Assembly: GCF_002848135.1 (NCBI RefSeq)
Contig: NZ_PKGB01000004.1
Location: 62,001-126,000 of the forward strand
DNA length: 64,000 nucleotides
Reading direction: 5' to 3'
DNA from: Hydrogenovibrio sp. SC-1
Lineage (GTDB): Bacteria; Pseudomonadota; Gammaproteobacteria; Thiomicrospirales; Thiomicrospiraceae
Part shown: one piece after another, positions 1 through 64,000 of the stretch
Position numbering within the stretch: position 1 is the stretch's first letter
Layout: every line of letters begins with the position of its first letter
Position numbers and translations under genes: made by a program
The notes under the pieces: model-generated
What the model saw: the letters and a program-made list of their open reading frames with translations, nothing else
Databases searched by the model: none
What the model was told of the DNA's origin: nothing

Positions 1-1806
1 TTTAGAATCTTTTGGAGCTGCTTTATCGGTTGAATCCTCAGCAGTTTTGGCTTGATTGCGTCTTTGGCGAGCGGCTTCCATTGCTTTTTGTCGAGCATCA
101 GGCTGTTTATCAGAAGGGGCTTTTGACTCCGTTCCGGTCGAAGGTTTTGCCTTCTGGGTTCGTTTTTTAGCAGCCGCAATGGCTTTGTCTCTTGCTGATA
201 AGACTGGTTGGCCTTCGGTAGTGGCTGACGGTTTTTTCGCTTTTAAAGCTGCCGCCTTTGCCGCAGCGGCGGCTGCAGCAGAGCTTTTAGCTTGTGGTTT
301 TTGTGCAGTTTTTTGTTTAACAGCTGCTTTTTTAGCCTTGATTCTTGCCTCCCGTTCGGCTTTTTCTCGTGCAATCCGGTCTAGTTTAAATTCATGGCGT
401 TTTTGTGCCAATTCCGCCATCGCTTCTTTTTGTCGGATGTCTTTAATGGTTGATTTTGCATGACGATAATATTGAACGAGTGGAATATGACTAGGGCAGA
501 CAAAACTACAGCAACCACATTCAATACAATCGAAAACTTTTAATTTTTCTACCTGGTCGAATTCATGGTTACGGCTATGCCAGTAGAGTTGTTGCGGTAA
601 TAAATTAATCGGACAAGCATCCATACACTCACCACAGCGTATACAGGGCATGACTGTTTCGACAGGTTTAGGCGGATTTGCCAGTACACAATTGGTGGTT
701 TTAATGATGGGGACATTATTATGGTGTAATGCTGTCCCCATCAAAGGTCCGCCTTGAACGAGTGGGTAGTCAATGGGCTGTTTCGGTTTAGCCATTTCTG
801 CTAACTCGAGGAAAGAGGTTCCCAGCAGGGCTTCGGCATTAAAAGGTTCTTCGAGCCCTAAGCCTGAAATCGTGACAAACCGAGAAATTAAAGGGTTGCC
901 GAAAGTGACGGCATGATAAATTGCTCTAAGTGTTGCAACGTTCATCATTAACACGCCAACATCAATGGCATGATGTTCACTTGGCACTTCAATGCCCAAT
1001 AATTCTTGAATTAACTGGGTCTGCCCACCCATTGGATAGACCGTCATCACCGGGTGGACTTGAATTTCTGTGTCTGCACAAGCCTTGCTAAAAGATTGGA
1101 TGGCTTTTTGTTTATTGTCTTCAATGCCGCAGATGATTTGTTCAACTCCCAAGGCATGGCCCACAATTTGGGCACCTTTCACGATTTCATCAGCATGGGT
1201 TTGCATCAGCATATCATCACAGGTGATGAAGGGTTCGCATTCTGCACCATTGACTAACAGGGCTTTTACGGTATTACGTTTTTCCGGCAGTTTTGCAAAA
1301 GTGGGAAAACCGGCGCCACCCATTCCAACAATGCCCGCCTGATGAACGATTTCTTTGAGTGCAACCGGAGAATCAGGGTGGGCACCATCAACCGCTAGCA
1401 CATTTTCAATTGACTCATCTAAGCCATCTGTTTCAATAATAATCGACAGTTTTTTAAGTCCTGATGGGTGAGGCTTGTATCTCGGTTCTATGGCGACAAC
1501 GGTTCCCGATGTAGGTGCATGAATCGGCGCTGATAAACCTTTTTCAGTGTCTGCAATGCATTGGTTTTTTAAAACTCGGTCACCGACCTTCACTTTGGCC
1601 TCAGTCCGAATGCCAAGATGTTGACGTAATGGCAGTACCAGTGTTTTAGGGATAATGCCTCTCTTAAGCGGGTGCGATAAAGAGAGCTCTTTATGATATT
1701 GCGGGAAGATTCCACCGTGAAATTGATATAGGTTTCGTTTCGCCATCGGGTAGAGGCGTGAAACCCATTTTATAAATGCTACCTTCAGGGATGACAGCAC
1801 TTGCAT
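1..1806 (-). CDS. rnfC: RnfC, electron transport complex subunit C (C-terminus cut by window edge)
   Basis: Peripheral subunit of the Rnf complex, which couples ferredoxin and NAD(H) electron transfer to an ion gradient at the inner membrane. The frame is open from an ATG at 1806 to base 1. It shows the RnfC barrel-sandwich and NADH/FMN-binding type N-terminal region, then two [4Fe-4S] motifs at about residues 389 (CIRCGECMDACP) and 429 (CIECGCCSFVCP). After residue 450 comes a long Ala/Lys/Arg-rich tail of low complexity, common in gammaproteobacterial RnfC. The ATG overlaps the rnfB stop (TAATG), indicating translational coupling. The end of the protein is outside the window. Confidence 0.95.
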   Translation of the reverse strand, partial: MQVLSSLKVAFIKWVSRLYPMAKRNLYQFHGGIFPQYHKELSLSHPLKRGIIPKTLVLPLRQHLGIRTEAKVKVGDRVLKNQCIADTEKGLSAPIHAPTSGTVVAIEPRYKPHPSGLKKLSIIIETDGLDESIENVLAVDGAHPDSPVALKEIVHQAGIVGMGGAGFPTFAKLPEKRNTVKALLVNGAECEPFITCDDMLMQTHADEIVKGAQIVGHALGVEQIICGIEDNKQKAIQSFSKACADTEIQVHPVMTVYPMGGQTQLIQELLGIEVPSEHHAIDVGVLMMNVATLRAIYHAVTFGNPLISRFVTISGLGLEEPFNAEALLGTSFLELAEMAKPKQPIDYPLVQGGPLMGTALHHNNVPIIKTTNCVLANPPKPVETVMPCIRCGECMDACPINLLPQQLYWHSRNHEFDQVEKLKVFDCIECGCCSFVCPSHIPLVQYYRHAKSTIKDIRQKEAMAELAQKRHEFKLDRIAREKAEREARIKAKKAAVKQKTAQKPQAKSSAAAAAAAKAAALKAKKPSATTEGQPVLSARDKAIAAAKKRTQKAKPSTGTESKAPSDKQPDARQKAMEAARQRRNQAKTAEDSTDKAAPKDSK

Positions 1807-2420
1807 TAGCTTTCTCCCTTGGTTGATTTATTGAGCAAAAGGTGCGCATTTTCAGTTGAATCATAACGATTTAATCGGCCCCGAGTCTGTTGTGATGGCT
1901 CTGGCCAAGACCAATTATGTAAGGTAACCGGCTCGGCAACCATTTCAACGCAATCGACAGGGCAGACCGGCACACAAAGTTCACAGCCTGTGCATTCCTG
2001 TTCAATGACCGTATGCATTTTTTTGGTCGCACCAAGTATGGCATCTACAGGGCACACCTTAATGCAATGGACGCAACCGATACAAATCGATTCGTCAATT
2101 TTGGCCACTAATTTTTGCTGACTCGTCGGGGCAGTTTCTGCCATCTCTTTAGGTTCACGATGGGTGATTTCAGCAATTTCAATCATGGTTTTATGGCCAC
2201 CTGGAATGCATAAATTCACCTCAGATTCGCCTTCGGCTAAAGCTTCAGCATAAGGCTTACAACCCGGAAAGCCACATTGACCACACTGGGTTTGAGGCAA
2301 CAGTTGGTTGATTTGTTCGGCCAACGGGTTGCCTTCAACTTTAAAGCGAACAGAAGCATATCCCTGCAGTAATCCAAAGAGGATGGCCATCACTAGAAAA
2401 ATAATTAAAGCTGCAATCAT
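1806..2420 (-). CDS. rnfB: RnfB, electron transport complex ferredoxin subunit
   Basis: Iron-sulfur subunit of the Rnf complex. A hydrophobic N-terminal helix (residues 1-22) anchors it in the membrane. Cys46, Cys49, Cys54 and Cys71 form the RnfB-specific [4Fe-4S] site (CGQCGFPGC), and two ferredoxin motifs follow at residues 113-123 and 143-153 (CxxCxxCxxxCP type). The length of 204 residues is normal for the family. It overlaps the rnfA stop by 4 bases and is followed by rnfC with a 1-base overlap, so rnfABC is one operon. RnfD, RnfG and RnfE would be expected beyond the left edge of the window. Confidence 0.96.
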
Positions 2421-2995
2421 TTAACTAGGCCACCAAATCCCATAAATGCGATAGACATCAACCCAGCGGTGATCAGTGCGATAGGAGCCCCTTGAAAGGG
2501 TTTTGGCACATCTGCATACGCCAAGCGTTCACGAATGGATGAAAACAACACCATTACTAATGTAAAGCCAACGGCAGCCCCAAAGCCATAAAATGCAGAT
2601 TCCACTAAATTGTGTTTTTCACCGACATTTAATAAGGCAACCCCTAAAACAGCACAATTGGTGGTAATCAATGGAATATAGATTCCTAAAACTTGATAGA
2701 GTACCGGGCTGGTTTTGTGAATGGCCATTTCAGTAAATCCAACAATGGCGGCAATGGCGAGAATAAAACCGATGGTTTGTAAAAACTCCAAACCAAATGG
2801 TACCAACAGGTAGGTATGAATTAAGTAGCTGAGAATAGAAGACAGTGTCATAACAAAAGTGGTTGCCAATCCCATTCCCAGTGCGGCATCGGTTTTTTTG
2901 GATACGCCCATAAAGGGGCAGAGTCCTAAAAACTTGACCAAAACAAAGTTATTGACCAATACCGTACTGATAATAATGAGAATGTAATCTGTCAT
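2417..2995 (-). CDS. rnfA: RnfA, electron transport complex membrane subunit
   Basis: Integral membrane subunit of the Rnf complex, about six hydrophobic segments in 192 residues, the standard length. It contains the conserved segments around residues 25-32 ([11 protein letters not shown]) and near residue 112 ([11 protein letters not shown]), whose cysteines bind an iron-sulfur cluster within the membrane in studied Rnf/Nqr complexes. It begins only 21 bases after the metG stop, so transcription probably continues from metG into rnfABC. The product acts at the inner membrane with RnfE, its paralogue. Confidence 0.96.
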
Positions 2996-3016
2996 GTAAA
3001 TGATAAAGCTCTTCTG

Positions 3017-5059
3017 TTATTTGACACGCATCCCAGGTGTAGCACCGTCGTCGGGGTTGAGTAAAAATAAATCTTTTCCACCCGGTCCTGCGGCTAAAAC
3101 CATTCCTTCTGAAAGGCCGAAACGCATTTTTCGAGGTTTTAGGTTGGCAACCATCACGGTATGCTTACCAATCAACTCACTTGGGTCGTAAGCGGACTTA
3201 ATGCCAGCAAACACTTGACGCTCACCCAAACCGATATCAAGGGTTAATTTGATTAGTTTATTGGCTTTTGGCACGGATTCAGCGTTGACGATTTTAGCAA
3301 TTCTCAGGTCGATTTTGGCAAAGTCGTCAAATTCGATTTCATCTGAAATGGGATCCAAATCCTCCGCTTCATTATTCTGGTTTCCTTCTTTAGGCGCTTG
3401 AGCAGCAATATCGGTTTTGGAAGCGTCCATCATTTTGGTCAAACTTTCTGGTTCGATCCGAGTCATTAACGGTTTGAATTTGGTAATGGTATGGCCGACG
3501 AGTGGCTGTTCAATATCGTGCCATTGTAATGAAGAAAGTTGTAAAAAATCGGCTGATTTAGCTGAGGTTGTCGGTAAAACAGGCGCTAAATAAGTGATTA
3601 GTACTCGGAATAGATTGATACCTAAGCTGACTGATTCGTGCAAAGCTTCCTGCTGTTCTGGGTCTTTGGCCAATACCCAAGGCGCAGTGTCATCAATATA
3701 TTCATTCGCCTTGTCAGCCAAGCCCATAATCTCACGCATGGCTTGAGCATATTCGCGTTTTTCATAGAGTCCAGCAATGTCCTCTGACTTGTCGATAAAG
3801 GACTGATAAAGTGCCAACGCAAGAGGGGACCAAGTTTCACATAGTTTGCCATCAAATTTCTTCACCACAAATCCGGCACAACGGCTGGCGATATTAACCA
3901 CTTTACCAATTAAATCGGAATTGACGCGTTGTGCAAAGTCCTCTAGGTTTAAGTCAATATCATCAATCCGACCATTCAATTTGGCTGCAAAGTAGTAGCG
4001 TAAATATTCTGGGTTAAGATGATCCAAATAGGTTTTTGCCATAATAAAGGTGCCACGGGACTTGGACATCTTCTGGCCATCAACGGTTAAAAAGCCGTGT
4101 GAAAAAATGGCATTTGGTGTTTTAAAGTCAGCACCCGAAAGCATGGCCGGCCAGAACAGCGCGTGGAAATAGATAATGTCTTTACCGATAAAATGGTAAA
4201 GCTCAGTGTCAGCATCTTTGCCCCAGTATTGATCAAAGTCCATGCCCTTACGGTCACACAACGCTTTGAAACTGGCCATATACCCAATCGGTGCGTCTAG
4301 CCAAACATAGAAAAACTTATCTTTTTCGCCAGGAATTTCAAACCCAAAGTAGGGCGCATCTCTAGAAATATCCCAAGCACGCAATCCTGATTCAAACCAT
4401 TCGTCCAGTTTATTGGCAATTTGAGTTTGTAAGTGACCTTTGTGTGTCCAAGTTTTCAACTCATCTTCAAAGTGTGCAAGCTCAAAAAACAGGTGTTCCG
4501 TTTCTTTTTCAATTGGCGTAGCACCTGAAACCACAGACTTAGGATCAATTAAATCCGTAGGGCTATAAGTCGCACCACAAGCTTCACAGTTATCACCATA
4601 TTGATCGGTTGCCTTACATTTTGGACAGGTACCTTTGATAAAACGGTCTGGCAAAAACATCGACTTTTCAGGGTCGTAGAATTGGGTGATGGTTTTTCGA
4701 GAAATATGATTTTTGGCTTTTAAACGTTCATAAATGGTCGTTGCAAAATAATGGTTTTCTGTCGAGTGGGTGCTGTGATATTGATCAAAAGCAATGTTAA
4801 ACCTAGCAAAATCCTGCTGATGTTCTTCTGAAATTCGAGCAATGAGCGTCTCTGGTGTAATGCCCTCTGCTTGAGCACGAAGCATAATCGGCGTGCCATG
4901 TGCATCATCGGCGCAAACGTAATAACATTCATTGCCACGCATTTTTTGAAACCGTGACCAAATATCCGTTTGAATATATTCAACAAGATGGCCTAAATGA
5001 ATAGGGCCATTGGCATAAGGTAAGGCGCTGGTAATGACGATTTTTCTTGGTTGTGGCAT
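3017..5059 (-). CDS. metG: Methionyl-tRNA synthetase
   Basis: Charges tRNA-Met with methionine in the cytoplasm. Class I signatures are present: HLGH at residues 21-24 and KMSKS near residue 330. A zinc knuckle with two CxxC pairs lies around residues 146-161 (CPKC and CEAC). The C-terminal 105 residues form the EMAPII/Trbp111-type tRNA-binding and dimerisation domain (IDLRIAKI, then [14 protein letters not shown]). The length of 680 residues is normal for the dimeric MetRS form. An acidic, polar linker at about 545-565 joins the domains. It is followed closely by rnfA on the same strand. Confidence 0.97.
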
Positions 5060-5245
5060 GACGAAACTCTTGCTATAAAAATAATCGGCACATTATACGC
5101 TTTTTCAAGTCATTTGGCTTGGGATATCCCAAATTAGAACACTAAAAAATACCCATAAAAATAGTAGTTAATTCTGAGGCTTGGTTTTTGAGTTTAGATT
5201 TTGAGAAGGAGCGGAGGGAGGTCGTGGATACACACCCAAAAATGA

Positions 5246-5273
5246 AAAAGCCCGGTCAGAAAATTGACCAGGC
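5246..5273 (-). terminator. Rho-independent terminator after folD
   Basis: On the minus strand a 9-bp stem (GCCTGGTCA paired with TGACCGGGC, one G-T pair) encloses a short A/T loop and is followed by a run of five T. It lies 29 bases after the folD stop. It overlaps one copy of the palindrome CCAGGCCTGG (5268-5277). The rest of 5060-5301, between metG and folD, shows no gene. Confidence 0.75.
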
Positions 5274-5301
5274 CTGGTTGTTTTAACGGCGGATCTGACT
5301 G

Positions 5302-6156
5302 TTAAGCTTTAACGCCGTAAGCAGCCTGTAAGGTGTTTTGTAACAAGGTTGCGATGGTCATGGGACCAACGCCACCAGGAACCGGGGTAATCCAGCTCGC
5401 TTTTTCTTTAGCGATATCAAACTCGACATCTCCAACCAATTTTCCGCTTTCAAGACGATTCATGCCGACATCAACAACAATTGCGCCTTCTTTGACCCAG
5501 TCGCCTTTGACCATTTCAGCAATGCCAACCCCAACAACCAGTATGTCAGCTTCAGCGACTTTCGATGGCAGATCCTTCGTTGCGCTGTGACACACCGTGA
5601 CGGTTGCACGGGCATTGAGCAGTTCTAGAGTCATTGGCATTCCGACAATGTTTGATGCGCCGACAACAACGGCATTGAGTCCGCGCAAATCAATTCCTGT
5701 TTTTGCCAACATGGTCATGACGCCATGCGGTGTACAAGGTGCCAATGCTGGCATTCTGGTTGCTAAGCGTCCAACATTGTAAGGGTGAAATCCATCGACA
5801 TCTTTTTTGGGGTCTATGCGTTCAATCACCACTTCAGAGTCAATATGTTTAGGAACAGGCGATTGAACAATAATGCCATGTACATCTTCACGGGCATTTA
5901 ACTCGTCAATGATTGAAAGTAATTTTTCTTGTGTGGTTTCAGCAGGTAGTACCATTGATACGTCATTAAACCCAGCTTTTTCACAAGCAATCTTTTTATT
6001 ACGAACATATATCTGTGATGCAGGGTCTTCGCCTACCAAAATAACGGCCAGGCCTGGTGGTTTTTTGCCGAGAGCAACCTGCTTTTCGACTTCTGCTTGA
6101 ATATTCGCTCTTAATTCTAGTGCGATGGCTTTACCATCTAAAATTTGTGCTGACAT
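5302..6156 (-). CDS. folD: FolD, methylenetetrahydrofolate dehydrogenase / methenyltetrahydrofolate cyclohydrolase
   Basis: Bifunctional cytoplasmic enzyme of one-carbon metabolism that interconverts 5,10-methylene-, 5,10-methenyl- and 10-formyl-tetrahydrofolate using NADP. Seen in the sequence: the YVRNKK motif at about residues 50-55 with the catalytic lysine, VQSPVP near 98, the KDVDGFHP motif near 118, and the NADP-binding [11 protein letters not shown] segment near 163. The C-terminal [18 protein letters not shown] signature is intact. The length of 284 is standard. It is single, with its own terminator at 5246-5273. The ATG at 6156 matches the family start (MSAQILDGK). Confidence 0.97.
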
Positions 6157-6329
6157 GATATTATCCTAAAGCTAAAGAAAGGTAACGATTTGAATTGTCG
6201 ATATAATACAACAATCATGGCGAGGAATCATTAATATCCTATTTAAGCCATTTGAAAAATAAATTCATAATTTGCATTTTTAATGATTGACAGCCATAGC
6301 TCTCATCTATAAAATACGCCGCATCTTTT

Positions 6330-6406
6330 CGGAGTATAGCGCAGCCTGGTAGCGCACCTGTTTTGGGTACAGGTGGTCGGGGGTTCAAATCCCTCTACTC
6401 CGACCA
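6330..6406 (+). tRNA. tRNA-Pro (anticodon TGG)
   Basis: A complete cloverleaf with an encoded CCA end. The acceptor stem is CGGAGTA/TACTCCG, the anticodon loop is TTTGGGT with TGG at positions 34-36, and the T loop is GGTTCAAAT. It is the first of three closely spaced tRNA genes. Confidence 0.97.
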
Positions 6407-6487
6407 ATTTTCTGATTGTTGTGAAGCATTGGCTAAACAGTACTCAAAAAAACTGCGAGTTAAATCGCAAACTCCCAGCAAGACTGA

Positions 6488-6564
6488 GCGCCCATAGCTC
6501 AACTGGATAGAGCATCGCCCTTCTAAGGCGAGGGTTTCAGGTTCGAGTCCTGATGGGCGTACCA
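6488..6564 (+). tRNA. tRNA-Arg (anticodon TCT), integration target of the island
   Basis: A complete cloverleaf with encoded CCA; the acceptor stem is GCGCCCA/TGGGCGT and the anticodon loop CTTCTAA carries TCT. From base 6520, inside the anticodon loop, to the CCA, the sequence is repeated exactly at 51,367-51,411. The gene is therefore probably a hybrid: the 5' half is original chromosome and the 3' half was supplied by the integrated element. Confidence 0.97.
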
Positions 6565-6668
6565 TTACAATTTAGATTTAATTACACCATGGCGGATGTA
6601 GCTCAGTTGGTAGAGCCCAGGATTGTGATTCCTGTTGTCGCGGGTTCAATCCCCGTCATTCGCCCCAT
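6520..6668 (+). repeat. Left attachment repeat (attL) of the genomic island
   Basis: This 149-base segment (3' half of tRNA-Arg, spacer, whole tRNA-His) is matched at 51,367-51,514. The tRNA portions are identical. Only the spacer between the two genes differs (about 6575-6584), including a one-base length change. The match starts in the tRNA-Arg anticodon loop, the usual crossover place for tyrosine integrases. Confidence 0.9.
6591..6667 (+). tRNA. tRNA-His (anticodon GTG), island-side copy
   Basis: Complete cloverleaf with the extra 5' G typical of tRNA-His (paired with C73), anticodon loop TTGTGAT carrying GTG, and encoded CCA. The gene is identical to the copy at 51,437-51,513. Under the simplest integration model this left copy came with the island, and the right copy is the original chromosomal one. 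Confidence 0.96.
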
Positions 6669-6803
6669 TTTTCAATAAGTTACAAATTATTAACTCCATC
6701 TATACATTTGTAATTTATCTCAAAGATCTACTTCAAATCAATAAATTCCTACCACCTTTATAGAATCAAAAAATTGTATTCGTATCTATTAGATAATTGC
6801 TTC

Positions 6804-6830
6804 GTGCCCAAATTGTGCCCAAATTGTGCC
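6804..6830. repeat. Tandem 11-base repeat near attL
   Basis: GTGCCCAAATT occurs twice in direct tandem (6804-6814 and 6815-6825), followed by GTGCC. It lies about 140 bases inside the island from tRNA-His. Position and form resemble arm-type integrase binding sites, but no matching copy was found by eye at the right end. Confidence 0.5.
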
Positions 6831-6856
6831 TATTTACATTAAATTGATCTTCGCCC

Positions 6857-7084
6857 TTATATATCCTCTCTAATATACTTCATTAGGTCTTCTACTTCAC
6901 AATCGAAAAACTTACACAATCTGTCAATATTTTCTGTTGTTGTGCTATGTCCAGGATGATTCAATATTTTTGATAAAGTCATCCTGTTGATATTGGTTTT
7001 ATCAGATATTTCCTTGACGGTAATTCTTCGTTTCTCACTGAACTCTTTTTCAGCAATCATTTCTTTTAGTTTAAATCTAATCAT
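6857..7084 (-). CDS. Small XRE-type helix-turn-helix repressor
   Basis: A 75-residue DNA-binding protein. Residues 22-60 fit a Cro/CI helix-turn-helix (TVKEISDKTNINRMTLSKIL, then the family-typical segment IDRLCKFFDCEVEDLMKY). It is divergent from the excisionase-like and integrase genes, and two palindromes (7097-7114 and 7159-7176) lie in the gap between them. The layout suggests a repressor that controls its own gene and the integration operon, in the manner of phage or ICE regulators. Its exact ligand or inducer cannot be read from the sequence. Confidence 0.8.
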   Translation of the reverse strand: MIRFKLKEMIAEKEFSEKRRITVKEISDKTNINRMTLSKILNHPGHSTTTENIDRLCKFFDCEVEDLMKYIREDI

Positions 7085-7096
7085 CGAAGTCCAAAT

Positions 7097-7176
7097 TGAT
7101 AATATTTATTATCATAAAAGTTGACATTGGCTTTAAATGTGATATAAATAGTACATAGTGATAATATAAATTATCA
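7097..7176 (+). promoter_or_regulatory. Twin operators flanking a consensus promoter of the integration operon
   Basis: Two near-identical perfect palindromes, TGATAATATTTATTATCA (7097-7114) and TGATAATATAAATTATCA (7159-7176), each with 7-bp arms and a 4-base centre. Between them lies a sigma-70-like promoter reading right: TTGACA at 7121-7126 and TATAAA at 7143-7148, spacer 16. The likely binder is the XRE protein encoded to the left; this is inferred from position. Confidence 0.75.
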
Positions 7177-7212
7177 TTTGACGCTTTATATTTCTACATT
7201 GAGGTTTGAATT

Positions 7213-7443
7213 ATGAGTTTAACATATCTAACAACGACGGAGTTAGCCGTTCGTATCAAGTATCACCCTCGGACTATTCGTGAGACTCTACTTGATAAAG
7301 TTTTATTCGAAGGTCGGCATTATATTCGTCCATTTCACCAACGTAAACTTTTGTTTATTTGGGAGCATATTGAAAAGGACATGAAGGAAGTGCACGATAC
7401 ATTCGAAATTCCTATGGCCAATGGAGGTTACTGTTATGGCTAG
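7213..7443 (+). CDS. Excisionase-like small DNA-binding protein
   Basis: A 76-residue protein that begins with a winged-helix type segment (LTTTELAVRIKYHPRTIRET) as seen in excisionase/AlpA-like proteins, followed by the GRHYIRPF-type strand often found in such proteins next to P4-type integrases. It lies immediately upstream of the integrase and overlaps its start by 8 bases, so the two are translated together. Probable role: directionality factor for excision or regulator of int. Recognition rests on pattern and neighbourhood, not on a database hit. Confidence 0.7.
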   Translation: MSLTYLTTTELAVRIKYHPRTIRETLLDKVLFEGRHYIRPFHQRKLLFIWEHIEKDMKEVHDTFEIPMANGGYCYG

Positions 7444-8740
7444 TATTAGAAGTAGAGAAGGAAAACTTTTTTTCGATTTTTATTATAGAAAAAAGCGGTG
7501 TCGTGAATTGACTCTATTGTCATCAACGCCATCTAATCAGAAAAAACTGGCTCAGGTTCTAAGGAAAATTGAAGCTGAGATTGCACTGGGAACATTTGTA
7601 TATAGCAAATACTTTCCAAACAGTCCAAGAGTAGCAGAGTTCGAGGAAATGGATCGCATTTCTAAGCGTAAAGCTGGAAAAGGGCAGTTGTTTTCAGAGT
7701 TCGTCGCTATTTGGTATGAAGAGGTAAAGATTGGCTGGAGAGACAGCTACGATCAAACCGTTGTTAAAATCTTAAATGGCCGAATAATGGAGACTTTCGG
7801 TGATATGGATGTCAGCGAAATCACCAAAGCTGACCTTTTACAATTTCGAGCACGTCTTGGGGAAGAACCGGGTCGAAATGGTAAAAAGATGTCACCTTCA
7901 CATATCAATCGACATATGTATCTCATGCGTATGATTCTTAGGGAAGCCGCTGACAGGTTTGATTTTAATACGCCTTTCAAAGGAATAAAAGCGTTACGAA
8001 ACAATAAACCTGATATTCATCCATTTAACTTGGAAGAAGTTAATAAAATCATTAATGGTGTGGATCCTTGGTATCGATATTACTATACGGTTCGGTTTTT
8101 GACCGGAATGCGTACTGGCGAAATTGATGGTCTAAAGTGGAAATACGTTGATTTCGACAATCGTCTAATCAAGGTACGAGAATCACTGGTTAAGAATAAA
8201 CAGACCTATACCAAAAATGATTTTTCGCAAAGAGACATTGAAATGTCATCCACTGTTTTTACCGCCTTACAAGAACAATTCAAACGCAGTGGCCATTTGG
8301 ACTATGTGTTTGTTAATTCTCGTGGGGATCATTTCAATTATCACAACATTTCTAGGCGCATCTGGCACCCGCTATTAAAAGAACTGGGTTTAGAAAGACG
8401 AAACCCTTATCAAACTCGACATACGGCTGCCACGCTATGGTTAGGCGCTGGAGAAAATCCAGCCTGGATTGCAAAACAAATGGGGCACTCAACAACCGAG
8501 ATGCTGTTTCGGGTATATGCGCGTTATGTACCTAATTTAACCCGTAAAGATGGCTCTGCCATGGAGAAACTCATTTCCGGTTCGGTAGTGGTTAATAGTA
8601 TTGACGATGATCTAAATACAAATCCATATCAAGACAAGTATGCAGATCAAATAGATTCTGGTTTGGATGAATCTCACGATGAAAGTTTCTGGGGTCAGCT
8701 CTTAAACTCAGAATCGTCTGAACTAGGAGGTGAATTATGA
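7436..8740 (+). CDS. Tyrosine integrase of the island
   Basis: Site-specific recombinase that most likely inserted this element into tRNA-Arg. The N-terminal 60 residues resemble an arm-binding domain (short beta strands: IRSREGKLFFDFYYRKK). A SAM-like core-binding domain follows, and then the catalytic domain with TGMRTGEIDGL (first Arg), a lysine-rich hairpin (LVKNKQTYTKND), PYQTRHTAATLWL (second Arg) and MGHSTTEMLFRVYARY (His and nucleophile Tyr). The ATG at 7436 is preferred over 7421 because GGAGG at 7423-7427 sits 8 bases upstream of it. The length of 434 residues includes a polar C-terminal extension. Confidence 0.92.
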   Translation: MASIRSREGKLFFDFYYRKKRCRELTLLSSTPSNQKKLAQVLRKIEAEIALGTFVYSKYFPNSPRVAEFEEMDRISKRKAGKGQLFSEFVAIWYEEVKIGWRDSYDQTVVKILNGRIMETFGDMDVSEITKADLLQFRARLGEEPGRNGKKMSPSHINRHMYLMRMILREAADRFDFNTPFKGIKALRNNKPDIHPFNLEEVNKIINGVDPWYRYYYTVRFLTGMRTGEIDGLKWKYVDFDNRLIKVRESLVKNKQTYTKNDFSQRDIEMSSTVFTALQEQFKRSGHLDYVFVNSRGDHFNYHNISRRIWHPLLKELGLERRNPYQTRHTAATLWLGAGENPAWIAKQMGHSTTEMLFRVYARYVPNLTRKDGSAMEKLISGSVVVNSIDDDLNTNPYQDKYADQIDSGLDESHDESFWGQLLNSESSELGGEL

Positions 8741-9075
8741 TGCCACTTTCTAATGACTATTCTCATCGTTTTTCAAGCAACTCAACCCCGAGCATGAACT
8801 CCATTGCTGGTATTTATCCTGATTACCAGAATATACCTGACATTGAAGACCCTAGAATGGTCAAACGGTTGATTAATAACTTAGCCTATTTATTCAATAT
8901 TGAAGGGGGAGATTATTTAACGTTTATTCTTGGATATGGTCATTGCACCAGAAATGAAGATGCCTTGCGCTATTGGGTGATTGATCAATTACAAGATATT
9001 TCAATCAACCAAGATGATGTAATGAATGTTCTAGTCGATCACTTAAGAACTGAGTTAATGCGGGAGGATTTTTAA
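8737..9075 (+). CDS. Hypothetical protein after integrase
   Basis: A 112-residue protein of unknown function. The start overlaps the integrase stop (ATGATG), and the stop overlaps the start of the next gene, which has GGAGG upstream. The N-terminal 30 residues are Ser/Asn-rich and probably disordered. The rest looks helical and acidic (DPRMVKRLINNLAYLF; DQLQDISINQDDVMNVLVDHL). No family is recognised. The tight coupling suggests a role with the integrase or the HD protein. Confidence 0.75.
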   Translation: MMPLSNDYSHRFSSNSTPSMNSIAGIYPDYQNIPDIEDPRMVKRLINNLAYLFNIEGGDYLTFILGYGHCTRNEDALRYWVIDQLQDISINQDDVMNVLVDHLRTELMREDF

Positions 9076-10037
9076 TGGAAGATTTAACCTATGAAAATGC
9101 ACTTTCATATCATGATAATGAAATCCAAATAAGCCGCACTGAAAAAACTCATTTTGGACGAACGGGATTATTTAGTTCGACCTTGGGCTATCCAACCCCA
9201 CAAGTGAATTACATTAGCTTAGTTAAGTCGGATGGTTCTACCCGTGAATTTTCGGTGTGTCTTGATACTTATTCATCAATCAAGCATCAACAAGAATCAA
9301 TCGACTTAAAACCAGATGAATACATGTATTTATGGGTATCAGAAAATATTTATGGAGAAGTTGAACAGTGGCGGTTATTTAAAAGCTGTTTAACAATAGA
9401 TTACCTAAGCAAGCTTTATCAAAAAAGCTATCACTTCGATTCTGTCATTCAACTCATCAACTTGATTGAAAATTTACGGGTTCAGAGCTTAAGATCTTTC
9501 TGTCTTGAGATTTTGCTTGATCAAGACTTGATGGGAAAATTCATTTCAATTGGTGCAAGCAAACATCATCACCATAGCTTTCCAGGAGGGCTATTAATTC
9601 ACTCGTTAGAAACGGCAATGATTACCGCTCAAAATATCAAACTGTTGCCTGATGAATTTTCTGTACATGAGAAAGAAGTAACCATTGTTGCGGCACTGTT
9701 TCATGATATTGGAAAAACCCTAACATTGGGCACTCAGGTTCATACGAACCTAGGCCACATGGTTCATCATGACAAATTAACGCTGCTAGTATTATCTAAT
9801 GCTTTAGTGCAACTTAATATGACCTGGCAGAAGGGTGCTGAAACACTGCAATATTTATTGACCTGGAATCCGAGTGATCACTATTGTAAATTTGTTGGAG
9901 GCAATATCATCAAAACGGCAGATCAACTCAGTACGAGCTGGTCTTTAAGGCGCATGGCCTTTGCGGATAAACCACAGTACTTTAACTTCTCAAGCATCAG
10001 GACTGGCCACAAGACGCATTATGTAAATAGGTTGTAA
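9075..10037 (+). CDS. HD-domain protein, TraI_2/YhaM-like
   Basis: A 320-residue protein whose second half holds an HD-type metal-dependent phosphohydrolase fold: HHHHSFPGGLLIHSLETA (about residues 171-188), then ALFHDIGKTLTLG near 212 and HDKLTLLVLSNAL further on. The PGGLLxHS signature is shared by YhaM-type nucleases and by the HD domain of TraI_2 relaxase relatives carried by mobile elements. No full relaxase is present. It is the last gene of the integrase operon, followed by a terminator at 10065-10086. Substrate not predictable. Confidence 0.75.
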   Translation: MEDLTYENALSYHDNEIQISRTEKTHFGRTGLFSSTLGYPTPQVNYISLVKSDGSTREFSVCLDTYSSIKHQQESIDLKPDEYMYLWVSENIYGEVEQWRLFKSCLTIDYLSKLYQKSYHFDSVIQLINLIENLRVQSLRSFCLEILLDQDLMGKFISIGASKHHHHSFPGGLLIHSLETAMITAQNIKLLPDEFSVHEKEVTIVAALFHDIGKTLTLGTQVHTNLGHMVHHDKLTLLVLSNALVQLNMTWQKGAETLQYLLTWNPSDHYCKFVGGNIIKTADQLSTSWSLRRMAFADKPQYFNFSSIRTGHKTHYVNRL

Positions 10038-10064
10038 AGAGTATTGCAAAAATAGAAATGATTG

Positions 10065-10086
10065 AGCGCCTGAAAGGGCGCTTTTT
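10065..10086 (+). terminator. Terminator of the integrase operon
   Basis: AGCGCC and GGCGCT pair around the loop TGAAAG and are followed by a T run. It lies 28 bases after the HD-protein stop. The following ~100 bases show no gene. Confidence 0.85.
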
Positions 10087-10182
10087 GCTTAAAAAAACAT
10101 CACTTCTATTAACTCATTAATTCTAAGTGCAATTATTAATGTTTCCCCAAAGTTATTAACAGAAAATGTTAACAAAGATTGC

Positions 10183-10560
10183 TAAAACTGACGGAACAAG
10201 AGGTTTTCGAAAACTATCTAATCTTTTAAAGCCCGGCGGTAAATTAGTCATTACGCTTCGACAGGGGGGATCATCAGATAAAAGGGTTATGCGCTGACTT
10301 TCTATTGAGGAACTAAAAGCATTATCCAATGATTTTGGTTTGGCTTTACCGGAAACAATTACTGACAGTGATCAACTAAACCGTCCAGAAGTCAGTTGGA
10401 AACTGCTGTTTTGCAATTGCCTGACGATGGTTCAGGTGCCTTCCTAATAATTAGGAATATCTTGCTTAATGATTTTAAGTCCTCGACCTATAAACAGGTG
10501 TTGGTTCGAGTTTTACTCAGAATCGCAGATGGGCATCCAGGTGTAGTGATTGATGTATTT
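10183..10560 (+). pseudogene. Remnant of a class I SAM methyltransferase-like gene
   Basis: Reading from 10199 in frame gives RGFRKLSNLLKPGGKLVITL, the typical post-SAM-site strand of class I methyltransferases. A TGA at 10295-10297 interrupts the frame, which then continues LSIEELKALSNDFGLALPET. A frameshift near 10390-10396 leads to TAVLQLPDDGSGAF and KSSTYKQVLVRVLLRIAD. The N-terminal half is missing, and the 3' end runs into the direct repeat beginning at 10545. The gene is therefore truncated, stopped and frameshifted. Confidence 0.65.
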
Positions 10561-10671
10561 ATGAGAAAGCAGAGGTTGGTGATAGAATTATCAGAATCAA
10601 TTTATCGTTTTGATTTTCATTAGTTTTTGAAAGATTTTGTAAAAAGACGATACTTCAACAAGGATATTGTG

Positions 10672-10944
10672 ATGAGTTTAAAAATAGACGCGAAAATTCA
10701 AAAATGGGGGAGTGGGCTTGGCTTAAAGATTTCTGGTCCTATGAAAGATATTCCACACTTTTTTGAAAATACCCCAGTAACTGTAGAGGTCTTTGAGGAT
10801 GGATTTACGATTAAAAAAGTAACACCTCCCATTGCGATTAACCTACCGTACTCAGAAGAACAACTTCTTGAGGGGCTTAACCCTTATACCGCTCATGCTG
10901 ATCTTTTGGCAACCCCATTAGATAGCGAGTGGTTGAATGAATAA
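10672..10944 (+). CDS. MazE/AbrB-type antitoxin, orphan copy 1
   Basis: A 90-residue swapped-hairpin AbrB/MazE-type DNA-binding protein: the N-terminus KIQKWGSGLGLKIS is the classical MazE/PemI signature, followed by VTVEVFEDGFTIKKV, and the C-terminal part has the acidic toxin-binding style (SEEQLLEGL, DSEWLNE). The ATG at 10672 is chosen because the family begins here. A MazF/PemK toxin should follow but the downstream frame (ATG at 10940) ends after about 20 codons, so the toxin is lost. Nearly identical to the copy at 20,174. Confidence 0.8.
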   Translation: MSLKIDAKIQKWGSGLGLKISGPMKDIPHFFENTPVTVEVFEDGFTIKKVTPPIAINLPYSEEQLLEGLNPYTAHADLLATPLDSEWLNE

Positions 10945-11019
10945 CCGTTTTTGGTCATACTCCATGTTAAGGTCTGAAAAATTGGCTCTGCACTGTTAAC
11001 CGTGCAGAACCATGGATTA

Positions 11020-11131
11020 TTAATACGTTAAGGAATAAACGGTTTTCCCTGCTAGACCAGAATGGGAATCAATATAACCACCTTCTTCTTTTCTTGGGAA
11101 TGCTTTTATTTTAATATTTTTATTTTTATAA
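11020..11131 (-). pseudogene. 3' stump of the 239-residue lipoprotein gene
   Basis: Matches the last ~37 codons of the lipoprotein gene at 20,523-21,242, including its stop. It is cut at 11131 where the repeat ends and unrelated sequence leading to the copper genes begins. It has no start and no signal peptide. Confidence 0.8.
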
Positions 11132-11226
11132 TTCATTGCATTTGCTGTCATTAATGGAGTAAGATGAAATACATTCATTGTATTACTGTTACCTAGAGCG
11201 GCAATAAACCTTAGGAAGCGCCCTAA

Positions 11227-11613
11227 ATGTTAAAACGTTTATTTTTAGTCATTTTTATTCTTCAAAGCTTCGCAACAACTGCGTATGCGGGGATGGATAT
11301 GTCTAATTTAAACCAAGCTGACAAAATCAAAATGCAATTTATGCACCAAGTCATGGACAAGAATAATATCCATTCATCTGATGGCGCAGGGCAAAACTCT
11401 AAAATCCATTCGATGATAGATTGCAGTGAATGTGATCAGAATTCAAATTGTCATGACTTGATGTGTAGCTCTATTCACGCAACAACTGCATTTTATCCAC
11501 AAAAAGAGATGAGTATTACAGAAGTGTTAGTGGGAGGCTTTTTAAAACCGAATCTAACCATTCTAGTTCAATACTCTAATTCCCAGCCAGAAACTCCGCC
11601 ACCTTCCATCTAA
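11227..11613 (+). CDS. Small periplasmic Cys/His/Met-rich protein, copper-associated
   Basis: A 128-residue protein with an N-terminal signal peptide (MLKRLFLVIFILQSFATTAYA). The mature part has metal-ligand residues: MDMSNLNQADK, MHQVMDKNNIH, and a cysteine cluster CSECDQNSNCHDLMC around residues 71-85. It ends in PETPPPS, a tail often seen in small exported proteins of metal-resistance operons. It lies 133 bases before the multicopper oxidase. Probable role: periplasmic copper binding or sensing; the family was not identified. Confidence 0.65.
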   Translation: MLKRLFLVIFILQSFATTAYAGMDMSNLNQADKIKMQFMHQVMDKNNIHSSDGAGQNSKIHSMIDCSECDQNSNCHDLMCSSIHATTAFYPQKEMSITEVLVGGFLKPNLTILVQYSNSQPETPPPSI

Positions 11614-11746
11614 CTCGGGCGAAAAGCGTTCAAATAGATGCTGGCTGAGCTTACCTCTTTCTAGAAAAAAGTAGCCATTCTGTTGATTTAGCGCTTTCGC
11701 CTTAAAAATTAATCCCGTTATTGATTATTTTTTTAAGGAGTTAGAG

Positions 11747-13621
11747 ATGACTTATTCTACTAAAAATACACAAAAAACCATTAGCCGCCGTCAATTTGTA
11801 CGCGGACTTGCTTTAACCTCTATTGCAGCGGCAGTTGCTTCACATATACCTAGTGCTTTGGCATATAAGGATACACATTCTCACGATTCCAGAACCGATA
11901 ATCCAAAACAGCCTGTATTGTCAGGAACCGAGTTTGATTTAACCATTTCAGAAAAAATGGTCAATGTGACAGGCTCTCCCAAAATGGCAACATTGGTGAA
12001 TGGTTCATTACCTGCGCCGACCCTAGTTTGGAGAGAAGGCGAAACAGTGACGTTGCGGGTTAAAAATGAACTGTCTGTCGATAGCTCAATTCACTGGCAC
12101 GGTATTGTTTTGCCCTCCAACATGGATGGTGTGCCAGGTTTTAGTTTTGATGGCATTAAGCCGGGTGAAACCTATACCTATCGATTTACTTTAATGCAAA
12201 GTGGCACTTATTGGTACCACAGTCACTCTGCCTTTCAAGAGCAAACGGGACTGTATGGGGCAATTGTCGTGTTGCCGAAAAAAGAAGAACCTAGGCATGT
12301 TCACGCCGATTATGACCATGTTATTCAATTATCAGATTGGTCTGATACAGATCCAGAGCAACTTTACGCTAATCTTAAAAAAATGGGGAGCTATTACAAC
12401 TATAACAAGAGAACTGTCAGTGATTTTTTTAGCGAAGTGAAAGAAAAAGGGTTTTCAAAAGCATGGTCAGATCGATCTATGTGGAACAATATGAAAATGT
12501 CAGATCGTGATTTGTCAGATATTTCTGGTGCAACCTATACATATTTAATGAATGGTCTATCGCCAAATGCTCATTGGAGAGCAGTGGTTGAGTCAGGTAA
12601 AAAAGTCCGGTTACGCGTTATTAACAGCTCTGCTATGACTTTCTTTGATGTTCGTATCCCTGGACTGAAAATGACGGTTGTTGCAGCGGATGGTAATCTA
12701 ATCCAACCGATTGTGGTAGATGAATTTCGTATCGGTGTTGCAGAGACTTACGATGTTATAGTGGAAGCAGATACCAATAAACAATCATATGCAATTTATG
12801 CTCAAGCTATTGACCGTTCTGGTTATGCAATCGGATCAATCACTTCTGATGCCTCAAAAATAGCGGCTACTCCAGCAATGGATCCATTACCAATTTTAAG
12901 TATGACCGATATGGGGATGGATCACTCAATGCCTGGAATGAATCACAGCAATCAAGCTATGTCTAGCCGCATGTCAATGGGAGGCATGGATCACCGTGGT
13001 CAGGAAGTTAGGGATGACAGTCATTCAAAACATGCTCGCAATATGTCGAGTATGAATGTCAATTTGGATGAAATGCAAATTCCAATGGATATGAATCCAA
13101 AACTGCCTCTTATTGAGGTGCCTAAAAAAGAAGGCCCTCAAATCGACATGCGTGCTACTGGTGCAAAATATCGTTTAGACGACCCGGGTGTTGGCCTACG
13201 CAATAATGGGCGCAAGGTTTTAACCTATGCCGATTTAAAAAATCTTTATCCAACTCGCCATGCCCCAAAGCCTACTAAGGAATTGTTATTGCACTTAACG
13301 GGTAATATGGAGCGTTATATGTGGTCTATTGACGGTATTCCTTTTGATGAAGCGCCACCATTGAAGTTTAACTACGGCGAGCGCATACGCGTTACCTTTA
13401 TTAATGACACTATGATGAATCACCCCATGCATTTACATGGAGTATGGAGTGATTTAGAAACAGGAGATGAAAATCATATACCTAGAAAACACACCATCGT
13501 TGTACAACCAGGTGCAAAAATAAGTTATCGAGTGACCATGGATGCTCGAGGAGACTGGGCTTATCACTGCCACATGCTTTATCACATGTTGGGAATGTTT
13601 CGACGTGTACAAATCCGGTAG
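11747..13621 (+). CDS. copA: CopA/PcoA-type multicopper oxidase, Tat-exported
   Basis: Periplasmic copper-resistance oxidase. The N-terminus has a twin-arginine motif (SRRQFVRGL) before a hydrophobic stretch ending ALA. The copper ligands are in order: HWHG (about residue 118), YHSH (about 160), HPMHLHG near 560 and the C-terminal HCHMLYHMLGMF. A Met/His-rich insert lies near 385-450 (MGMDHSMPGMNHS, MSMGGMDH), as in PcoA/CopA, which binds extra copper. The length of 624 is normal for the family. AAGGAG precedes the ATG. PcoB follows 27 bases later. It is distinct from the P-type ATPase also called CopA. Confidence 0.94.
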   Translation: MTYSTKNTQKTISRRQFVRGLALTSIAAAVASHIPSALAYKDTHSHDSRTDNPKQPVLSGTEFDLTISEKMVNVTGSPKMATLVNGSLPAPTLVWREGETVTLRVKNELSVDSSIHWHGIVLPSNMDGVPGFSFDGIKPGETYTYRFTLMQSGTYWYHSHSAFQEQTGLYGAIVVLPKKEEPRHVHADYDHVIQLSDWSDTDPEQLYANLKKMGSYYNYNKRTVSDFFSEVKEKGFSKAWSDRSMWNNMKMSDRDLSDISGATYTYLMNGLSPNAHWRAVVESGKKVRLRVINSSAMTFFDVRIPGLKMTVVAADGNLIQPIVVDEFRIGVAETYDVIVEADTNKQSYAIYAQAIDRSGYAIGSITSDASKIAATPAMDPLPILSMTDMGMDHSMPGMNHSNQAMSSRMSMGGMDHRGQEVRDDSHSKHARNMSSMNVNLDEMQIPMDMNPKLPLIEVPKKEGPQIDMRATGAKYRLDDPGVGLRNNGRKVLTYADLKNLYPTRHAPKPTKELLLHLTGNMERYMWSIDGIPFDEAPPLKFNYGERIRVTFINDTMMNHPMHLHGVWSDLETGDENHIPRKHTIVVQPGAKISYRVTMDARGDWAYHCHMLYHMLGMFRRVQIR

Positions 13622-13648
13622 TCAAACTCAATTTCTAGGAGAAATAAA

Positions 13649-14356
13649 ATGAAAAATTCAGTCAAAAAATATTTTAAGGCCATTTTTGTCTCATCAATCC
13701 TGGTTACTTCACAGGTTTATGCAACTGGAGAGAGAGACCCTTTATTAACTTACTTATTAATGGATCAGATGGAAATCAGTAATCAATCGAATAACCCAGT
13801 CTCTTGGGACGCGATAGCCTGGGTAGGCAAAGATTGGCATAAATTTTATCTTAAAACAGAAGGGGAGATTGTTCATGGTCAAACAGAAACCGAAAATCAG
13901 CTTCTTTACAGTCGCCCCATTGAAAAATTTTGGGATATTCAAATGGGGCTAGGTTATGACACGACTCCTGAAGAAAGCAAAACATGGGGTGTCATTGGTT
14001 TACAAGGGCTTGCCCCTTATTTCTTTGAAACCAATGCAGTCATACTGGCAAACGATAAAAATATGGGCTTTAGGCTCGATACTGAATATGAAGCGTTGTT
14101 TACCCAAAAGTTGATATTAACCCCAAGCCTAAAATTAAGTGCGTATGCCTCTGATGATGAATCTATGGCAATTGGGTCTGGAGTGTCATCGACTGAATTG
14201 GGTTTGCGTTTACGTTATGAGTTCTCCCGAAAATTTGCGCCCTATATCGGCCTAAAGTTTAACCAAAGTTATGGAAAAACAGCCGACTATACTAAATCCG
14301 AAGGTGGAAGTTCATCTGAAGCAAGCCTTGTGGCTGGCTTAAGATTTTGGTTTTAA
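13649..14356 (+). CDS. copB: PcoB/CopB-type outer-membrane copper-resistance protein
   Basis: A 235-residue exported beta-rich protein with signal peptide MKNSVKKYFKAIFVSSILV...YA. The mature part alternates short amphipathic strands (WDAIAWVGKDWHKFYLKTEGE, FWDIQMGLGY, LTPSLKLSAYAS) and ends in WF, an outer-membrane C-terminal signature, all as in PcoB. It lacks the Met/His-rich N-terminal region of longer PcoB proteins. It follows the oxidase directly with its own ribosome site (AGGAGA). Probable role: copper handling at the outer membrane. Confidence 0.88.
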   Translation: MKNSVKKYFKAIFVSSILVTSQVYATGERDPLLTYLLMDQMEISNQSNNPVSWDAIAWVGKDWHKFYLKTEGEIVHGQTETENQLLYSRPIEKFWDIQMGLGYDTTPEESKTWGVIGLQGLAPYFFETNAVILANDKNMGFRLDTEYEALFTQKLILTPSLKLSAYASDDESMAIGSGVSSTELGLRLRYEFSRKFAPYIGLKFNQSYGKTADYTKSEGGSSSEASLVAGLRFWF

Positions 14357-14428
14357 TTGAACACTTTAAATGATGTTTATATCGGGCTTGCTCACTTTTA
14401 AGCCTGATTATTTAAATAGGAAAAGAAA

Positions 14429-14860
14429 ATGAAATTTTTACTAATTATTCCACCACTGTTGCTACTGATGGCATGCTCAAATAAGAAGGTAGAACAGGTT
14501 GATCCTCCTGAAAGATGGTATTCCAGCGAACATGTGAAATTAGGACAAAACGTATTTATGCAAAATTGTGCGGTTTGCCATGGCAAGCAAGCTCAAGGGC
14601 AGGTTGATGACTGGAAGCAAATTTTAGCAGATGGCGGTAATCCAGCTCCTCCTTTAAACGGAACAGCTCATGCATGGCACCATTCTTTATCAAACCTTTT
14701 AAGAACAATACAAAACGGAGGGGTTCCGTTAGGAGGAACAATGCCAGGGTTTAAAGGGAAACTAAGTCAGTCTGAACAACTAGCAGCAATTGCGTATTTT
14801 CAAAGTCTTTGGTCAGATAAAATCTACAATGCTTGGCTCGAGCGCGATGGGTTTAAATAG
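14429..14860 (+). CDS. Lipoprotein c-type cytochrome 1 of the copper module
   Basis: A 143-residue class I cytochrome c. The lipoprotein signal MKFLLIIPPLLLLMAC has the lipobox LLMAC, so the protein is membrane-anchored and faces the periplasm. The haem site is CAVCH (residues 49-53), and GGTMPGFKG supplies the likely axial methionine. It shares an unusual conserved segment (PAPPLNGTAHAWHHS) with the second cytochrome at 17,931. GAAAA/AGGAA precede the start. A role in electron transfer with the copper oxidases is inferred from position only. Confidence 0.88.
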   Translation: MKFLLIIPPLLLLMACSNKKVEQVDPPERWYSSEHVKLGQNVFMQNCAVCHGKQAQGQVDDWKQILADGGNPAPPLNGTAHAWHHSLSNLLRTIQNGGVPLGGTMPGFKGKLSQSEQLAAIAYFQSLWSDKIYNAWLERDGFK

Positions 14861-15018
14861 ATGGTTGGACTGTCCAGGTGTAACAAAAACTTCAGCTGTC
14901 ATAATTGCGATTATTGAACAGGTTTTTCTGAAAAAGAATCAAAACAACCGTGCGATCTGGTCAGAAGCTTCATTCGCACCATCATTAATAACTTTTATTG
15001 AAAGCGAGGTAACAAATT

Positions 15019-15246
15019 ATGATGATAGATACTGTTTTTAACAACACTTTCTTTGGCGGGCACGGGGTGTGGATGCTTGTGGTTTTTGCCGTGATTATTA
15101 TTCCCTTTTGGCGAATTTGCCAGCGGATAGGCTATCCAGGTTGGGTCAGTGTATTGATATGGATTCCCCTGGTTAACATTATTTTTATTTACTTTATTGC
15201 ATTTTCCGATTGGACAACAAATAAAGCAGGGGAGCACCATGACTGA
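15019..15246 (+). CDS. Small two-helix membrane protein
   Basis: A 75-residue protein with two hydrophobic segments (about 18-33 and 42-62: [36 protein letters not shown]) separated by a short loop with RIGYPGW. Such small proteins are common beside copper ATPases and in cytochrome clusters. It overlaps the start of the P-type ATPase by 8 bases, so the pair is coupled. The start at 15019 has GAGG upstream. The 158 bases before it, after cytochrome 1, hold no recognised gene. Confidence 0.7.
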
Positions 15247-17590
15247 GCATCAACACGAACATTGCAAACATGATAGTCATGAAGGGCAGGCTGCTAAGGA
15301 TCCGGTATGTGGCATGTCAGTAGACCCGAATACAGCTAACCATCAAAGTATGTATGAGGGTAAAACATGGTATTTTTGCTCTGCTGGGTGTAAATCCAAA
15401 TTCAACAAGCATCCAGAGCATTATCTTAGCGACAAACAAGAAACTCAAAACTCTGTCGCGCCAGGTACGATTTATACCTGTCCGATGCATCCAGAAATTC
15501 GTCAAGAAGGCCCAGGCGATTGTCCTATTTGCGGAATGGCTTTGGAGCCAGAGGAAGTCAATATAATAGAAGGAGCCTCCGAAGAGCTCAGAGACATGAC
15601 CCGTCGATTCTGGATTGGCTTAGTTTTGACCTTGCCAGTGCTAATACTTGAAATGGGCGGTCACTTTTCGGGGTTGGCTGAGAGGTTTCCTGCGCAAATG
15701 TCTAACTGGATTCAATTGGTATTGGCCACGCCAGTGGTCGTTTGGGCTGGATGGCCTTTTTTTGTCAGGGGTTGGAAGTCCATCGTTAATCATAACCTGA
15801 ATATGTTTACCTTAATTGCAATGGGTACGGGGGTCGCCTTGATATACAGCCTTGTGGCTACGTTAGCACCTCAAGTTTTCCCTGTTGCTTTTCAGCAAAA
15901 AGATGGTTCGGTTTCGGTATATTTCGAAGCAGCAGCAGTCATTGTCGTATTGGTTTTGCTTGGGCAGGTGCTCGAGTTACGAGCGCGTGAAAAAACCTCT
16001 GGAGCGATAAAAGCCTTGATGGATTTGGCCCCCGCAACCGCCAGAAAACTCGATGATGAAGGCAGTGAGTCTGAAGTTTCATTAGATCAAGTTGAGGTTG
16101 GAGATCGCCTGCGGGTCCGCCCTGGGGATAAGGTGCCGCTGGATGGTGAATTGCTTGAGGGGCACTCTTATGTGGATGAGTCCTTGGTAACCGGTGAGCC
16201 TTTAGCTGTAAACAAGCAAACAGGAGATCAGGTCATTGGCGGCAGTATCAATCAACAAGGTAGCTTTATCATGCGTACCGATAAGATTGGTCGAGATACT
16301 ATGTTGTCTCAGATTGTTCAAATGGTGGCTAGTGCCCAGCGCAGTCGAGCTCCAATTCAGGGGTTAGCTGATAAAGTGGCTGGCTGGTTTGTTCCTATTG
16401 TGATCTTGGTTGCCGTGATAGCCTTTATAGTATGGTCGTTTGTTGGTCCATCCCCCGCCATGGCGTTCGGTCTGATCGCAGCGGTGAGCGTATTGATTAT
16501 TGCCTGCCCCTGTGCATTAGGGTTAGCGACACCGATGTCAATAATGGTGGGTGTGGGACGTGGCGCTCAAAGCGGTATATTGATCCGAGATGCAGAAGCC
16601 CTAGAGCGTATTGAACAGGTAGATACGGTGGTGGTGGACAAAACGGGCACGCTAACGGAAGGTAAACCTCAGGTCACCAGAATTGTTCCTGCAGAGGGAT
16701 TCAACAAGGAAGAACTGATGCGGGTTGTTGCTAGTTTAGAAATAGGTAGTGAGCACCCATTGGCACACGCTATTCTAGATAAAGCCAAAGCTATGAATTT
16801 GAGTCTGTCAGATGCTCAAGATTTTGATTCACCTAGCGGTAAAGGGGTTTCTGGCAAAATTGATGGTCAAAAAGTATTAGTCGGTAACCGGATTCTGATG
16901 GAATCAGAAGGTATTGATACAGCGACCTATGAGGGGGATGCTAACCAGTTTCGAATGGAAGGGGCGACAGTGATTTTTACCGCTATTAATGGCAAAATTG
17001 CTGGGTTGATTGTCATTGCTGATCCTATCAAGGAAACCACGCAAGAGGCTATTTTATCTCTCCAAAATGAAGGTATTCGAGTGGTTATGCTTACGGGCGA
17101 TAATAAAACTTCAGCTGAAGCAGTGGCTCGTAAACTGCATATTGATGAGGTCGAGGCGGAAGTTCTGCCAGAAAACAAGAGCAAAATTGTTCAGCGATTA
17201 AAAACTGAAGGAAGAATTGTGGTTATGGCTGGTGATGGTGTAAACGATGCGCCGGCTCTAGCAACTGCAGATGTCGGTATTGCTATGGGTACTGGGACTG
17301 ATGTCGCCATGGAAAGTGCTGGTATAACTCTGCTTCGAGGTGATTTAATGGGTATTGTTGAGGCGCGTCACTTATCTCTTGCAACTATGCGTAATATTAG
17401 GCAAAACCTGTTTTTCGCTTTCGTATACAATTTTGCAGGTATCCCAATTGCAGCAGGGATTTTGTATCCGTTTGCGGGCATACTTTTATCGCCAATATTC
17501 GCTGCTGCTGCCATGTCAATGTCTTCGGTCAGTGTGATTACGAATGCGTTGCGGTTGAAAGTAATTAAGTTGGGGTCAAAAAGTAGTTAG
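15239..17590 (+). CDS. copA: Copper-exporting P1B-type ATPase
   Basis: ATP-driven inner-membrane pump for copper export from the cytoplasm. The N-terminus has a His-rich start, a YHS domain ([10 protein letters not shown]...WYFCSAGC, about residues 20-60) and a heavy-metal-binding domain ([22 protein letters not shown], about 79-102) in place of a classical HMA domain. The core has the TGE motif (SLVTGEP), the metal-site CPC ([11 protein letters not shown]), the phosphorylation site [11 protein letters not shown], the SEHPLA motif and [10 protein letters not shown]. The ATG at 15239 with GGGGAG upstream is preferred to an earlier in-frame start. Length 783. Confidence 0.95.
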
Positions 17591-17930
17591 AAATGAACAA
17601 ACTTCAAGCTTATAAAGTAAGGTTCACCAATTTGGTTACATTTCCCTCTAACGGTGTTTGTTTTAGTCGCCACCTAGGCAAACTACGTTTCTGGTGATGG
17701 TGTTTGTTGCTTTAATGGATCAGTTTTTTGCTTTCGAATCATTAACTCAGTAGACAGAACCAGTATCCGTGTTGTGATAGGGGAAAAGACTTTTATTTGG
17801 TGTTTATGCATTGTTTTATGTCTAGCTATCCTAGTTAGGAAGCAGGTGATGATTGACCTGAACACTTTCAACTTTAGGTGTAAAAAATGATGAGAGTATG
17901 ATTTTAAATTTTAATTTGAAAGGGTTTTAC
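17591..17930. other. Intergenic stretch between ATPase and second cytochrome
   Basis: 340 bases without a convincing coding frame, terminator or repeat by eye. Because the flanking genes are on the same strand, it may hold a promoter for cytochrome 2, but none is convincing. Confidence 0.4.
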
Positions 17931-18395
17931 ATGAAGTTTTTGTCCATTGTTCCAGGTTTCTCCAAAGATCAAATTTTCTGGTGCAAACTTTTTTTTGTAC
18001 CTATTTTTTTAATATGTATTTCAAGTTCAGCCTCTGCTCAGGATATGTCGCGCTGGTATTCGAACAGTGATGTCAAAGCAGGGAGACTTCTCTTTAAACA
18101 AAAGTGCGCTAATTGTCATGGAGAATATGCTCAAGGATTAGTAAAAAATTGGAAGAAAAAAGTAAATGGCCATTATCCGGCTCCGCCATTAAATGGAACA
18201 GCGCATGCATGGCATCATTCAATGAATGTGCTAGAAAGAACTATTATCCGTGGCGGAGTTCCACTTGGTGGCGTTATGCCGGCGTTTAATAACTCGCTAT
18301 CGCCTAAAGAAAGAAAGCAAATCATTTCATACTTTCAAAGTTTTTGGCCTGATGAAACATACAAAATATGGATTGAACGCGGTGGACTTAATTAA
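17931..18395 (+). CDS. c-type cytochrome 2 of the copper module
   Basis: A class I cytochrome c of 154 residues, paralogous to the one at 14,429. An N-terminal hydrophobic export segment (FFVPIFLICISSSASA) is followed by RWYSNSDVKAG, the haem motif CANCH, the shared PAPPLNGTAHAWHHS segment and GGVMPAF with the probable methionine ligand. The ATG at 17931 is favoured because GAAAGGG lies just upstream; an earlier ATG at 17898 lacks a ribosome site. Unlike cytochrome 1 it has a cleavable signal rather than a clear lipobox. Confidence 0.87.
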   Translation: MKFLSIVPGFSKDQIFWCKLFFVPIFLICISSSASAQDMSRWYSNSDVKAGRLLFKQKCANCHGEYAQGLVKNWKKKVNGHYPAPPLNGTAHAWHHSMNVLERTIIRGGVPLGGVMPAFNNSLSPKERKQIISYFQSFWPDETYKIWIERGGLN

Positions 18396-18513
18396 AAGCA
18401 TCAGCATAAAGATATTATCTTCAACAAAAAATCCAAAACCATTAGCCCTGTGACAGTATTAGGCACTCAAACTTATAGAATTATTTTGCACAAACTCGAA
18501 GGGTGGATATCAA

Positions 18514-19971
18514 ATGAAACGACGGACTTTTTTAACGTTACCTTTACTCGGTTTAACCCCATTGTTAACCCACTGCAACTCCAGTATGGATCATCTTGGA
18601 TCAAGGCGGAATTTGAGTTCAACTTTATCACTAGAGCCGAGTAGTTCAATATTACCAATTCCTGAACTAATGACAGGAACAAGTTTTGACCTCAAATTAC
18701 AAAAAGGGACTCGCCAATTCTTGACAGATAAAACCACTGATACATACGGAATTAACGGAGATTTTTTAGGGCCTGCAATAAAAGTACGTAATGGAGATAA
18801 CATTTCTCTCAACGTAACTAATAATCTTTCAGAGTCTTCTACACTTCATTGGCATGGTATGCACTTGCCTGGGGAAATGGATGGTGGCCCTCACCAGCTT
18901 ATTCAACCAGGAGAAACGTGGCAGGCTCAATATCAAGTCAAACAGGAAGCGGCCACTAATTGGTTTCACCCTCATCAAGAAGGTGAAACAGGTCGTCAAG
19001 TATATCAAGGCCTTGCTGGTTTATTGATCGTAGAAGATGACCATATCAACACGTTAGGGCTGCCATCCACCTGGGGCGAGGATGACATTCCTCTGATTGT
19101 CCAAGACCGATATTTTACAGCAGATGGACAATTGAGTTATCTCCCGAGTGCTATGGACGGAATGAATGGTATGACAGGAGGAACATATTTAACTAATGGT
19201 GTCATTAATGCCACCACTGAATTACCAGCTCAGCTTGTGCGTTTTCGTGTTCTCAATGGTTCCAATGCTCGCTTTTATGAGCTTAAATTTTCTGATGGTC
19301 ATGATTTTCAACAAATATCGACGGATGGCGGACTACTAGAAACCCCGCAAACCCTGTCACAGATTAGTTTAAGCCCAGGAGAGCGTATTGAATTAGTCAC
19401 CGATCTTAGTGGCAGAACGGGACAGCAACTGTCATTAGTTGACGCTAACAATGCCAACAAGCCAATTTTAGAAATGTCCATTACAACCCCTAACGATCAG
19501 CCTGGAATATTACCTGAAATACTGGCTAGTCGAGAGCACCCTTCTGAAGCAGATGCAGCAAAGACTCGCACCTTTGAGTTAAACATGGGAGGTATGATGG
19601 GTGGTATGAATAATAACCAATCTGAGTTGTTTACGATCAATGGTCAAGCTATGGACATGAATCGAATTGATGAGCGTGTACCAATTAACACATGGGAGAT
19701 TTGGAAAGTTAACAATAGAACGGGAATGAATCATAATTTTCATGTACATGGTGCTTCGTTTTACTTATTAGATCGAAATGGGGAATTCAATCAAGTGGCA
19801 GCCTATGAAAAAGGTCCTAAAGATACGGTTCAAGTAGGTGCAGGAGATAGTGTTCGTTTTATGATTCGTTTTACAGACTATACAACAGATGCCACAGCGC
19901 CTTATATGTTCCATTGCCATATATTGGAGCATGAAGATAGAGGCATGATGGGACAGCTTATCGTAATATGA
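18514..19971 (+). CDS. CueO-like multicopper oxidase (Tat lipoprotein)
   Basis: A second, shorter periplasmic multicopper oxidase (485 residues, CueO/FtsP class). The N-terminus MKRRTFLTLPLLGLTPLLTHC combines a twin-arginine motif and a lipobox-like LLTHC. The copper ligands are HWHGMHLPG (about 110), WFHPHQEG (about 150), HNFHVHGASF (about 410) and HCHILEHEDRGMMG near the C-terminus. A short Met-rich stretch NMGGMMGGMNNNQ near 365 matches the extra-copper helices of CueO. Probable role: oxidation of periplasmic Cu(I). GGGTGG lies upstream of the ATG. Confidence 0.92.
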   Translation: MKRRTFLTLPLLGLTPLLTHCNSSMDHLGSRRNLSSTLSLEPSSSILPIPELMTGTSFDLKLQKGTRQFLTDKTTDTYGINGDFLGPAIKVRNGDNISLNVTNNLSESSTLHWHGMHLPGEMDGGPHQLIQPGETWQAQYQVKQEAATNWFHPHQEGETGRQVYQGLAGLLIVEDDHINTLGLPSTWGEDDIPLIVQDRYFTADGQLSYLPSAMDGMNGMTGGTYLTNGVINATTELPAQLVRFRVLNGSNARFYELKFSDGHDFQQISTDGGLLETPQTLSQISLSPGERIELVTDLSGRTGQQLSLVDANNANKPILEMSITTPNDQPGILPEILASREHPSEADAAKTRTFELNMGGMMGGMNNNQSELFTINGQAMDMNRIDERVPINTWEIWKVNNRTGMNHNFHVHGASFYLLDRNGEFNQVAAYEKGPKDTVQVGAGDSVRFMIRFTDYTTDATAPYMFHCHILEHEDRGMMGQLIVI

Positions 19972-20173
19972 TTAAGTCAATTTATTATGAAATTTTGGGC
20001 TAAATTGCATTATAGCAATCAATATACAGTGAATAGCAAAACAATCAGTGATCGATGTATTTATGAGAAAACAGAGGTTAGTGATAGAATTATCAGAATC
20101 AATTTATCGTTTTGATTTTCATTAGTTTTTGAAAGATTTTGTAAAAAGACGATACTTCAACAAGGATATTGTG

Positions 20174-20443
20174 ATGAGTTTAAAAATAGACGCGAAAATT
20201 CAAAAATGGGGGAGTGGGCTTGGCTTAAAGATTTCTGGTCCTATGAAAGATATTCCACACTTTTTAGAAAATACCCCAGTAACTGTAGAGGTCTTTGAGG
20301 ATGGATTTACGATTAAAAAAGTAACACCTCCCATTGCGATTAACCTACCGTACTCAGAAGAACAGCTTCTTGAGGGGCTTAATCCTTATAACTGTCATGC
20401 TGATCTTTTGGCAACCCCTTTAGATAGCGAGTTGGGAGAATGA
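20174..20443 (+). CDS. MazE/AbrB-type antitoxin, orphan copy 2
   Basis: An 89-residue near duplicate of the antitoxin at 10,672; the first 70 residues differ at one position (HFLEN for HFFEN). The C-terminal residues differ (YNCHAD for YTAHAD, SELGE for SEWLNE), caused by local substitutions and a 1-base indel. No toxin frame follows: the next ATG opens a frame that ends within about 20 codons. Probably a relic maintained only by the repeat. Confidence 0.78.
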   Translation: MSLKIDAKIQKWGSGLGLKISGPMKDIPHFLENTPVTVEVFEDGFTIKKVTPPIAINLPYSEEQLLEGLNPYNCHADLLATPLDSELGE

Positions 20444-20486
20444 ATAACCGTTTTTGGTCATACTCCATGTTAAGGTCTGAAAAATT

Positions 20487-20514
20487 GGTTCTGCACTGTT
20501 AACCGTGCAGAGCC
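20487..20514. terminator. Hairpin between convergent antitoxin and lipoprotein genes
   Basis: GGTTCTGCAC (20487-20496) pairs with GTGCAGAGCC (20505-20514) with one G-T pair; an 8-base loop contains GTTAAC. There is no T run, so termination strength is uncertain. An equivalent hairpin lies at about 10984-11011 in the left repeat. Confidence 0.5.
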
Positions 20515-20522
20515 ATGGATTA

Positions 20523-21242
20523 TTAATACGTTAAGGAATAAACGGTTTTCCCTGCTAGACCAGAATGGGAATCAATATAACCACCTTCTTCTTTTCTTGG
20601 GAATGCTTTTATTTTAATATTTTTATTTTTATAACTGTATAACCATTCATAGTTATAAGATTTATCACCTACTCTTAATTCGTAAAGAGCAATTGAAATG
20701 TTGCCTTCCGTTTTGGCATTATTATCAAAGTCACTAAAATCTAATACGCTCAAATCATAGGACTTTTGTTTTCCTGGAGTAATGATGGCAGCCGAAAATT
20801 CTTGATTAGAGCCATTAGTATTAAGAGAATTGGTTTTTCCGTCAATGTCACTTGTTAATACAGAGCTTTTCATTCGTAATACACTTTGGCTATTATTAAA
20901 TATGGTCATTCTGAATTTAACATCATTACTAGAAAAATCTTTACCGTCGGATAAAGCCAGAGTAGGCGTTGTGACAATGTTTACGTAATCCTTCCCCTTA
21001 AAGTTAATAACTGCACTAGCAGGCTCATAATATTTCTGATACACAACTGTAGGTTTTCCAATTGGTTCAACCATTATGGTTACGTCACCTTGCTTGATTT
21101 TACTTTCACTAGGCAGAGCAAGTTTAAAAGCTGGGACATTCGCATCAAATTCTTTTTTTACGACTGGCTTAGTTTCATTGCCAGCACAGCCAGCGAAAGA
21201 AATTGATATAGCAACCATAATTAGTCCAATTATTTTCTTCAT
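20523..21242 (-). CDS. Putative lipoprotein of unknown function
   Basis: A 239-residue exported protein. The N-terminus MKKIIGLIMVAISISFAGCAG is a clear lipoprotein signal with lipobox FAGC; the ATG at 21242 is chosen for this reason over an in-frame upstream start. The mature part is rich in beta-strand-like segments (VTIMVEPIG, VKFRMTIFNNSQSVLRM, ISIALYELRVGDKSYNYEW), suggesting an immunoglobulin-like fold. The C-terminus has the metal-free pattern KAFPRKEEGG. No family recognised. Its last third is copied at 11,020-11,131. Confidence 0.72.
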   Translation of the reverse strand: MKKIIGLIMVAISISFAGCAGNETKPVVKKEFDANVPAFKLALPSESKIKQGDVTIMVEPIGKPTVVYQKYYEPASAVINFKGKDYVNIVTTPTLALSDGKDFSSNDVKFRMTIFNNSQSVLRMKSSVLTSDIDGKTNSLNTNGSNQEFSAAIITPGKQKSYDLSVLDFSDFDNNAKTEGNISIALYELRVGDKSYNYEWLYSYKNKNIKIKAFPRKEEGGYIDSHSGLAGKTVYSLTY

Positions 21243-21428
21243 GTTTTTTCCTCTATTAAATTCCAACTTGTCATCATGTCGATGAAGTTAAAAATGATTA
21301 TTTCATCAGTTTTGAAATATTTTGATGTAAACAGCGGCTAATTCAACAGCTAAGGCAATTGCTATTTTTAGCAGCTCGCAACCAGAAATAGCGTAAGTGG
21401 CTCATTACGAGAATAAACTTAAAATACT

Positions 21429-21493
21429 ATTGCTCTGATATCGGAGCAATATTAGCCGAGTTATAAGGCAATATCAAGCTCTGATATCGGAGC
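21429..21493 (+). promoter_or_regulatory. Twin palindromic operators upstream of the XRE gene
   Basis: GCTCTGATATCGGAGC occurs twice, at 21432-21447 and 21478-21493. The first copy is extended to a 22-base inverted repeat (21429-21450) with arms ATTGCTC and GAGCAAT. The second copy covers the ribosome-binding region of the gene starting at 21499. The layout suggests autoregulation of that XRE-type protein. Confidence 0.72.
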
Positions 21494-21498
21494 GATAA

Positions 21499-21732
21499 AT
21501 GAACTTAGTTGGATACGCAATAAAAACACTGCGGATAAGTAAAGGATTAACTCAGGAGCAATTAACTGCAAAGTGCAATTTGGTTGGCTGGGATATATCT
21601 CGCGGCACTTTAGCCAAAATTGAGTCTAAGGTTCGACGTGTAACTGATTATGAAGTTTCTTATTTAGCCAAAGCGCTTGGCGTTCGAGAACAAGACTTGT
21701 TTAATGAGATTCCATCGAAAAAAATTAAGTAG
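21499..21732 (+). CDS. XRE-family transcriptional regulator
   Basis: A 77-residue protein made almost only of a Cro/CI helix-turn-helix: AIKTLRISKGLTQEQLTAKC (helices 1-2), ISRGTLAKIESKVRRVTDYE (recognition helix region) and LAKALGVREQDLF. It is preceded by two copies of an almost palindromic site that overlap its translation start, which implies it represses itself. No partner gene (such as a toxin) is recognisable immediately downstream. Confidence 0.85.
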   Translation: MNLVGYAIKTLRISKGLTQEQLTAKCNLVGWDISRGTLAKIESKVRRVTDYEVSYLAKALGVREQDLFNEIPSKKIK

Positions 21733-22056
21733 TTAATCGTTCAAATAATGGCAGCAGAGCCCTAATTATCTTTCCTCTTAACCTCATACCGATGATGGCC
21801 TTTTTCTTAGAAGAACCCAGCAGCGCCCATCAATTCAGCTTCTCTGCTGAAAAAGCTGATAACAATAAAAAATCTACTGAGCTATTTTTGTGGTTGTTTC
21901 AAAAAAACTATCAACCTTGCAGTCTAATAATCGTTAAAATGTAGTAATAACCTACCAGCTATTAGTGCAAGACCGATATCAACAATGTAAACCTGAAAGT
22001 ACTCATTGAATATCGTTCGATACTGCAATATATGTATTTCAAAAAAGGGGCTTTCT
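21733..22056. other. Gene-poor stretch
   Basis: 324 bases with no convincing gene. A frame of 50 codons at about 21,793-21,945 (begins MMAFFLEEPSSAHQF) exists but has no ribosome site or recognised family and may be a relic. Confidence 0.4.
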
Positions 22057-22326
22057 ATGACTAAATTAGATTTTCAGTTAAGTGATCAAGAAACAGAGAT
22101 TTTATCCCTGGCAGCTGCTATTGAAGGTGTGTCAATATCTGATTTTGTCGTTTCTGCTGCTTTAGGAAAAGCAAATGAAGCTCTTGATCCAAATTCTGCT
22201 ACAAGAATTAAAAGTGAAGATGTTCCTGCGATAGCGGAAGCAGTTTTTGAACCTAATAGTATTTCTCCTGAAATAATTCAAACGATGAAAGAGCTACAAA
22301 CTTTCGAAGGTAAGTTTAGTCTTTAG
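22057..22326 (+). CDS. DUF1778-like (TacA-type) antitoxin, orphan
   Basis: An 89-residue protein with the ribbon-helix-helix style of DUF1778 antitoxins: LDFQLSDQETEILSLAAAIEGVSISDFVVSAAL (residues 3-35), followed by a C-terminal tail that would block a GNAT toxin (EAVFEPNSISPEIIQTMKEL). AAAAAGGGG precedes the ATG at 22057. The usual downstream acetyltransferase toxin is absent: the next gene is convergent and unrelated. It may be a solitary antitoxin or the relic of a lost pair. Confidence 0.7.
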   Translation: MTKLDFQLSDQETEILSLAAAIEGVSISDFVVSAALGKANEALDPNSATRIKSEDVPAIAEAVFEPNSISPEIIQTMKELQTFEGKFSL

Positions 22327-22488
22327 GTTTTATTTTTTGATTCTAGAGATTATTTGCAAACGCCAGGTTTTAGTCATTGTCTGACAGTTTTCTTTCTTAA
22401 TTCTCAGTTTTCTATTGATGCCAGGGAGAATGTTCTGGTCAACTTAAACAGGACTATTTTTAAAGTATTTTCATACTCTGAATCGCAA

Positions 22489-23241
22489 CTAAAATTTTAG
22501 AGATTTTTTTGCATCCATTCTTCCAAGCAAATACATCAATTGATTGGTAGAGATATCGCCCAACTCTTTCTTGATAGCTCTCAAAATTCGTTCGGCATTT
22601 TTAACGCTTATCTCAGGATTCCATACTGTAATGGCCTTCATCGGTTGATTTCTGAGTAGGTGTTGAATCACCAATTTTTGTGATTCACTCAGGCATGCCA
22701 TTACATTGGATACAAAAGCGTAAATACCGTCATCACCCGTCATTAAGGCAAAGTGATAATCACTTGCACAATTGATAAGCTCATCCAATTTTTCTGATTT
22801 GAGTTGCTCAAAATAGGATTGGCTTGGATTAAATGTAATTACAGAAATGCCCGCAATTGCATAGGGTCCTCTCAGAATCGGAATGGTAATTCCATTTTGG
22901 ATACCAAAATTATCTCGACCATCTATTGTCACTTCTAACTCATCAGGTCTGACATTGCCATTATTTATTTCTACCCACCAATCAATACAACGCTTATGGC
23001 CTTTAAAGGCCAGGCGAATCACAAAGTCACGATTGCCATAGTCTTGCTCGATATAGTGGCGAACAAACGGCGCAAATCGATCTGAATATTGCAAAATGGG
23101 TTGTATCTCCGGTGATTTGTGTAATGTTTTCGGGTAGAAGGAATAGGTAACGCCATCAAACCCCAGTTGTTCAACCTTATCGCACAAACTAGAAAAGGCC
23201 TCTCCAAATGTAATCTGGTTAATCTTAGGTTTGTTATTCAT
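22489..23241 (-). CDS. LuxR-type regulator with autoinducer-binding-like domain
   Basis: A 250-residue protein. The N-terminal two thirds resemble the LuxR ligand-binding domain (LGFDGVTYSFYP near 27, then FVRHYIEQDYGNRDFVIRLAF and WWVEI). The C-terminal 65 residues resemble a divergent GerE/LuxR helix-turn-helix (CLSESQKLVIQHLL, ISVKNAERILRAIKKELG). No LuxI-type synthase is nearby, so it would be a LuxR solo. A 220-base internal part of the gene is duplicated at 26,243-26,462. The ligand cannot be predicted. Confidence 0.6.
   Translation of the reverse strand: MNNKPKINQITFGEAFSSLCDKVEQLGFDGVTYSFYPKTLHKSPEIQPILQYSDRFAPFVRHYIEQDYGNRDFVIRLAFKGHKRCIDWWVEINNGNVRPDELEVTIDGRDNFGIQNGITIPILRGPYAIAGISVITFNPSQSYFEQLKSEKLDELINCASDYHFALMTGDDGIYAFVSNVMACLSESQKLVIQHLLRNQPMKAITVWNPEISVKNAERILRAIKKELGDISTNQLMYLLGRMDAKKSLKF
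22951..23170. repeat. 220-base direct repeat, copy inside the luxR-type gene
   Basis: Matches 26,243-26,462 in the same orientation with about 13 differences by eye. The genes from 23.5 to 25.9 kb lie between the two copies. Confidence 0.88.
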
Positions 23242-23536
23242 AAATATTGAAGTTTTGGTGGTGGTTAAAAGTGGATGCTCTACATTTTAAATAAACCAAA
23301 CCAATTTCTGCAAACATTATGAGTAGGAATTCCTATATAAAAGGCATCGTTATTCCCCAAGTTTATATGATATAAATTTAGCTATCGCTTCTTAATTTTG
23401 ATGAAAAATATTTTAAAGGCCGCACAAATGGAGCTTAGGTTGAAATGAAATATGAATTTGGATCAATGGCGAACACACTTAAAGCTAAATTTCATTGCTT
23501 AAAATTGAAAGGCTTTAGTTAAAGTTGGGTAGGTTG

Positions 23537-24217
23537 GTGAATAGACAAAGTGTGATTTTATTGGGCATGATGATGACCTTACTATCATCATGCTGTTACA
23601 AGCCAGACATTTCCATTTCGAAAAATATGTATTTAGAAGGGGTTTCATCATCGACAAGAGATGTTGTTGAGAATGAAGCAGAAACATCAATTATTGATGG
23701 GACGACGTTTCCATATGAAAACTGGTTTGGTAACCAGTCCTCTTTCAGTTTTTCAGACCAATGGATGCGTAATACAGGTCTGAGTGGGGATTATGGAAAG
23801 ATTTTTTTTGAAACGATACCTGAAGAACAGGATATGTTCTTAACACTTGATTTTAGCTTGGATGCAGGCCTGCCAAATAGTTACCATGTCGTTACCAAAG
23901 TATCTATCTGCGAGAGAGATGAGTTAATTGAGAATGCGCTTCTATATCAAAACCAGAGCCCATCAGTAGAAGATAACCTTTTGCATAAAAAGGCAAGCAT
24001 ATCCATTCCAGCATTAATTGATATGGGGGTGATTGTCGATGCTAATACGAGTGAAGACTTATGTTTTATTACGACTGGTTCACGGCTTGAAGATTATGAA
24101 ATGTGCTCAAGAGAAATAGCGTGGCATTTCAATGAGGTAAGAATTAATGGTGAAGAAATTATTCAGGTCATTACAGATTTGAAGTCAAAAGGGATTAATT
24201 TTGATTATCGAAACTAA
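23537..24217 (+). CDS. Putative lipoprotein, unknown function
   Basis: A 226-residue protein starting at GTG 23537 (GTAGG upstream). The N-terminus RQSVILLGMMMTLLSSCC is a lipoprotein-type signal with lipobox LSSC. The mature part contains a beta-rich middle (DMFLTLDFSLDAGLPNSYHVVTKVSICERDE) and an acidic C-terminal region; four later cysteines are spread out. No family was recognised. It stands alone between two gene-poor stretches inside the repeat-bounded segment. Alternative starts (TTG 23525 or 23534) cannot be excluded. Confidence 0.62.
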   Translation: MNRQSVILLGMMMTLLSSCCYKPDISISKNMYLEGVSSSTRDVVENEAETSIIDGTTFPYENWFGNQSSFSFSDQWMRNTGLSGDYGKIFFETIPEEQDMFLTLDFSLDAGLPNSYHVVTKVSICERDELIENALLYQNQSPSVEDNLLHKKASISIPALIDMGVIVDANTSEDLCFITTGSRLEDYEMCSREIAWHFNEVRINGEEIIQVITDLKSKGINFDYRN

Positions 24218-24401
24218 CATAAGTAAGTGAATAATCTGTGGCACTCTTGTGTTCTTTTAGATTCCCCTAATGAAGCGATCAAAAAAGCCTGATTGCTAGG
24301 GTTTTATCAACTTAATGGTAGTAAATACCATATAAGGCAAAGCAAATTCATGGACATTTAACTTGCTCGACTAGCCTTATGGTTAACATGGAGAATATAT
24401 T

Positions 24402-25160
24402 ATGGTTATTTCATCAGCGAATGCGGCAACCTCTTCCTATGATGTTGCAGGCCAGAATTCTAAAGTGGCGATTTCAACTCAAAATAGCAAAATTACTCAA
24501 CCTCAGCAAGCTGACTTGGTGAGTTTATCGTCTGAATCTGTAGATGCACAGCGCAAAGAAAAATATGCTTTGAAAACCGATCCCGTGGAGTTTTACAAAG
24601 CATGGCTTGATACTGAGCCGCGCTATATTTATTTAGAAGGTCCTAAACCTTATGAAGACCTACTTCCTGAAACCCAAACTTATATTGACCAATTAAATGA
24701 GCGTTTAAAAAATGCCAAATCTCCAGAGCAACGTCAAGGCATAGAAGCCTATATATCAGGGGCTTCTCGTTATGGCGATAAAGAGATGATTCAAAGTGAC
24801 AGCGATCTTAAAACTCGCTTGCGGGTCGACGAGGTTTCTGTTAGCTTAATGTCTGCTCATTTAGAGATTAATAATGAAGAGCTTGCAGTACCAGAAGGCT
24901 TACAACGAGCAGAAAGTTCTGTTAATGCAGGTATAAGATCATTATCCGATGTCGCGATTCAGTTGAATGAAAAGATAGGTATTTCGAGAGAAGAAACGTT
25001 AGCAGAGTTGGCTATAGTAAAGAAACAACATCGTGCAAATTTAGAAGCTTTTTTCTATGGATGGTTAAACGGCTCAAGAACCATGGAAGATGAAATGCAA
25101 ACTCGAACCAATGCAGCACAAGAATTTAATAAAGCCAGTGGAATGCCTGATAATCGCTAA
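24402..25160 (+). CDS. Hypothetical helical protein
   Basis: A 252-residue cytoplasmic-type protein without signal or membrane segment. The first 55 residues are Ser/Ala/Gln-rich and probably disordered (SSANAATSSYDVAGQNSK). The rest is predicted helical, with KTDPVEFYKAWLDTEPRYIY near 60 and AFFYGWLNGSRTMEDEM near the C-terminus. The N-terminal style resembles the DUF5610-like protein at 55,105 but no common domain can be claimed. Reasonable ribosome site (CATGGAG). Function unknown. Confidence 0.65.
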   Translation: MVISSANAATSSYDVAGQNSKVAISTQNSKITQPQQADLVSLSSESVDAQRKEKYALKTDPVEFYKAWLDTEPRYIYLEGPKPYEDLLPETQTYIDQLNERLKNAKSPEQRQGIEAYISGASRYGDKEMIQSDSDLKTRLRVDEVSVSLMSAHLEINNEELAVPEGLQRAESSVNAGIRSLSDVAIQLNEKIGISREETLAELAIVKKQHRANLEAFFYGWLNGSRTMEDEMQTRTNAAQEFNKASGMPDNR

Positions 25161-25232
25161 GATTGATCAGGATAATTGCTCTAAGGATGTGGCCAAAAAA
25201 ACTTGACCACATACAACACCACGGAGTCAGTA

Positions 25233-25934
25233 GTGAAAGGGAAGAATATAGTAATTGTCGGTGGTAGTTCAGGGATTGGTTTAGCACTAGCTAAGAAAGC
25301 TACTCAAGCAGGAGCTAATGTCACAATTGCATCTCGTTCATCAGCAAAACTAAAATTAGCTAGCGATGAAATTGAACAGCCTATCACTATTTATAAACTC
25401 GATGCGAGTATTGAAGAAGAGGTAATTGGCTTTTTTAAAGAGTTGGGGGTTATTGATCACTTAATCTCAACCATTAAGCCTACTCATATTTCGCAACAGT
25501 TTGTAGATACTGAAATCTGTAATCATAAATCGGCGTTTGAGGCTAAATATTGGGGGCAATATTTTTTGGCTTTACACGCGATTCGTAGCAATTCTGTTTC
25601 AGAAGGTATTATTTTAACTTCGGGTATTGCGGCTTCTAGAGGGTATGTCGGATTTTCAGGAACGGCAGCAATCAACGGTGCTATTGAATCATTAGTTAAA
25701 TCATTGGCTGTTGAATTAGCTCCTATTCGTGTAAATGCAGTTTCGCCGGGCTTCATCGAACGATTTCCTAACGATTTGGCACGGTACAGTGCAATTTCAG
25801 ATCTTGGCAGTAATGTTCCATTAAGACGTTTAGGTTCTAATTTAGAAGCAGCAGAAGGTTACATGTACTTAATGAAAAACAAATATACTACTGGTTCAAT
25901 ACTCACAATTGATGGGGGAGAGTTATGTGCGTAG
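25233..25934 (+). CDS. Atypical short-chain dehydrogenase/reductase-like protein
   Basis: A 233-residue Rossmann-fold protein. The nucleotide site GGSSGIGLALAKKA is present near residue 9, and the C-terminal half has VELAPIRVNAVSPGFIE and the final GGELCA. The catalytic YxxxK motif is missing: the aligned segment reads GTAAINGAIESL, as in an SDR subgroup whose members often lack it. GTG 25233 is preferred because GGAG lies 6 bases upstream; the longer TTG start at 25203 has none. Could be a non-enzymatic or altered-mechanism member. Substrate unknown. Confidence 0.8.
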   Translation: MKGKNIVIVGGSSGIGLALAKKATQAGANVTIASRSSAKLKLASDEIEQPITIYKLDASIEEEVIGFFKELGVIDHLISTIKPTHISQQFVDTEICNHKSAFEAKYWGQYFLALHAIRSNSVSEGIILTSGIAASRGYVGFSGTAAINGAIESLVKSLAVELAPIRVNAVSPGFIERFPNDLARYSAISDLGSNVPLRRLGSNLEAAEGYMYLMKNKYTTGSILTIDGGELCA

Positions 25935-26242
25935 TTTGGCAGTTATTGCTATGTTTTTTCTTTGCCAAACCAACCAGTACTGCCGACACATAGATGTGCT
26001 CTTGGGGCTGTTTAATCTAAAAAATCAGTTTAAACCACCCGAAAATCAAATTTTTTGCACAAAGCCCGTTAAACAACGAATCCTTGATGAAGGCTGGCTT
26101 CGATTGGTGCCAGCAAACAACTGAATCGCCACAAAACCCCTAGAGATGTTTAGTCATTTTATTATGAACGTATTCACTTGTTAAATATGAAAAGTGGTAT
26201 TTTGATAATAAAAAAAGTGTCTAGTAAAGTCAGGCCTTACCA
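25935..26242. other. Gene-free stretch before the luxR fragment
   Basis: About 308 bases with no supported gene. A rightward frame of 71 codons exists across 25,909-26,124 but overlaps the SDR end and has no family or ribosome support. Confidence 0.4.
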
Positions 26243-26462
26243 GACATTGCCATTATTTATTTCTACCCACCAATCAATACAACGCTTATGACCTTTAAAG
26301 GCGAGTCGTATTACAAAATCACGATTGCCATAGTCCTGTTCAATGTAGTGGCGAACAAACGGCGCAAATCGATCTGAATATTGCAAAATGGGTTGTATCT
26401 CCGGTGATTTGTGTAATGTTTTCGGGTAGAAGGAATAGATAACGCCATCAAACCCCAGTTGT
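26243..26462 (-). pseudogene. Internal fragment of the luxR-type gene (second repeat copy)
   Basis: Encodes in frame about 73 residues matching residues 24-96 of the regulator at 22,489-23,241 (LGFDGVIYSFYP to WWVEINNGNV). Both the start and the DNA-binding part are missing. Same orientation as the full gene, so it forms a direct repeat of 220 bases (offset 3,292). Confidence 0.85.
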
Positions 26463-26575
26463 ATCAAAAAAGAGTTTAGTAAATTCAGGTTCTGCCATAT
26501 GAATCCCTTTTGTTTACAGGTAAGATCAAATAACTTCGTTTTTTTGTAAAAATTTAGACTTTTTTAGGTGAATTG

Positions 26576-27763
26576 ATGTCGGATGTGAAAAAAATCGCGC
26601 AACTTCTAAAGGCTTCTGTTCAAGCTGAAGTTCAAGGGATGGAAAGTCTTTATGAGACTTCTCAATTAGTAGGCAAGTTAAGAAAAATGATTTATTTTTT
26701 GCAGCTGGAAAGAGGGGCGTCTGCATTGCACTTGGTTTTAGGGGAAGTGGATGAGAAAGTTGACTATACAAAATATCGTGCGCTTTTTTGTGAGGAAAGG
26801 CGAGTATTTGATTCATTAATCGAACAGTGGTTGGATAATTCACAAGGTAAAGCAGTTCAAAGTGGCATTTTTATTAGTATTGCTAAGTCTTTAAATTTGA
26901 TGAATTCGGTTTTATTTGATGTGCGTAGAGATGTTGATAGTCAATCAATTTCTCCTGCTCAGGCAACTTCTTTCTTTAGTCAAGTTATTAAAAGTTTTAT
27001 CGATATAGTGGTGGAAATGACAGAGTTACCGCAAGAGCCTGATGTCTCAAAATTAATGGTATCGTTAATTTATATTTTGAATGCAAAAGAATTGGCAGGC
27101 CAAGAGCGTGCATTGGGTACTTACATTAAGGCGGCAAAATTGTTTAATGATGAAGTACTTGTCAGTCAGTTGAGCAGCGTTATACAAATGCAAGATTATA
27201 ATTTAATAGCAGCCAAGGACTATTTGCCTCAACATCTTTTAGAAGGTTTAAAGACTTTAAGTCAAGATAAGGCTTTTTTTCAATCTAGAGAGAGTGTACT
27301 AGACCCAAGTCTTTTTGGGGTGTTGGTGGCTCGCAAGTGGTTTGAGGCGAGTACTGCTCACATTGACATCATTCAAAACCTTGAAGAGTCTTTAATGCAG
27401 TTGGTTATGAAAACTTGTGTAATTAAATTAACTCAAGCGGAGAAGCTTTTAAATAAGGATGAGATTTTTTTTGATAACCATATTACAGAACCCGATGTAA
27501 AGCTTGATGTGTCTCTTAGTGCAAAGTCTCTATTGATTGAAAAGCTTAAGCAGCAGGGAGGAGAGTTAAAAAAAACGCAAGAAGAGCTTGCGTTGACGAG
27601 ACAAGCGTTGAACGAGCAGAAAATTCTACAACGAGCAAAGGCAAAACTGATGAAGCACTTCAAGTTATCAGAGGAGGTTGCACATCAAAAAATGCAACAA
27701 CTGGCTATGTCACAAGGCGAAAAGATAATAACGGTTGCTGAAAAAGTTTTAAAAGCGGATTAG
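26576..27763 (+). CDS. nasR: NasR-like nitrate/nitrite-responsive antiterminator (NIT + ANTAR)
   Basis: A 395-residue cytoplasmic regulator. Residues 15-300 fit a NIT sensor domain (KLRKMIYFLQLERGASALHL near 40; NAKELAGQERALGTYIKAAKLF near 180). The C-terminal 60 residues form an ANTAR RNA-binding domain (ILQRAKAKLMKHFKLSEEVA, then HQKMQQLAMSQGEKIITVAE). NasR of Klebsiella binds nitrate and prevents termination in the nasF leader. Here a terminator (27,930-27,980) lies between this gene and nrtA, the expected target. The ATG at 26576 follows an A/G-rich site. First gene of the nitrate block. Confidence 0.9.
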   Translation: MSDVKKIAQLLKASVQAEVQGMESLYETSQLVGKLRKMIYFLQLERGASALHLVLGEVDEKVDYTKYRALFCEERRVFDSLIEQWLDNSQGKAVQSGIFISIAKSLNLMNSVLFDVRRDVDSQSISPAQATSFFSQVIKSFIDIVVEMTELPQEPDVSKLMVSLIYILNAKELAGQERALGTYIKAAKLFNDEVLVSQLSSVIQMQDYNLIAAKDYLPQHLLEGLKTLSQDKAFFQSRESVLDPSLFGVLVARKWFEASTAHIDIIQNLEESLMQLVMKTCVIKLTQAEKLLNKDEIFFDNHITEPDVKLDVSLSAKSLLIEKLKQQGGELKKTQEELALTRQALNEQKILQRAKAKLMKHFKLSEEVAHQKMQQLAMSQGEKIITVAEKVLKAD

Positions 27764-27882
27764 CTGTACTGGTGCTAGATAGCACTTTATTGGTGCTTGT
27801 TTGTTCGGTATTGGTGTTTTTAGATTGATTTTAAAAAGATGTATATTTAGTATATCGTTGAATTATAAGAATATAAGGTGTT

Positions 27883-27898
27883 TGGCGTGATTATAGCT
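27883..27898 (+). promoter_or_regulatory. Sigma-54-like promoter of the nitrate assimilation operon
   Basis: TGGCGTGATTATAGCT has the GG (27,884-27,885) and GC (27,896-27,897) exactly 12 bases apart, as in -24/-12 promoters (consensus TGGCAC-N5-TTGCT). It lies just before the leader terminator. An NtrC-dependent start near 27,909 is inferred; the -12 element is imperfect. Confidence 0.55.
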
Positions 27899-27929
27899 TG
27901 ATTTAGTAAAAATTGAATTTAGAGTAATG

Positions 27930-27980
27930 ACGCTCACACAGGCTTTTTATGTAAAGAAGTCCGTGTGGGCGTTTTTTTTT
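27930..27980 (+). terminator. Leader terminator (attenuator) upstream of nrtA
   Basis: ACGCTCACAC (27,930-27,939) pairs with GTGTGGGCGT (27,963-27,972) with one wobble pair, and nine T follow. It stands between the putative promoter and the first structural gene, so it must be passed for nrtA expression. Regulation by the neighbouring NasR-like ANTAR protein is the likely mechanism. The paired hexaloop hairpins bound by ANTAR proteins could not be resolved by eye. Confidence 0.82.
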
Positions 27981-28009
27981 GTCTTTTGTTTATTTTGTGA
28001 GGTTGGGTT

Positions 28010-29392
28010 ATGTTGGAATCAAATCGAAGAAATTTATTTAAAAAATCTATAGTAGCGCTGGCAATTTCTGCCAGTATTATCAGCTCTCCTGTCTATGCAG
28101 AATTAGGCTATCCAGAAAAAGAAGATTTGAAATTTGGCTTTATTAAATTAACGGATATGGCGCCCTTAGCCGTTGCTTACGAAAAACGTTTTTTTGAAGA
28201 TGAAGGGCTTTATGTTCAGCTAGAGGCCCAGGCGAATTGGAAAGTTCTATTGGACAGAGTCATTGATGGTCAGCTAGATGGAGCTCATATGCTAGCGGGT
28301 CAGCCAATTGCCGCAACTATAGGGTATGGCACCAAATCAAATGTCATCACCCCTATTTCAATGGATTTAAACGGTAATGCAATCACTGTTTCGAATAAAA
28401 CGTGGGCAGCGATGAAACCCAATGTTGAAATGGAAAACGGCCAACCTAAGCATCCAATCAGTGCGTCTACATTAAAGCCTGTTGTGGAGTCTTATAAAAA
28501 TGCTGGCAAAGCATTTAAGATGGGAATGGTTTTTCCGGTTTCAACGCATAACTATGAACTACGCTATTGGTTAGCAGCAGGAGGGCTTAAACCGGGTTAT
28601 TATGCGCCGCATAAAGGGGATACGGCAGGAACACTAAATGCAGATGTCTTACTTTCTGTGACGCCCCCGCCACAAATGCCTTCCACGATGGAAGCCGGCA
28701 CAATTGAAGGCTATTGTGTCGGAGAGCCGTGGAATCAGCAAGCGGTTTTCAAGGGCATCGGGGTACCCGTTATTTCCGACAATTCAATTCAAAAAAACAA
28801 CCCAGAAAAAGTCTTTGGTTTAAGAGAAGATTTTTATAAACAGTACCCAAATACAACTATTCGTATCGTCAAAGCCATGATTCGAGCCGCTAAATGGCTG
28901 GATGAAGAAAACAACAAAAACCGTCCAGAAGCGGTCAAGATTTTATCTAAATCCAGTTATGTGGGGGCAGACTATAAAGTCATTGCCAATTCAATGACAG
29001 GGACGTTTGAATATGAAAAAGGAGACAAGCGCTCCGAACCGGATTTCAATGTTTTCTTCCGTTATAACGCAACCTATCCCTATTATTCCGATGCCATTTG
29101 GTATATGACGCAAATGCGCCGTTGGGGACAGATTTCAGAGTATAAGCCGGATACTTGGTATCAGGGTATGGCGAAAAAAGTCTATCGTCCTGATATTTAT
29201 AAAAAAGCGGTTGAGGCCTTAATTGAAGACGGTGTGATGAAAAAATCCGACTTTGATAATGCCGTTTTTACAACGGATGGTTATCGAGGTGTGCAAGATG
29301 ATTTTATGGATGGCATACCTTATGACGGATCAACCCCTAATGCATATATTGATAGCCTGAAGATCGGCCTAAAAGGCAAAGAAAAACTGTAA
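28010..29392 (+). CDS. nrtA: NrtA, nitrate ABC transporter substrate-binding protein
   Basis: Periplasmic binding protein for nitrate (NrtA/CmpA family, 460 residues). The N-terminus has a twin-arginine-like motif (NRRNLFKKS) and hydrophobic segment ending VYA, so Tat export is likely. Family features: GFIKLTDMAPLAVAYEKRFF near residue 43, DGQLDGAHMLAGQP near 86 (ligand loop), and VGEPWNQQA near 239. It is the first structural gene after the leader terminator. A stem-loop after the stop (29,404-29,429) may keep its expression above that of nrtB. Confidence 0.95.
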   Translation: MLESNRRNLFKKSIVALAISASIISSPVYAELGYPEKEDLKFGFIKLTDMAPLAVAYEKRFFEDEGLYVQLEAQANWKVLLDRVIDGQLDGAHMLAGQPIAATIGYGTKSNVITPISMDLNGNAITVSNKTWAAMKPNVEMENGQPKHPISASTLKPVVESYKNAGKAFKMGMVFPVSTHNYELRYWLAAGGLKPGYYAPHKGDTAGTLNADVLLSVTPPPQMPSTMEAGTIEGYCVGEPWNQQAVFKGIGVPVISDNSIQKNNPEKVFGLREDFYKQYPNTTIRIVKAMIRAAKWLDEENNKNRPEAVKILSKSSYVGADYKVIANSMTGTFEYEKGDKRSEPDFNVFFRYNATYPYYSDAIWYMTQMRRWGQISEYKPDTWYQGMAKKVYRPDIYKKAVEALIEDGVMKKSDFDNAVFTTDGYRGVQDDFMDGIPYDGSTPNAYIDSLKIGLKGKEKL

Positions 29393-29403
29393 GTAAATTG
29401 TTT

Positions 29404-29433
29404 GCAGGTTCTTTCTTTTATGAACCTGCTTTT
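29404..29433 (+). terminator. Intercistronic stem-loop between nrtA and nrtB
   Basis: GCAGGTTC (29,404-29,411) and GAACCTGC (29,422-29,429) form a perfect 8-bp stem followed by four T. Such hairpins after a binding-protein gene often limit read-through or protect the upstream mRNA, giving an excess of binding protein. The effect here is inferred. Confidence 0.65.
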
Positions 29434-29453
29434 AAGAAATAAAGGTAAGTTAT

Positions 29454-30452
29454 ATGAACCCTTTAAAATGGTCACTTGTTGAGCCTTTTTATAAACTCCT
29501 TATTGGTGAAGACCGAAAAGGTCAAATCAATAATATTACAAAAATGATTGGATTGCCCATAGCAGGCCTGGTGGTTTTTTTGCTCATTTGGCAAGGAGCA
29601 TCCTCCAATATTCATACTTCTCTGGGACAGTTTCCTGGTCCAGTACAGACCTATGAGCAATTTATCTCCTTACAAGAAGAAGCTGAGGCATCTGCATTAA
29701 AAGAAGAAAAGTTTTACGAGCGCCAAGCAGAACGTAATGCGCAAAGAGTTGAAAAAGATCCGGGCTATGTTCCGACGATTAGAGATTACACTGGGCCACC
29801 AACGTTCTTTGAACAAATAGGTCGAAGTTTGGTGACAGTGATGAGTGGGTTTTTTTTGGCCTCTATCATAGCCATTCCAATTGGGATTGTCATTGGATTA
29901 AGTGCCAATGCCTATGCCGCGGTCAATCCTTTGATCCAAATCTTTAAGCCTGTTTCTCCACTTGCCTGGTTACCGCTGGTTACTATGGTCGTATCTGCGG
30001 TTTATGTGACAGATGATCCTGCATTTGACAAAGCCTTTCTAAACTCGATGTTTACGGTTTTATTGTGTTGTTTGTGGCCGACGATCATCAATACTGCAGC
30101 TGGTGTGGCGACGGTTACTCAGGACTTGAAAAATGTAAGCCAGGTTTTACGTTTGAGCTGGTGGACACATGTCAGAAAAATCGTTTTACCGTGCTCTATT
30201 CCTATGATGTTTACAGGCTTGCGAATTTCACTAGGGATTGCCTGGATGGTGTTGATTGCAGCTGAAATGCTGGCTCAAAACCCAGGCCTGGGTAAATTTG
30301 TATGGGATGAATTTCAAAATGGAAGCTCCAACTCTCTGGGACGTATTATGGTCGCTGTCATTATGATTGGGATTGTTGGATTTATTTTAGATCGCGGCAT
30401 GTTGATTTTGCAAAAAGCAGTGTCGTGGGATAAGTCTGTCACATTACGATAA
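29454..30452 (+). CDS. nrtB: NrtB, nitrate ABC transporter permease
   Basis: Inner-membrane permease of 332 residues. After the first membrane helix (about 30-50) there is an unusual charged, periplasmic stretch (about 75-115, ALKEEKFYERQAERNAQRVEK) that is found in proteobacterial NasE-type permeases. The later part has the five-helix transporter core and the EAA-type loop (LRLSWWTHVRKIVLPCSIPMMFTGLRI) that contacts the ATPase. It lies 61 bases after nrtA with AAAGGTAAG upstream and is followed by the ATPase gene 20 bases later. Confidence 0.95.
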   Translation: MNPLKWSLVEPFYKLLIGEDRKGQINNITKMIGLPIAGLVVFLLIWQGASSNIHTSLGQFPGPVQTYEQFISLQEEAEASALKEEKFYERQAERNAQRVEKDPGYVPTIRDYTGPPTFFEQIGRSLVTVMSGFFLASIIAIPIGIVIGLSANAYAAVNPLIQIFKPVSPLAWLPLVTMVVSAVYVTDDPAFDKAFLNSMFTVLLCCLWPTIINTAAGVATVTQDLKNVSQVLRLSWWTHVRKIVLPCSIPMMFTGLRISLGIAWMVLIAAEMLAQNPGLGKFVWDEFQNGSSNSLGRIMVAVIMIGIVGFILDRGMLILQKAVSWDKSVTLR

Positions 30453-30472
30453 ACCGGGGTAGGAGAAAGAAA

Positions 30473-31267
30473 ATGTCAGAAGTTCATTTGGAATTAACAG
30501 ATGTTGGGATAGAGTTTCCAACCCCTAAAGGACCTTTTAGAGCCTTAGAAAAAGTAGATCTAAAAATAAAACAAGGTGAATTTATTTCCCTGATTGGGCA
30601 TTCAGGTTGTGGAAAATCGACGGTATTAAATATTGTAGCAGGTCTTTATGAAGCCACTGAAGGCGGTGTATTGTTGGATGGGAGAGAGGTCAATGAACCA
30701 GGGCCAGAAAGGGCTGTTGTCTTTCAAAACCATTCGTTACTGCCTTGGTTAACAGCATATGAAAATGTGGAATTAGCCGTTGATCAAGTGTTTAAAAGAA
30801 GCAAAACCGCATCAGAGAAAAAAGAGTGGATTGAACATAACTTAAAACTGGTTCATATGGATCATGCCATGCATAAAAGACCTGATGAAATTTCAGGCGG
30901 GATGAAGCAGCGTGTCGGCATTGCTCGGGCATTGGCGATGCAACCTAAAATCATGCTAATGGATGAACCTTTTGGCGCTCTGGATGCACTAACCAGAGCG
31001 CATTTGCAAGACTCCTTAATGGAGATCCAGAAGGAGTTAAACAATACTGTCATTATGATTACGCACGATGTGGATGAAGCGGTTTTACTGTCGGATCGCA
31101 TTGTGATGATGACTAATGGCCCAGCAGCCAGTATTGGTGAAATATTAAGCGTGGATTTACCTCAGCCAAGAGATCGTTTAGCCCTAGCAGATGATCCGAC
31201 TTATAACCATTATCGTTCTGAAGTGTTGCGTTTCTTGTATGAAAAGCAGCGCAAGGTTAATCATTAA
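30473..31267 (+). CDS. nrtC: NrtC/NrtD-type nitrate ABC transporter ATPase
   Basis: Cytoplasmic ATPase (264 residues) energising nitrate uptake with NrtA and NrtB. Seen: Walker A GHSGCGKST (about 42-50), Q-loop VVFQNHSLLPWLTA, signature ISGGMKQRVGIARALA, Walker B KIMLMDEPFGALD and switch MITHDVDEA. It has the short NrtD/NasD form without the binding-protein-like extension of cyanobacterial NrtC. GGAG at 30,463 precedes the ATG. Only one ATPase gene is present, so it probably acts as a homodimer. Confidence 0.94.
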   Translation: MSEVHLELTDVGIEFPTPKGPFRALEKVDLKIKQGEFISLIGHSGCGKSTVLNIVAGLYEATEGGVLLDGREVNEPGPERAVVFQNHSLLPWLTAYENVELAVDQVFKRSKTASEKKEWIEHNLKLVHMDHAMHKRPDEISGGMKQRVGIARALAMQPKIMLMDEPFGALDALTRAHLQDSLMEIQKELNNTVIMITHDVDEAVLLSDRIVMMTNGPAASIGEILSVDLPQPRDRLALADDPTYNHYRSEVLRFLYEKQRKVNH

Positions 31268-31282
31268 GGAACGGGTGATCTT

Positions 31283-32494
31283 ATGAAACCGAAACTTATT
31301 TTAGTCGGGACAGGAATGGCAGGAACGCGTTTTCTTGAACACTTGCTGGAAGAAGCGCCGGATACCTATGAGATCGAAGTATTCAACAAAGAACCTGTCG
31401 GGGGATACAACCGTATCATGTTATCTCCGGTATTGGCTGGCGAAAAAACAATCCCAGATATTATGACCCATGATGAGGCCTGGTTTGAAGAACAGAGAAT
31501 ACGTTTGCACACTGGCAAAACGGTTTCAGCGATTGATTCAGTAGGACAAGTTCTCACAACCTTTTGTGGCGAGACATACTTTTACGACAAACTCGTTATC
31601 GCAACAGGCTCTAACCCTTTTAAATTAGAGATACCCGGTGCTGATTTACCGGGTGTTGTAACGTTTAGAGATATTCGTGATGTCGAAAATATGCTATCGG
31701 TTTCCGAGAATAAGAATAAAGCCATTGTCATTGGTGGGGGGCTACTAGGGTTGGAAGCCGCCCATGGCTTAATAAAAAGGGGGATGGATGTCACCGTTAT
31801 TCATAGAAACGAAGTGCTGATGAATGTGCAGATGGATAAAGAATCCAGTCAATTGCTAAAGAACCATCTCGAACAGGACTCGAATCATTCACCTGGAATG
31901 AAGTTTCGTTTAGGCGTCAATACCACCGAAATTTTAGGGCAACAACAGGTTGAAGGCATTCGGTTAGATGATGGGGCAGAAATTGCAACCGATCTGGTGG
32001 TCATGTCGATAGGCATTCGCCCCAACATTCAGTTAGCCAAGCAAGCCAATCTTGATGTTAATCGAGGTATTTTGGTGAATGATTATCTTGAAACCTCAGC
32101 CGAAAATATTTACGCGCTAGGTGAGTGCAATGAACATCGTGGTCAAACCTATGGTCTTGTTGCGCCACTGTATGAACAGGCTAAGGTGCTGGCGAAGAGA
32201 TTGGCCGGACAATACGTGTCTTATAAAGGTTCCATTACCTCTACGATGCTAAAGGTTACCGGGGTGAATTTGTTTTCTGCTGGAGATTTTAAAGGGGAAA
32301 ACGGAACGGATGTGATTGTGTTTAGAGACCTAGCAAAAAATATTTATCGGAAAATTGTATTAAAAAACAATCAGGTTATTGGAGCGCTTTTATTTGGTGA
32401 TACCACCGGCGCCACTTGGCTATTTGAGCTGTTACAAAAAAAACAAAATATTTCCTCAATGCGAGAAACCTTGGTTTTCGGTCCGGGTTATTGA
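31283..32494 (+). CDS. FAD/NAD(P)-dependent oxidoreductase, NirB N-terminal-like (NasB-type)
   Basis: A 403-residue pyridine-nucleotide-disulfide oxidoreductase. Two nucleotide sites are seen: VGTGMAGTRFLEHL near the N-terminus (FAD) and VIGGGLLGLEAAHGL near 150 (NAD(P)H). Other family segments are NRIMLSPVLAGEK and IYALGECNEHRGQTYGLVAPLYEQA. It closely parallels the first 400 residues of the adjacent NirB. In nitrate clusters such proteins pass electrons from NADH to the nitrate reductase NasA, the role proposed here by context. It starts 15 bases after the ATPase gene. Confidence 0.88.
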   Translation: MKPKLILVGTGMAGTRFLEHLLEEAPDTYEIEVFNKEPVGGYNRIMLSPVLAGEKTIPDIMTHDEAWFEEQRIRLHTGKTVSAIDSVGQVLTTFCGETYFYDKLVIATGSNPFKLEIPGADLPGVVTFRDIRDVENMLSVSENKNKAIVIGGGLLGLEAAHGLIKRGMDVTVIHRNEVLMNVQMDKESSQLLKNHLEQDSNHSPGMKFRLGVNTTEILGQQQVEGIRLDDGAEIATDLVVMSIGIRPNIQLAKQANLDVNRGILVNDYLETSAENIYALGECNEHRGQTYGLVAPLYEQAKVLAKRLAGQYVSYKGSITSTMLKVTGVNLFSAGDFKGENGTDVIVFRDLAKNIYRKIVLKNNQVIGALLFGDTTGATWLFELLQKKQNISSMRETLVFGPGY

Positions 32495-32530
32495 AGCTTG
32501 TAGTCAAGAATTAGAGATTAGGAGAATGAA

Positions 32531-35071
32531 ATGAAACAGCATATTGTTGTCATTGGTAATGGAATGGTGGGTCACAGTTTTCTCGAAAAGCTTATCGCCA
32601 GTGAAGTATTTGGAAACTTTGAGGTAACGGTTTTTGGGGAAGAGCCACGCAAAGCCTATGACAGAGTTTATTTATCCTCCTATTTCTCTGGAAAAACAGC
32701 TGAAGACTTAAGCTTGGTTAAACCGGGATTCTATGAAGAAAATGACATTCAACTGTACTTGCAAGATAAGGTTATTGATATTGATCGTACTCAAAAAACC
32801 ATTACCTCCGAATCCGGACAAAAAGTATCGTATGACAAGTTGATTTTAGCAGCAGGGTCTTATCCTTTTGTACCCCCTATTACAGGAAATGATCGTGATG
32901 GCTGTTTGGTTTATCGCACCATTGAAGATTTGGAAGCCATTAAATCTGCCGCTGCTAATGGCAAAACCGGTGTGGTTGTTGGCGGTGGATTATTGGGGTT
33001 AGAGGCCGCTAAAGCGCTGAAAGATCTTGGTTTGGATACACATGTGGTTGAATTTGCGCCAAGATTAATGCCCGTCCAATTGGATGAAGGAGGCGCGGGA
33101 TTACTCAAAAGGAAAATTGAGAATCTAGGTGTGCATGTCCATGTTTCAAAAGCAACGCAAGAGATTATAGAAGGAGAAAAATGTCTTAATAAAATGGTCT
33201 TTTCCGATGGGGAATCTCTGGAAACCGATATTGTTTTATTTTCAGCCGGTATACGTCCACGTGACGATTTAGCAAGACAGGCAGAGTTAGCAATTGGGCC
33301 TCGTGGTGGTGTTGAAATCAATGATCAATGCTTGACGTCAGATCCTAATATTTATGCCATCGGCGAATGTGCGCTGCACAACGGTATGATTTATGGACTG
33401 GTTGCACCAGGTTATGCTATGGCTCAAGCGGTAGTTGATCAATTGAACTTAACGCCCGCCAATTTTGAAGGTGCGGATATGAGCACCAAGTTGAAGTTAA
33501 TGGGGGTCGATGTTGGTTCCATCGGAGATCCTCATGGTAACGATGAGAGTGCCTTGTCTTATGTCTATGAAAATGGACCGGAAGAGGTCTATAAAAAAAT
33601 CGTAGTTTCATCAGATGGCCAAAAATTATTAGGCGCTGTTTTGGTAGGCGATGCAGAAGATTTTAGTAATCTCTTGCAAATAATGCTGAATGATATGACG
33701 TTGCCTGAACACCCAGATTCCTTAATTCTTCCTAACCGGGATGGTCAAAGTAGTGACTTATTTGGCCCTGATGCCTTACCGGAAACCGCTCAAATTTGCT
33801 CCTGTTATGACGTGTCTAAAGGCGACATCATTCAAGCGGCTGAAGCAGGGTGTTGCACAGTTTCAGATGTTAAAGCATCCACGCAAGCAGGGACTGGTTG
33901 TGGTGGCTGCGTTCAATTAGTGACCAATGTCTTAAACAATGAACTTGAAAAGCGTGGTGTGGAAGTTAATACCGACCTTTGTGAACACTTCAGCCATACC
34001 CGTCAAGAATTGTTTCATATCTGCCAGGTGGAAGGCATTAAAACCTTCGAAAATCTTATCCAAAAGCATGGTCGTGGGCATGGTTGCGATATTTGTAAAC
34101 AAACCACAGGCAATATTTTTGCCTCGTTATGGAATAGCTATGCTTTGGAACCTGACAAAATCCCACTGCAGGATACCAACGATAATTATTTGGGTAACAT
34201 GCAAAAAGACGGGACTTACTCTGTAATTCCTCGGGTACCGGGCGGCGAGATAACGCCCCAAAAATTAATCGTTCTGGGTCAGGTAGCGACCAAATACAAA
34301 CTGTACACAAAGGTTAATGGGGGACAGAGAATTGTGTTGTTTGGGGCGCAGATGAATGACCTTCCTGCGATCTGGAAAGAGTTGATTGATGCTGGATTTG
34401 AGTCGGGACAAGCCTATGCTAAAGCGCTCAGAACGGTTAAATCATGCGTGGGTTCTACCTGGTGTCGTTATGGTTTAGATGACTCAGTGACCATGGCGAT
34501 CGATATGGAAAATCGTTATAAGGGGCTTCGCTCACCCCATAAAATCAAAATGGGTGTGTCGGGGTGTACGCGTGAATGTGCCGAAGCACAGGCAAAAGAC
34601 ATCGGTTTGATTTCAACGGAGGAAGGTTGGAATTTATATGTGTGCGGAAACGGCGGAATGAAGCCCCGTCATGCCGATTTATTTGCAACAAAACTGACTC
34701 AAGAAGAAGTCTTCCGTTATGTTGATCGGTTGTTAATGTTTTATATCAAAACGGCTGATCGCTTGCAAAGGACAGCCAGTTGGATGGATAACTTAGAAGG
34801 TGGATTAAGTTACTTGCAAGAGGTTGTGATTCAAGATTCACTAGGTATCGGCGAGTCTCTGGAAGATCAAATGAAACGTTTGCGTGAAACTTATGAGTGT
34901 GACTGGAAGCGAGCCATTGAAACCCCGTCTTTCACTAAAAGATTCCGTTCATTTGTGAATGTGGATGATAAGGCCGAGCAGTTGTTTGTTCAGGAGCGAG
35001 GACAAATTAGACCTGCGACCGAGCAAGATAAATTGAACGGAATTGCAGTTCAAGTAAAAGAAATCGCTTAA
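32531..35071 (+). CDS. nirB: NirB, assimilatory NAD(P)H nitrite reductase large subunit
   Basis: Reduces nitrite to ammonium in the cytoplasm. The order of domains is FAD/NAD(P) oxidoreductase (1-410; VVGGGLLGLEAAKAL near 143), a BFD-like [2Fe-2S] segment (ICSCYDVSKGDI near 420, GTGCGGCVQLV near 456), then the siroheme/[4Fe-4S] sulfite/nitrite reductase domain (550-780; CVGSTWCRYGL near 640 and VSGCTRECAEAQAKD near 680). The length of 846 is typical. GGAGAATGAA precedes the ATG. NirD is encoded 1.4 kb downstream after a porin gene, not directly adjacent as is usual. Confidence 0.96.
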   Translation: MKQHIVVIGNGMVGHSFLEKLIASEVFGNFEVTVFGEEPRKAYDRVYLSSYFSGKTAEDLSLVKPGFYEENDIQLYLQDKVIDIDRTQKTITSESGQKVSYDKLILAAGSYPFVPPITGNDRDGCLVYRTIEDLEAIKSAAANGKTGVVVGGGLLGLEAAKALKDLGLDTHVVEFAPRLMPVQLDEGGAGLLKRKIENLGVHVHVSKATQEIIEGEKCLNKMVFSDGESLETDIVLFSAGIRPRDDLARQAELAIGPRGGVEINDQCLTSDPNIYAIGECALHNGMIYGLVAPGYAMAQAVVDQLNLTPANFEGADMSTKLKLMGVDVGSIGDPHGNDESALSYVYENGPEEVYKKIVVSSDGQKLLGAVLVGDAEDFSNLLQIMLNDMTLPEHPDSLILPNRDGQSSDLFGPDALPETAQICSCYDVSKGDIIQAAEAGCCTVSDVKASTQAGTGCGGCVQLVTNVLNNELEKRGVEVNTDLCEHFSHTRQELFHICQVEGIKTFENLIQKHGRGHGCDICKQTTGNIFASLWNSYALEPDKIPLQDTNDNYLGNMQKDGTYSVIPRVPGGEITPQKLIVLGQVATKYKLYTKVNGGQRIVLFGAQMNDLPAIWKELIDAGFESGQAYAKALRTVKSCVGSTWCRYGLDDSVTMAIDMENRYKGLRSPHKIKMGVSGCTRECAEAQAKDIGLISTEEGWNLYVCGNGGMKPRHADLFATKLTQEEVFRYVDRLLMFYIKTADRLQRTASWMDNLEGGLSYLQEVVIQDSLGIGESLEDQMKRLRETYECDWKRAIETPSFTKRFRSFVNVDDKAEQLFVQERGQIRPATEQDKLNGIAVQVKEIA

Positions 35072-35104
35072 CTTAGAAAGAAATAATATAAGGAGACCAT
35101 CACA

Positions 35105-36331
35105 ATGAACAAAAAGCTTTTATTAACAAACATTCAAACCATTTTAGTCACGTCAACTATGGCATTAACCAGTTTTGGCCATACTTCTGTAGCCCATGCC
35201 AATGGCCTAGCAGAAGCCATCACTGGTGGAACCCCCTCTGTCAATCTTCGCGCTCGCTATGAAGGCGTGACACAGGAAGGTAAACAGGATGCAACAGCAA
35301 TAACCGAACGACTATTAGTCGGCTATAAAACCGGCAGCTATAACGGCTTAAGTGCCTTTGTTGAAATGTCAGATACTGCAGCCATCGGATCCAGAAAGGA
35401 CTTTCTCGTTCCGCTTGGACCTGATGCCGGTGGCGATACCGCAAAAGCCGTAGTACTTGACCCATCCTTAACACAACTCAATCAAGCGCTTCTTCGTTAT
35501 AACACTGGAAGTTCGAGCGTGACACTGGGTAAACAACGCGTTATTTTCGACAACCGCTTTCTAGGGAATGTCGGCTGGCGTCAAACGGAACAAATCTATA
35601 CAGGGCTTTCAGCCAAGTCGAAGGCGATTCCTAATGTCAATATGGATTATGCTTATATCTCTAATGTGAGCAATCCCGTTGGCGTTCAACTTAAAATGGC
35701 TTCCCATGCAGTTCAGCTCAAAACCAAACCAATGAGCTTTGGGGTTGTAACCGGATATGGTTACTTTTTAGATTATGATCTTGCTGCCAAAACGGATAGT
35801 CAAACCATCGGTGCCCGATTAAAAGGGAAAACCGGGATATCAGAGAGTCTAAAACTACACTATCACTTGGAGTATGCCTCACAAAGCGATTTTGCTGATA
35901 GTAAAAACATTGGCGGAACCTATACTCGTGGCGAAATTGCTCTTCAAACCAGTTATGCAAAATTCTTAGTTGGACAAGAAACCCTGGGTGGTGATGGCAA
36001 GAGTTCTTTTCAAACCCCACTGGGAACCGTTCACCTATTTAATGGTTGGGCAGATATGTTCATTGGTCCGGTGGGCGGAACGCCAGCCAATGGGCTAGTT
36101 GATAACTATTTAACCGTTTCAGGCAAAGCAATGGGGCTCAAACTGGCCGGTACCTATCACCAATTTAGCGCCCAAAAAGGTGGTGATCAATATGGAAGTG
36201 AGTATGACCTGCTAGTTGCCAAGAAGTTTTCGAAAACCTATCTGGCTGGCATTAAATACGCATCCTATACGGCAGATACCCATTTGAAAGATACTTCCAA
36301 ACTTTGGATATGGGGACAGCTTAAATTTTAA
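35105..36331 (+). CDS. Alginate-export/porin-like outer-membrane protein
   Basis: A 408-residue exported beta-barrel. A signal segment (about 1-33, ending AHA) precedes GTPSVNLRARYEGV, typical of the alginate-export porin family, then many amphipathic strands (SVTLGKQRVIFDNRFLGNVGWRQTEQ near 140; LGIKYASYTAD near the end). The C-terminus ends in LKF, an outer-membrane assembly signal. It is inserted between nirB and nirD, so a role in nitrate or nitrite passage through the outer membrane is inferred. AGGAG precedes the ATG. Confidence 0.85.
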   Translation: MNKKLLLTNIQTILVTSTMALTSFGHTSVAHANGLAEAITGGTPSVNLRARYEGVTQEGKQDATAITERLLVGYKTGSYNGLSAFVEMSDTAAIGSRKDFLVPLGPDAGGDTAKAVVLDPSLTQLNQALLRYNTGSSSVTLGKQRVIFDNRFLGNVGWRQTEQIYTGLSAKSKAIPNVNMDYAYISNVSNPVGVQLKMASHAVQLKTKPMSFGVVTGYGYFLDYDLAAKTDSQTIGARLKGKTGISESLKLHYHLEYASQSDFADSKNIGGTYTRGEIALQTSYAKFLVGQETLGGDGKSSFQTPLGTVHLFNGWADMFIGPVGGTPANGLVDNYLTVSGKAMGLKLAGTYHQFSAQKGGDQYGSEYDLLVAKKFSKTYLAGIKYASYTADTHLKDTSKLWIWGQLKF

Positions 36332-36470
36332 GCGCAATTCTTTTCTTAGAGACTTTTGCACGAGAAAAGCTTGAAGCCAAGTCAAATTAATACAGTCTGT
36401 AATGCAGTTGACATGAATAAAAGCGGTCAAACCTGGCCTATCTTGAAACCTTATGGAGAGGGATAATGAG

Positions 36471-36791
36471 ATGAATGAGTTTAGAAAAGTTTGTCAAGTG
36501 TCTGATTTAGTGAGTAACTCTGGCGTAGCGGCATTGATAGAAAGTCAGCAGGTTGCCTTATTCTACGTTGAGGATGAAGTCTTTGCCTTGAGTAACTATG
36601 ATCCTGTTGGTCAGGCCAATGTGTTGTCTCGCGGTATGGTGGGTGACCTAAAAGGAGAGTTAATGGTGGCTTCTCCGTTGCAAAAACAACATTACAGCTT
36701 AAAGACTGGGATTTGTTTGGACGATGAGACGGTTTCAATTTCTAAGTTTGAAACAAAGATTGAAAACCAATCTGTCTGGGTAAAGCTATAA
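36471..36791 (+). CDS. nirD: NirD, nitrite reductase small subunit
   Basis: A 106-residue Rieske-fold protein that pairs with NirB. Like other NirD proteins it has the beta-sheet fold signals (ALIESQQVALFYVEDEVFALSNYDP, then GELMVASPLQKQHYSLKTGICLDDE) but lacks the two Cys-His pairs of real Rieske centres. The ATG at 36471 is chosen since GGAGAGG lies upstream; an in-frame ATG at 36453 has no such site. Its stop is directly followed by the nasA start (no gap), indicating coupling. Confidence 0.92.
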   Translation: MNEFRKVCQVSDLVSNSGVAALIESQQVALFYVEDEVFALSNYDPVGQANVLSRGMVGDLKGELMVASPLQKQHYSLKTGICLDDETVSISKFETKIENQSVWVKL

Positions 36792-39515
36792 ATGAACCGT
36801 CCTGTGTTTTTGAGCTCTGAAGATGTCGAAACAACCTGTCCTTACTGCGGTGTCGGGTGTGGTATGACTGTTTCTTCTAAAAAATCATCAACCGAGAGTG
36901 AATCGTTTGAAGTCAAAGTTACAGGTTCGTCTGCCCATCGGGCAAATTATGGCAAATTATGTGTTAAGGGATCATCTGCCGGCGAAACAGTAGACTTTAC
37001 AGGTCGGATGTTACATCCACAAATTGATGGCAATATCGTCGATTGGGAAACCGCTTTGAATGATGTTGCTAAGACATTTCAAAAAACTATCTTAAAATAC
37101 GGTGCCGATTCCGTCGCCTTCTATGTCTCAGGTCAGTTCTTGACGGAAGATTACTACGTTGCCAATAAATTGATTAAGGGCTTCATGGGAACGGCCAATA
37201 TCGACACCAACTCCCGTTTATGTATGGCATCAGCGGTTGTCGGTTATAAACGCGCGTTTGGATCCGACACAGTGCCTTGTTGTTATGAAGATTTAGAGCA
37301 CGCCGATTTGATTACCTTGGTGGGATCCAATACGGCCTGGGCGCATCCCATCATTTATCAAAGAATCGTGGCGACTAAAAAGCAAAATCCGAAACTGAAA
37401 ATTGTGGTAGTCGACCCGCGCAAAACCGCAACATGCGACATTGCAGACTTGCATCTTGCCATTAAGCCGGGCATGGATGCCGCCTTATTCAATGGTTTGT
37501 TGGCGTACCTTAATCAGCAAAATGCACTGGATCTGGATTATATTCAAGAGCATACCGAAGGGTTTGAAAGCGCATTGCAAAAAGCAGATGAACTGCAAGG
37601 CAATGTATCGGATTTGGCGACACAATGCGATCTTAATGAGACGGATTTACGACAGTGGTTAGATTGGGCGTTTCACACTCCAAAGATGGTGACGATGTAC
37701 TCGCAAGGTATTAATCAATCATCCTCTGGAGTAGACAAGTCAAACGCGATTATTAACTGTCATTTAGCCACAGGCCGAATCGGGAAAGAAGGTATGGGGC
37801 CGTTTTCGATTACCGGACAACCGAATGCGATGGGAGGGCGCGAAGTTGGCGGTTTGGCGAACCAACTTGCGGCGCATATGGATTTTAGTGATCCAGATAA
37901 TATCGATCGGGTTGCGCGTTTCTGGCAGGCCGAAAATATGGCTCAGAAAAACGGGTTGAAAGCGGTCGATTTATTCCACGCTGTGGCTGAGGGCAATATT
38001 AAAGCCATTTGGATTATGAACACCAATCCGGTCGTCTCGATGCCGGATGCGGATAAAGTAAAACGCGCTCTGGAAAAATGTGACTATGTTGTCGTGCAAG
38101 ATTGTATGCAAAATACCGATACGACCCGAACGGCGAATGTGTTGCTTCCTGCTACGACATGGGGAGAAACTGATGGTGCCGTGACCAATTCCGATCGAAC
38201 CATTTCGATTCAAAGACAGTTTATGCAAGGACCGGAAAATGCCCGACCTGATTGGTGGATCTTGTCTGAAGTGGCCAAAAAAATGGGATGGAAAGACGCC
38301 TTTAATTATGACTCCGCAGTGGATATTTTTAGAGAACATGCACAGTTATCCGGCTTTGAAAATAATGGTTCGCGTGATTTTGATATTTCAGCATTTTCAA
38401 ACATTACTAAACAAGAGTATGCCGACTTCAAACCGATTCAATGGCCTGTGAATGCCTCTGCTCCGAATGGAAAACAGCGTATGTTTTCAGAGGGCCGTTT
38501 TTTTACGCCTTCAAAAAAAGCGCAATTTATTGCCATCACCCCTTATGCTCCCTTGAGTCAACAAACAGAAGACAAGCCTTATGTCTTGAATACCGGTCGT
38601 GTTCGGGATCAATGGCATACGATGACTCGTACGGCTAAAACAGCTAAGTTGATGGCACATAAAAATGAACCATATATTACGCTTCATCCAGATGATGCCA
38701 GCCTCCATCAGTTATCAGAAGGTGATTTAGTTAGAGTCTCAAATGAACTTGGACAGTTGATTGGACGCGTTGACATCAGTGGGTCACAGCGTCGGGGTGA
38801 AATTTTTGTACCCATTCATTGGACCAGTCAGTATGCCAGCCATGGCCGGGTGGACACTTTGGTTAAGGATAATGTCGATCCACTATCCGGACAGCCAGAA
38901 TCAAAACACGCCACCGCCAAAATCGAACGTTATTCAGCTCAGTGGCAAGGGTTTATTTTAAGCAAAACGGCGATTAACCCTGAATTGTTTGACGATGATT
39001 ATTGGGTAAAGATTACAGGTAAACAGTTTTATCGGTATGAAATTGCCAGCGAGAGAGCATTGAAAAATGCCCAGGCGTGGGCAAAAACCATACTGTCTTC
39101 CTCAGAGGATACAGAATGGATTGAATATGATGACACTTCATGTAAGCAGTACCGTGCCGCATTAATTGAAAACGGTCAACTTCAAAAAGTATTGTTTATG
39201 GCTACGGATCACAAAACGCCTAGCCGAGATTGGTTGGGTCAACTATTTGCAGCCTCGGAGATTTCTCCTATAGAACGTCGCAGTTTATTGGCCGGTAAAG
39301 CGAGCGGAGCGAAAGATCCGGGGCGAACTATCTGCTCTTGCTTCGGTATCGGAATCAACACCATCATTGAAGCGATTAAAACACAAGATTTAGTCAGTGT
39401 TGAGGCCATTGGGCAAGCACTTAAAGCTGGAACAAACTGTGGTAGTTGCGTTCCGGAGCTAACAGAAATTTTAGCGATTGAATTGAATTCAGATATTTCT
39501 GAGAAAACAGGGTGA
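36792..39515 (+). CDS. nasA: NasA, assimilatory nitrate reductase catalytic subunit
   Basis: Cytoplasmic molybdoenzyme reducing nitrate to nitrite (907 residues). The N-terminus CPYCGVGCGM with a fourth Cys in GKLCVKG binds a [4Fe-4S] cluster. The bis-MGD molybdopterin domains follow (SRLCMASAVVGYKRAFG near 142; TNPVVSMPDADKV near 415; LNTGRVRDQWHTMTRT near 596). The C-terminal 60 residues form a BFD-like [2Fe-2S] domain (ICSCFGIGINTIIEAI, GTNCGSCVPEL) that accepts electrons, as in Klebsiella NasA. Genes for its cofactor steps, moeA and mobA, lie in the same block. Confidence 0.96.
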   Translation: MNRPVFLSSEDVETTCPYCGVGCGMTVSSKKSSTESESFEVKVTGSSAHRANYGKLCVKGSSAGETVDFTGRMLHPQIDGNIVDWETALNDVAKTFQKTILKYGADSVAFYVSGQFLTEDYYVANKLIKGFMGTANIDTNSRLCMASAVVGYKRAFGSDTVPCCYEDLEHADLITLVGSNTAWAHPIIYQRIVATKKQNPKLKIVVVDPRKTATCDIADLHLAIKPGMDAALFNGLLAYLNQQNALDLDYIQEHTEGFESALQKADELQGNVSDLATQCDLNETDLRQWLDWAFHTPKMVTMYSQGINQSSSGVDKSNAIINCHLATGRIGKEGMGPFSITGQPNAMGGREVGGLANQLAAHMDFSDPDNIDRVARFWQAENMAQKNGLKAVDLFHAVAEGNIKAIWIMNTNPVVSMPDADKVKRALEKCDYVVVQDCMQNTDTTRTANVLLPATTWGETDGAVTNSDRTISIQRQFMQGPENARPDWWILSEVAKKMGWKDAFNYDSAVDIFREHAQLSGFENNGSRDFDISAFSNITKQEYADFKPIQWPVNASAPNGKQRMFSEGRFFTPSKKAQFIAITPYAPLSQQTEDKPYVLNTGRVRDQWHTMTRTAKTAKLMAHKNEPYITLHPDDASLHQLSEGDLVRVSNELGQLIGRVDISGSQRRGEIFVPIHWTSQYASHGRVDTLVKDNVDPLSGQPESKHATAKIERYSAQWQGFILSKTAINPELFDDDYWVKITGKQFYRYEIASERALKNAQAWAKTILSSSEDTEWIEYDDTSCKQYRAALIENGQLQKVLFMATDHKTPSRDWLGQLFAASEISPIERRSLLAGKASGAKDPGRTICSCFGIGINTIIEAIKTQDLVSVEAIGQALKAGTNCGSCVPELTEILAIELNSDISEKTG

Positions 39516-39524
39516 GAGGCGTGT

Positions 39525-40967
39525 ATGGATTATTTACCGATCTTTATGAAAATTGAACAACAACATTGTTTGATTGTAGGAGGGGGGGCGGTTGCCGCAA
39601 GAAAGGCAGATTTGTTTATCAAGTCAGGTGCCATCGTCACAGTCGTTGCACCTAAGTTGGGAAATGAAATGACATTTCATTTAGCTCAGGGAAAAATTAT
39701 CTGGCACATGAACACCTTTTCTACAGCCTTAGTGTCAGAGCTACCGCGACCTAGCCTGGTTATTTCCGCAACAGATGATCAGAACGTCAATTTATCTGTT
39801 TATGAAACGTATCGTGCACAGTCTATTCCGGTCAATGTGGCAGATCAAACGGATTATTGTGACTTTATTCTGCCTGCAATTGTAGATCGTTCTCCGATGA
39901 CGATTGCGATTTCGACGGGAGGACGCTCTCCCGTATTAGCACGTTATATGAAAGCTCGTTTGGAATCCCTGATTCCTCACAGTTTAGCTAAAGTGGGGGA
40001 CATTTTGGGTCGTTATCGTCAAGTGATAAAAGATCGGGTTAAAGATCCAGAAGGACGAAGATATTTTTGGGAAAATCTATTAAATAGTGGAACTTTTTTG
40101 AACCGAGTGTCAAAAGATCAGATTGAAGAGGCGTGTCATTATCTTGAAGAGCAAATGGCAATTACCAGTCAAGAAGATTACCAGCCTGTTGGTGAAGTTT
40201 ACTTAATTGGAGCTGGTCCTGGAGACCCAGAGTTAATGACGTTGAAAGCTCATCGCTTATTGCAAGAAGCCGATGTTGTGGTTTATGACAGACTGGTTTC
40301 TGAAGAGATTCTAGATATGGCTAGACGAGAAGCAGAACGTATTTATGTGGGGAAGCGATCGCGATGGCACAAGGTTCCTCAGCCAAAAATTAATGAACTT
40401 TTATTGCGGTTAGCTCAAGAAGGTAAAAAAGTGGCTCGTTTAAAAGGAGGGGATCCTTATATTTTTGGACGCGGCGCTGAAGAATTAGAGTTATTAACTG
40501 AACATGGAGTTAGCTTCCAAGTCGTTCCTGGTATTACTGCAGCTGCTGGTTGCGCCGCATCCTGTGACTTCCCTTTGACCCATCGAGATTATTCACAATC
40601 AGTATCATTTGTAACGGGACATCAGCAAGCTGGCGCTGAAAAAATTGACTATGCTAGATTAGCGCAATCGGGAGATACGATGGTGTTCTACATGGGGATT
40701 AAAAACAGTGCTGAAATTCAAAAAGGATTGCTTACGCAGGGCATCAATCCGAATATTCCAGCTGCAATTATCGAAAACGGCACTCGAAGTAATCAGAAAA
40801 TTACCATAACAACGTTAGAAAGATTATCTAAAACAATTCAAGCGCATCAGGTTAAACCGCCTTCTCTATTGGTGATTGGTGAAGTATTAAAAGTTCGCGA
40901 AAAACTACAGCAAAATTTGAAAAGCGTTTCTAAAGGGGAAACTCTGCTGGAGGTGGTAGCAGTATGA
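39525..40967 (+). CDS. cysG: CysG, siroheme synthase (trifunctional)
   Basis: Makes siroheme, the cofactor of NirB, from uroporphyrinogen III. The N-terminal 210 residues are the NAD-dependent dehydrogenase/ferrochelatase part (GGGAVAARKADLFIKSGA near 20; DYCDFILPAIVDRSPMTIAIST near 105). The C-terminal part is the methyltransferase (VYLIGAGPGDPELMTLKAHRLL near 225; RLKGGDPYIFGRGAEE near 305; PGITAAAGCAA). The length of 480 is typical. It is encoded 9 bases after nasA and overlaps the next gene by 4 bases. Confidence 0.96.
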   Translation: MDYLPIFMKIEQQHCLIVGGGAVAARKADLFIKSGAIVTVVAPKLGNEMTFHLAQGKIIWHMNTFSTALVSELPRPSLVISATDDQNVNLSVYETYRAQSIPVNVADQTDYCDFILPAIVDRSPMTIAISTGGRSPVLARYMKARLESLIPHSLAKVGDILGRYRQVIKDRVKDPEGRRYFWENLLNSGTFLNRVSKDQIEEACHYLEEQMAITSQEDYQPVGEVYLIGAGPGDPELMTLKAHRLLQEADVVVYDRLVSEEILDMARREAERIYVGKRSRWHKVPQPKINELLLRLAQEGKKVARLKGGDPYIFGRGAEELELLTEHGVSFQVVPGITAAAGCAASCDFPLTHRDYSQSVSFVTGHQQAGAEKIDYARLAQSGDTMVFYMGIKNSAEIQKGLLTQGINPNIPAAIIENGTRSNQKITITTLERLSKTIQAHQVKPPSLLVIGEVLKVREKLQQNLKSVSKGETLLEVVAV

Positions 40968-42004
40968 ACGAATCTTACCCATTCAGTAAATATTTAAGAA
41001 TTCTTGGCAAAGGACCCAAAGCGCGTAGAAACTTGACTGAGGCAGAGGCGTCTAGAGCTTTTGAAATACTATGCAATGGTCAAGTAACGGATCGCCAGTT
41101 GGGAGCTTTCTTATTGCTAATGAGGGCGAATGGTGAATCTCAAGATGAATTGAATGGATTTTTAAAACAAGCTAAGTTGTGTATGAATGATTTATCGGGT
41201 GCAGAAACGCCAGACCTTGACTGGGGTACCTATTCGGGGAAATGGCGTTATCCCCCTTACTTTTTGTTGTCATTGAAAATTCTTGCAAATAATGGGTACA
41301 AGATTCTGTTACATGGTGATCATGGGCAGTTTGAAACGAGAGCTTATGCTCAACAATGGCTTAAAGATTTGCACTTTCATGAAATAGAAGTTGCCCACTT
41401 GTCATCATGGGAGGAGAGTCAGGTTAACTATTTGGCTTTGCATAAATTTGCACCCCTGTTAAGAGATATTCTTCATTTAAAAGAAGAACTCGGGGTTCGA
41501 ACAGTTTTTAATACCTTAGTGAAACTTCTAAACCCTTATCACGCACCAGTTTCTATCCAAGGGATCTATCACAAAGGTGTTGAGAGACTCCATCATTCGG
41601 CAGCAAGCAAAATCAATCAACAATATAATTTGGTTTTCAAAGGTGAGGGAGGGGAAGCTGAAATTCGTCCGGATGCCTTGACGACTCTATACTTTTCTCT
41701 TCCTAATGATCAAACCCTGGCTGAAATAAAGGTTCCAGCGGTTATAGAGCGCCAAAAACGGCCAGAAGTCTGGCATCATAAAAACCTAATTGATCTTTGG
41801 AAGGGTTCATCAAGCGATTTGTATGGAGAGCAAAGTGTGATTTGTACCACCGCAGTTGCTCTTATGAGTATTAAATTATCAAAAATTAAGGAGCCTGAGC
41901 AGGCAAAAAATTTAATTTATTCCGCTGATTTTTTTTCCGACTCATATCAACAGGCTTCATCTATGTGGGCGCAAAGAGGTAGTAGTTATGTTAAAGCAAG
42001 TTAA
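40964..42004 (+). CDS. TrpD2/YbiB-like glycosyl transferase-family protein
   Basis: A 346-residue protein of the anthranilate-phosphoribosyltransferase-like family (TrpD2/YbiB). Typical are LRILGKGPKARRNLTEAEASRAFEIL at the start, RQLGAFLLLMRANGE near 45, and GTYSGKWRYPPYFLLSLKIL near 87 in place of the TrpD PRPP loop. Members are DNA-binding proteins of unclear biological role and often accompany nasA and cysG in gammaproteobacteria. It overlaps cysG by 4 bases and moeA by 17, so it is translated with them. No direct role in nitrate use is established. Confidence 0.85.
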   Translation: MNESYPFSKYLRILGKGPKARRNLTEAEASRAFEILCNGQVTDRQLGAFLLLMRANGESQDELNGFLKQAKLCMNDLSGAETPDLDWGTYSGKWRYPPYFLLSLKILANNGYKILLHGDHGQFETRAYAQQWLKDLHFHEIEVAHLSSWEESQVNYLALHKFAPLLRDILHLKEELGVRTVFNTLVKLLNPYHAPVSIQGIYHKGVERLHHSAASKINQQYNLVFKGEGGEAEIRPDALTTLYFSLPNDQTLAEIKVPAVIERQKRPEVWHHKNLIDLWKGSSSDLYGEQSVICTTAVALMSIKLSKIKEPEQAKNLIYSADFFSDSYQQASSMWAQRGSSYVKAS

Positions 42005-43232
42005 TCCAATAAATATCGAATATCAGGATCTGCGTCAATGGCTATTACAACAAGTAACAGCGATTTCTGAGACACTCAATTTATCCTTGATTGAAGCCCA
42101 TAATCGAGTCTTAGCTCAGGATATTTATTCAGATATTAATGTCCCAGCCTTTACCCAAAGTGCCATGGATGGCTATGCCTTTCACAGTGCCGATGTTTCA
42201 AAAAAAATGCAAGTAATTACAACACAATTTGCCAAAAAAAATTCTGAGCCACTTACGTTGAAACCAGGTCAAGCGGTAAAAATTATGACGGGAGGACAGC
42301 TTCCTATTGGAGCTGATGTTGTGATTCCACGAGAATATGCGATCATTGAAACTCTGGAAAATAAGAGTTGGTTGCAGAACCCTAATGCGCACGAAAAGAT
42401 CTGGAATAGCGGGAAGCATATTAAAGCTGTTGGATCTGATGTTTCCAAGGGGAAATGCTTATTAAAATCAGGACAGTTTTTGGGTCCAAAGGAAATTGGA
42501 CTTTTGGCATCTTGTGGGGTTCATCAAGTAGAGGTTTTTCGACAAGCTAAGGTGGCATTATTGTCAGTTGGCGATGAGCTTATCGAGCCAGGAGAAACCC
42601 TAAAAGAGGGTGAGGTTTACAACTCAAACCAGTTTTTATTGCAAAGTTTTTTGCAAAAGTTGACTGTAAAAATCAAAACTATAGAATCTTTACAAGACGA
42701 TATAGCGGTTCTTGAAAAGCGTCTACTTGAATTAAGTTCTGAAGTCGATGTCATCTTAACTATTGGTTCAAGTTCAATGGGAGATAAAGATTGGTTACCA
42801 AAAATTCTAGAAGTTTGGTATCAGAAAGAGATGAATCAAATCACTTCTTTTAAGCGTTGCAAAGTGAATATGCGTCCTGCCAAACCTTTTTTATTTGCAA
42901 AGGTTAAGGGAGCGTCATTGATTTCTTTACCAGGTAATCCACTGGCTTGTTACTTCAGCTTTCAACTGTTTGCAAGGCCATATTTAGAGCAATTGCAAAA
43001 CATTTATTTTCATGAAAAACCGCAACTAGCCATTATTTCGGAATCCTTTAATCCCCAGCCTTTTTGTCGATGGATTTTGGTTGTTGAGGATGGCAATATG
43101 GTGTCACCAATTCATACTTCGACGAGTAATTTGATTGCGCTGCAACAGGCTGATGGCTTTATAAAAATTGAGGATAATCAATCAATTGAAGTAGGGCAGC
43201 AAGTTGAGTTTTATGGGGATTTCTTATGTTAG
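41988..43232 (+). CDS. moeA: MoeA, molybdopterin molybdenumtransferase
   Basis: Inserts molybdenum into molybdopterin for NasA. Residues show NVPAFTQSAMDGYAF near 50, GQAVKIMTGGQLPIGADVVIPRE near 93, VALLSVGDELIEPGETLKEGEVYNSN near 185, and LPGNPLACYFSF near 310. The usual GGxSxG motif reads IGSSSMGDKD here, a small departure near the catalytic region. The length of 414 is normal. The start lies inside the end of the preceding gene and its stop overlaps mobA by 7 bases, so the Moco genes are tightly coupled to the nitrate operon. Confidence 0.93.
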   Translation: MLKQVNPINIEYQDLRQWLLQQVTAISETLNLSLIEAHNRVLAQDIYSDINVPAFTQSAMDGYAFHSADVSKKMQVITTQFAKKNSEPLTLKPGQAVKIMTGGQLPIGADVVIPREYAIIETLENKSWLQNPNAHEKIWNSGKHIKAVGSDVSKGKCLLKSGQFLGPKEIGLLASCGVHQVEVFRQAKVALLSVGDELIEPGETLKEGEVYNSNQFLLQSFLQKLTVKIKTIESLQDDIAVLEKRLLELSSEVDVILTIGSSSMGDKDWLPKILEVWYQKEMNQITSFKRCKVNMRPAKPFLFAKVKGASLISLPGNPLACYFSFQLFARPYLEQLQNIYFHEKPQLAIISESFNPQPFCRWILVVEDGNMVSPIHTSTSNLIALQQADGFIKIEDNQSIEVGQQVEFYGDFLC

Positions 43233-43816
43233 GGGTTGCTATCTTGGCCGGTGGCGCTGGCAAAAGAATGGGAGGATTGGATAAGGGGCTTTGCCTTTAT
43301 CAAGGTGTTTCTTTTATCGATCATGTCATAGCAGAGATAGAATTTCAAGCTCGCTTTCTGGATGAACCTGTTCAGATTGTGATCAGTGCTAATCGAAATA
43401 TTGATGTCTATAAAAAAAATGGGGTTCCTGTGGTGACAGATTTAAGAGGGGGGTGTTCAGATTTTCAAGGACCCTTAGCAGGTATTGAAGCAGTTTTAAG
43501 CTATGGGGTGACACACCAAGTTTCTCATTGGATAGTCGTTCCAGTCGATTCTATTAGGTTGCCTTCTAATTATTTACAAGGACTCATCGCCACTCAGTTA
43601 CAAGGCTCGCAAAAGCAAGTAGTCGTGATGAGCGTGTTAGGTATTCGCCACTATTCTCACCTTTATTTACAGGGTTCAAAATTGGCATCAATTAAGCATT
43701 ATTTAGATAGAGGTGGCCGATCAATCAAAGGATGGGTTGCTGGATGTGGACATACGTTTGTTGGTATGAATTTAAAGGATTCAAACCTGTTGAATGTGAA
43801 TTCTGGTAATGTCTAA
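43226..43816 (+). CDS. mobA: MobA, molybdenum cofactor guanylyltransferase
   Basis: Attaches GMP to molybdopterin to make the bis-MGD form used by NasA. The N-terminus has LAGGAGKRMGGLDKGL, the nucleotide-binding signature. Further family segments are VVTDLRGGCSDFQGPLAGI near 70 and VVPVDSIRLP near 110. The length of 196 matches the family. It is the last gene of the nitrate block, overlapping moeA by 7 bases. Beyond it lies a 1 kb gene-free stretch. Confidence 0.93.
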   Translation: MLGVAILAGGAGKRMGGLDKGLCLYQGVSFIDHVIAEIEFQARFLDEPVQIVISANRNIDVYKKNGVPVVTDLRGGCSDFQGPLAGIEAVLSYGVTHQVSHWIVVPVDSIRLPSNYLQGLIATQLQGSQKQVVVMSVLGIRHYSHLYLQGSKLASIKHYLDRGGRSIKGWVAGCGHTFVGMNLKDSNLLNVNSGNV

Positions 43817-44872
43817 AAACAGCCCTTGATTGGTATAAACAGAGCACTATAAATACATTTCAGCAATTCTATCCAGTTTGGCATAACTTGGGTTAGTTGT
43901 AATGGTCAGTAAAAATTGTAGGACTTCTGAGCCACATTTTGTAACCCCTCAGAAATAAAATTGGACGAACGCATTATCGCAATACGATGTTCCAATACAG
44001 ATCAAGTATTACAAACAGAAAGTACCACTCATTAGCTTTGGTGTGTTTGTCTGTTTCCAATCGAATAATCAATCGCCCATTGGGGTTCCTTACAGAACTA
44101 CTCATTTGAACCGAATCAGGCATTTCAGAATCAGATGATGCGAAGGACTCTCTCCATTCTGTCAACCCTACCTTGGCTGATTATTCCATATCCAACTTTT
44201 TTTCATGATTTATGATTTACCTGATTTGATTGCATGTGTTAAATATATCATTTAATGATTCGATTAGGGTATCTAATCGAATCAATACCTTGTATCTGAT
44301 GTCATATTCACTGTTTACATGAGCAATCCACGCAATATTCTAGACAGTGGCCTAGAACAGGTCCATCAAAAAGTTAACCTCTGAGTGGCTCTGATTAAGA
44401 TGTATAAATAGGGGGTTATAAAAAAAGTTTATGGCCTATCAATAAAGCTCTTTGGAAGTTTTAAAATTTCTTGCTAAGGTCTAGATACTTTGAGATAAAT
44501 TTCAACTTTATATATTAAGTCAAAATGCGCTAACAAAAATTAACATTGCTAGTTTTAAACTTTCCTCGAAAACAACTCTCCCAAACAAATTGTCTTGACC
44601 TGAAACTATAAGGAACAGTTTTCCTTGTTAATTATTTACGTGCGCTAAAAAGTCTTTTTTAACCCTTTAGATAAGACGAAATAATTGATTATGTTGGTTG
44701 ATGGGCTGAGCTTTTTTTTTCTTAGTTATAAACTTTGACTTTACATGTTAACTCAAATAAAAACTAAATAAAACAACATGTTATAAGATATTTTGTTTTG
44801 CTATTCCTGTTCCAGCTTAATAAAATCATTCTGGAGAATTTAAGGTTAAATTAATTTTAAAAGGAGCAAAAA
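43817..44872. other. 1 kb gene-free, A+T-rich stretch with a perfect inverted repeat
   Basis: No convincing gene in either direction; a 63-codon minus frame near 43,974-44,165 has no support. It looks like decayed sequence joining the nitrate block to the right-end module. It carries the inverted repeat listed at 44,256-44,284. Confidence 0.5.
44256..44284. repeat. Perfect 12-bp inverted repeat
   Basis: TGATTCGATTAG (44,256-44,267) and CTAATCGAATCA (44,273-44,284) are exact reverse complements around GGTAT. There is no T run of a terminator. It could be an operator or a recombination site. Confidence 0.7.
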
Positions 44873-45727
44873 TTGAAAGGTTTTAAAAAATTTGATATTG
44901 TAAAAATTGACGGAAAGGAAGCCTTGATTATCGGGCTCGTTCCTAACGAGATTTTCAGCTCAACCGATGGAAAACTTTCATTCACACCTAAGACCTTGTA
45001 TGATCATGCCGAATTCACATTGAAAATTCTTGGTGGAAAAAAGCACATCAACTTCGATCTGCAGGCCTATTCTTTTGGTGAAAAACTCTACATCATTTCT
45101 ACAAACCTCAAACTCAAATCCGAGCAAATAAAATCGAACATCCAAAGCAAGCTAGATTCAGCGAAAAAGAATGCTAGTTTGATTCTAGAAAACAGCGGTC
45201 AGGAAAGCCAGAAAACCGTTTTCCTACCAGGAGATCTGCGCGAAGATCCAGAAAGGTCAGGTGATCCCGAGTTGATTGATGGTAAGTTGACTGTCAAAAA
45301 CAACATAGAAGTTCAAACTCTTCTCGAGATTCAAACAGAGCTAAAAAAGCGTGATGTAGTAATTGACGGTCAAACTTTTGAAAAAATCCCAAAAGACGGA
45401 AATCTTTTCTTAGCAAAGGAAGATTTAAGGGATATGAATCAAACAGTTGAACTTAAAATTGAGGCAATTGATTTTTCTAAAACACGACCAATTTTTAAAT
45501 TTTCAATTGTTGACAAATCGATACTAGAAAAAAACAAGCAATTGGTCAAAGTGAAGCTAGTCGAATCGCTAATGGATTCACAGGAGCTTCTTGAGCTGAT
45601 CTCTGACTTAAAATTTCCACCTGATGAGCGTCCAACTTTCACCGCTGAGTGCGACCTTGAAAAAATCTATGATGAAAACAAAGGCTTGGTTACTATCAAA
45701 GCAATTACTCTCAAAAAAATTATTTAA
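44873..45727 (+). CDS. Unknown protein convergent with the giant recombinase-like gene
   Basis: A 284-residue soluble protein without known motifs. The TTG at 44873 is taken as start because AAAAGGAG lies 7 bases before it. Two halves both show beta-rich, charged segments (FDIVKIDGKEALIIGL; VELKIEAIDFSKTRPIFKF; LVTIKAITLKKI) and each ends with a short I/V-rich strand, suggesting a repeated small domain joined by a polar linker (about 95-140). No signal peptide, membrane segment or cysteine is seen. It is the only gene paired with the giant recombinase-like gene and shares its terminator. Confidence 0.7.
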   Translation: MKGFKKFDIVKIDGKEALIIGLVPNEIFSSTDGKLSFTPKTLYDHAEFTLKILGGKKHINFDLQAYSFGEKLYIISTNLKLKSEQIKSNIQSKLDSAKKNASLILENSGQESQKTVFLPGDLREDPERSGDPELIDGKLTVKNNIEVQTLLEIQTELKKRDVVIDGQTFEKIPKDGNLFLAKEDLRDMNQTVELKIEAIDFSKTRPIFKFSIVDKSILEKNKQLVKVKLVESLMDSQELLELISDLKFPPDERPTFTAECDLEKIYDENKGLVTIKAITLKKII

Positions 45728-45747
45728 ATTTTTAACATGGCATCAAG

Positions 45748-45777
45748 CTTTTAAGAGCTAAAAATAGCTCTTAAAAG
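45748..45777. terminator. Bidirectional terminator between convergent right-end genes
   Basis: CTTTTAAGAGCT (45,748-45,759) and AGCTCTTAAAAG (45,766-45,777) form a perfect 12-bp stem with an AAAAAT loop. The A/T-rich outer arms act as T runs in both directions. Confidence 0.78.
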
Positions 45778-45823
45778 TTCACCAAGCTGAATTATGCCGA
45801 CTCCATTTTACAGGTTATTCATC

Positions 45824-48800
45824 CTATAAAAGGCCTTTCAAAACACTAAAGAAAACACCATAGCCTAGGCATTTTTTACAGGTCAAACGATTTTTTGACT
45901 CATCTTTTGAAACTGCCACAGAGACTAAAAACTCTGTGAATGGGATTTGAGTATCATCAATTTTTCTTTCATCTTTCACCCAATGATCTCCAAAATGAAT
46001 TGTCTCAATTTCGTCTTGACTTAATTTTATGCCAATTAATTTAATTTGTAATTTTGACTTGCCATTAACAAAGCCTTCAAACAGTCCAAGCATTTCTTCA
46101 AGTTTGTTTTGAGAGGAAAAATGCCACTCGCCATTGCGTTTAATAACTTCTTTAACCTGGGATTTCCACAGTTTGTAGAAGTTTGATTCCGTAGTGATTT
46201 TTGACTTTATTGATGAGTCTGTTATTGATGCCCTAAGATCTTCAAAGCGTATTTTTTGCCATTTTTTATGATTCAGGTTGGCGAATGTAAGTCGCTTTAT
46301 GAAATCTTCCTCAAGTTTATTCGGGATTATCTGTCCATCAAATATATCCAATAATAATTGGTTGTAAGCTTCCTTGATATATGAAATCGTTTCAATCGGT
46401 ACGAAGGTTGAATCATTGATTGCTTGTTGTGAATACTGCATACTTAGGAGAACAACAACTTGTTCAAGTTTTTCAATAGACACTGATGTTGTTAGAAAAG
46501 AGGTATTTATTGGGGTACCCCAATCGCAGTCTAATTGCGGATCATAGATGACTGAGCTGAAATGATGTGCGTATGTGTATTCTGGGTATCGGCGTAAATT
46601 ACGAATGGTGCTTTCAGATACTTTTTTCGACGTGTTCAAACTTTTTAGTCGTCGTTTATAGTGAGCTTGCTGCTCAAGTAGCCGTTCTGAAAAATAGAAA
46701 TTGGCGAGTTCTAACGTTAAGGCATAGGATTCAAAAGTTGTTTGGGGCGAAGTGTGGCCAATGTAGTTGGCTAATATCCAAAACTTTTGATGCGGCTCAG
46801 CACTTTCGATTTGTTGTTGAAAGACTGGATTTGCATCTGATTCTAAGCCAGCTTCTTTAATAATCCATTCGTTATTTTCAAGAAATGTGAGCCTTAAAAA
46901 TTGAGTAGAAGCAAAGGTTTTTCTCAGCGATTTAATGGTTAAAGCTTCGCCAGTGACATTCTGCAACAGATTGGTTAAATACTGGTTTACACTCTGTTTA
47001 AGGCTTTTTGGTTTAATCCTCTCCTTAAAGGAAAATAAAAATGGTCTTTTCGGGTCATTAGAGTGGCACTTATTGATTAACTCTTCTAGCTGTTGAATTT
47101 CTTCATGATTCAAAAGCTGACTATAGGGTAGTAACCGGTTACTGGCTTGACGTTTGAGTGATTGGTTTCGATTGCCATGTAAATGAATATATTTTTCTTG
47201 GAGGTTAACATCTTCTGGTGTGATATAAAAAATTTCCGAAAGACGAAAGCCCAGTTTTGCATAAAGAATCAGTGCAACCGCCAAGTGCTGCTTGTCTTCA
47301 CTTGAAATGTCGTCGTCATCTGAAATGGCTTCACAACATATCCTTAAAACTTCGGGTACTGCTATACTTTCAATTCTAGACCGTGCAATGGCTCGGCCAC
47401 CTTCAAAATGTAGTGGTACAAAATCAAAGTTTTTAACCAAACACTGGTGAAAGTCTTTCAGTTCAGAGGTGTAAAGTCTCTGGTCCAAAGAAATGGTTTT
47501 TTCCATTTCCTCTAAGATTTGCGGATAGATGTCATACTGCAGTGTTTCATCATCAATATCTTCAATATCACTGTAATCTTGAAAGCCCAACAAAATAAAT
47601 TTAAAAATTCGATTGTAATAATCAAGAATAGATCCCAAGCGAAGTCGCCCTTCATGAAGTCTGTCTTTCAACCAAAGCACCAATAAGCCTGTCACAAGAT
47701 CGAGACTTGGGTGTTGCTTTTCGAGTTCATTAATTAAGGTTAGCGTTTTTGCATATTCCAACTTTTGCTCTCTAGCCTGGTTAAGTGTTTTTTTAAGCGA
47801 TTTAAAAAAGTCTGAACTGCTGTTTTTCGAGACTGATGCTTCTAAAGTCTGATTATGGTTATTTGATTTTATTGGACTGTTTAAGGGTGTAACTGTTTTC
47901 CTGGGTAAGCCTTCAAACAGGGCGAATAGGGCATCTTTTCCAACGCCACTTTGTAAGCTAGGTGTCTGGCAATAGTGGTTGAGATAGCTGGGTAAGTGAA
48001 CTTGAAAATAAGCATTAAGTTGTCTAATCAAGGAATATAGTTTGGGGAAATGATTCTCTGACAACCAGTTGTTTATATCTGATTCATCAAAAGCATTTAA
48101 AGCTTCAGAATCTTCAATATGTTGAACAATAACGGTGCTCAGGCTGCTCAGTATCCAAGGACGATCTCCAATAGGTGCGGTAATGTTGGTAGCTAAAGAG
48201 AATTTGAATTGGCTGAACGCAGCTTTTGGAATATTTAAAATCTCAACCAGATGCTCTCTAATTCTGACATTTCCTGAAAATAATGCTGATACAGCCAATA
48301 TCACTCTCAATGTTTTTTGGTCTTGTATTGCTTCTAAGCTTTTAGCGCCATAAAAGAGAAGGCTTAATTTCTGATAGTGCCTTTCGCCTTCCTGATAAAG
48401 GTTTGGAAAATGCCAGTCAAAGGGACTTTTTCTGACAGTTTTCTGCTCTATTCTCCAGTCGGAATATTTTTTGTGAAAATCATAGTATTTCAAAAGCTTC
48501 CGGTGAGTATTATTCGGAAAAGAAGATTTGATGGCTTGGGAGTGTGATTTCTGTGTCGCTAAATTGACACGCACCGAGATTGGAGGTGATTTATCACGAA
48601 AGAGAATATGATTTATTTGTTGTAAATCTTCATCTGAAATCTGTGATCTTCTGTCAGATAACCGTTTAAATGGGCCAAGTTTCCAAGGTTTGTATTGATA
48701 TGTTAAAGGGGTACTAATAGGGTAGAAGCGTTTTGTCCTTGGAGTAAAGGGGATAATCTTAAGCTCGTTGAAAAGTTCATCCAGATAAGGCCTCAGTATA

Positions 48801-51100
48801 TTTTCTTGTACCACCGGACTGTAATCCAAATTTGGCGAATATGACTCTAACCCTTTTATGATGTGGCCCATTTGAGCAGCAATATGAATTCGAGGAACCT
48901 GCTTTTCTGCCATATAGCTTGATAGCAAATGGCGGTAAAAATTATCCTTTAACGCAATACCAGAAATGCTTTTGAAATAGTCTTGAATATGCTTTTTAGA
49001 AATGGGCTGAAGGGTATTGTTTTCAATATAGAAGAATAATGCTAGGCCAGACCTGAAAAGCTTTTTGGAAGACAATAGGTCTTTGAATGCATTTGTTAGT
49101 TGTTTATTCTCGGATTTTTCAAGTATGTTCTCAAATAATTTTAAATGCTTGCAATAAGCGGAAAGCTGTTCGGTGCAAGTATCATTTATCACTGATAGGC
49201 GTCCTTCGACACCTTTCTTAATAACTTTTTCTGAGATCTGAACCCATCTCTCATCAATAAAGTTTTGTAACGAGAAGTAGGGGTCTTGATGTGGCCTATG
49301 GGTCGTGGCAGTATTTAGTATTGATACAGTATAAAGTGCTAATTCATTATGGTATTCAGCCAAAGCTTCCGGCGTTGAGATTTTGACTTGATCCAGCTCT
49401 TTCAGGCGCTTGCGTGTTTCTCGAAAAAAAGTTTTGACATGATTGTCGAGTGGTCTCTTTACGGAACCCGTTAGTAACTTGTCATTCTGATCAATCTCAT
49501 AAAAAACAGCCTTTTTAAAAACTTGCTTGCTGGTGTTTAAAAATAAATTTTGTAACTCTGTTATCTGAAGCTCAGTGTAGTAGGTTCCCATGTGCAGCAA
49601 AGGGTAACTTCCTCCGTGCAAATAGGCTGTTTTTACTTCATCTCGACAATTAAGCTGGATATTCTGCCATAAATAGTCATTGATTTTTTTGGGTGTAATT
49701 CTGTATTGTCGATAGCCCTCAAACTGCTTCATGCTTTTGGCATTATCAATAGACTTTGGATGAAGTACTTTGTCTAAACAGATTTCTCCAGAATCAGCTG
49801 ACTCTTTGAGAGTTTGTAGCAGGTCTGCAACCCTTCTTTCTAACGGTATTGGTGTGTGAAAATAAAACACCGTTGAATCATCAATTAAATCCTGCATTGG
49901 CGATGGAAAATGGACTATCTTCAAATCAAGATCAATTACAACTTGACCAATCATTTTACTGGCTGTAAAGTCGATACCAGGCGTTCCAATTAAACAAGAT
50001 TTAATATTGTTTAAAGGCATGGAGTAGTAAAGCATTAATGCCCAGCATAGCCTAGTAGAAAGCTCTTCATTTGAATCGATATTCGGATCGTTAGATGTGT
50101 CGTACTCTTGATAAATTGCATCTTCAACAGAAGCAACTTCACTGTCGGTTAATATGCTTTTTGTGTTCTTTAAAACATGAGATTCACCTTCTAACTTCTG
50201 GTACCGCTGATTAACCGTTTTCAGAAATGCAGCGTTTTCTTTTTCAACGTCATCCCCAAATATGTATTCGCTTTCAAGCTCTTTGACGACGTCTGTTTCA
50301 GTTCGAGATGGTAGATGAATAACCGGTGTTTCTAATTGAGACCTTACCGGAAAAGCTTGAAACCTTGGAGGAGAGGCATTTTCTTTTCGTTCGTTGGCAG
50401 TGTCAGTGATGGTAATGAGTTTGTTTAAGAATTTCTTTTGTAGGTCTTCGAGATGCTCGGATAATTTTTCGTTGCCTTTTAACGATTTTATTAGCTCGGA
50501 AACATCAAAGCTTTGGTTGTCAGGGTTTTCGTTGATGTAATTATTTACAAGGGTTCTAAACCCTTCTTGCCAATCAATTGCATAGGATAGTTTTCTGATC
50601 TCGTCGCAATGATTTTTTATCGTTTTATAAGGTTCCTCAATGTTTTGAGTCAAATTTATGATTACAATATTAATCATAGCGTGCGTAAGCAGCGGTATAT
50701 GCGATGGGTGATTAGGGTCAATTTTTAAGGTAAAGCATTCAGAAGTGTGAGAGGGGATACCTGCAAATAGTCCAAATACAGGATTTAAATTAAATTTGTC
50801 ATTTTCAACCCAGAATTCTCCTGACTTGTGACGTTTAGCAGTAGAGCCAAATTTATCCAATAATGGATTCAACTCTATCTCTTTGAAAGCCAACTCAAGC
50901 TCTTGAAAAATGACTATCTGCTTATCATGTACTGCTAGAATATTCTTGAGCGTATTGACCGCAAGTTTAAGATTATAGATATGTTCGTTTGTAAGATTTA
51001 AGGCTAGAAGTACTTGTCGAACAGAATAGGCATTGATTGGAATATTAGAAGCTTCCAGGATAGAGTTCACATGTTTAGTCAGGGCTTCTTTGGCAGTCAT
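45824..51100 (-). CDS. Giant (1,758-residue) protein with two tyrosine-recombinase-like regions
   Basis: One uninterrupted frame from ATG 51100. The C-terminal third holds a tyrosine recombinase catalytic domain: first Arg at 1286 (KLGFRLSEIF), a basic hairpin (NQSLKRQASNRLLPY), KSLRKTF with Arg1393 (Lys where His is usual), and YIGHTSPQTTFESYA with His1449 and Tyr1459. A second, degenerate region lies at 715-760: YRHLLSSYMAEKQVPRIHIAAQ (Arg723; 20-residue limit observed from RHLLSS on), MGH with His746 and Tyr754 in ESYSP. The N-terminal 700 residues match nothing known to me. The protein ends with a CKKC pair. The gene begins 266 bases from the right attachment repeat and is transcribed into the island. 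Confidence 0.8.
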   Translation of the reverse strand: MTAKEALTKHVNSILEASNIPINAYSVRQVLLALNLTNEHIYNLKLAVNTLKNILAVHDKQIVIFQELELAFKEIELNPLLDKFGSTAKRHKSGEFWVENDKFNLNPVFGLFAGIPSHTSECFTLKIDPNHPSHIPLLTHAMINIVIINLTQNIEEPYKTIKNHCDEIRKLSYAIDWQEGFRTLVNNYINENPDNQSFDVSELIKSLKGNEKLSEHLEDLQKKFLNKLITITDTANERKENASPPRFQAFPVRSQLETPVIHLPSRTETDVVKELESEYIFGDDVEKENAAFLKTVNQRYQKLEGESHVLKNTKSILTDSEVASVEDAIYQEYDTSNDPNIDSNEELSTRLCWALMLYYSMPLNNIKSCLIGTPGIDFTASKMIGQVVIDLDLKIVHFPSPMQDLIDDSTVFYFHTPIPLERRVADLLQTLKESADSGEICLDKVLHPKSIDNAKSMKQFEGYRQYRITPKKINDYLWQNIQLNCRDEVKTAYLHGGSYPLLHMGTYYTELQITELQNLFLNTSKQVFKKAVFYEIDQNDKLLTGSVKRPLDNHVKTFFRETRKRLKELDQVKISTPEALAEYHNELALYTVSILNTATTHRPHQDPYFSLQNFIDERWVQISEKVIKKGVEGRLSVINDTCTEQLSAYCKHLKLFENILEKSENKQLTNAFKDLLSSKKLFRSGLALFFYIENNTLQPISKKHIQDYFKSISGIALKDNFYRHLLSSYMAEKQVPRIHIAAQMGHIIKGLESYSPNLDYSPVVQENILRPYLDELFNELKIIPFTPRTKRFYPISTPLTYQYKPWKLGPFKRLSDRRSQISDEDLQQINHILFRDKSPPISVRVNLATQKSHSQAIKSSFPNNTHRKLLKYYDFHKKYSDWRIEQKTVRKSPFDWHFPNLYQEGERHYQKLSLLFYGAKSLEAIQDQKTLRVILAVSALFSGNVRIREHLVEILNIPKAAFSQFKFSLATNITAPIGDRPWILSSLSTVIVQHIEDSEALNAFDESDINNWLSENHFPKLYSLIRQLNAYFQVHLPSYLNHYCQTPSLQSGVGKDALFALFEGLPRKTVTPLNSPIKSNNHNQTLEASVSKNSSSDFFKSLKKTLNQAREQKLEYAKTLTLINELEKQHPSLDLVTGLLVLWLKDRLHEGRLRLGSILDYYNRIFKFILLGFQDYSDIEDIDDETLQYDIYPQILEEMEKTISLDQRLYTSELKDFHQCLVKNFDFVPLHFEGGRAIARSRIESIAVPEVLRICCEAISDDDDISSEDKQHLAVALILYAKLGFRLSEIFYITPEDVNLQEKYIHLHGNRNQSLKRQASNRLLPYSQLLNHEEIQQLEELINKCHSNDPKRPFLFSFKERIKPKSLKQSVNQYLTNLLQNVTGEALTIKSLRKTFASTQFLRLTFLENNEWIIKEAGLESDANPVFQQQIESAEPHQKFWILANYIGHTSPQTTFESYALTLELANFYFSERLLEQQAHYKRRLKSLNTSKKVSESTIRNLRRYPEYTYAHHFSSVIYDPQLDCDWGTPINTSFLTTSVSIEKLEQVVVLLSMQYSQQAINDSTFVPIETISYIKEAYNQLLLDIFDGQIIPNKLEEDFIKRLTFANLNHKKWQKIRFEDLRASITDSSIKSKITTESNFYKLWKSQVKEVIKRNGEWHFSSQNKLEEMLGLFEGFVNGKSKLQIKLIGIKLSQDEIETIHFGDHWVKDERKIDDTQIPFTEFLVSVAVSKDESKNRLTCKKCLGYGVFFSVLKGLL

Positions 51101-51366
51101 GTCTTATAGCTTCTGGGTAAAAACTGGTGTTAAGTGGATGTGGGGCGAGGTTCATAGTAACATAATGCTTTTTTCTATCCGAGCTCTTTTTTGATCAAGA
51201 TGTGCCACATTAGACAAGATTTGGTAGTGAATTGGTGAGTAATTTGATAAATAGCATATATATCAATCATTTGTATAAATTTGGTGGGCGGATATTAGCC
51301 TATAATCAGACTTATAAATGGTTTGACCAGGGTGTAGTTGGGTGTTTTTTATTAAACTAAATCACA

Positions 51367-51411
51367 CTTCTAAGGCGAGGGTTTCAGGTTCGAGTCCTGA
51401 TGGGCGTACCA
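51367..51411 (+). pseudogene. 3' half of tRNA-Arg (TCT)
   Basis: Identical to bases 6520-6564 of the intact gene; begins at CTTCTAA of the anticodon loop and keeps the T arm and CCA. It cannot fold as a tRNA. Under the integration model this is the displaced original 3' half. Confidence 0.92.
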
Positions 51412-51436
51412 TTACAATTTAGTTTTTTCACACCAT

Positions 51437-51513
51437 GGCGGATGTAGCTCAGTTGGTAGAGCCCAGGATTGTGATTCCTGTTGTCGCGGGTTCAATCCCC
51501 GTCATTCGCCCCA
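51437..51513 (+). tRNA. tRNA-His (anticodon GTG), chromosomal-side copy
   Basis: Complete cloverleaf identical to the gene at 6591-6667. It lies just right of the tRNA-Arg fragment, the original order Arg-His being kept on the chromosome side. Confidence 0.96.
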
Positions 51514-51514
51514 T

Positions 51515-52145
51515 ATTTATGCTTTTAATTCAAAAAATTAAAAGAATCGATACTCTAAGTTCTTACCTCGTTTTAATCCCAAAAAGCTTCTCACACTGTT
51601 ATTTTCTTAGTTTGGTTAAAATTTACTTATACCCACTCATTCAAAGATGCCACATTTCTGTACGAGTCTAAGCATTTATATTGTTTGCTTTTGAAAAAAA
51701 CTGATTCCACAGATGTTATGGTTATGGATTATTCCAAATCGGAAATAAACTAACTTGTGCTGATCAAGTGATTGTTGATTGTTTAAAGATCAGGCGTGAA
51801 CTGGCAAAAATAAATTACATACCAATTTATAAGTTCTAAGAAGTCATATTTCGTCCACGAATTTTTAATGCGGTATATAGAACCGACAAAACGGCAAATG
51901 GTGATCAGTCGCCAATAGGGTATGAGAATTCGCTAGGAAAGGTGTCATGTTTAAGTTGACTTAAAAAGTACAGTAAACTAAGTCATTAAAGGGTATTTTT
52001 AATATGGTATATTAATATTCTTGAGTATCTTATTATCAGCCATAAAGTCATGTTTCAAGTTTTGATATTGTATATTTTGGCGCAATAATGGTGCTATGAA
52101 ATCCCAATTGATAGGCTACTGTGTCCATCCCTAAAACTCTATGAA
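51515..52145. other. Intergenic stretch right of the island
   Basis: About 630 bases of A+T-rich sequence with no supported gene, terminator or repeat. It probably includes the promoter of the GGDEF-EAL gene, which cannot be placed confidently. Confidence 0.45.
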
Positions 52146-54869
52146 ATGAACAGAATGAGCGAAAAAAATAATTTTTCAGTTCCATTTAGACGTAATTATT
52201 GGTTAACGATAATCATTCTCATCGTATTAGCAATCTCTTTTGCTAACTATTCCCTAATGGAAAAACACATTAATCGTGCTAATAAGGTTCGTCAACTTTC
52301 TTTTGAGTTGATTCAAGAGTTACGTCAGTCATCAGATGACCTAAGTCGAATGGTTCGTACCTATATCGCCACGGGCAATCCAAAGTATAAAGAATATTAC
52401 CAGGATATTTTGGATATCCGCAACGGAAAAAAAACACGTCCAGAAGAATATCACTCTTTCTATTGGGATTTAGTTACAGTAGATAATCCGTCACCTCGCT
52501 CCGACACTCAACAAAAAATCGCTTTATTGGACCTGATTAGGCAGGCAGGGGTGACCGCTGATGAATTCAATGCCCTAGCAGAAGCCAAATCAAAATCAGA
52601 CGCTCTAGCCTCAATAGAGTATGAAGCAATGAGGTTGTTTGAAACGAATGATGAAAATAACAAAATCAAAGCATTGCAGATATTGCATGACCAAAAGTAT
52701 CACCTAGCTAAATCGGCCATCATGCGTCCTATCAGTGAAGTGCTTTACAGGGTAGATAAACGCACTATCAATATGATAAACGCGACTGAATCAAATGCTT
52801 TCTGGTTTCAAATTCTATTTATCGTGTTGGGCGGGTTATTGGTTTTGCTGTTGTGGCGCAGTCATAAATCTTTGCAATCTATACTGGGAGGAACGGTTGA
52901 GCAAGTTCAATCGCAAATCAATGAAATTGGCAAAGACAATTTAGCACCTCTTCAATCGGTTACCAAACAGAATGAACACACGGTTATAGGGTGGTTAGCG
53001 AAAAAGCAGGGTGAGTTAATAGCGGCTGATATAAAACATAGAAAGGCCGAAGCATACGAACACTTCCGCAATCATATATTGGAAATTATTACCAGCAATA
53101 AAGAGCTCAGTGTTGTGCTTGAAAGCATTGTGCAAGGCGTCGAACAACTTAATCCGAGTTCATTGTGCAGTATTTTGCTGCTTGACGACACTGGGCAACA
53201 TCTTCTCAATGGAGCTGCACCCAGTTTGCCAGATTTCTATAATAACGCTCTTGAAGGGATTGAAATTGGTGTCGGTGTTGGTTCCTGTGGAACAGCTGCA
53301 GCGACAGGCGAGCTTGTCATCGCCGAAGACATTTCAACTCACCCTTATTGGGCACCTTATAAAGAACTTGCAGCATCCGCTGGATTAGGCTCTTGTTGGT
53401 CACAGCCGATTTTCTCATCAACCGGCAAGATCTTAGGAACTTTTGCTATTTATCATCATCATGCGCACACACCCAATAATACTGACATCAAAACCATCGA
53501 ACAAACGGCTCGTCTAGTCAGTGTCGCAATTGAGCGCAAAAGGTCTGAAAAAGAAATCATCAGCCTTGCCTTTTATGATGCTCTGACTGGGCTTCCAAAT
53601 CGACAGCTTTTGCAGGATCGACTCAAGCAGGCATTGGTCTCTAGTTCACGTAGTCTAAGAAAAGGTGCACTACTGTTCATCGACTTGGATAATTTTAAGA
53701 CTATCAACGATAGTCTTGGTCACGATATAGGGGATCTGCTTCTACAAAAGGTAGCAAAACGCCTACAAGCCTGTATTAGAGAGGGTGATACGGTTTCTCG
53801 GTTAGGAGGGGACGAATTTGTCGTGATTCTTGAAGATCTTAATGAAAAACCGATTGAAGCCGCAGCACAAACAGAATCCGTTAGTGAGAAAATTATTACA
53901 GCATTAAATTTACCTTATTCGCTCGGCACTCACGAATATCGAAACACGCCAAGTATCGGTGCGACTCTGTTCAGCCATGAAGACCATTCAATAGATGAGT
54001 TGTTAAAGCAAGCCGACATTGCAATGTATCAAGCAAAGAAAGCCGGGCGCAATACTTTACGTTTCTTTGACCCTAGGATGCAAGAATCCATTGATAATAG
54101 AGTCTCTGTTGAAAGGCTTTTACGAACGGCTATTGACAGGAATGAATTCCAGCTGTACTACCAAATCCAAGTTGGAACCTCGAAGCAACCAATAGGCGCA
54201 GAAGCGCTTATTCGATGGGTTCACCCGGAAAAAGGCGTTATTTCGCCACTTGAATTTATTCCTTTGGCGGAGGAAACTGAGTTGATACTGCCAATCGGAG
54301 CTTGGGTTCTGGAAACGGCGTGCTCGCAACTCAAATTATGGCAACAAAATGAGTGTAGTCGCGATCTTGTGTTGGCTGTGAACGTGAGCGCCAAGCAATT
54401 TCGTCAAGCTGATTTCGTATCTCAAGTACAAGAAGCGATATTACGCCATGAAATAAATCCAAAACGTCTTAAGCTTGAGCTAACGGAAAGCATTCTGCTA
54501 GAGGATATTGATGAAACGATCGAGTCCATGAATAGTTTGAAAAGCATTGGCGTGCAATTCTCTTTGGATGATTTTGGTACAGGGTATTCCTCTTTGCAAT
54601 ATCTTAAAAAACTGCCACTTGATCAACTGAAAATTGATCAATCGTTTGTGCGTGATCTTCTTATTGATAGCAATGATAGAACGATTATCCGCACGATTAT
54701 TGCCATGGCAGACAGTTTAGGTTTGGATGTGATTGCCGAAGGCGTAGAGACCGAAGAGCAGCTCCAAAACCTTTTTGAAAAAGGATGTCATCATTACCAA
54801 GGTTATCTATTTAGCAAGCCTGTGCCGATTGAGCAATTTGAAGTTTTGATAGAGGAATCAAAGCTGTGA
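52146..54869 (+). CDS. Membrane GAF-GGDEF-EAL cyclic-di-GMP enzyme
   Basis: A 907-residue inner-membrane protein. Two membrane helices (about 17-38 and 220-240) flank a periplasmic sensor region of about 180 residues. A GAF domain follows (about 310-470; EIGVGVGSCGTAAATGELVIAED), then GGDEF (about 478-640; intact RLGGDEFVVIL and DALTGLPNRQLL) and EAL (about 655-900; GAEALIRWVHPEKG, TESILLED, DDFGTGYSSL, EGVETEEQ). Both the diguanylate cyclase and phosphodiesterase motifs look intact, so either activity is possible. Sensed signal unknown. Single gene with no partner. Confidence 0.93.
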   Translation: MNRMSEKNNFSVPFRRNYWLTIIILIVLAISFANYSLMEKHINRANKVRQLSFELIQELRQSSDDLSRMVRTYIATGNPKYKEYYQDILDIRNGKKTRPEEYHSFYWDLVTVDNPSPRSDTQQKIALLDLIRQAGVTADEFNALAEAKSKSDALASIEYEAMRLFETNDENNKIKALQILHDQKYHLAKSAIMRPISEVLYRVDKRTINMINATESNAFWFQILFIVLGGLLVLLLWRSHKSLQSILGGTVEQVQSQINEIGKDNLAPLQSVTKQNEHTVIGWLAKKQGELIAADIKHRKAEAYEHFRNHILEIITSNKELSVVLESIVQGVEQLNPSSLCSILLLDDTGQHLLNGAAPSLPDFYNNALEGIEIGVGVGSCGTAAATGELVIAEDISTHPYWAPYKELAASAGLGSCWSQPIFSSTGKILGTFAIYHHHAHTPNNTDIKTIEQTARLVSVAIERKRSEKEIISLAFYDALTGLPNRQLLQDRLKQALVSSSRSLRKGALLFIDLDNFKTINDSLGHDIGDLLLQKVAKRLQACIREGDTVSRLGGDEFVVILEDLNEKPIEAAAQTESVSEKIITALNLPYSLGTHEYRNTPSIGATLFSHEDHSIDELLKQADIAMYQAKKAGRNTLRFFDPRMQESIDNRVSVERLLRTAIDRNEFQLYYQIQVGTSKQPIGAEALIRWVHPEKGVISPLEFIPLAEETELILPIGAWVLETACSQLKLWQQNECSRDLVLAVNVSAKQFRQADFVSQVQEAILRHEINPKRLKLELTESILLEDIDETIESMNSLKSIGVQFSLDDFGTGYSSLQYLKKLPLDQLKIDQSFVRDLLIDSNDRTIIRTIIAMADSLGLDVIAEGVETEEQLQNLFEKGCHHYQGYLFSKPVPIEQFEVLIEESKL

Positions 54870-55060
54870 TTTTAATAAATTACAGACAAGTTTAAAGCCT
54901 TGCAGAAAACTAGTGGAAAAACCCTGAATGCTGAGTTTGTAATGTTTGTACCGAGATGTTTGAAAACAGTGAACTCAACTTTTGGTCTTAAGGAAGTTGT
55001 GTATATTCAAGTTTAATTTTTTTCAGTGGTTATCCCGTCCTATTTCGAATAGTACTCAGT

Positions 55061-55083
55061 AAAAAGCCCCGTTATGGGGCTTT
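55061..55083 (-). terminator. Terminator after the DUF5610-like gene
   Basis: AAAGCCCC (55,063-55,070) and GGGGCTTT (55,076-55,083) pair around GTTAT; on the minus strand a run of T follows. It lies 22 bases after the stop at 55,105. Confidence 0.85.
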
Positions 55084-55104
55084 GGGGGCGGGAGTTTTAC
55101 GGGA

Positions 55105-55779
55105 TTAAGCAGTTGGTTCTACTTCAACTTTTTCTTCTGTTTGATTGTCTGTTGCTTCAGCTTCATCTAAAGGTGGCAATCCTAAGAATTCTCGTCTGAA
55201 GTTTTCCATGCCTTTGTTGACTAGGTCTGTGGTTGCGGTAAAGGTGTCTTTGACTTTGCCGTCAAAGACTTTCAGGTCACTTAAAATGCCCTGGGCTTCA
55301 TCAAATCCTTGTTGTAAGCCACCACCGACCACATCCATAAATTTGGTCATTAAGGCTTCACCTTCTAAATCTGGATTCGCTTTTTGAAAAGCCGGTAGGA
55401 AAGCGGTTGCGCCATTGACAATTCTGCCAGCCGTGTTTTCAGGTGTCCAATAATCCATGCCGCCTTGTTTTTTCAAGGCTTCTTCACTGATTGCATTTTC
55501 ACCTAACTGTGGGGTTAAGGCTTCGTTTAATTTATCGATGGCCGCTTGATAGGTCATCTTTAAGGTGCTTTCAATAGATTGGTTTGGATCGCCAAAAAGG
55601 TGAGCGACTAGGCTCGCTTGTTTGTCATTACGAATGGTTACCTGGTCAGCAGTCAGTGGGCTATTTGCTTGATTTTTTTGTGCGTTGCTGACGCCAAAAT
55701 CCATTTTCGAGTCTTGTGCCGAATGTTTCTGGTATACATTATATCCGGCTGGAATGGCTGGAATGGTTGGTGTAGACAT
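55105..55779 (-). CDS. DUF5610-like hypothetical protein
   Basis: A 224-residue soluble protein. The central part (about 55-190) fits the DUF5610 pattern: LTADQVTIRNDKQASLVAHL, IDKLNEALTPQLGENAISEE, YWTPENTAGRIVNGATAFLPAF and MDVVGGGLQQGFDEAQGILS. Disordered, polar ends (Gln/Asn at the start, Glu-rich at the C-terminus) flank it. No signal peptide. Function unknown. AAAGGAAAATGCC precedes the ATG. It is a single gene with its own terminator, in the opposite direction to prfB. Confidence 0.75.
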   Translation of the reverse strand: MSTPTIPAIPAGYNVYQKHSAQDSKMDFGVSNAQKNQANSPLTADQVTIRNDKQASLVAHLFGDPNQSIESTLKMTYQAAIDKLNEALTPQLGENAISEEALKKQGGMDYWTPENTAGRIVNGATAFLPAFQKANPDLEGEALMTKFMDVVGGGLQQGFDEAQGILSDLKVFDGKVKDTFTATTDLVNKGMENFRREFLGLPPLDEAEATDNQTEEKVEVEPTA

Positions 55780-56033
55780 GGCATTTTCCTTTTCTAGTCA
55801 AAGGGAGCTTTTTGATTAATCTAATTTGAATTATCATTATTTTTATGTACAAATTCAATGGCCAGATTGAAAAGTGTTAGGCTCCATAGTTGTTAACGGC
55901 CACTTTAATATTAACTTGAGCACTTTTTTTAAAAAATTGACAAAGTAGTTGTTAAAACCTGATGTCACTGGCTGATAAATGCTGTGATTAATGTTATTAT
56001 TCCGCTTTTTATTTTGAAAGCTGAAAAGGCACT

Positions 56034-57129
56034 ATGGAATTAAATCCCGTTTACACTCAGATTAAAGATTTTATTGAGCGCACTCAAGTGCTTAGGGGGT
56101 ATCTTTGACTATGATACCAAGCAAGAACGATTAGTCGAAGTTATTCGAGAGTTGGAGTCGCCAACGGTTTGGAATGAACCTGAAAGAGCGCAAGCCCTCG
56201 GCAAAGAAAAGTCCCAGCTTGAAAAAGTGGTAGAGACCATTGATGAGTTAGGAAGCAGTTTAGCTTCGGCGCAAGAAATTTTGGAAATGGCCGAAATGGA
56301 CTCCGATCAAGAAATGGTGGATGAGGTCATTTCGGAATTGTCTCGTTTAGAGGGTAAACTGGATGAGCTTGAGTTCCAAAGAATGTTTTCGGGTGAACTT
56401 GATGCCAATAATGCCTATTTGGAAATCCAATCGGGTTCCGGTGGTACGGAAGCTCAAGACTGGGCGAATATGATTTTGCGTATGTATTTGCGCTGGGCTG
56501 AAAGCCACGGCTTTAAAGCAGAAATTTTAGAAGTTTCTGCAGGGGATGTGGCCGGTATCAAAGGCGCGACCGTGCATATCCAAGGTGACTATGCTTTTGG
56601 TTGGTTACGAACCGAAACTGGCGTGCATCGTTTAGTGCGTAAATCGCCCTTTGATTCGGGAAATCGACGCCATACCTCCTTTGCCTCAGTCTTTATTTCC
56701 CCTGAAATTGATGATAGTTTTGAGGTGGATATTAATCCAGCAGACCTTCGAATTGATGTCTATCGCGCCAGTGGTGCAGGCGGGCAGCACGTAAACAAAA
56801 CAGAATCGGCGGTGCGCATTACCCATTTGCCGACCAATACCGTGACGCAGTGCCAGAATGGTCGTTCACAGCATCAAAATAAAGCAGAGGCGATGAAGCA
56901 GCTTCGAGCCAAACTCTATGAATTAGAAATGTTGAGCCGCAATGCTGAAAAGCAGCAGCTAGAAGAGAGTAAGTCGGACATAGGATGGGGCAGTCAAATT
57001 CGTTCCTACGTATTGGATTCTGGCAGAATTAAAGACTTGCGAACCAATGTGGAAACCGGCAATACCAATGCGGTTTTGGATGGCGATTTAGACCAATTCA
57101 TTATCCCCAGTTTAAAAGCGGGAATTTAG
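56034..57129 (+). CDS. prfB: Peptide chain release factor 2 with programmed +1 frameshift
   Basis: Terminates translation at UGA and UAA. The first frame runs from ATG 56034 through 24 codons to an in-frame TGA at 56,106-56,108. The slippery site AGG GGG TAT CTT TGA C (56,094-56,109) matches the classical autoregulatory element: the Shine-Dalgarno-like AGGGGG and CTT-TGA-C allow a +1 shift, after which reading continues at 56,107. The full product is about 364 residues. It contains the GGQ motif ([17 protein letters not shown]) and the RF2 anticodon-like region ([13 protein letters not shown]). Followed by lysS after 95 bases. Confidence 0.97.
56091..56109 (+). promoter_or_regulatory. Programmed +1 frameshift site of prfB
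   Basis: CTT AGG GGG TAT CTT TGA C: an internal Shine-Dalgarno-like stretch, the CTT slippery codon and a UGA-C stop context. Low release factor 2 favours the shift and raises RF2 production. Confidence 0.96.
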
Positions 57130-57224
57130 TCCCCAATTGATAGAAAAACACCCAGGCCTGGGCAAATTAAGCCGTGAAGGTCTGGTAAAACACTAATTAT
57201 TACTATTTTGAAATAGGACATAAC

Positions 57225-58730
57225 ATGGCAAATGTTGAAACCCCAGAAGTTGATGAGAACAAAATTATTGCAGAAAGACGCTCTAAGCTAACCGCTTTGC
57301 GTGAAATGGGGCAAGCATACCCCAATACTTTTCGACGTAATGATGTCTCAAGTGATTTGCATGAACAATATGATGCACTGACCAAAGAGCAGCTAGCCGA
57401 AATGGAACCCATTCGTGTGAAGGTCGCAGGGCGTATGATGATGCGTCGGATTATGGGTAAAGCCAGTTTTGCAACCTTGCAAGATACGCATGGCCGCATC
57501 CAACTTTATGTCACCCGAGATGAGTTGCCGGAAGGGTTTTACAATAGCCAATTTAAAAAATGGGATTTAGGCGATATCGTTGGTGCAGAAGGGTATTTGT
57601 TTAAAACCAATACCGGTGAACTATCGGTTCATGTTCAACATATTGAATTAATTACTAAATCCTTACGTCCATTACCCGATAAATTTCACGGTCTGCAAGA
57701 TCAAGAAGTCAGATACCGCCAGCGTTATGTCGATTTGATCGTCAATGAAGAAAGCCGTGACACCTTTGTAATGCGCTCAAAAATTGTTCAGCATGTTCGT
57801 ACCTTTTTGATCGAAAAAGGCTTTATGGAAGTTGAAACGCCGATGATGCACGTCATTCCGGGCGGCGCAACCGCCAAGCCATTCAATACCCACCATAATG
57901 CATTGGATATGCCGCTTTACTTGCGTATTGCGCCTGAGCTTTATCTAAAGCGTCTTGTGGTTGGCGGCTTTGAAAAAGTCTTTGAAATTAATCGAAGCTT
58001 CCGTAATGAAGGGCTTTCCACGCGCCATAACCCAGAATTTACCATGGTGGAATTTTATTCTGCTTACAGTGATTATCATCAGTTAATGGACTACACTGAA
58101 GAGCTGCTAAAACAATTGGCAGAAATGACAGTCGGCTCAACACAAGTGCCTTATCAAGGGCAAGTATTTGATTTCGGTAAGCCGTTTGCCCGTTTAACCA
58201 TGAAAGATGCGATTCTAAAATACAATCCCAGCGCGACAGCTGAAGACTTGGATGATATAGAATCAGCACGCGCACTGGCAAAATCCTTGAAGGTGCATGT
58301 GGAAGACAGTTACGGTTTAGGTAAAATCTGGACGGAAATCTTTGAAGAAACGGCAGAAGAAAAGTTAATGGACCCAACGTTCATTATCGAATATCCAGCC
58401 GAAGTGTCACCATTGGCGCGTCGTAATGACGATAACCCATTTATTACCGATCGTTTCGAATTATTTATCGGTGGGCGCGAATTAGCAAATGGCTTTAACG
58501 AGTTGAATGATGCTGAAGACCAAGCCGAGCGCTTTAAAGCGCAGGTGGAAGCAAAAGATGCCGGCGATGATGAAGCCATGCATTATGATGAAGATTACAT
58601 CACCGCATTGGAACATGGCATGCCACCGACAGCGGGAGAGGGGATTGGTATTGACCGCCTCGTGATGCTCTTTACCGATAAACCCACCATTCGAGATGTC
58701 TTGTTATTTCCGCACATGCGTCAAGCATAA
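57225..58730 (+). CDS. lysS: Lysyl-tRNA synthetase (class II)
   Basis: Charges tRNA-Lys. The 501 residues comprise an N-terminal OB-fold anticodon domain ([24 protein letters not shown] near 65) and the class II catalytic core: motif 1 ([21 protein letters not shown] near 205), motif 2 ([20 protein letters not shown] near 265) and motif 3 ([14 protein letters not shown] near 475). The prfB-lysS order is typical of gammaproteobacteria. The terminator at 58,760-58,781 follows. Confidence 0.97.
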
Positions 58731-58759
58731 GCTGAGTTTAACACCGCTCGAAAACCAAG

Positions 58760-58781
58760 AAGCCCGTATTAACGGGCTTTT
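58760..58781 (+). terminator. Rho-independent terminator after lysS
   Basis: AGCCCGT (58,761-58,767) pairs with ACGGGCT (58,772-58,778) around ATTA; a T run follows. It lies 30 bases after the lysS stop. Confidence 0.88.
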
Positions 58782-59173
58782 TGCATTATGGGACTTTGGT
58801 CATCAAAATCCAACCAGGCCTGGGTATTTTTAAACACCCTAACTGAAAAACCATTAACTACAATCCACAATCCATACCGTATTACGCAATTCACCTAGCA
58901 ATACTAATTTCTTTAATGTACTATTTTAAAAGCGAATTTATATTGCGCCCGTAAACTTGGGTAATACCGTATAACCTGCCAAATTAACAGGTCATTGCAA
59001 TATAAACGTAAAACAACCCGAAAAAACGTTCAATACAATATATCAAAGCAAAAGTGCCTTATACTAAATGTTAGGTTTATAAATTTTAAATAAGGTTTTA
59101 AATGACATTGTGTGGGCTAGGTGAACAATTGCACGATAGGTATTTCAACTAGAACGATGGTGAGACCGTTGTC
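58782..59173. other. Intergenic stretch between lysS and the cassette-like genes
   Basis: No supported gene. It contains one CCAGGCCTGG palindrome (58,814-58,823) and, at 59,070-59,076, GTTAGGT, the core form of an integron crossover site, but no convincing attC arms surround this first copy. Confidence 0.4.
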
Positions 59174-59374
59174 ATGATTCATTTATTCGGAATCAAATAT
59201 GCAACTGAAATTAAAAATTCGAATGAATCAATGAAATCTATCGAAAAGGCAGCAAATATCAATGAATCTTACGCTACCGAAATCAGCAAAGGCGTAAAGC
59301 TTTCAAAATTTGTAATTCCAAGAACCTCACAATGCACTCAAGCGGACTGCGCTAACGCGCGGCGGCTTAGTTGA
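59174..59374 (+). CDS. Small cassette-type ORF, doubtful
   Basis: A 66-codon frame lying between GTTAGGT at 59,070 and the attC site. Its last residues (CTQADCANARRLS) are simply the translation of the attC left arm and loop, as is common in integron cassette ORFs. The N-terminal part matches nothing known (MIHLFGIKYATEIKNSNE). No clear ribosome site. It may not be expressed. Confidence 0.35.
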   Translation: MIHLFGIKYATEIKNSNESMKSIEKAANINESYATEISKGVKLSKFVIPRTSQCTQADCANARRLS

Positions 59375-59384
59375 ATTGTTAGGT
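59324..59384 (+). repeat. Integron-type attC recombination site
   Basis: Starts with ACCTCAC and ends with GTTAGGT (core GTTRRRY). The two arms are imperfect inverted repeats: ACCTCACAATGCACTCAAGC on the left against the reverse complement of GCTTAGTTGAATTGTTAGGT on the right, with a GC-rich centre GCGC-TAAC-GCGC. Size 61 bases, within the usual attC range. Typical attC-like sequence GCGGACTGCGCTAACGCGC is in the middle. One base departs from the standard left core. Confidence 0.75.
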
Positions 59385-59429
59385 TTTAAATTAATCTACA
59401 AACATTCTTTTAACTAGAGGGAAAAGCGA

Positions 59430-60008
59430 ATGAATCAATCAGTATTGAAATTTTTTGTGTTGTTGCTCATTTTTCCGAGCTTGGCCTTTGCTCATATCGG
59501 TGTAGGTGAAACCACTGGTTTAATGCACGGATTTGGGCATCCTATTGGAGGAGTAGACCACATGTTGGCAATGATTGCTGTGGGACTCTGGGCAATACAG
59601 ATCGGCGGTCGGGCATTATGGGTTGTTCCTTGCACATTTGTTGGTGTTATGGTCTTAGGGGGCGTTCTTGGGTTTACGGGGCTTCCCGTTCCGTTTGTGG
59701 AAGCAGGGATTTTGGTTTCAATTCTGATCTTGGGCATGTTGATTGCGGGTGCCTTTAAGGTTCCACTCGTATATAGCAGCTTAATTGTCGGGTTGTTTGC
59801 CATCTTTCATGGTCATGCCCACGGTGCTGAAATGCCGGAGTCAATAAGTGCTGTGTCGTATGCAGTTGGCTTTGCTTTGGCGACAGCAATGCTCCATATG
59901 GCAGGTTTAGGTTTGGGAGCCCTTATGCAAAAAACACATTTGCATACAGTAAGTCGCTTTGCTGGTGGTGCCATTGCGCTGAGCGGTGTGTATTTAGCAA
60001 TTGCCTAA
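59430..60008 (+). CDS. HupE/UreJ-family membrane protein
   Basis: A 192-residue integral membrane protein with signal-like start and about six hydrophobic segments. The HupE/UreJ hallmark HGFGHPIGGVDHMLAMIAVG lies at about residues 29-48, and a second His-rich segment, AIFHGHAHGAEMPE, at about 122-135. Related proteins handle nickel or cobalt for hydrogenase or urease, but neither enzyme is encoded here, so substrate is uncertain. It starts 46 bases after the attC site (AGAGGG upstream) and may belong to the same cassette-like insertion. Confidence 0.85.
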   Translation: MNQSVLKFFVLLLIFPSLAFAHIGVGETTGLMHGFGHPIGGVDHMLAMIAVGLWAIQIGGRALWVVPCTFVGVMVLGGVLGFTGLPVPFVEAGILVSILILGMLIAGAFKVPLVYSSLIVGLFAIFHGHAHGAEMPESISAVSYAVGFALATAMLHMAGLGLGALMQKTHLHTVSRFAGGAIALSGVYLAIA

Positions 60009-60075
60009 ATAGGATAACAAGGAAACTCAGATGAATATGATTTCCTACTTGTAATGGAAAAAAATCACCTAATAA

Positions 60076-60513
<438 letters not shown>

Positions 60514-60562
60514 CAAGACGCTGGTTTCGACGCAATCTACGCTTCGTTACCACAAAAGGATG

Positions 60563-60590
60563 CCAAAACGACCTAGCCTGGTCGTTTTGG
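60563..60590. terminator. Bidirectional terminator between the VOC and ygfZ genes
   Basis: CCAAAACGACC (60,563-60,573) and GGTCGTTTTGG (60,580-60,590) form a perfect 11-bp stem with a TAGCCT loop. The A/T-rich inner part of each arm works for both strands. ygfZ ends 11 bases away. Confidence 0.85.
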
Positions 60591-60601
60591 TTGGATTGGC
60601 G

Positions 60602-61669
60602 TTATTCTTCGTCAGTAATTGGATAGGGGAGCGGTTCTAGGTTAGCCTCAATACCGGATTCGGTTTTGAGTTGGCCTTGGGCGGTTTCTAACGGTTTTAA
60701 GGTGGTGACCGCCAAACAAATTGACCCTTTCATAATATCTTCAGCTGACAGAATGGTGGTGAATTTATAATTTCGGTCAGCTTCATCAATCAACTTAAAC
60801 GATTCGCCAGATTCAAGAGCGACGCTTTCCTCAAAGCGAAGTCGTAGCATTCGCTTGGTGACTTTGCCGCGGTAGTGCATTTTGGCAATGGTTTCTTGCC
60901 CAGGGAAGCAGCCTTTTTTAAAGCTAATGGCGTTGAGTTTGTCTAAATTAAGAAACTGGGCAATGAATTCGTTTGAAGTCGCGTGATTAACTTGCGGTTG
61001 TCCGCTGACAATTTGAGTGAGTTTCCAGTCTTGGTTGTTGGTGTATTCACCATTGTTTTTCAGTTGTTGCCACAACAGTTTACATTGCTCGACAGGCCCA
61101 AAAAATTGGTAGCAGTGATAAGGGCCAGGAATCTTAACGGCCGTAATGTTTGAGAGGTCGGCTGATTCGAGTGGTTGAACTTCATAGGTGTTTTTGATTT
61201 TTGTTGAGAGTAGGCGCTGTACGTCTAAGTCTGCAAATTCACCCGCATAAGCCATTTGAACCCATTCATCGGATAGGTTTTCTAAGCTGACGTCTGAACG
61301 CATTTTAAACATGTTAAGGCGCTTAAAAATGGTTTCGGCTAGGGAACCATCAAACGTTAGATAGAAATTGTCGTTTTGTTTGAAAATGGTAAGGGTGGCG
61401 AGCACTTTTCCTTGCGGTTCACAATAGCTGGTAAGTTGTGCTTGATGATCGGTTACTTGGCTTAAGTCGTTGCTGAGTTGGCCTTGCAAAAAGGTAAAGG
61501 CATCTTGTCCACTGACCTTAATGAGTGCTTGGTGTGCAAGGCTGGCAATCACTGGGCCATTTTTAATCATAAAGCGTTCTATATCGGGTTGACCGAAGGT
61601 GGTGATTTCGTTTTGATCGTTAAATTGGGCACCGAGTTCGGTCAAAAAACTTTTCCAATCTGCGTTCAT
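60602..61669 (-). CDS. ygfZ: YgfZ, folate-dependent Fe-S cluster/tRNA-modification factor
   Basis: A 355-residue GcvT-like folate-binding protein that helps Fe-S enzymes, including the tRNA-modifying MiaB. The family signature KGCFPGQE lies at about residue 253, with the active-site cysteine. Earlier segments are QALIKVSGQDAFTFLQGQLSND near 50 and SYCEPQGKVLATLTIF near 80. The length is in the family range. The ATG at 61669 is preceded by GGAA. It ends at the shared terminator. Confidence 0.93.
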   Translation of the reverse strand: MNADWKSFLTELGAQFNDQNEITTFGQPDIERFMIKNGPVIASLAHQALIKVSGQDAFTFLQGQLSNDLSQVTDHQAQLTSYCEPQGKVLATLTIFKQNDNFYLTFDGSLAETIFKRLNMFKMRSDVSLENLSDEWVQMAYAGEFADLDVQRLLSTKIKNTYEVQPLESADLSNITAVKIPGPYHCYQFFGPVEQCKLLWQQLKNNGEYTNNQDWKLTQIVSGQPQVNHATSNEFIAQFLNLDKLNAISFKKGCFPGQETIAKMHYRGKVTKRMLRLRFEESVALESGESFKLIDEADRNYKFTTILSAEDIMKGSICLAVTTLKPLETAQGQLKTESGIEANLEPLPYPITDEE

Positions 61670-61820
61670 GAGGATTCCTTTTCGTTTAATGTTGGTGACT
61701 ATTATACATTGAAGTTTTAATTCGTTTGGCCTGCGACAGTCACTGTTGTAATTAAGGATTGATAAACTGGGGTTGAGGCTGTAATATCTCTTTCAATAAG
61801 CGTTACTCATGAGGATGACC

Positions 61821-62384
61821 ATGTCGGAATTAATGAAAGAATTTTTAACATTTCGGTTAAAAAAAGAAGAATTTGCCATTGCGATTGATCGTGTTCAGGA
61901 AATTCGAGGTTGGCAAGACCCGAATCCTTTGCCCAATGTTCCGGTCTTCGTTAAGGGGGTAATCGATATTCGCGGTACGGTGGTACCCATTATTGATTTA
62001 AGAGAACGTTTTAAACTACCGGCGGACTTTAGTGCGACCACGGTTGTCATCGTTGTGAATGTCATGACACAAAGTTCTGAGCGTACCGTTGGTTTGGTGG
62101 TGGACGCGGTGTCCGATGTTCAGCAGTTTGATTTGAATAATTTACAAGCACCACCTGATATTTCAAATACAATTGATAGTCAATATATCCAAGGGTTAAC
62201 CACCATTTTTGATCAGAATCAGAATCAGAAACAGGCGGATGCAAAAGATTCGGTGGATATTAGTGAAGCGAAAAGTAATAAAGGCCAAATGGTGATCGTG
62301 ATTGATCTGGATAAGCTGGCTTCGGAAGGATTGATAGAGCAGATATCTCAGGCAGAAGAAGGGGTGCCATTACGCAATGGTTGA
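61821..62384 (+). CDS. cheW: CheW-like chemotaxis coupling protein
   Basis: Links chemoreceptors to CheA kinase. The 187 residues fit a CheW domain: FLTFRLKKEEFAIAIDRVQEIRG, NVPVFVKGVIDIRGTVVPIIDLRERF and TVGLVVDAVSDVQQFD. A 25-residue Gln/Asn/Lys insert (about 137-160) separates the last strands. ATG 61821 is preferred because GAGGA lies 5 bases upstream; ATGs at 61809 and 61815 in the same frame have no ribosome site. No other chemotaxis gene lies in the window. Confidence 0.9.
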   Translation: MSELMKEFLTFRLKKEEFAIAIDRVQEIRGWQDPNPLPNVPVFVKGVIDIRGTVVPIIDLRERFKLPADFSATTVVIVVNVMTQSSERTVGLVVDAVSDVQQFDLNNLQAPPDISNTIDSQYIQGLTTIFDQNQNQKQADAKDSVDISEAKSNKGQMVIVIDLDKLASEGLIEQISQAEEGVPLRNG

Positions 62385-62435
62385 TGTGTGTTTTAGCAGG
62401 CAGCGGTTAGTGACACAGCTTGATGTTGGTTGGCT

Positions 62436-64000
62436 TCAGGCTTTTTGGGCGCTGGGTATTAACTGCGTTGGCGCGCTGGGTTCTTTGAGGTTTGGGTGGT
62501 CGAGGTTGAAGTTTAAACCGCGACTTTCTTTGCGCTGTAAGGCACTCTTAATAATCAGCTCTGCGACTTGAGCCAAGTTTCGGAGTTCTAGTAAGTCTGC
62601 ATTCAGGGTGTGCGCCCGATAATATTCTTCAATTTCAATTTTTAACACTTCCACTCTTTTTAGCGCTCGATTCAAACGCCTGTCGGTGCGGACGATGCCG
62701 ACATAATCCCACATAATGCGACGCACTTCATCCCAGTCATGACTGATTAACACTTTCTCTTTCGGGGTCGTAACGTAGCGGTCATCCCAGTCTCGAACGG
62801 ATTCTATGTCGACCATCGGTTCTGATGGGTTCAATTGACGTTTAATTTCATGATAAGCCAATTCGGCAAAAACCAATCCTTCAACCAGCGAATTGCTGGC
62901 GAGTCGGTTGGCACCATGTAGACCTGTATAGGCGGTTTCACCAATGGCAAATAGGCCTGGAATGTCTGTTTGGCCAGTTTTGTCAGTTGTGATGCCACCA
63001 CAGGTGTAATGGGCGGCTGGGACAACCGGAATCGCTTGTTGAGTGATATCGATGCCGACTTTTAAGCAGCGAGCATAAATCGTTGGAAAATGATGAATGA
63101 TAAAGTCGGCAGGTTTGTGGGAAATATCCAGATAGACACAATCAATGCCGTGTTTTTTCATTTCTTGGTCAATCGCTCTGGCAACGATGTCTCTAGGCGC
63201 AAGGTCGGCTCTAGCATCATATTGAGCCATAAAGGCTTTGCCAGAGGGCAGTTTTAAGATGCCACCTTCCCCTCGAACCGCTTCTGAGATTAAAAAAGAG
63301 CGGTCTTGAGGATGATATAAGCAGGTTGGATGAAATTGGTTAAATTCCATATTGGTAACCGAGCAGCCAGCTCGCCAAGCCATTGCAATGCCATCGCCAG
63401 TAGAGGTGTCAGGGTTGCTGGTATAGAGATAAGCTTTACTTGCGCCGCCTGTTGCAAGTACCGTGTAACGCGATGTTAATGTTTTCACTTGCTGGTTGTC
63501 TTGATCTAAAACATAGCTCCCTAAACAGCGGTCTTTGGATTTTGACAGGATTAAATCAACGGTCATGTGATTGGGTAAAAGGGTAATGTTAGGCGACGCC
63601 TGTACCAGTTCCAGGAGTGTTTTAGTAACCGTTTTGCCTGTGTGATCAGCCGCATGAATAACCCGGCGATGACTGTGACCTCCCTCTTTGGTGAGGTGGT
63701 AGGCATCTGATTGGGTCTGTTTGCTAAATGCCACGCCCATTTCAATGAGTTCGTAGATGGCATCCGCTGCTTTTTCGGCGACTAATTTAACGATGTTGGG
63801 GTCGCAAATTCCCGCACCTGCATCCATGGTGTCTTTAATATGCGATGTTGTCGAATCAAACGGGTCTAATACCGCAGCAATGCCGCCCTGAGCATAGACA
63901 GAGCTGCCCTCATTTAACGAGGCTTTAGCGGTAACAGTGACGGTGAAATGCTGTGCTAATTTGAGGGCAATGGAAAGCCCGGCGATGCCGCTGCCAATGA
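62436..64000 (-). CDS. nadB: L-aspartate oxidase NadB (N-terminus cut by window edge)
   Basis: FAD enzyme oxidising L-aspartate to iminoaspartate, the first step of NAD synthesis. The frame is open up to base 64,000, where it reads IGSGIAGLSIALKLAQH, the FAD-binding start, so only a few residues are missing. Further family segments are YAQGGIAAVLDP, GGHSHRRVIHAADHTGK, VLATGGASKAYLYTSNPDTSTGDGIAMAW, and GGITTDKTGQTDIPGLFAIGE with HGANRLASNSLVEGL. It converges with cheW. Confidence 0.95.
   Translation of the reverse strand, partial: IGSGIAGLSIALKLAQHFTVTVTAKASLNEGSSVYAQGGIAAVLDPFDSTTSHIKDTMDAGAGICDPNIVKLVAEKAADAIYELIEMGVAFSKQTQSDAYHLTKEGGHSHRRVIHAADHTGKTVTKTLLELVQASPNITLLPNHMTVDLILSKSKDRCLGSYVLDQDNQQVKTLTSRYTVLATGGASKAYLYTSNPDTSTGDGIAMAWRAGCSVTNMEFNQFHPTCLYHPQDRSFLISEAVRGEGGILKLPSGKAFMAQYDARADLAPRDIVARAIDQEMKKHGIDCVYLDISHKPADFIIHHFPTIYARCLKVGIDITQQAIPVVPAAHYTCGGITTDKTGQTDIPGLFAIGETAYTGLHGANRLASNSLVEGLVFAELAYHEIKRQLNPSEPMVDIESVRDWDDRYVTTPKEKVLISHDWDEVRRIMWDYVGIVRTDRRLNRALKRVEVLKIEIEEYYRAHTLNADLLELRNLAQVAELIIKSALQRKESRGLNFNLDHPNLKEPSAPTQLIPSAQKA

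Follow-up and report, generated by a model that had tools for sequence, protein, structure and literature searches.

A 1,758-residue fusion of two recombinase-fold proteins at one end of a tRNA-flanked genomic island in Hydrogenovibrio sp. SC-1

Locus features

The window is the whole stretch of DNA that was analysed, 64,000 nucleotides of contig NZ_PKGB01000004.1 of Hydrogenovibrio sp. SC-1, numbered from its first letter. It contains a genomic island lying between two partial copies of a tRNA block, with a tyrosine integrase, a small protein and an HD-domain protein encoded beside the left copy and one very large protein encoded on the other strand beside the right copy (Table 1). A sequence-only reading of this DNA had reported the large frame and proposed that it may be a fusion of cooperating recombinases; the frame was confirmed as real and runs without interruption for 1758 codons (5.3 kb) on the minus strand. 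The attL/attR repeat of that reading is also present, as pieces of 66 and 96 nt that are 95-96 % identical, and the right repeat lies about 260 bp from the start of the large gene. A scan of the ORFs between 11747 and 43816 identified a cargo of multicopper oxidases, a heavy-metal-type P-ATPase, a nitrite reductase, a molybdopterin oxidoreductase and cofactor genes. The island also holds two near-identical repeat pairs (10545-11131 with 20047-20634, and 22951-23170 with 26243-26462), which are perhaps copies of insertion sequences.

Table 1 Features of the window discussed in the text
Feature	Position	Strand	Basis
Left repeat, 3' part of tRNA-Arg plus tRNA-His, taken as attL	6514..6672	+	
Arm-DNA-bind_2 (PF12167) tyrosine integrase, 439 aa, beside attL	7421..8740	+	Pfam
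Small protein, 112 aa, between integrase and HD gene	8737..9075	+	Weak phmmer matches only
HD-domain protein, 320 aa	9075..10037	+	PF01966, E 6.1e-6; TraI_2, E 1.4e-5
Fused B-C protein, 1758 aa	45824..51100	-	B profile at residues 526-797 (250 bits) and C profile at 1139-1499 (323 bits), the window being among the rows of both profiles
Predicted C2 domain, residues 1139-1499	46604..47686	-	Pfam, PHROG_1, PDB-sequence match, residue counts
CN region, residues 804-1134, possible eroded recombinase-like domain, weak	47699..48691	-	hhalign CN-C2
Predicted D2 domain, residues 546-783	48752..49465	-	AF2 model, VIA, residue counts
D1 region, residues 300-535, possible eroded recombinase/topoisomerase-IB-like domain	49496..50203	-	VIA, hhalign, Tyr508
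Right repeat, 3' part of tRNA-Arg plus second complete tRNA-His, taken as attR	51361..51518	+	

Relatives and fusion

The N-terminal and C-terminal halves of the large protein are designated B and C. Relatives were tabulated as 81 loci, in which the window and near-copies were kept, L025 and L026 lie on one contig, and L030 and L115 are very probably one record. Profiles of B, C and the integrase, with at most 15, 14 and 6 rows respectively and the window included, were run on all ORFs of at least 80 aa. B and C are separate neighbouring genes on the same strand in 57 loci and fused in 17, and C stands alone in seven, of which four run off the locus start and L116 begins close to it, in contrast to L076 and L111. 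Spacing in the split loci is between -244 and +75 nt in 54 of 57, the exceptions being L026 (410), L082 (790) and L088 (4895); the two genes overlap in 41 and are separated by -4 to +4 nt in 28, and since gene starts were set mechanically the large overlaps are probably overstated. Complete-looking B proteins have 743-966 aa and C proteins 732-1207 aa, with a few shorter. The fused loci are the window, L024 (G144:C4), three of Arenicella (L030, L114 and L115), in which the N-terminal part of B is a separate frame of 521 aa, L034 and nine more of Acinetobacter, L094 of Thiomicrorhabdus marina and L098 of Roseateles.

The adjacency in 57 loci and fusion in 17 bear out the earlier proposal as far as fusion is concerned, and it is strongly supported that the 1,758-residue protein is a head-to-tail fusion of two recombinase-fold proteins that are separate neighbour genes elsewhere; cooperation between them, the other part of that proposal, we infer only because the halves adjoin or are fused across loci. 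Residues 1 to about 795 correspond to B and about 795 to 1758 to C. This division follows from the distance between the start of C and its first catalytic arginine, which is R491 in the unfused C of L010 and R1286 in the window, a difference of 795. B of L010 ends 43 residues past its last catalytic histidine (788 of 831), equivalent to about residue 790 of the window protein, so that the two estimates indicate a direct end-to-end join.

The whole protein used as a query matched three of 55 relatives and five of 369 genomes of the class, its own genome included in both counts, and the remaining matches were each confined to part of a single half, N or C. The unfused C of G144 matched nine of the 369 genomes, own included; two of these nine, G039 and G231, are short matches to other recombinase-like genes, that of G231 lying in a trio resembling recombinase-in-trio (RIT) elements. 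No match to the whole window protein was found among plasmids and phages at 1e-5 or in the genome_contigs collection, nor to C of L010 in viral_contigs, while a scan of genome_contigs with one degenerate motif returned at least 66 loci. The loci are mostly proteobacterial, and the few assemblies labelled Nitrospirota, Acidobacteriota and Bacteroidota may reflect contamination, as they are metagenome-assembled.

In a tree of 61 rows, from which 11 near-identical rows had been removed, the fused proteins fall into two groups, one of G144:C4 with Acinetobacter and the other of the window with T. marina, Roseateles and G175, all rows of the latter having long branches. The tree requires two changes of fusion state (two to three across bootstraps). 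A single origin of all fusions was not rejected by an AU test (p 0.459). The window protein is highly divergent, with at most 22 % identity to any row of the tree and an end branch of 2.18. The genome to which G000:C20 (L025 and L026) belongs has two B-C copies about 19.1 kb apart whose ORF lengths and scores are equal; another B-C pair and a PF12167 integrase share that contig.

The C half

Tyrosine recombinases share the catalytic motif R-K-[HK]-R-H-Y, and across 63 aligned rows the C half conforms to it. The full set in the C2 domain of the window is R1286, K1316, R1322, K1390, R1393, H1449 and Y1459, and all of these except position 1390 are invariant in 63 of 63 rows, including the arginine, histidine and tyrosine named in the earlier reading (Arg1286, His1449 and Tyr1459). 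That reading had also remarked on a lysine in place of histidine; position 1390 is His in 62 of the 63 rows and Lys in the window. The Pfam Phage_integrase model matches best at residues 1266-1398 (E 6.4e-10), the PHROGs integrase PHROG_1 at residues 1104-1398 (E 6e-17), and the C profile matches 4a8e among PDB sequences (E 4.5e-7); C also matches general recombinase models in NCBIfam and PHROGs.

The B half

The second domain of B, D2, is predicted to be a tyrosine-recombinase catalytic fold in which only the tyrosine and the first histidine of the catalytic set are missing. An AF2 model of residues 1-830, calculated from a 60-row alignment, has a mean pLDDT of 67.5, with ten-residue blocks at 63 to 94 in residues 541-750 and 49 to 89 in residues 301-510. 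Residues 546-783 of the model take the recombinase fold (VIA Z 14.9 and rmsd 2.5 over 170 aligned residues of XerA, 4a8e), and so include the 700-760 region to which a second recombinase domain had been assigned. Its RH (723) and MGH (744-746) motifs are present as described, and R723 and H746 are found in all 60 rows. The domain does have a recognisable first Arg box, contrary to the earlier description, as R602, like K625 and R634, is present in all 59 rows that have a letter there. Asn replaces the first His in 57 of 60 rows. Tyr754, formerly proposed as a second nucleophile, lies in a column that is Trp in 39 of 60 rows, and no conserved Tyr occurs within 20 residues past H746 in the 60 rows, 19 of which have none there. 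A Ser at position 758, 12 residues past the last catalytic His of D2 and near the expected place of the nucleophile, is conserved in 57 of 60 rows and is Leu in the window.

Database searches with B gave generic matches. Foldseek returned nothing at E 0.001 against the PDB (best 4a8e, 0.015) or against a viral library (best an integrase, 0.011). No Pfam or NCBIfam family covers B in the 60 members; the commonest NCBIfam model, a weak recombinase match, is found in eight of 60 rows (best E 5.6e-4), and two Pfam recombinase models match four and three rows (best 2.6e-4), besides scattered unrelated ones.

The region before D2 may be a third, eroded domain of recombinase or topoisomerase-IB type (residues 310-505), in which only Tyr508 is invariant. 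The modelled residues 310-505 align with the variola type IB topoisomerase (2h7g) with a VIA Z of 8.3 and rmsd of 4.0 over 153 residues, and with the human and vaccinia enzymes with Z of 7.1 and 5.1, the unrelated last rows scoring 4.2-4.3 and these D1 values being near the level at which VIA warns of common arrangements. In the same comparison further topoisomerase IB chains aligned with D2 rather than D1. In 36 rows Tyr508 is the sole invariant column of D1; the residue is kept in all 57 rows that have a letter there, and in all 13 rows of another set that overlaps the first. The variola alignment stops three residues short of it, and we take Tyr508 to stand about where type IB topoisomerases keep their nucleophile. 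The 700-residue N-terminus, described earlier as uncharacterised, thus includes a stretch, about 310-535, that resembles an eroded catalytic domain.

Profile comparison by hhalign gave a 157-column alignment of D1 with C2 in which the Arg-box regions coincide, although the box of D1 is without its Arg; its score of 30.0 (E 0.0013) was reached by none of 60 column shuffles (maximum 13.0), this null being lenient because it also destroys helix periodicity. The score of D1 with D2 was 16.2, equalled by one of 60 shuffles and not above chance, that of D1 with the integrase 17.5, and that of D2 with C2 only 19.6, so that the method has little power even where both folds are recognised as recombinases. 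For the control regions BN and CC, scores with each other and with the remaining regions were 9.7-16.5. Against PDB sequences the D1 profile found no recombinase, and mostly inositol-monophosphatase matches. The CN region scored 24-26 with C2 (E 0.0097, column-shuffle maximum 15.4) and had no recombinase among its PDB sequence matches; a single-sequence model of residues 781-1360 has a pLDDT of 33, too low for a reading of CN.

These features raise the speculative, on balance improbable, arrangement of a divided active site in B, in which D1 would give Tyr508 and D2 the remaining residues, within one chain or across subunits. If CN were a fourth, likewise eroded copy, the fused chain alone would be equivalent to a recombinase tetramer with two unequal active sites.

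Companion genes

Integrases of the PF12167 type (profile above 100 bits) were found in 28 of the 81 loci, six of the 28 having supplied the profile and several Marinobacter-type loci being near-copies. The integrase is convergent with C in 22, the other six being L026, L065, L068, L070, L071 and L073. An HD gene, sought with a profile built from the window (9075-10037) and L010, accompanies the integrase on the same strand, no more than about 350 bp away, in 15 of those 28 loci. Eight genomes that had been chosen for their B or C genes hold between none and three PF12167 matches each, 11 in total, of which six are inside examined B-C loci and five elsewhere. In T. marina (L094, 14102-16631) two overlapping integrase genes are followed by an HD gene, opposite the fused B-C gene, and the DNA upstream of the outer integrase gene is 69 % identical over 420 nt to window positions 6969-7383.

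The 112-aa protein between the integrase and HD genes belongs to no family in Pfam or PHROGs, and phmmer relates it only weakly (E 0.001-0.03) to nine ORFs from other loci, 94-130 aa in length. A small gene of at least 120 aa that overlaps or adjoins the start of B, designated gene A, has candidates in 45 of 69 loci, not counting two HD genes and the N-parts of Arenicella; none is present in the window. The candidates form several groups without mutual similarity, and an assignment as ParB-like was dropped, as no such Pfam match was found in nine proteins. The other neighbours of B and C in L010 are a 158-aa gene and an HD-domain gene. The 284-residue ORF convergent with the fused gene (44873-45727), for which homologues accompanying those of the fused protein had been envisaged, matched only itself among the ORFs of at least 80 aa in L001-L117; as it has no relatives in other loci, nothing ties it to the system.

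Island ends

The tRNA cluster was found in 11 of 11 genomes of the genus, own included, and a gene like that at 5302-6156 lies beside the tRNAs in four of four relatives examined. A gene like that at 55105-55779, which in the window is beyond the island, is on the other side of the 5302-like gene in G003, G008 and G006, and the window thus carries a rearrangement in addition to the island. Relative to the 55105 gene, the block of the 5302 gene and tRNAs is inverted in comparison with G008 (window 5302-6667 and 55105-57129).

Motifs of the tRNA T-arm were found in the 2.5 kb upstream of B 14 times, in 11 of 69 loci, against 3.7 expected (Poisson 3e-5), a density about four times that downstream of B, near-copies such as L030 and L115 being counted. 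Twelve of the 14 are on the strand opposite B. A complete tRNA within 3 kb was found only in the window among the 69 loci. In L010, 47 nt located 189 bp upstream of gene A look by eye like the 3' half of a tRNA and have one further copy in G260 and another elsewhere in G144; ARAGORN found no tRNA in L010. No direct or inverted repeats of at least 11 bases joined the chosen flanks of six loci, and a tolerant repeat scan of four of these (L010, L027, L029 and L035) and of L080 gave none above shuffles. No clear empty site was found in the genera of G144 and G058, with two genomes each.

Interpretation

The reading that we consider probable is that the protein is a fusion of B and C, and that B, C, a PF12167-type integrase and an HD-domain protein jointly serve a single family of genomic islands as its recombination machinery. 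As the integrase recurs with B and C, mostly in convergent orientation and often with the HD gene, the attL integrase and the attR giant appear to mark opposite ends of a single system. The layout of the window, with integrase and HD gene at one tRNA repeat and B-C at the other, repeats parts of the pattern seen elsewhere and favours this reading, as co-occurrence only. In such a system C would cut and rejoin DNA at the island end next to its gene. B might bind the partner half-site and hold the scissile phosphate uncut, or cut only with a tyrosine from elsewhere, and a non-cutting role of B would limit cleavage to one strand or one site. Fusion would fix the ratio of B to C at 1:1, and the small integrase might act with B and C or at the tRNA site.

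The evidence does not favour the second integration system or nested element suggested earlier, and that two independent or nested elements met here, a PF12167 integrase having made the tRNA-His island and the B-C fusion having come from another element at its right edge, appears unlikely. The distance between integrase and giant, about 36 kb in the window where only about 10 kb of flank was seen elsewhere, speaks for two elements and against a single system, as does the lack of an integrase in view in 53 of the 81 loci, although many of these are cut by contig ends or the 10-kb flank. The enrichment of the T-arm motif upstream of B and the tRNA-like piece of L010 speak for a single system. 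The six integrases that are not convergent, the T-arm motif upstream in only 11 of 69 loci, the complete tRNA near B in the window alone and the lack of end repeats in the loci scanned also weigh against one system, several such systems can share one contig (G000:C20), and in L094 nitrate-assimilation DNA, which is cargo here, sits across the fused gene from the integrases. Against these points stand the integrase in 28 loci, 22 of them convergent, the HD gene beside 15, and the rarity of PF12167, six of whose 11 matches in eight genomes fall in examined loci. Window positions 28093-31513 are 74 % identical to DNA about 2.3 kb from the T. marina fused gene.

A somewhat smaller chance is given to the giant being a dead or decaying recombinase kept by chance, with B never more than a DNA-binding part. 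The long branch, the missing gene A candidate, Lys1390 in place of the first His and Leu758 where Ser stands in 57 of 60 rows would suit a decaying copy and tell against the one-system reading, but the 5.3-kb frame is intact and the protein retains R1286, K1316, R1322, R1393, H1449 and Y1459, that is, the C residues except the His, together with the five D2 residues and Tyr508. It is very improbable that an error of sequencing or assembly has made one frame out of two overlapping genes. The genome is a draft of 41 contigs, and the common overlap of -4 puts B and C in different frames, so that one base could join them; however, fusions occur in 17 loci, including plasmid records and several separate Acinetobacter assemblies, and the T. 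marina fusion is placed near the window in the tree (94/88, with long branches). One island family using B, C, the integrase and the HD-domain protein is retained as the best explanation.

Comparison with known systems

No specific model for B or C was found in Pfam, NCBIfam, PADLOC or PHROGs, PADLOC returned nothing for the window protein or for B and C of L010, and searches of open-licence papers found no description of the pair. RIT elements have three adjacent recombinases of ordinary size; B-C has two genes, and these are very large, so that assignment to this type was rejected. A RIT-like trio of 411, 316 and 353 aa is present in L031. The gamma-mobile-trio is likewise a genomic island with a gene trio including a recombinase, and had been mentioned earlier as a possible relation. 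Kinship is not borne out, as a trio of this type in G144 scored at most 9.3 bits with the B and C profiles (C profile to GmtY), GmtY having been identified by NF040693 (508.6 bits) and its neighbours of 908 and 200 aa having been assigned as GmtZ and GmtX from their positions, and no Gmt-named NCBIfam model was among the matches of 60 B rows or 13 C rows. That trio (441, 908 and 200 aa) lies in L123 (G144:C9), and G144 also has split and fused B-C systems.

SE elements (PMC9345347, PMC10214605) have a single operon intA-tfp-intB-srap, and resemble the present system in combining an ordinary recombinase with one whose N-terminus is long, a recombinase-fold protein whose catalytic motif is incomplete, and a small protein. 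In the GInt operon ginABCD, as described in PMC5385486, three recombinase genes occur with GinC lacking the first Arg; several recombinase-like proteins plus a small one, one of them incomplete, are again a likeness, and by this description GinC is set apart from B, which keeps the first Arg and is without the Tyr. The GInt layout of three adjacent recombinase genes was rejected for B-C, which by profile is a module of two adjacent or fused genes, though a divergent third gene could be missed. The B-C system thus resembles SE and GInt in its list of parts; sequence likeness is absent for SE-6283, whose proteins scored at best 4.0 bits with B and gave generic scores only with C (IntA 18.5 and IntB 5.7 bits).

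In Flp-type trans cleavage the active site is built from two chains or domains, and IS110 reportedly has a composite active site of this kind; in B, by comparison, the R/K/R/R/H set and Tyr508 would lie on successive domains of the same chain. The pair described here, two very large recombinase-fold proteins, was found unnamed, with natural fusions and, in some loci, with tRNA pieces beside it. The complementary residues of D1 and D2 bear on whether tandem domains can share a recombinase active site, and on how cutting is kept to one strand where an element has several recombinases.
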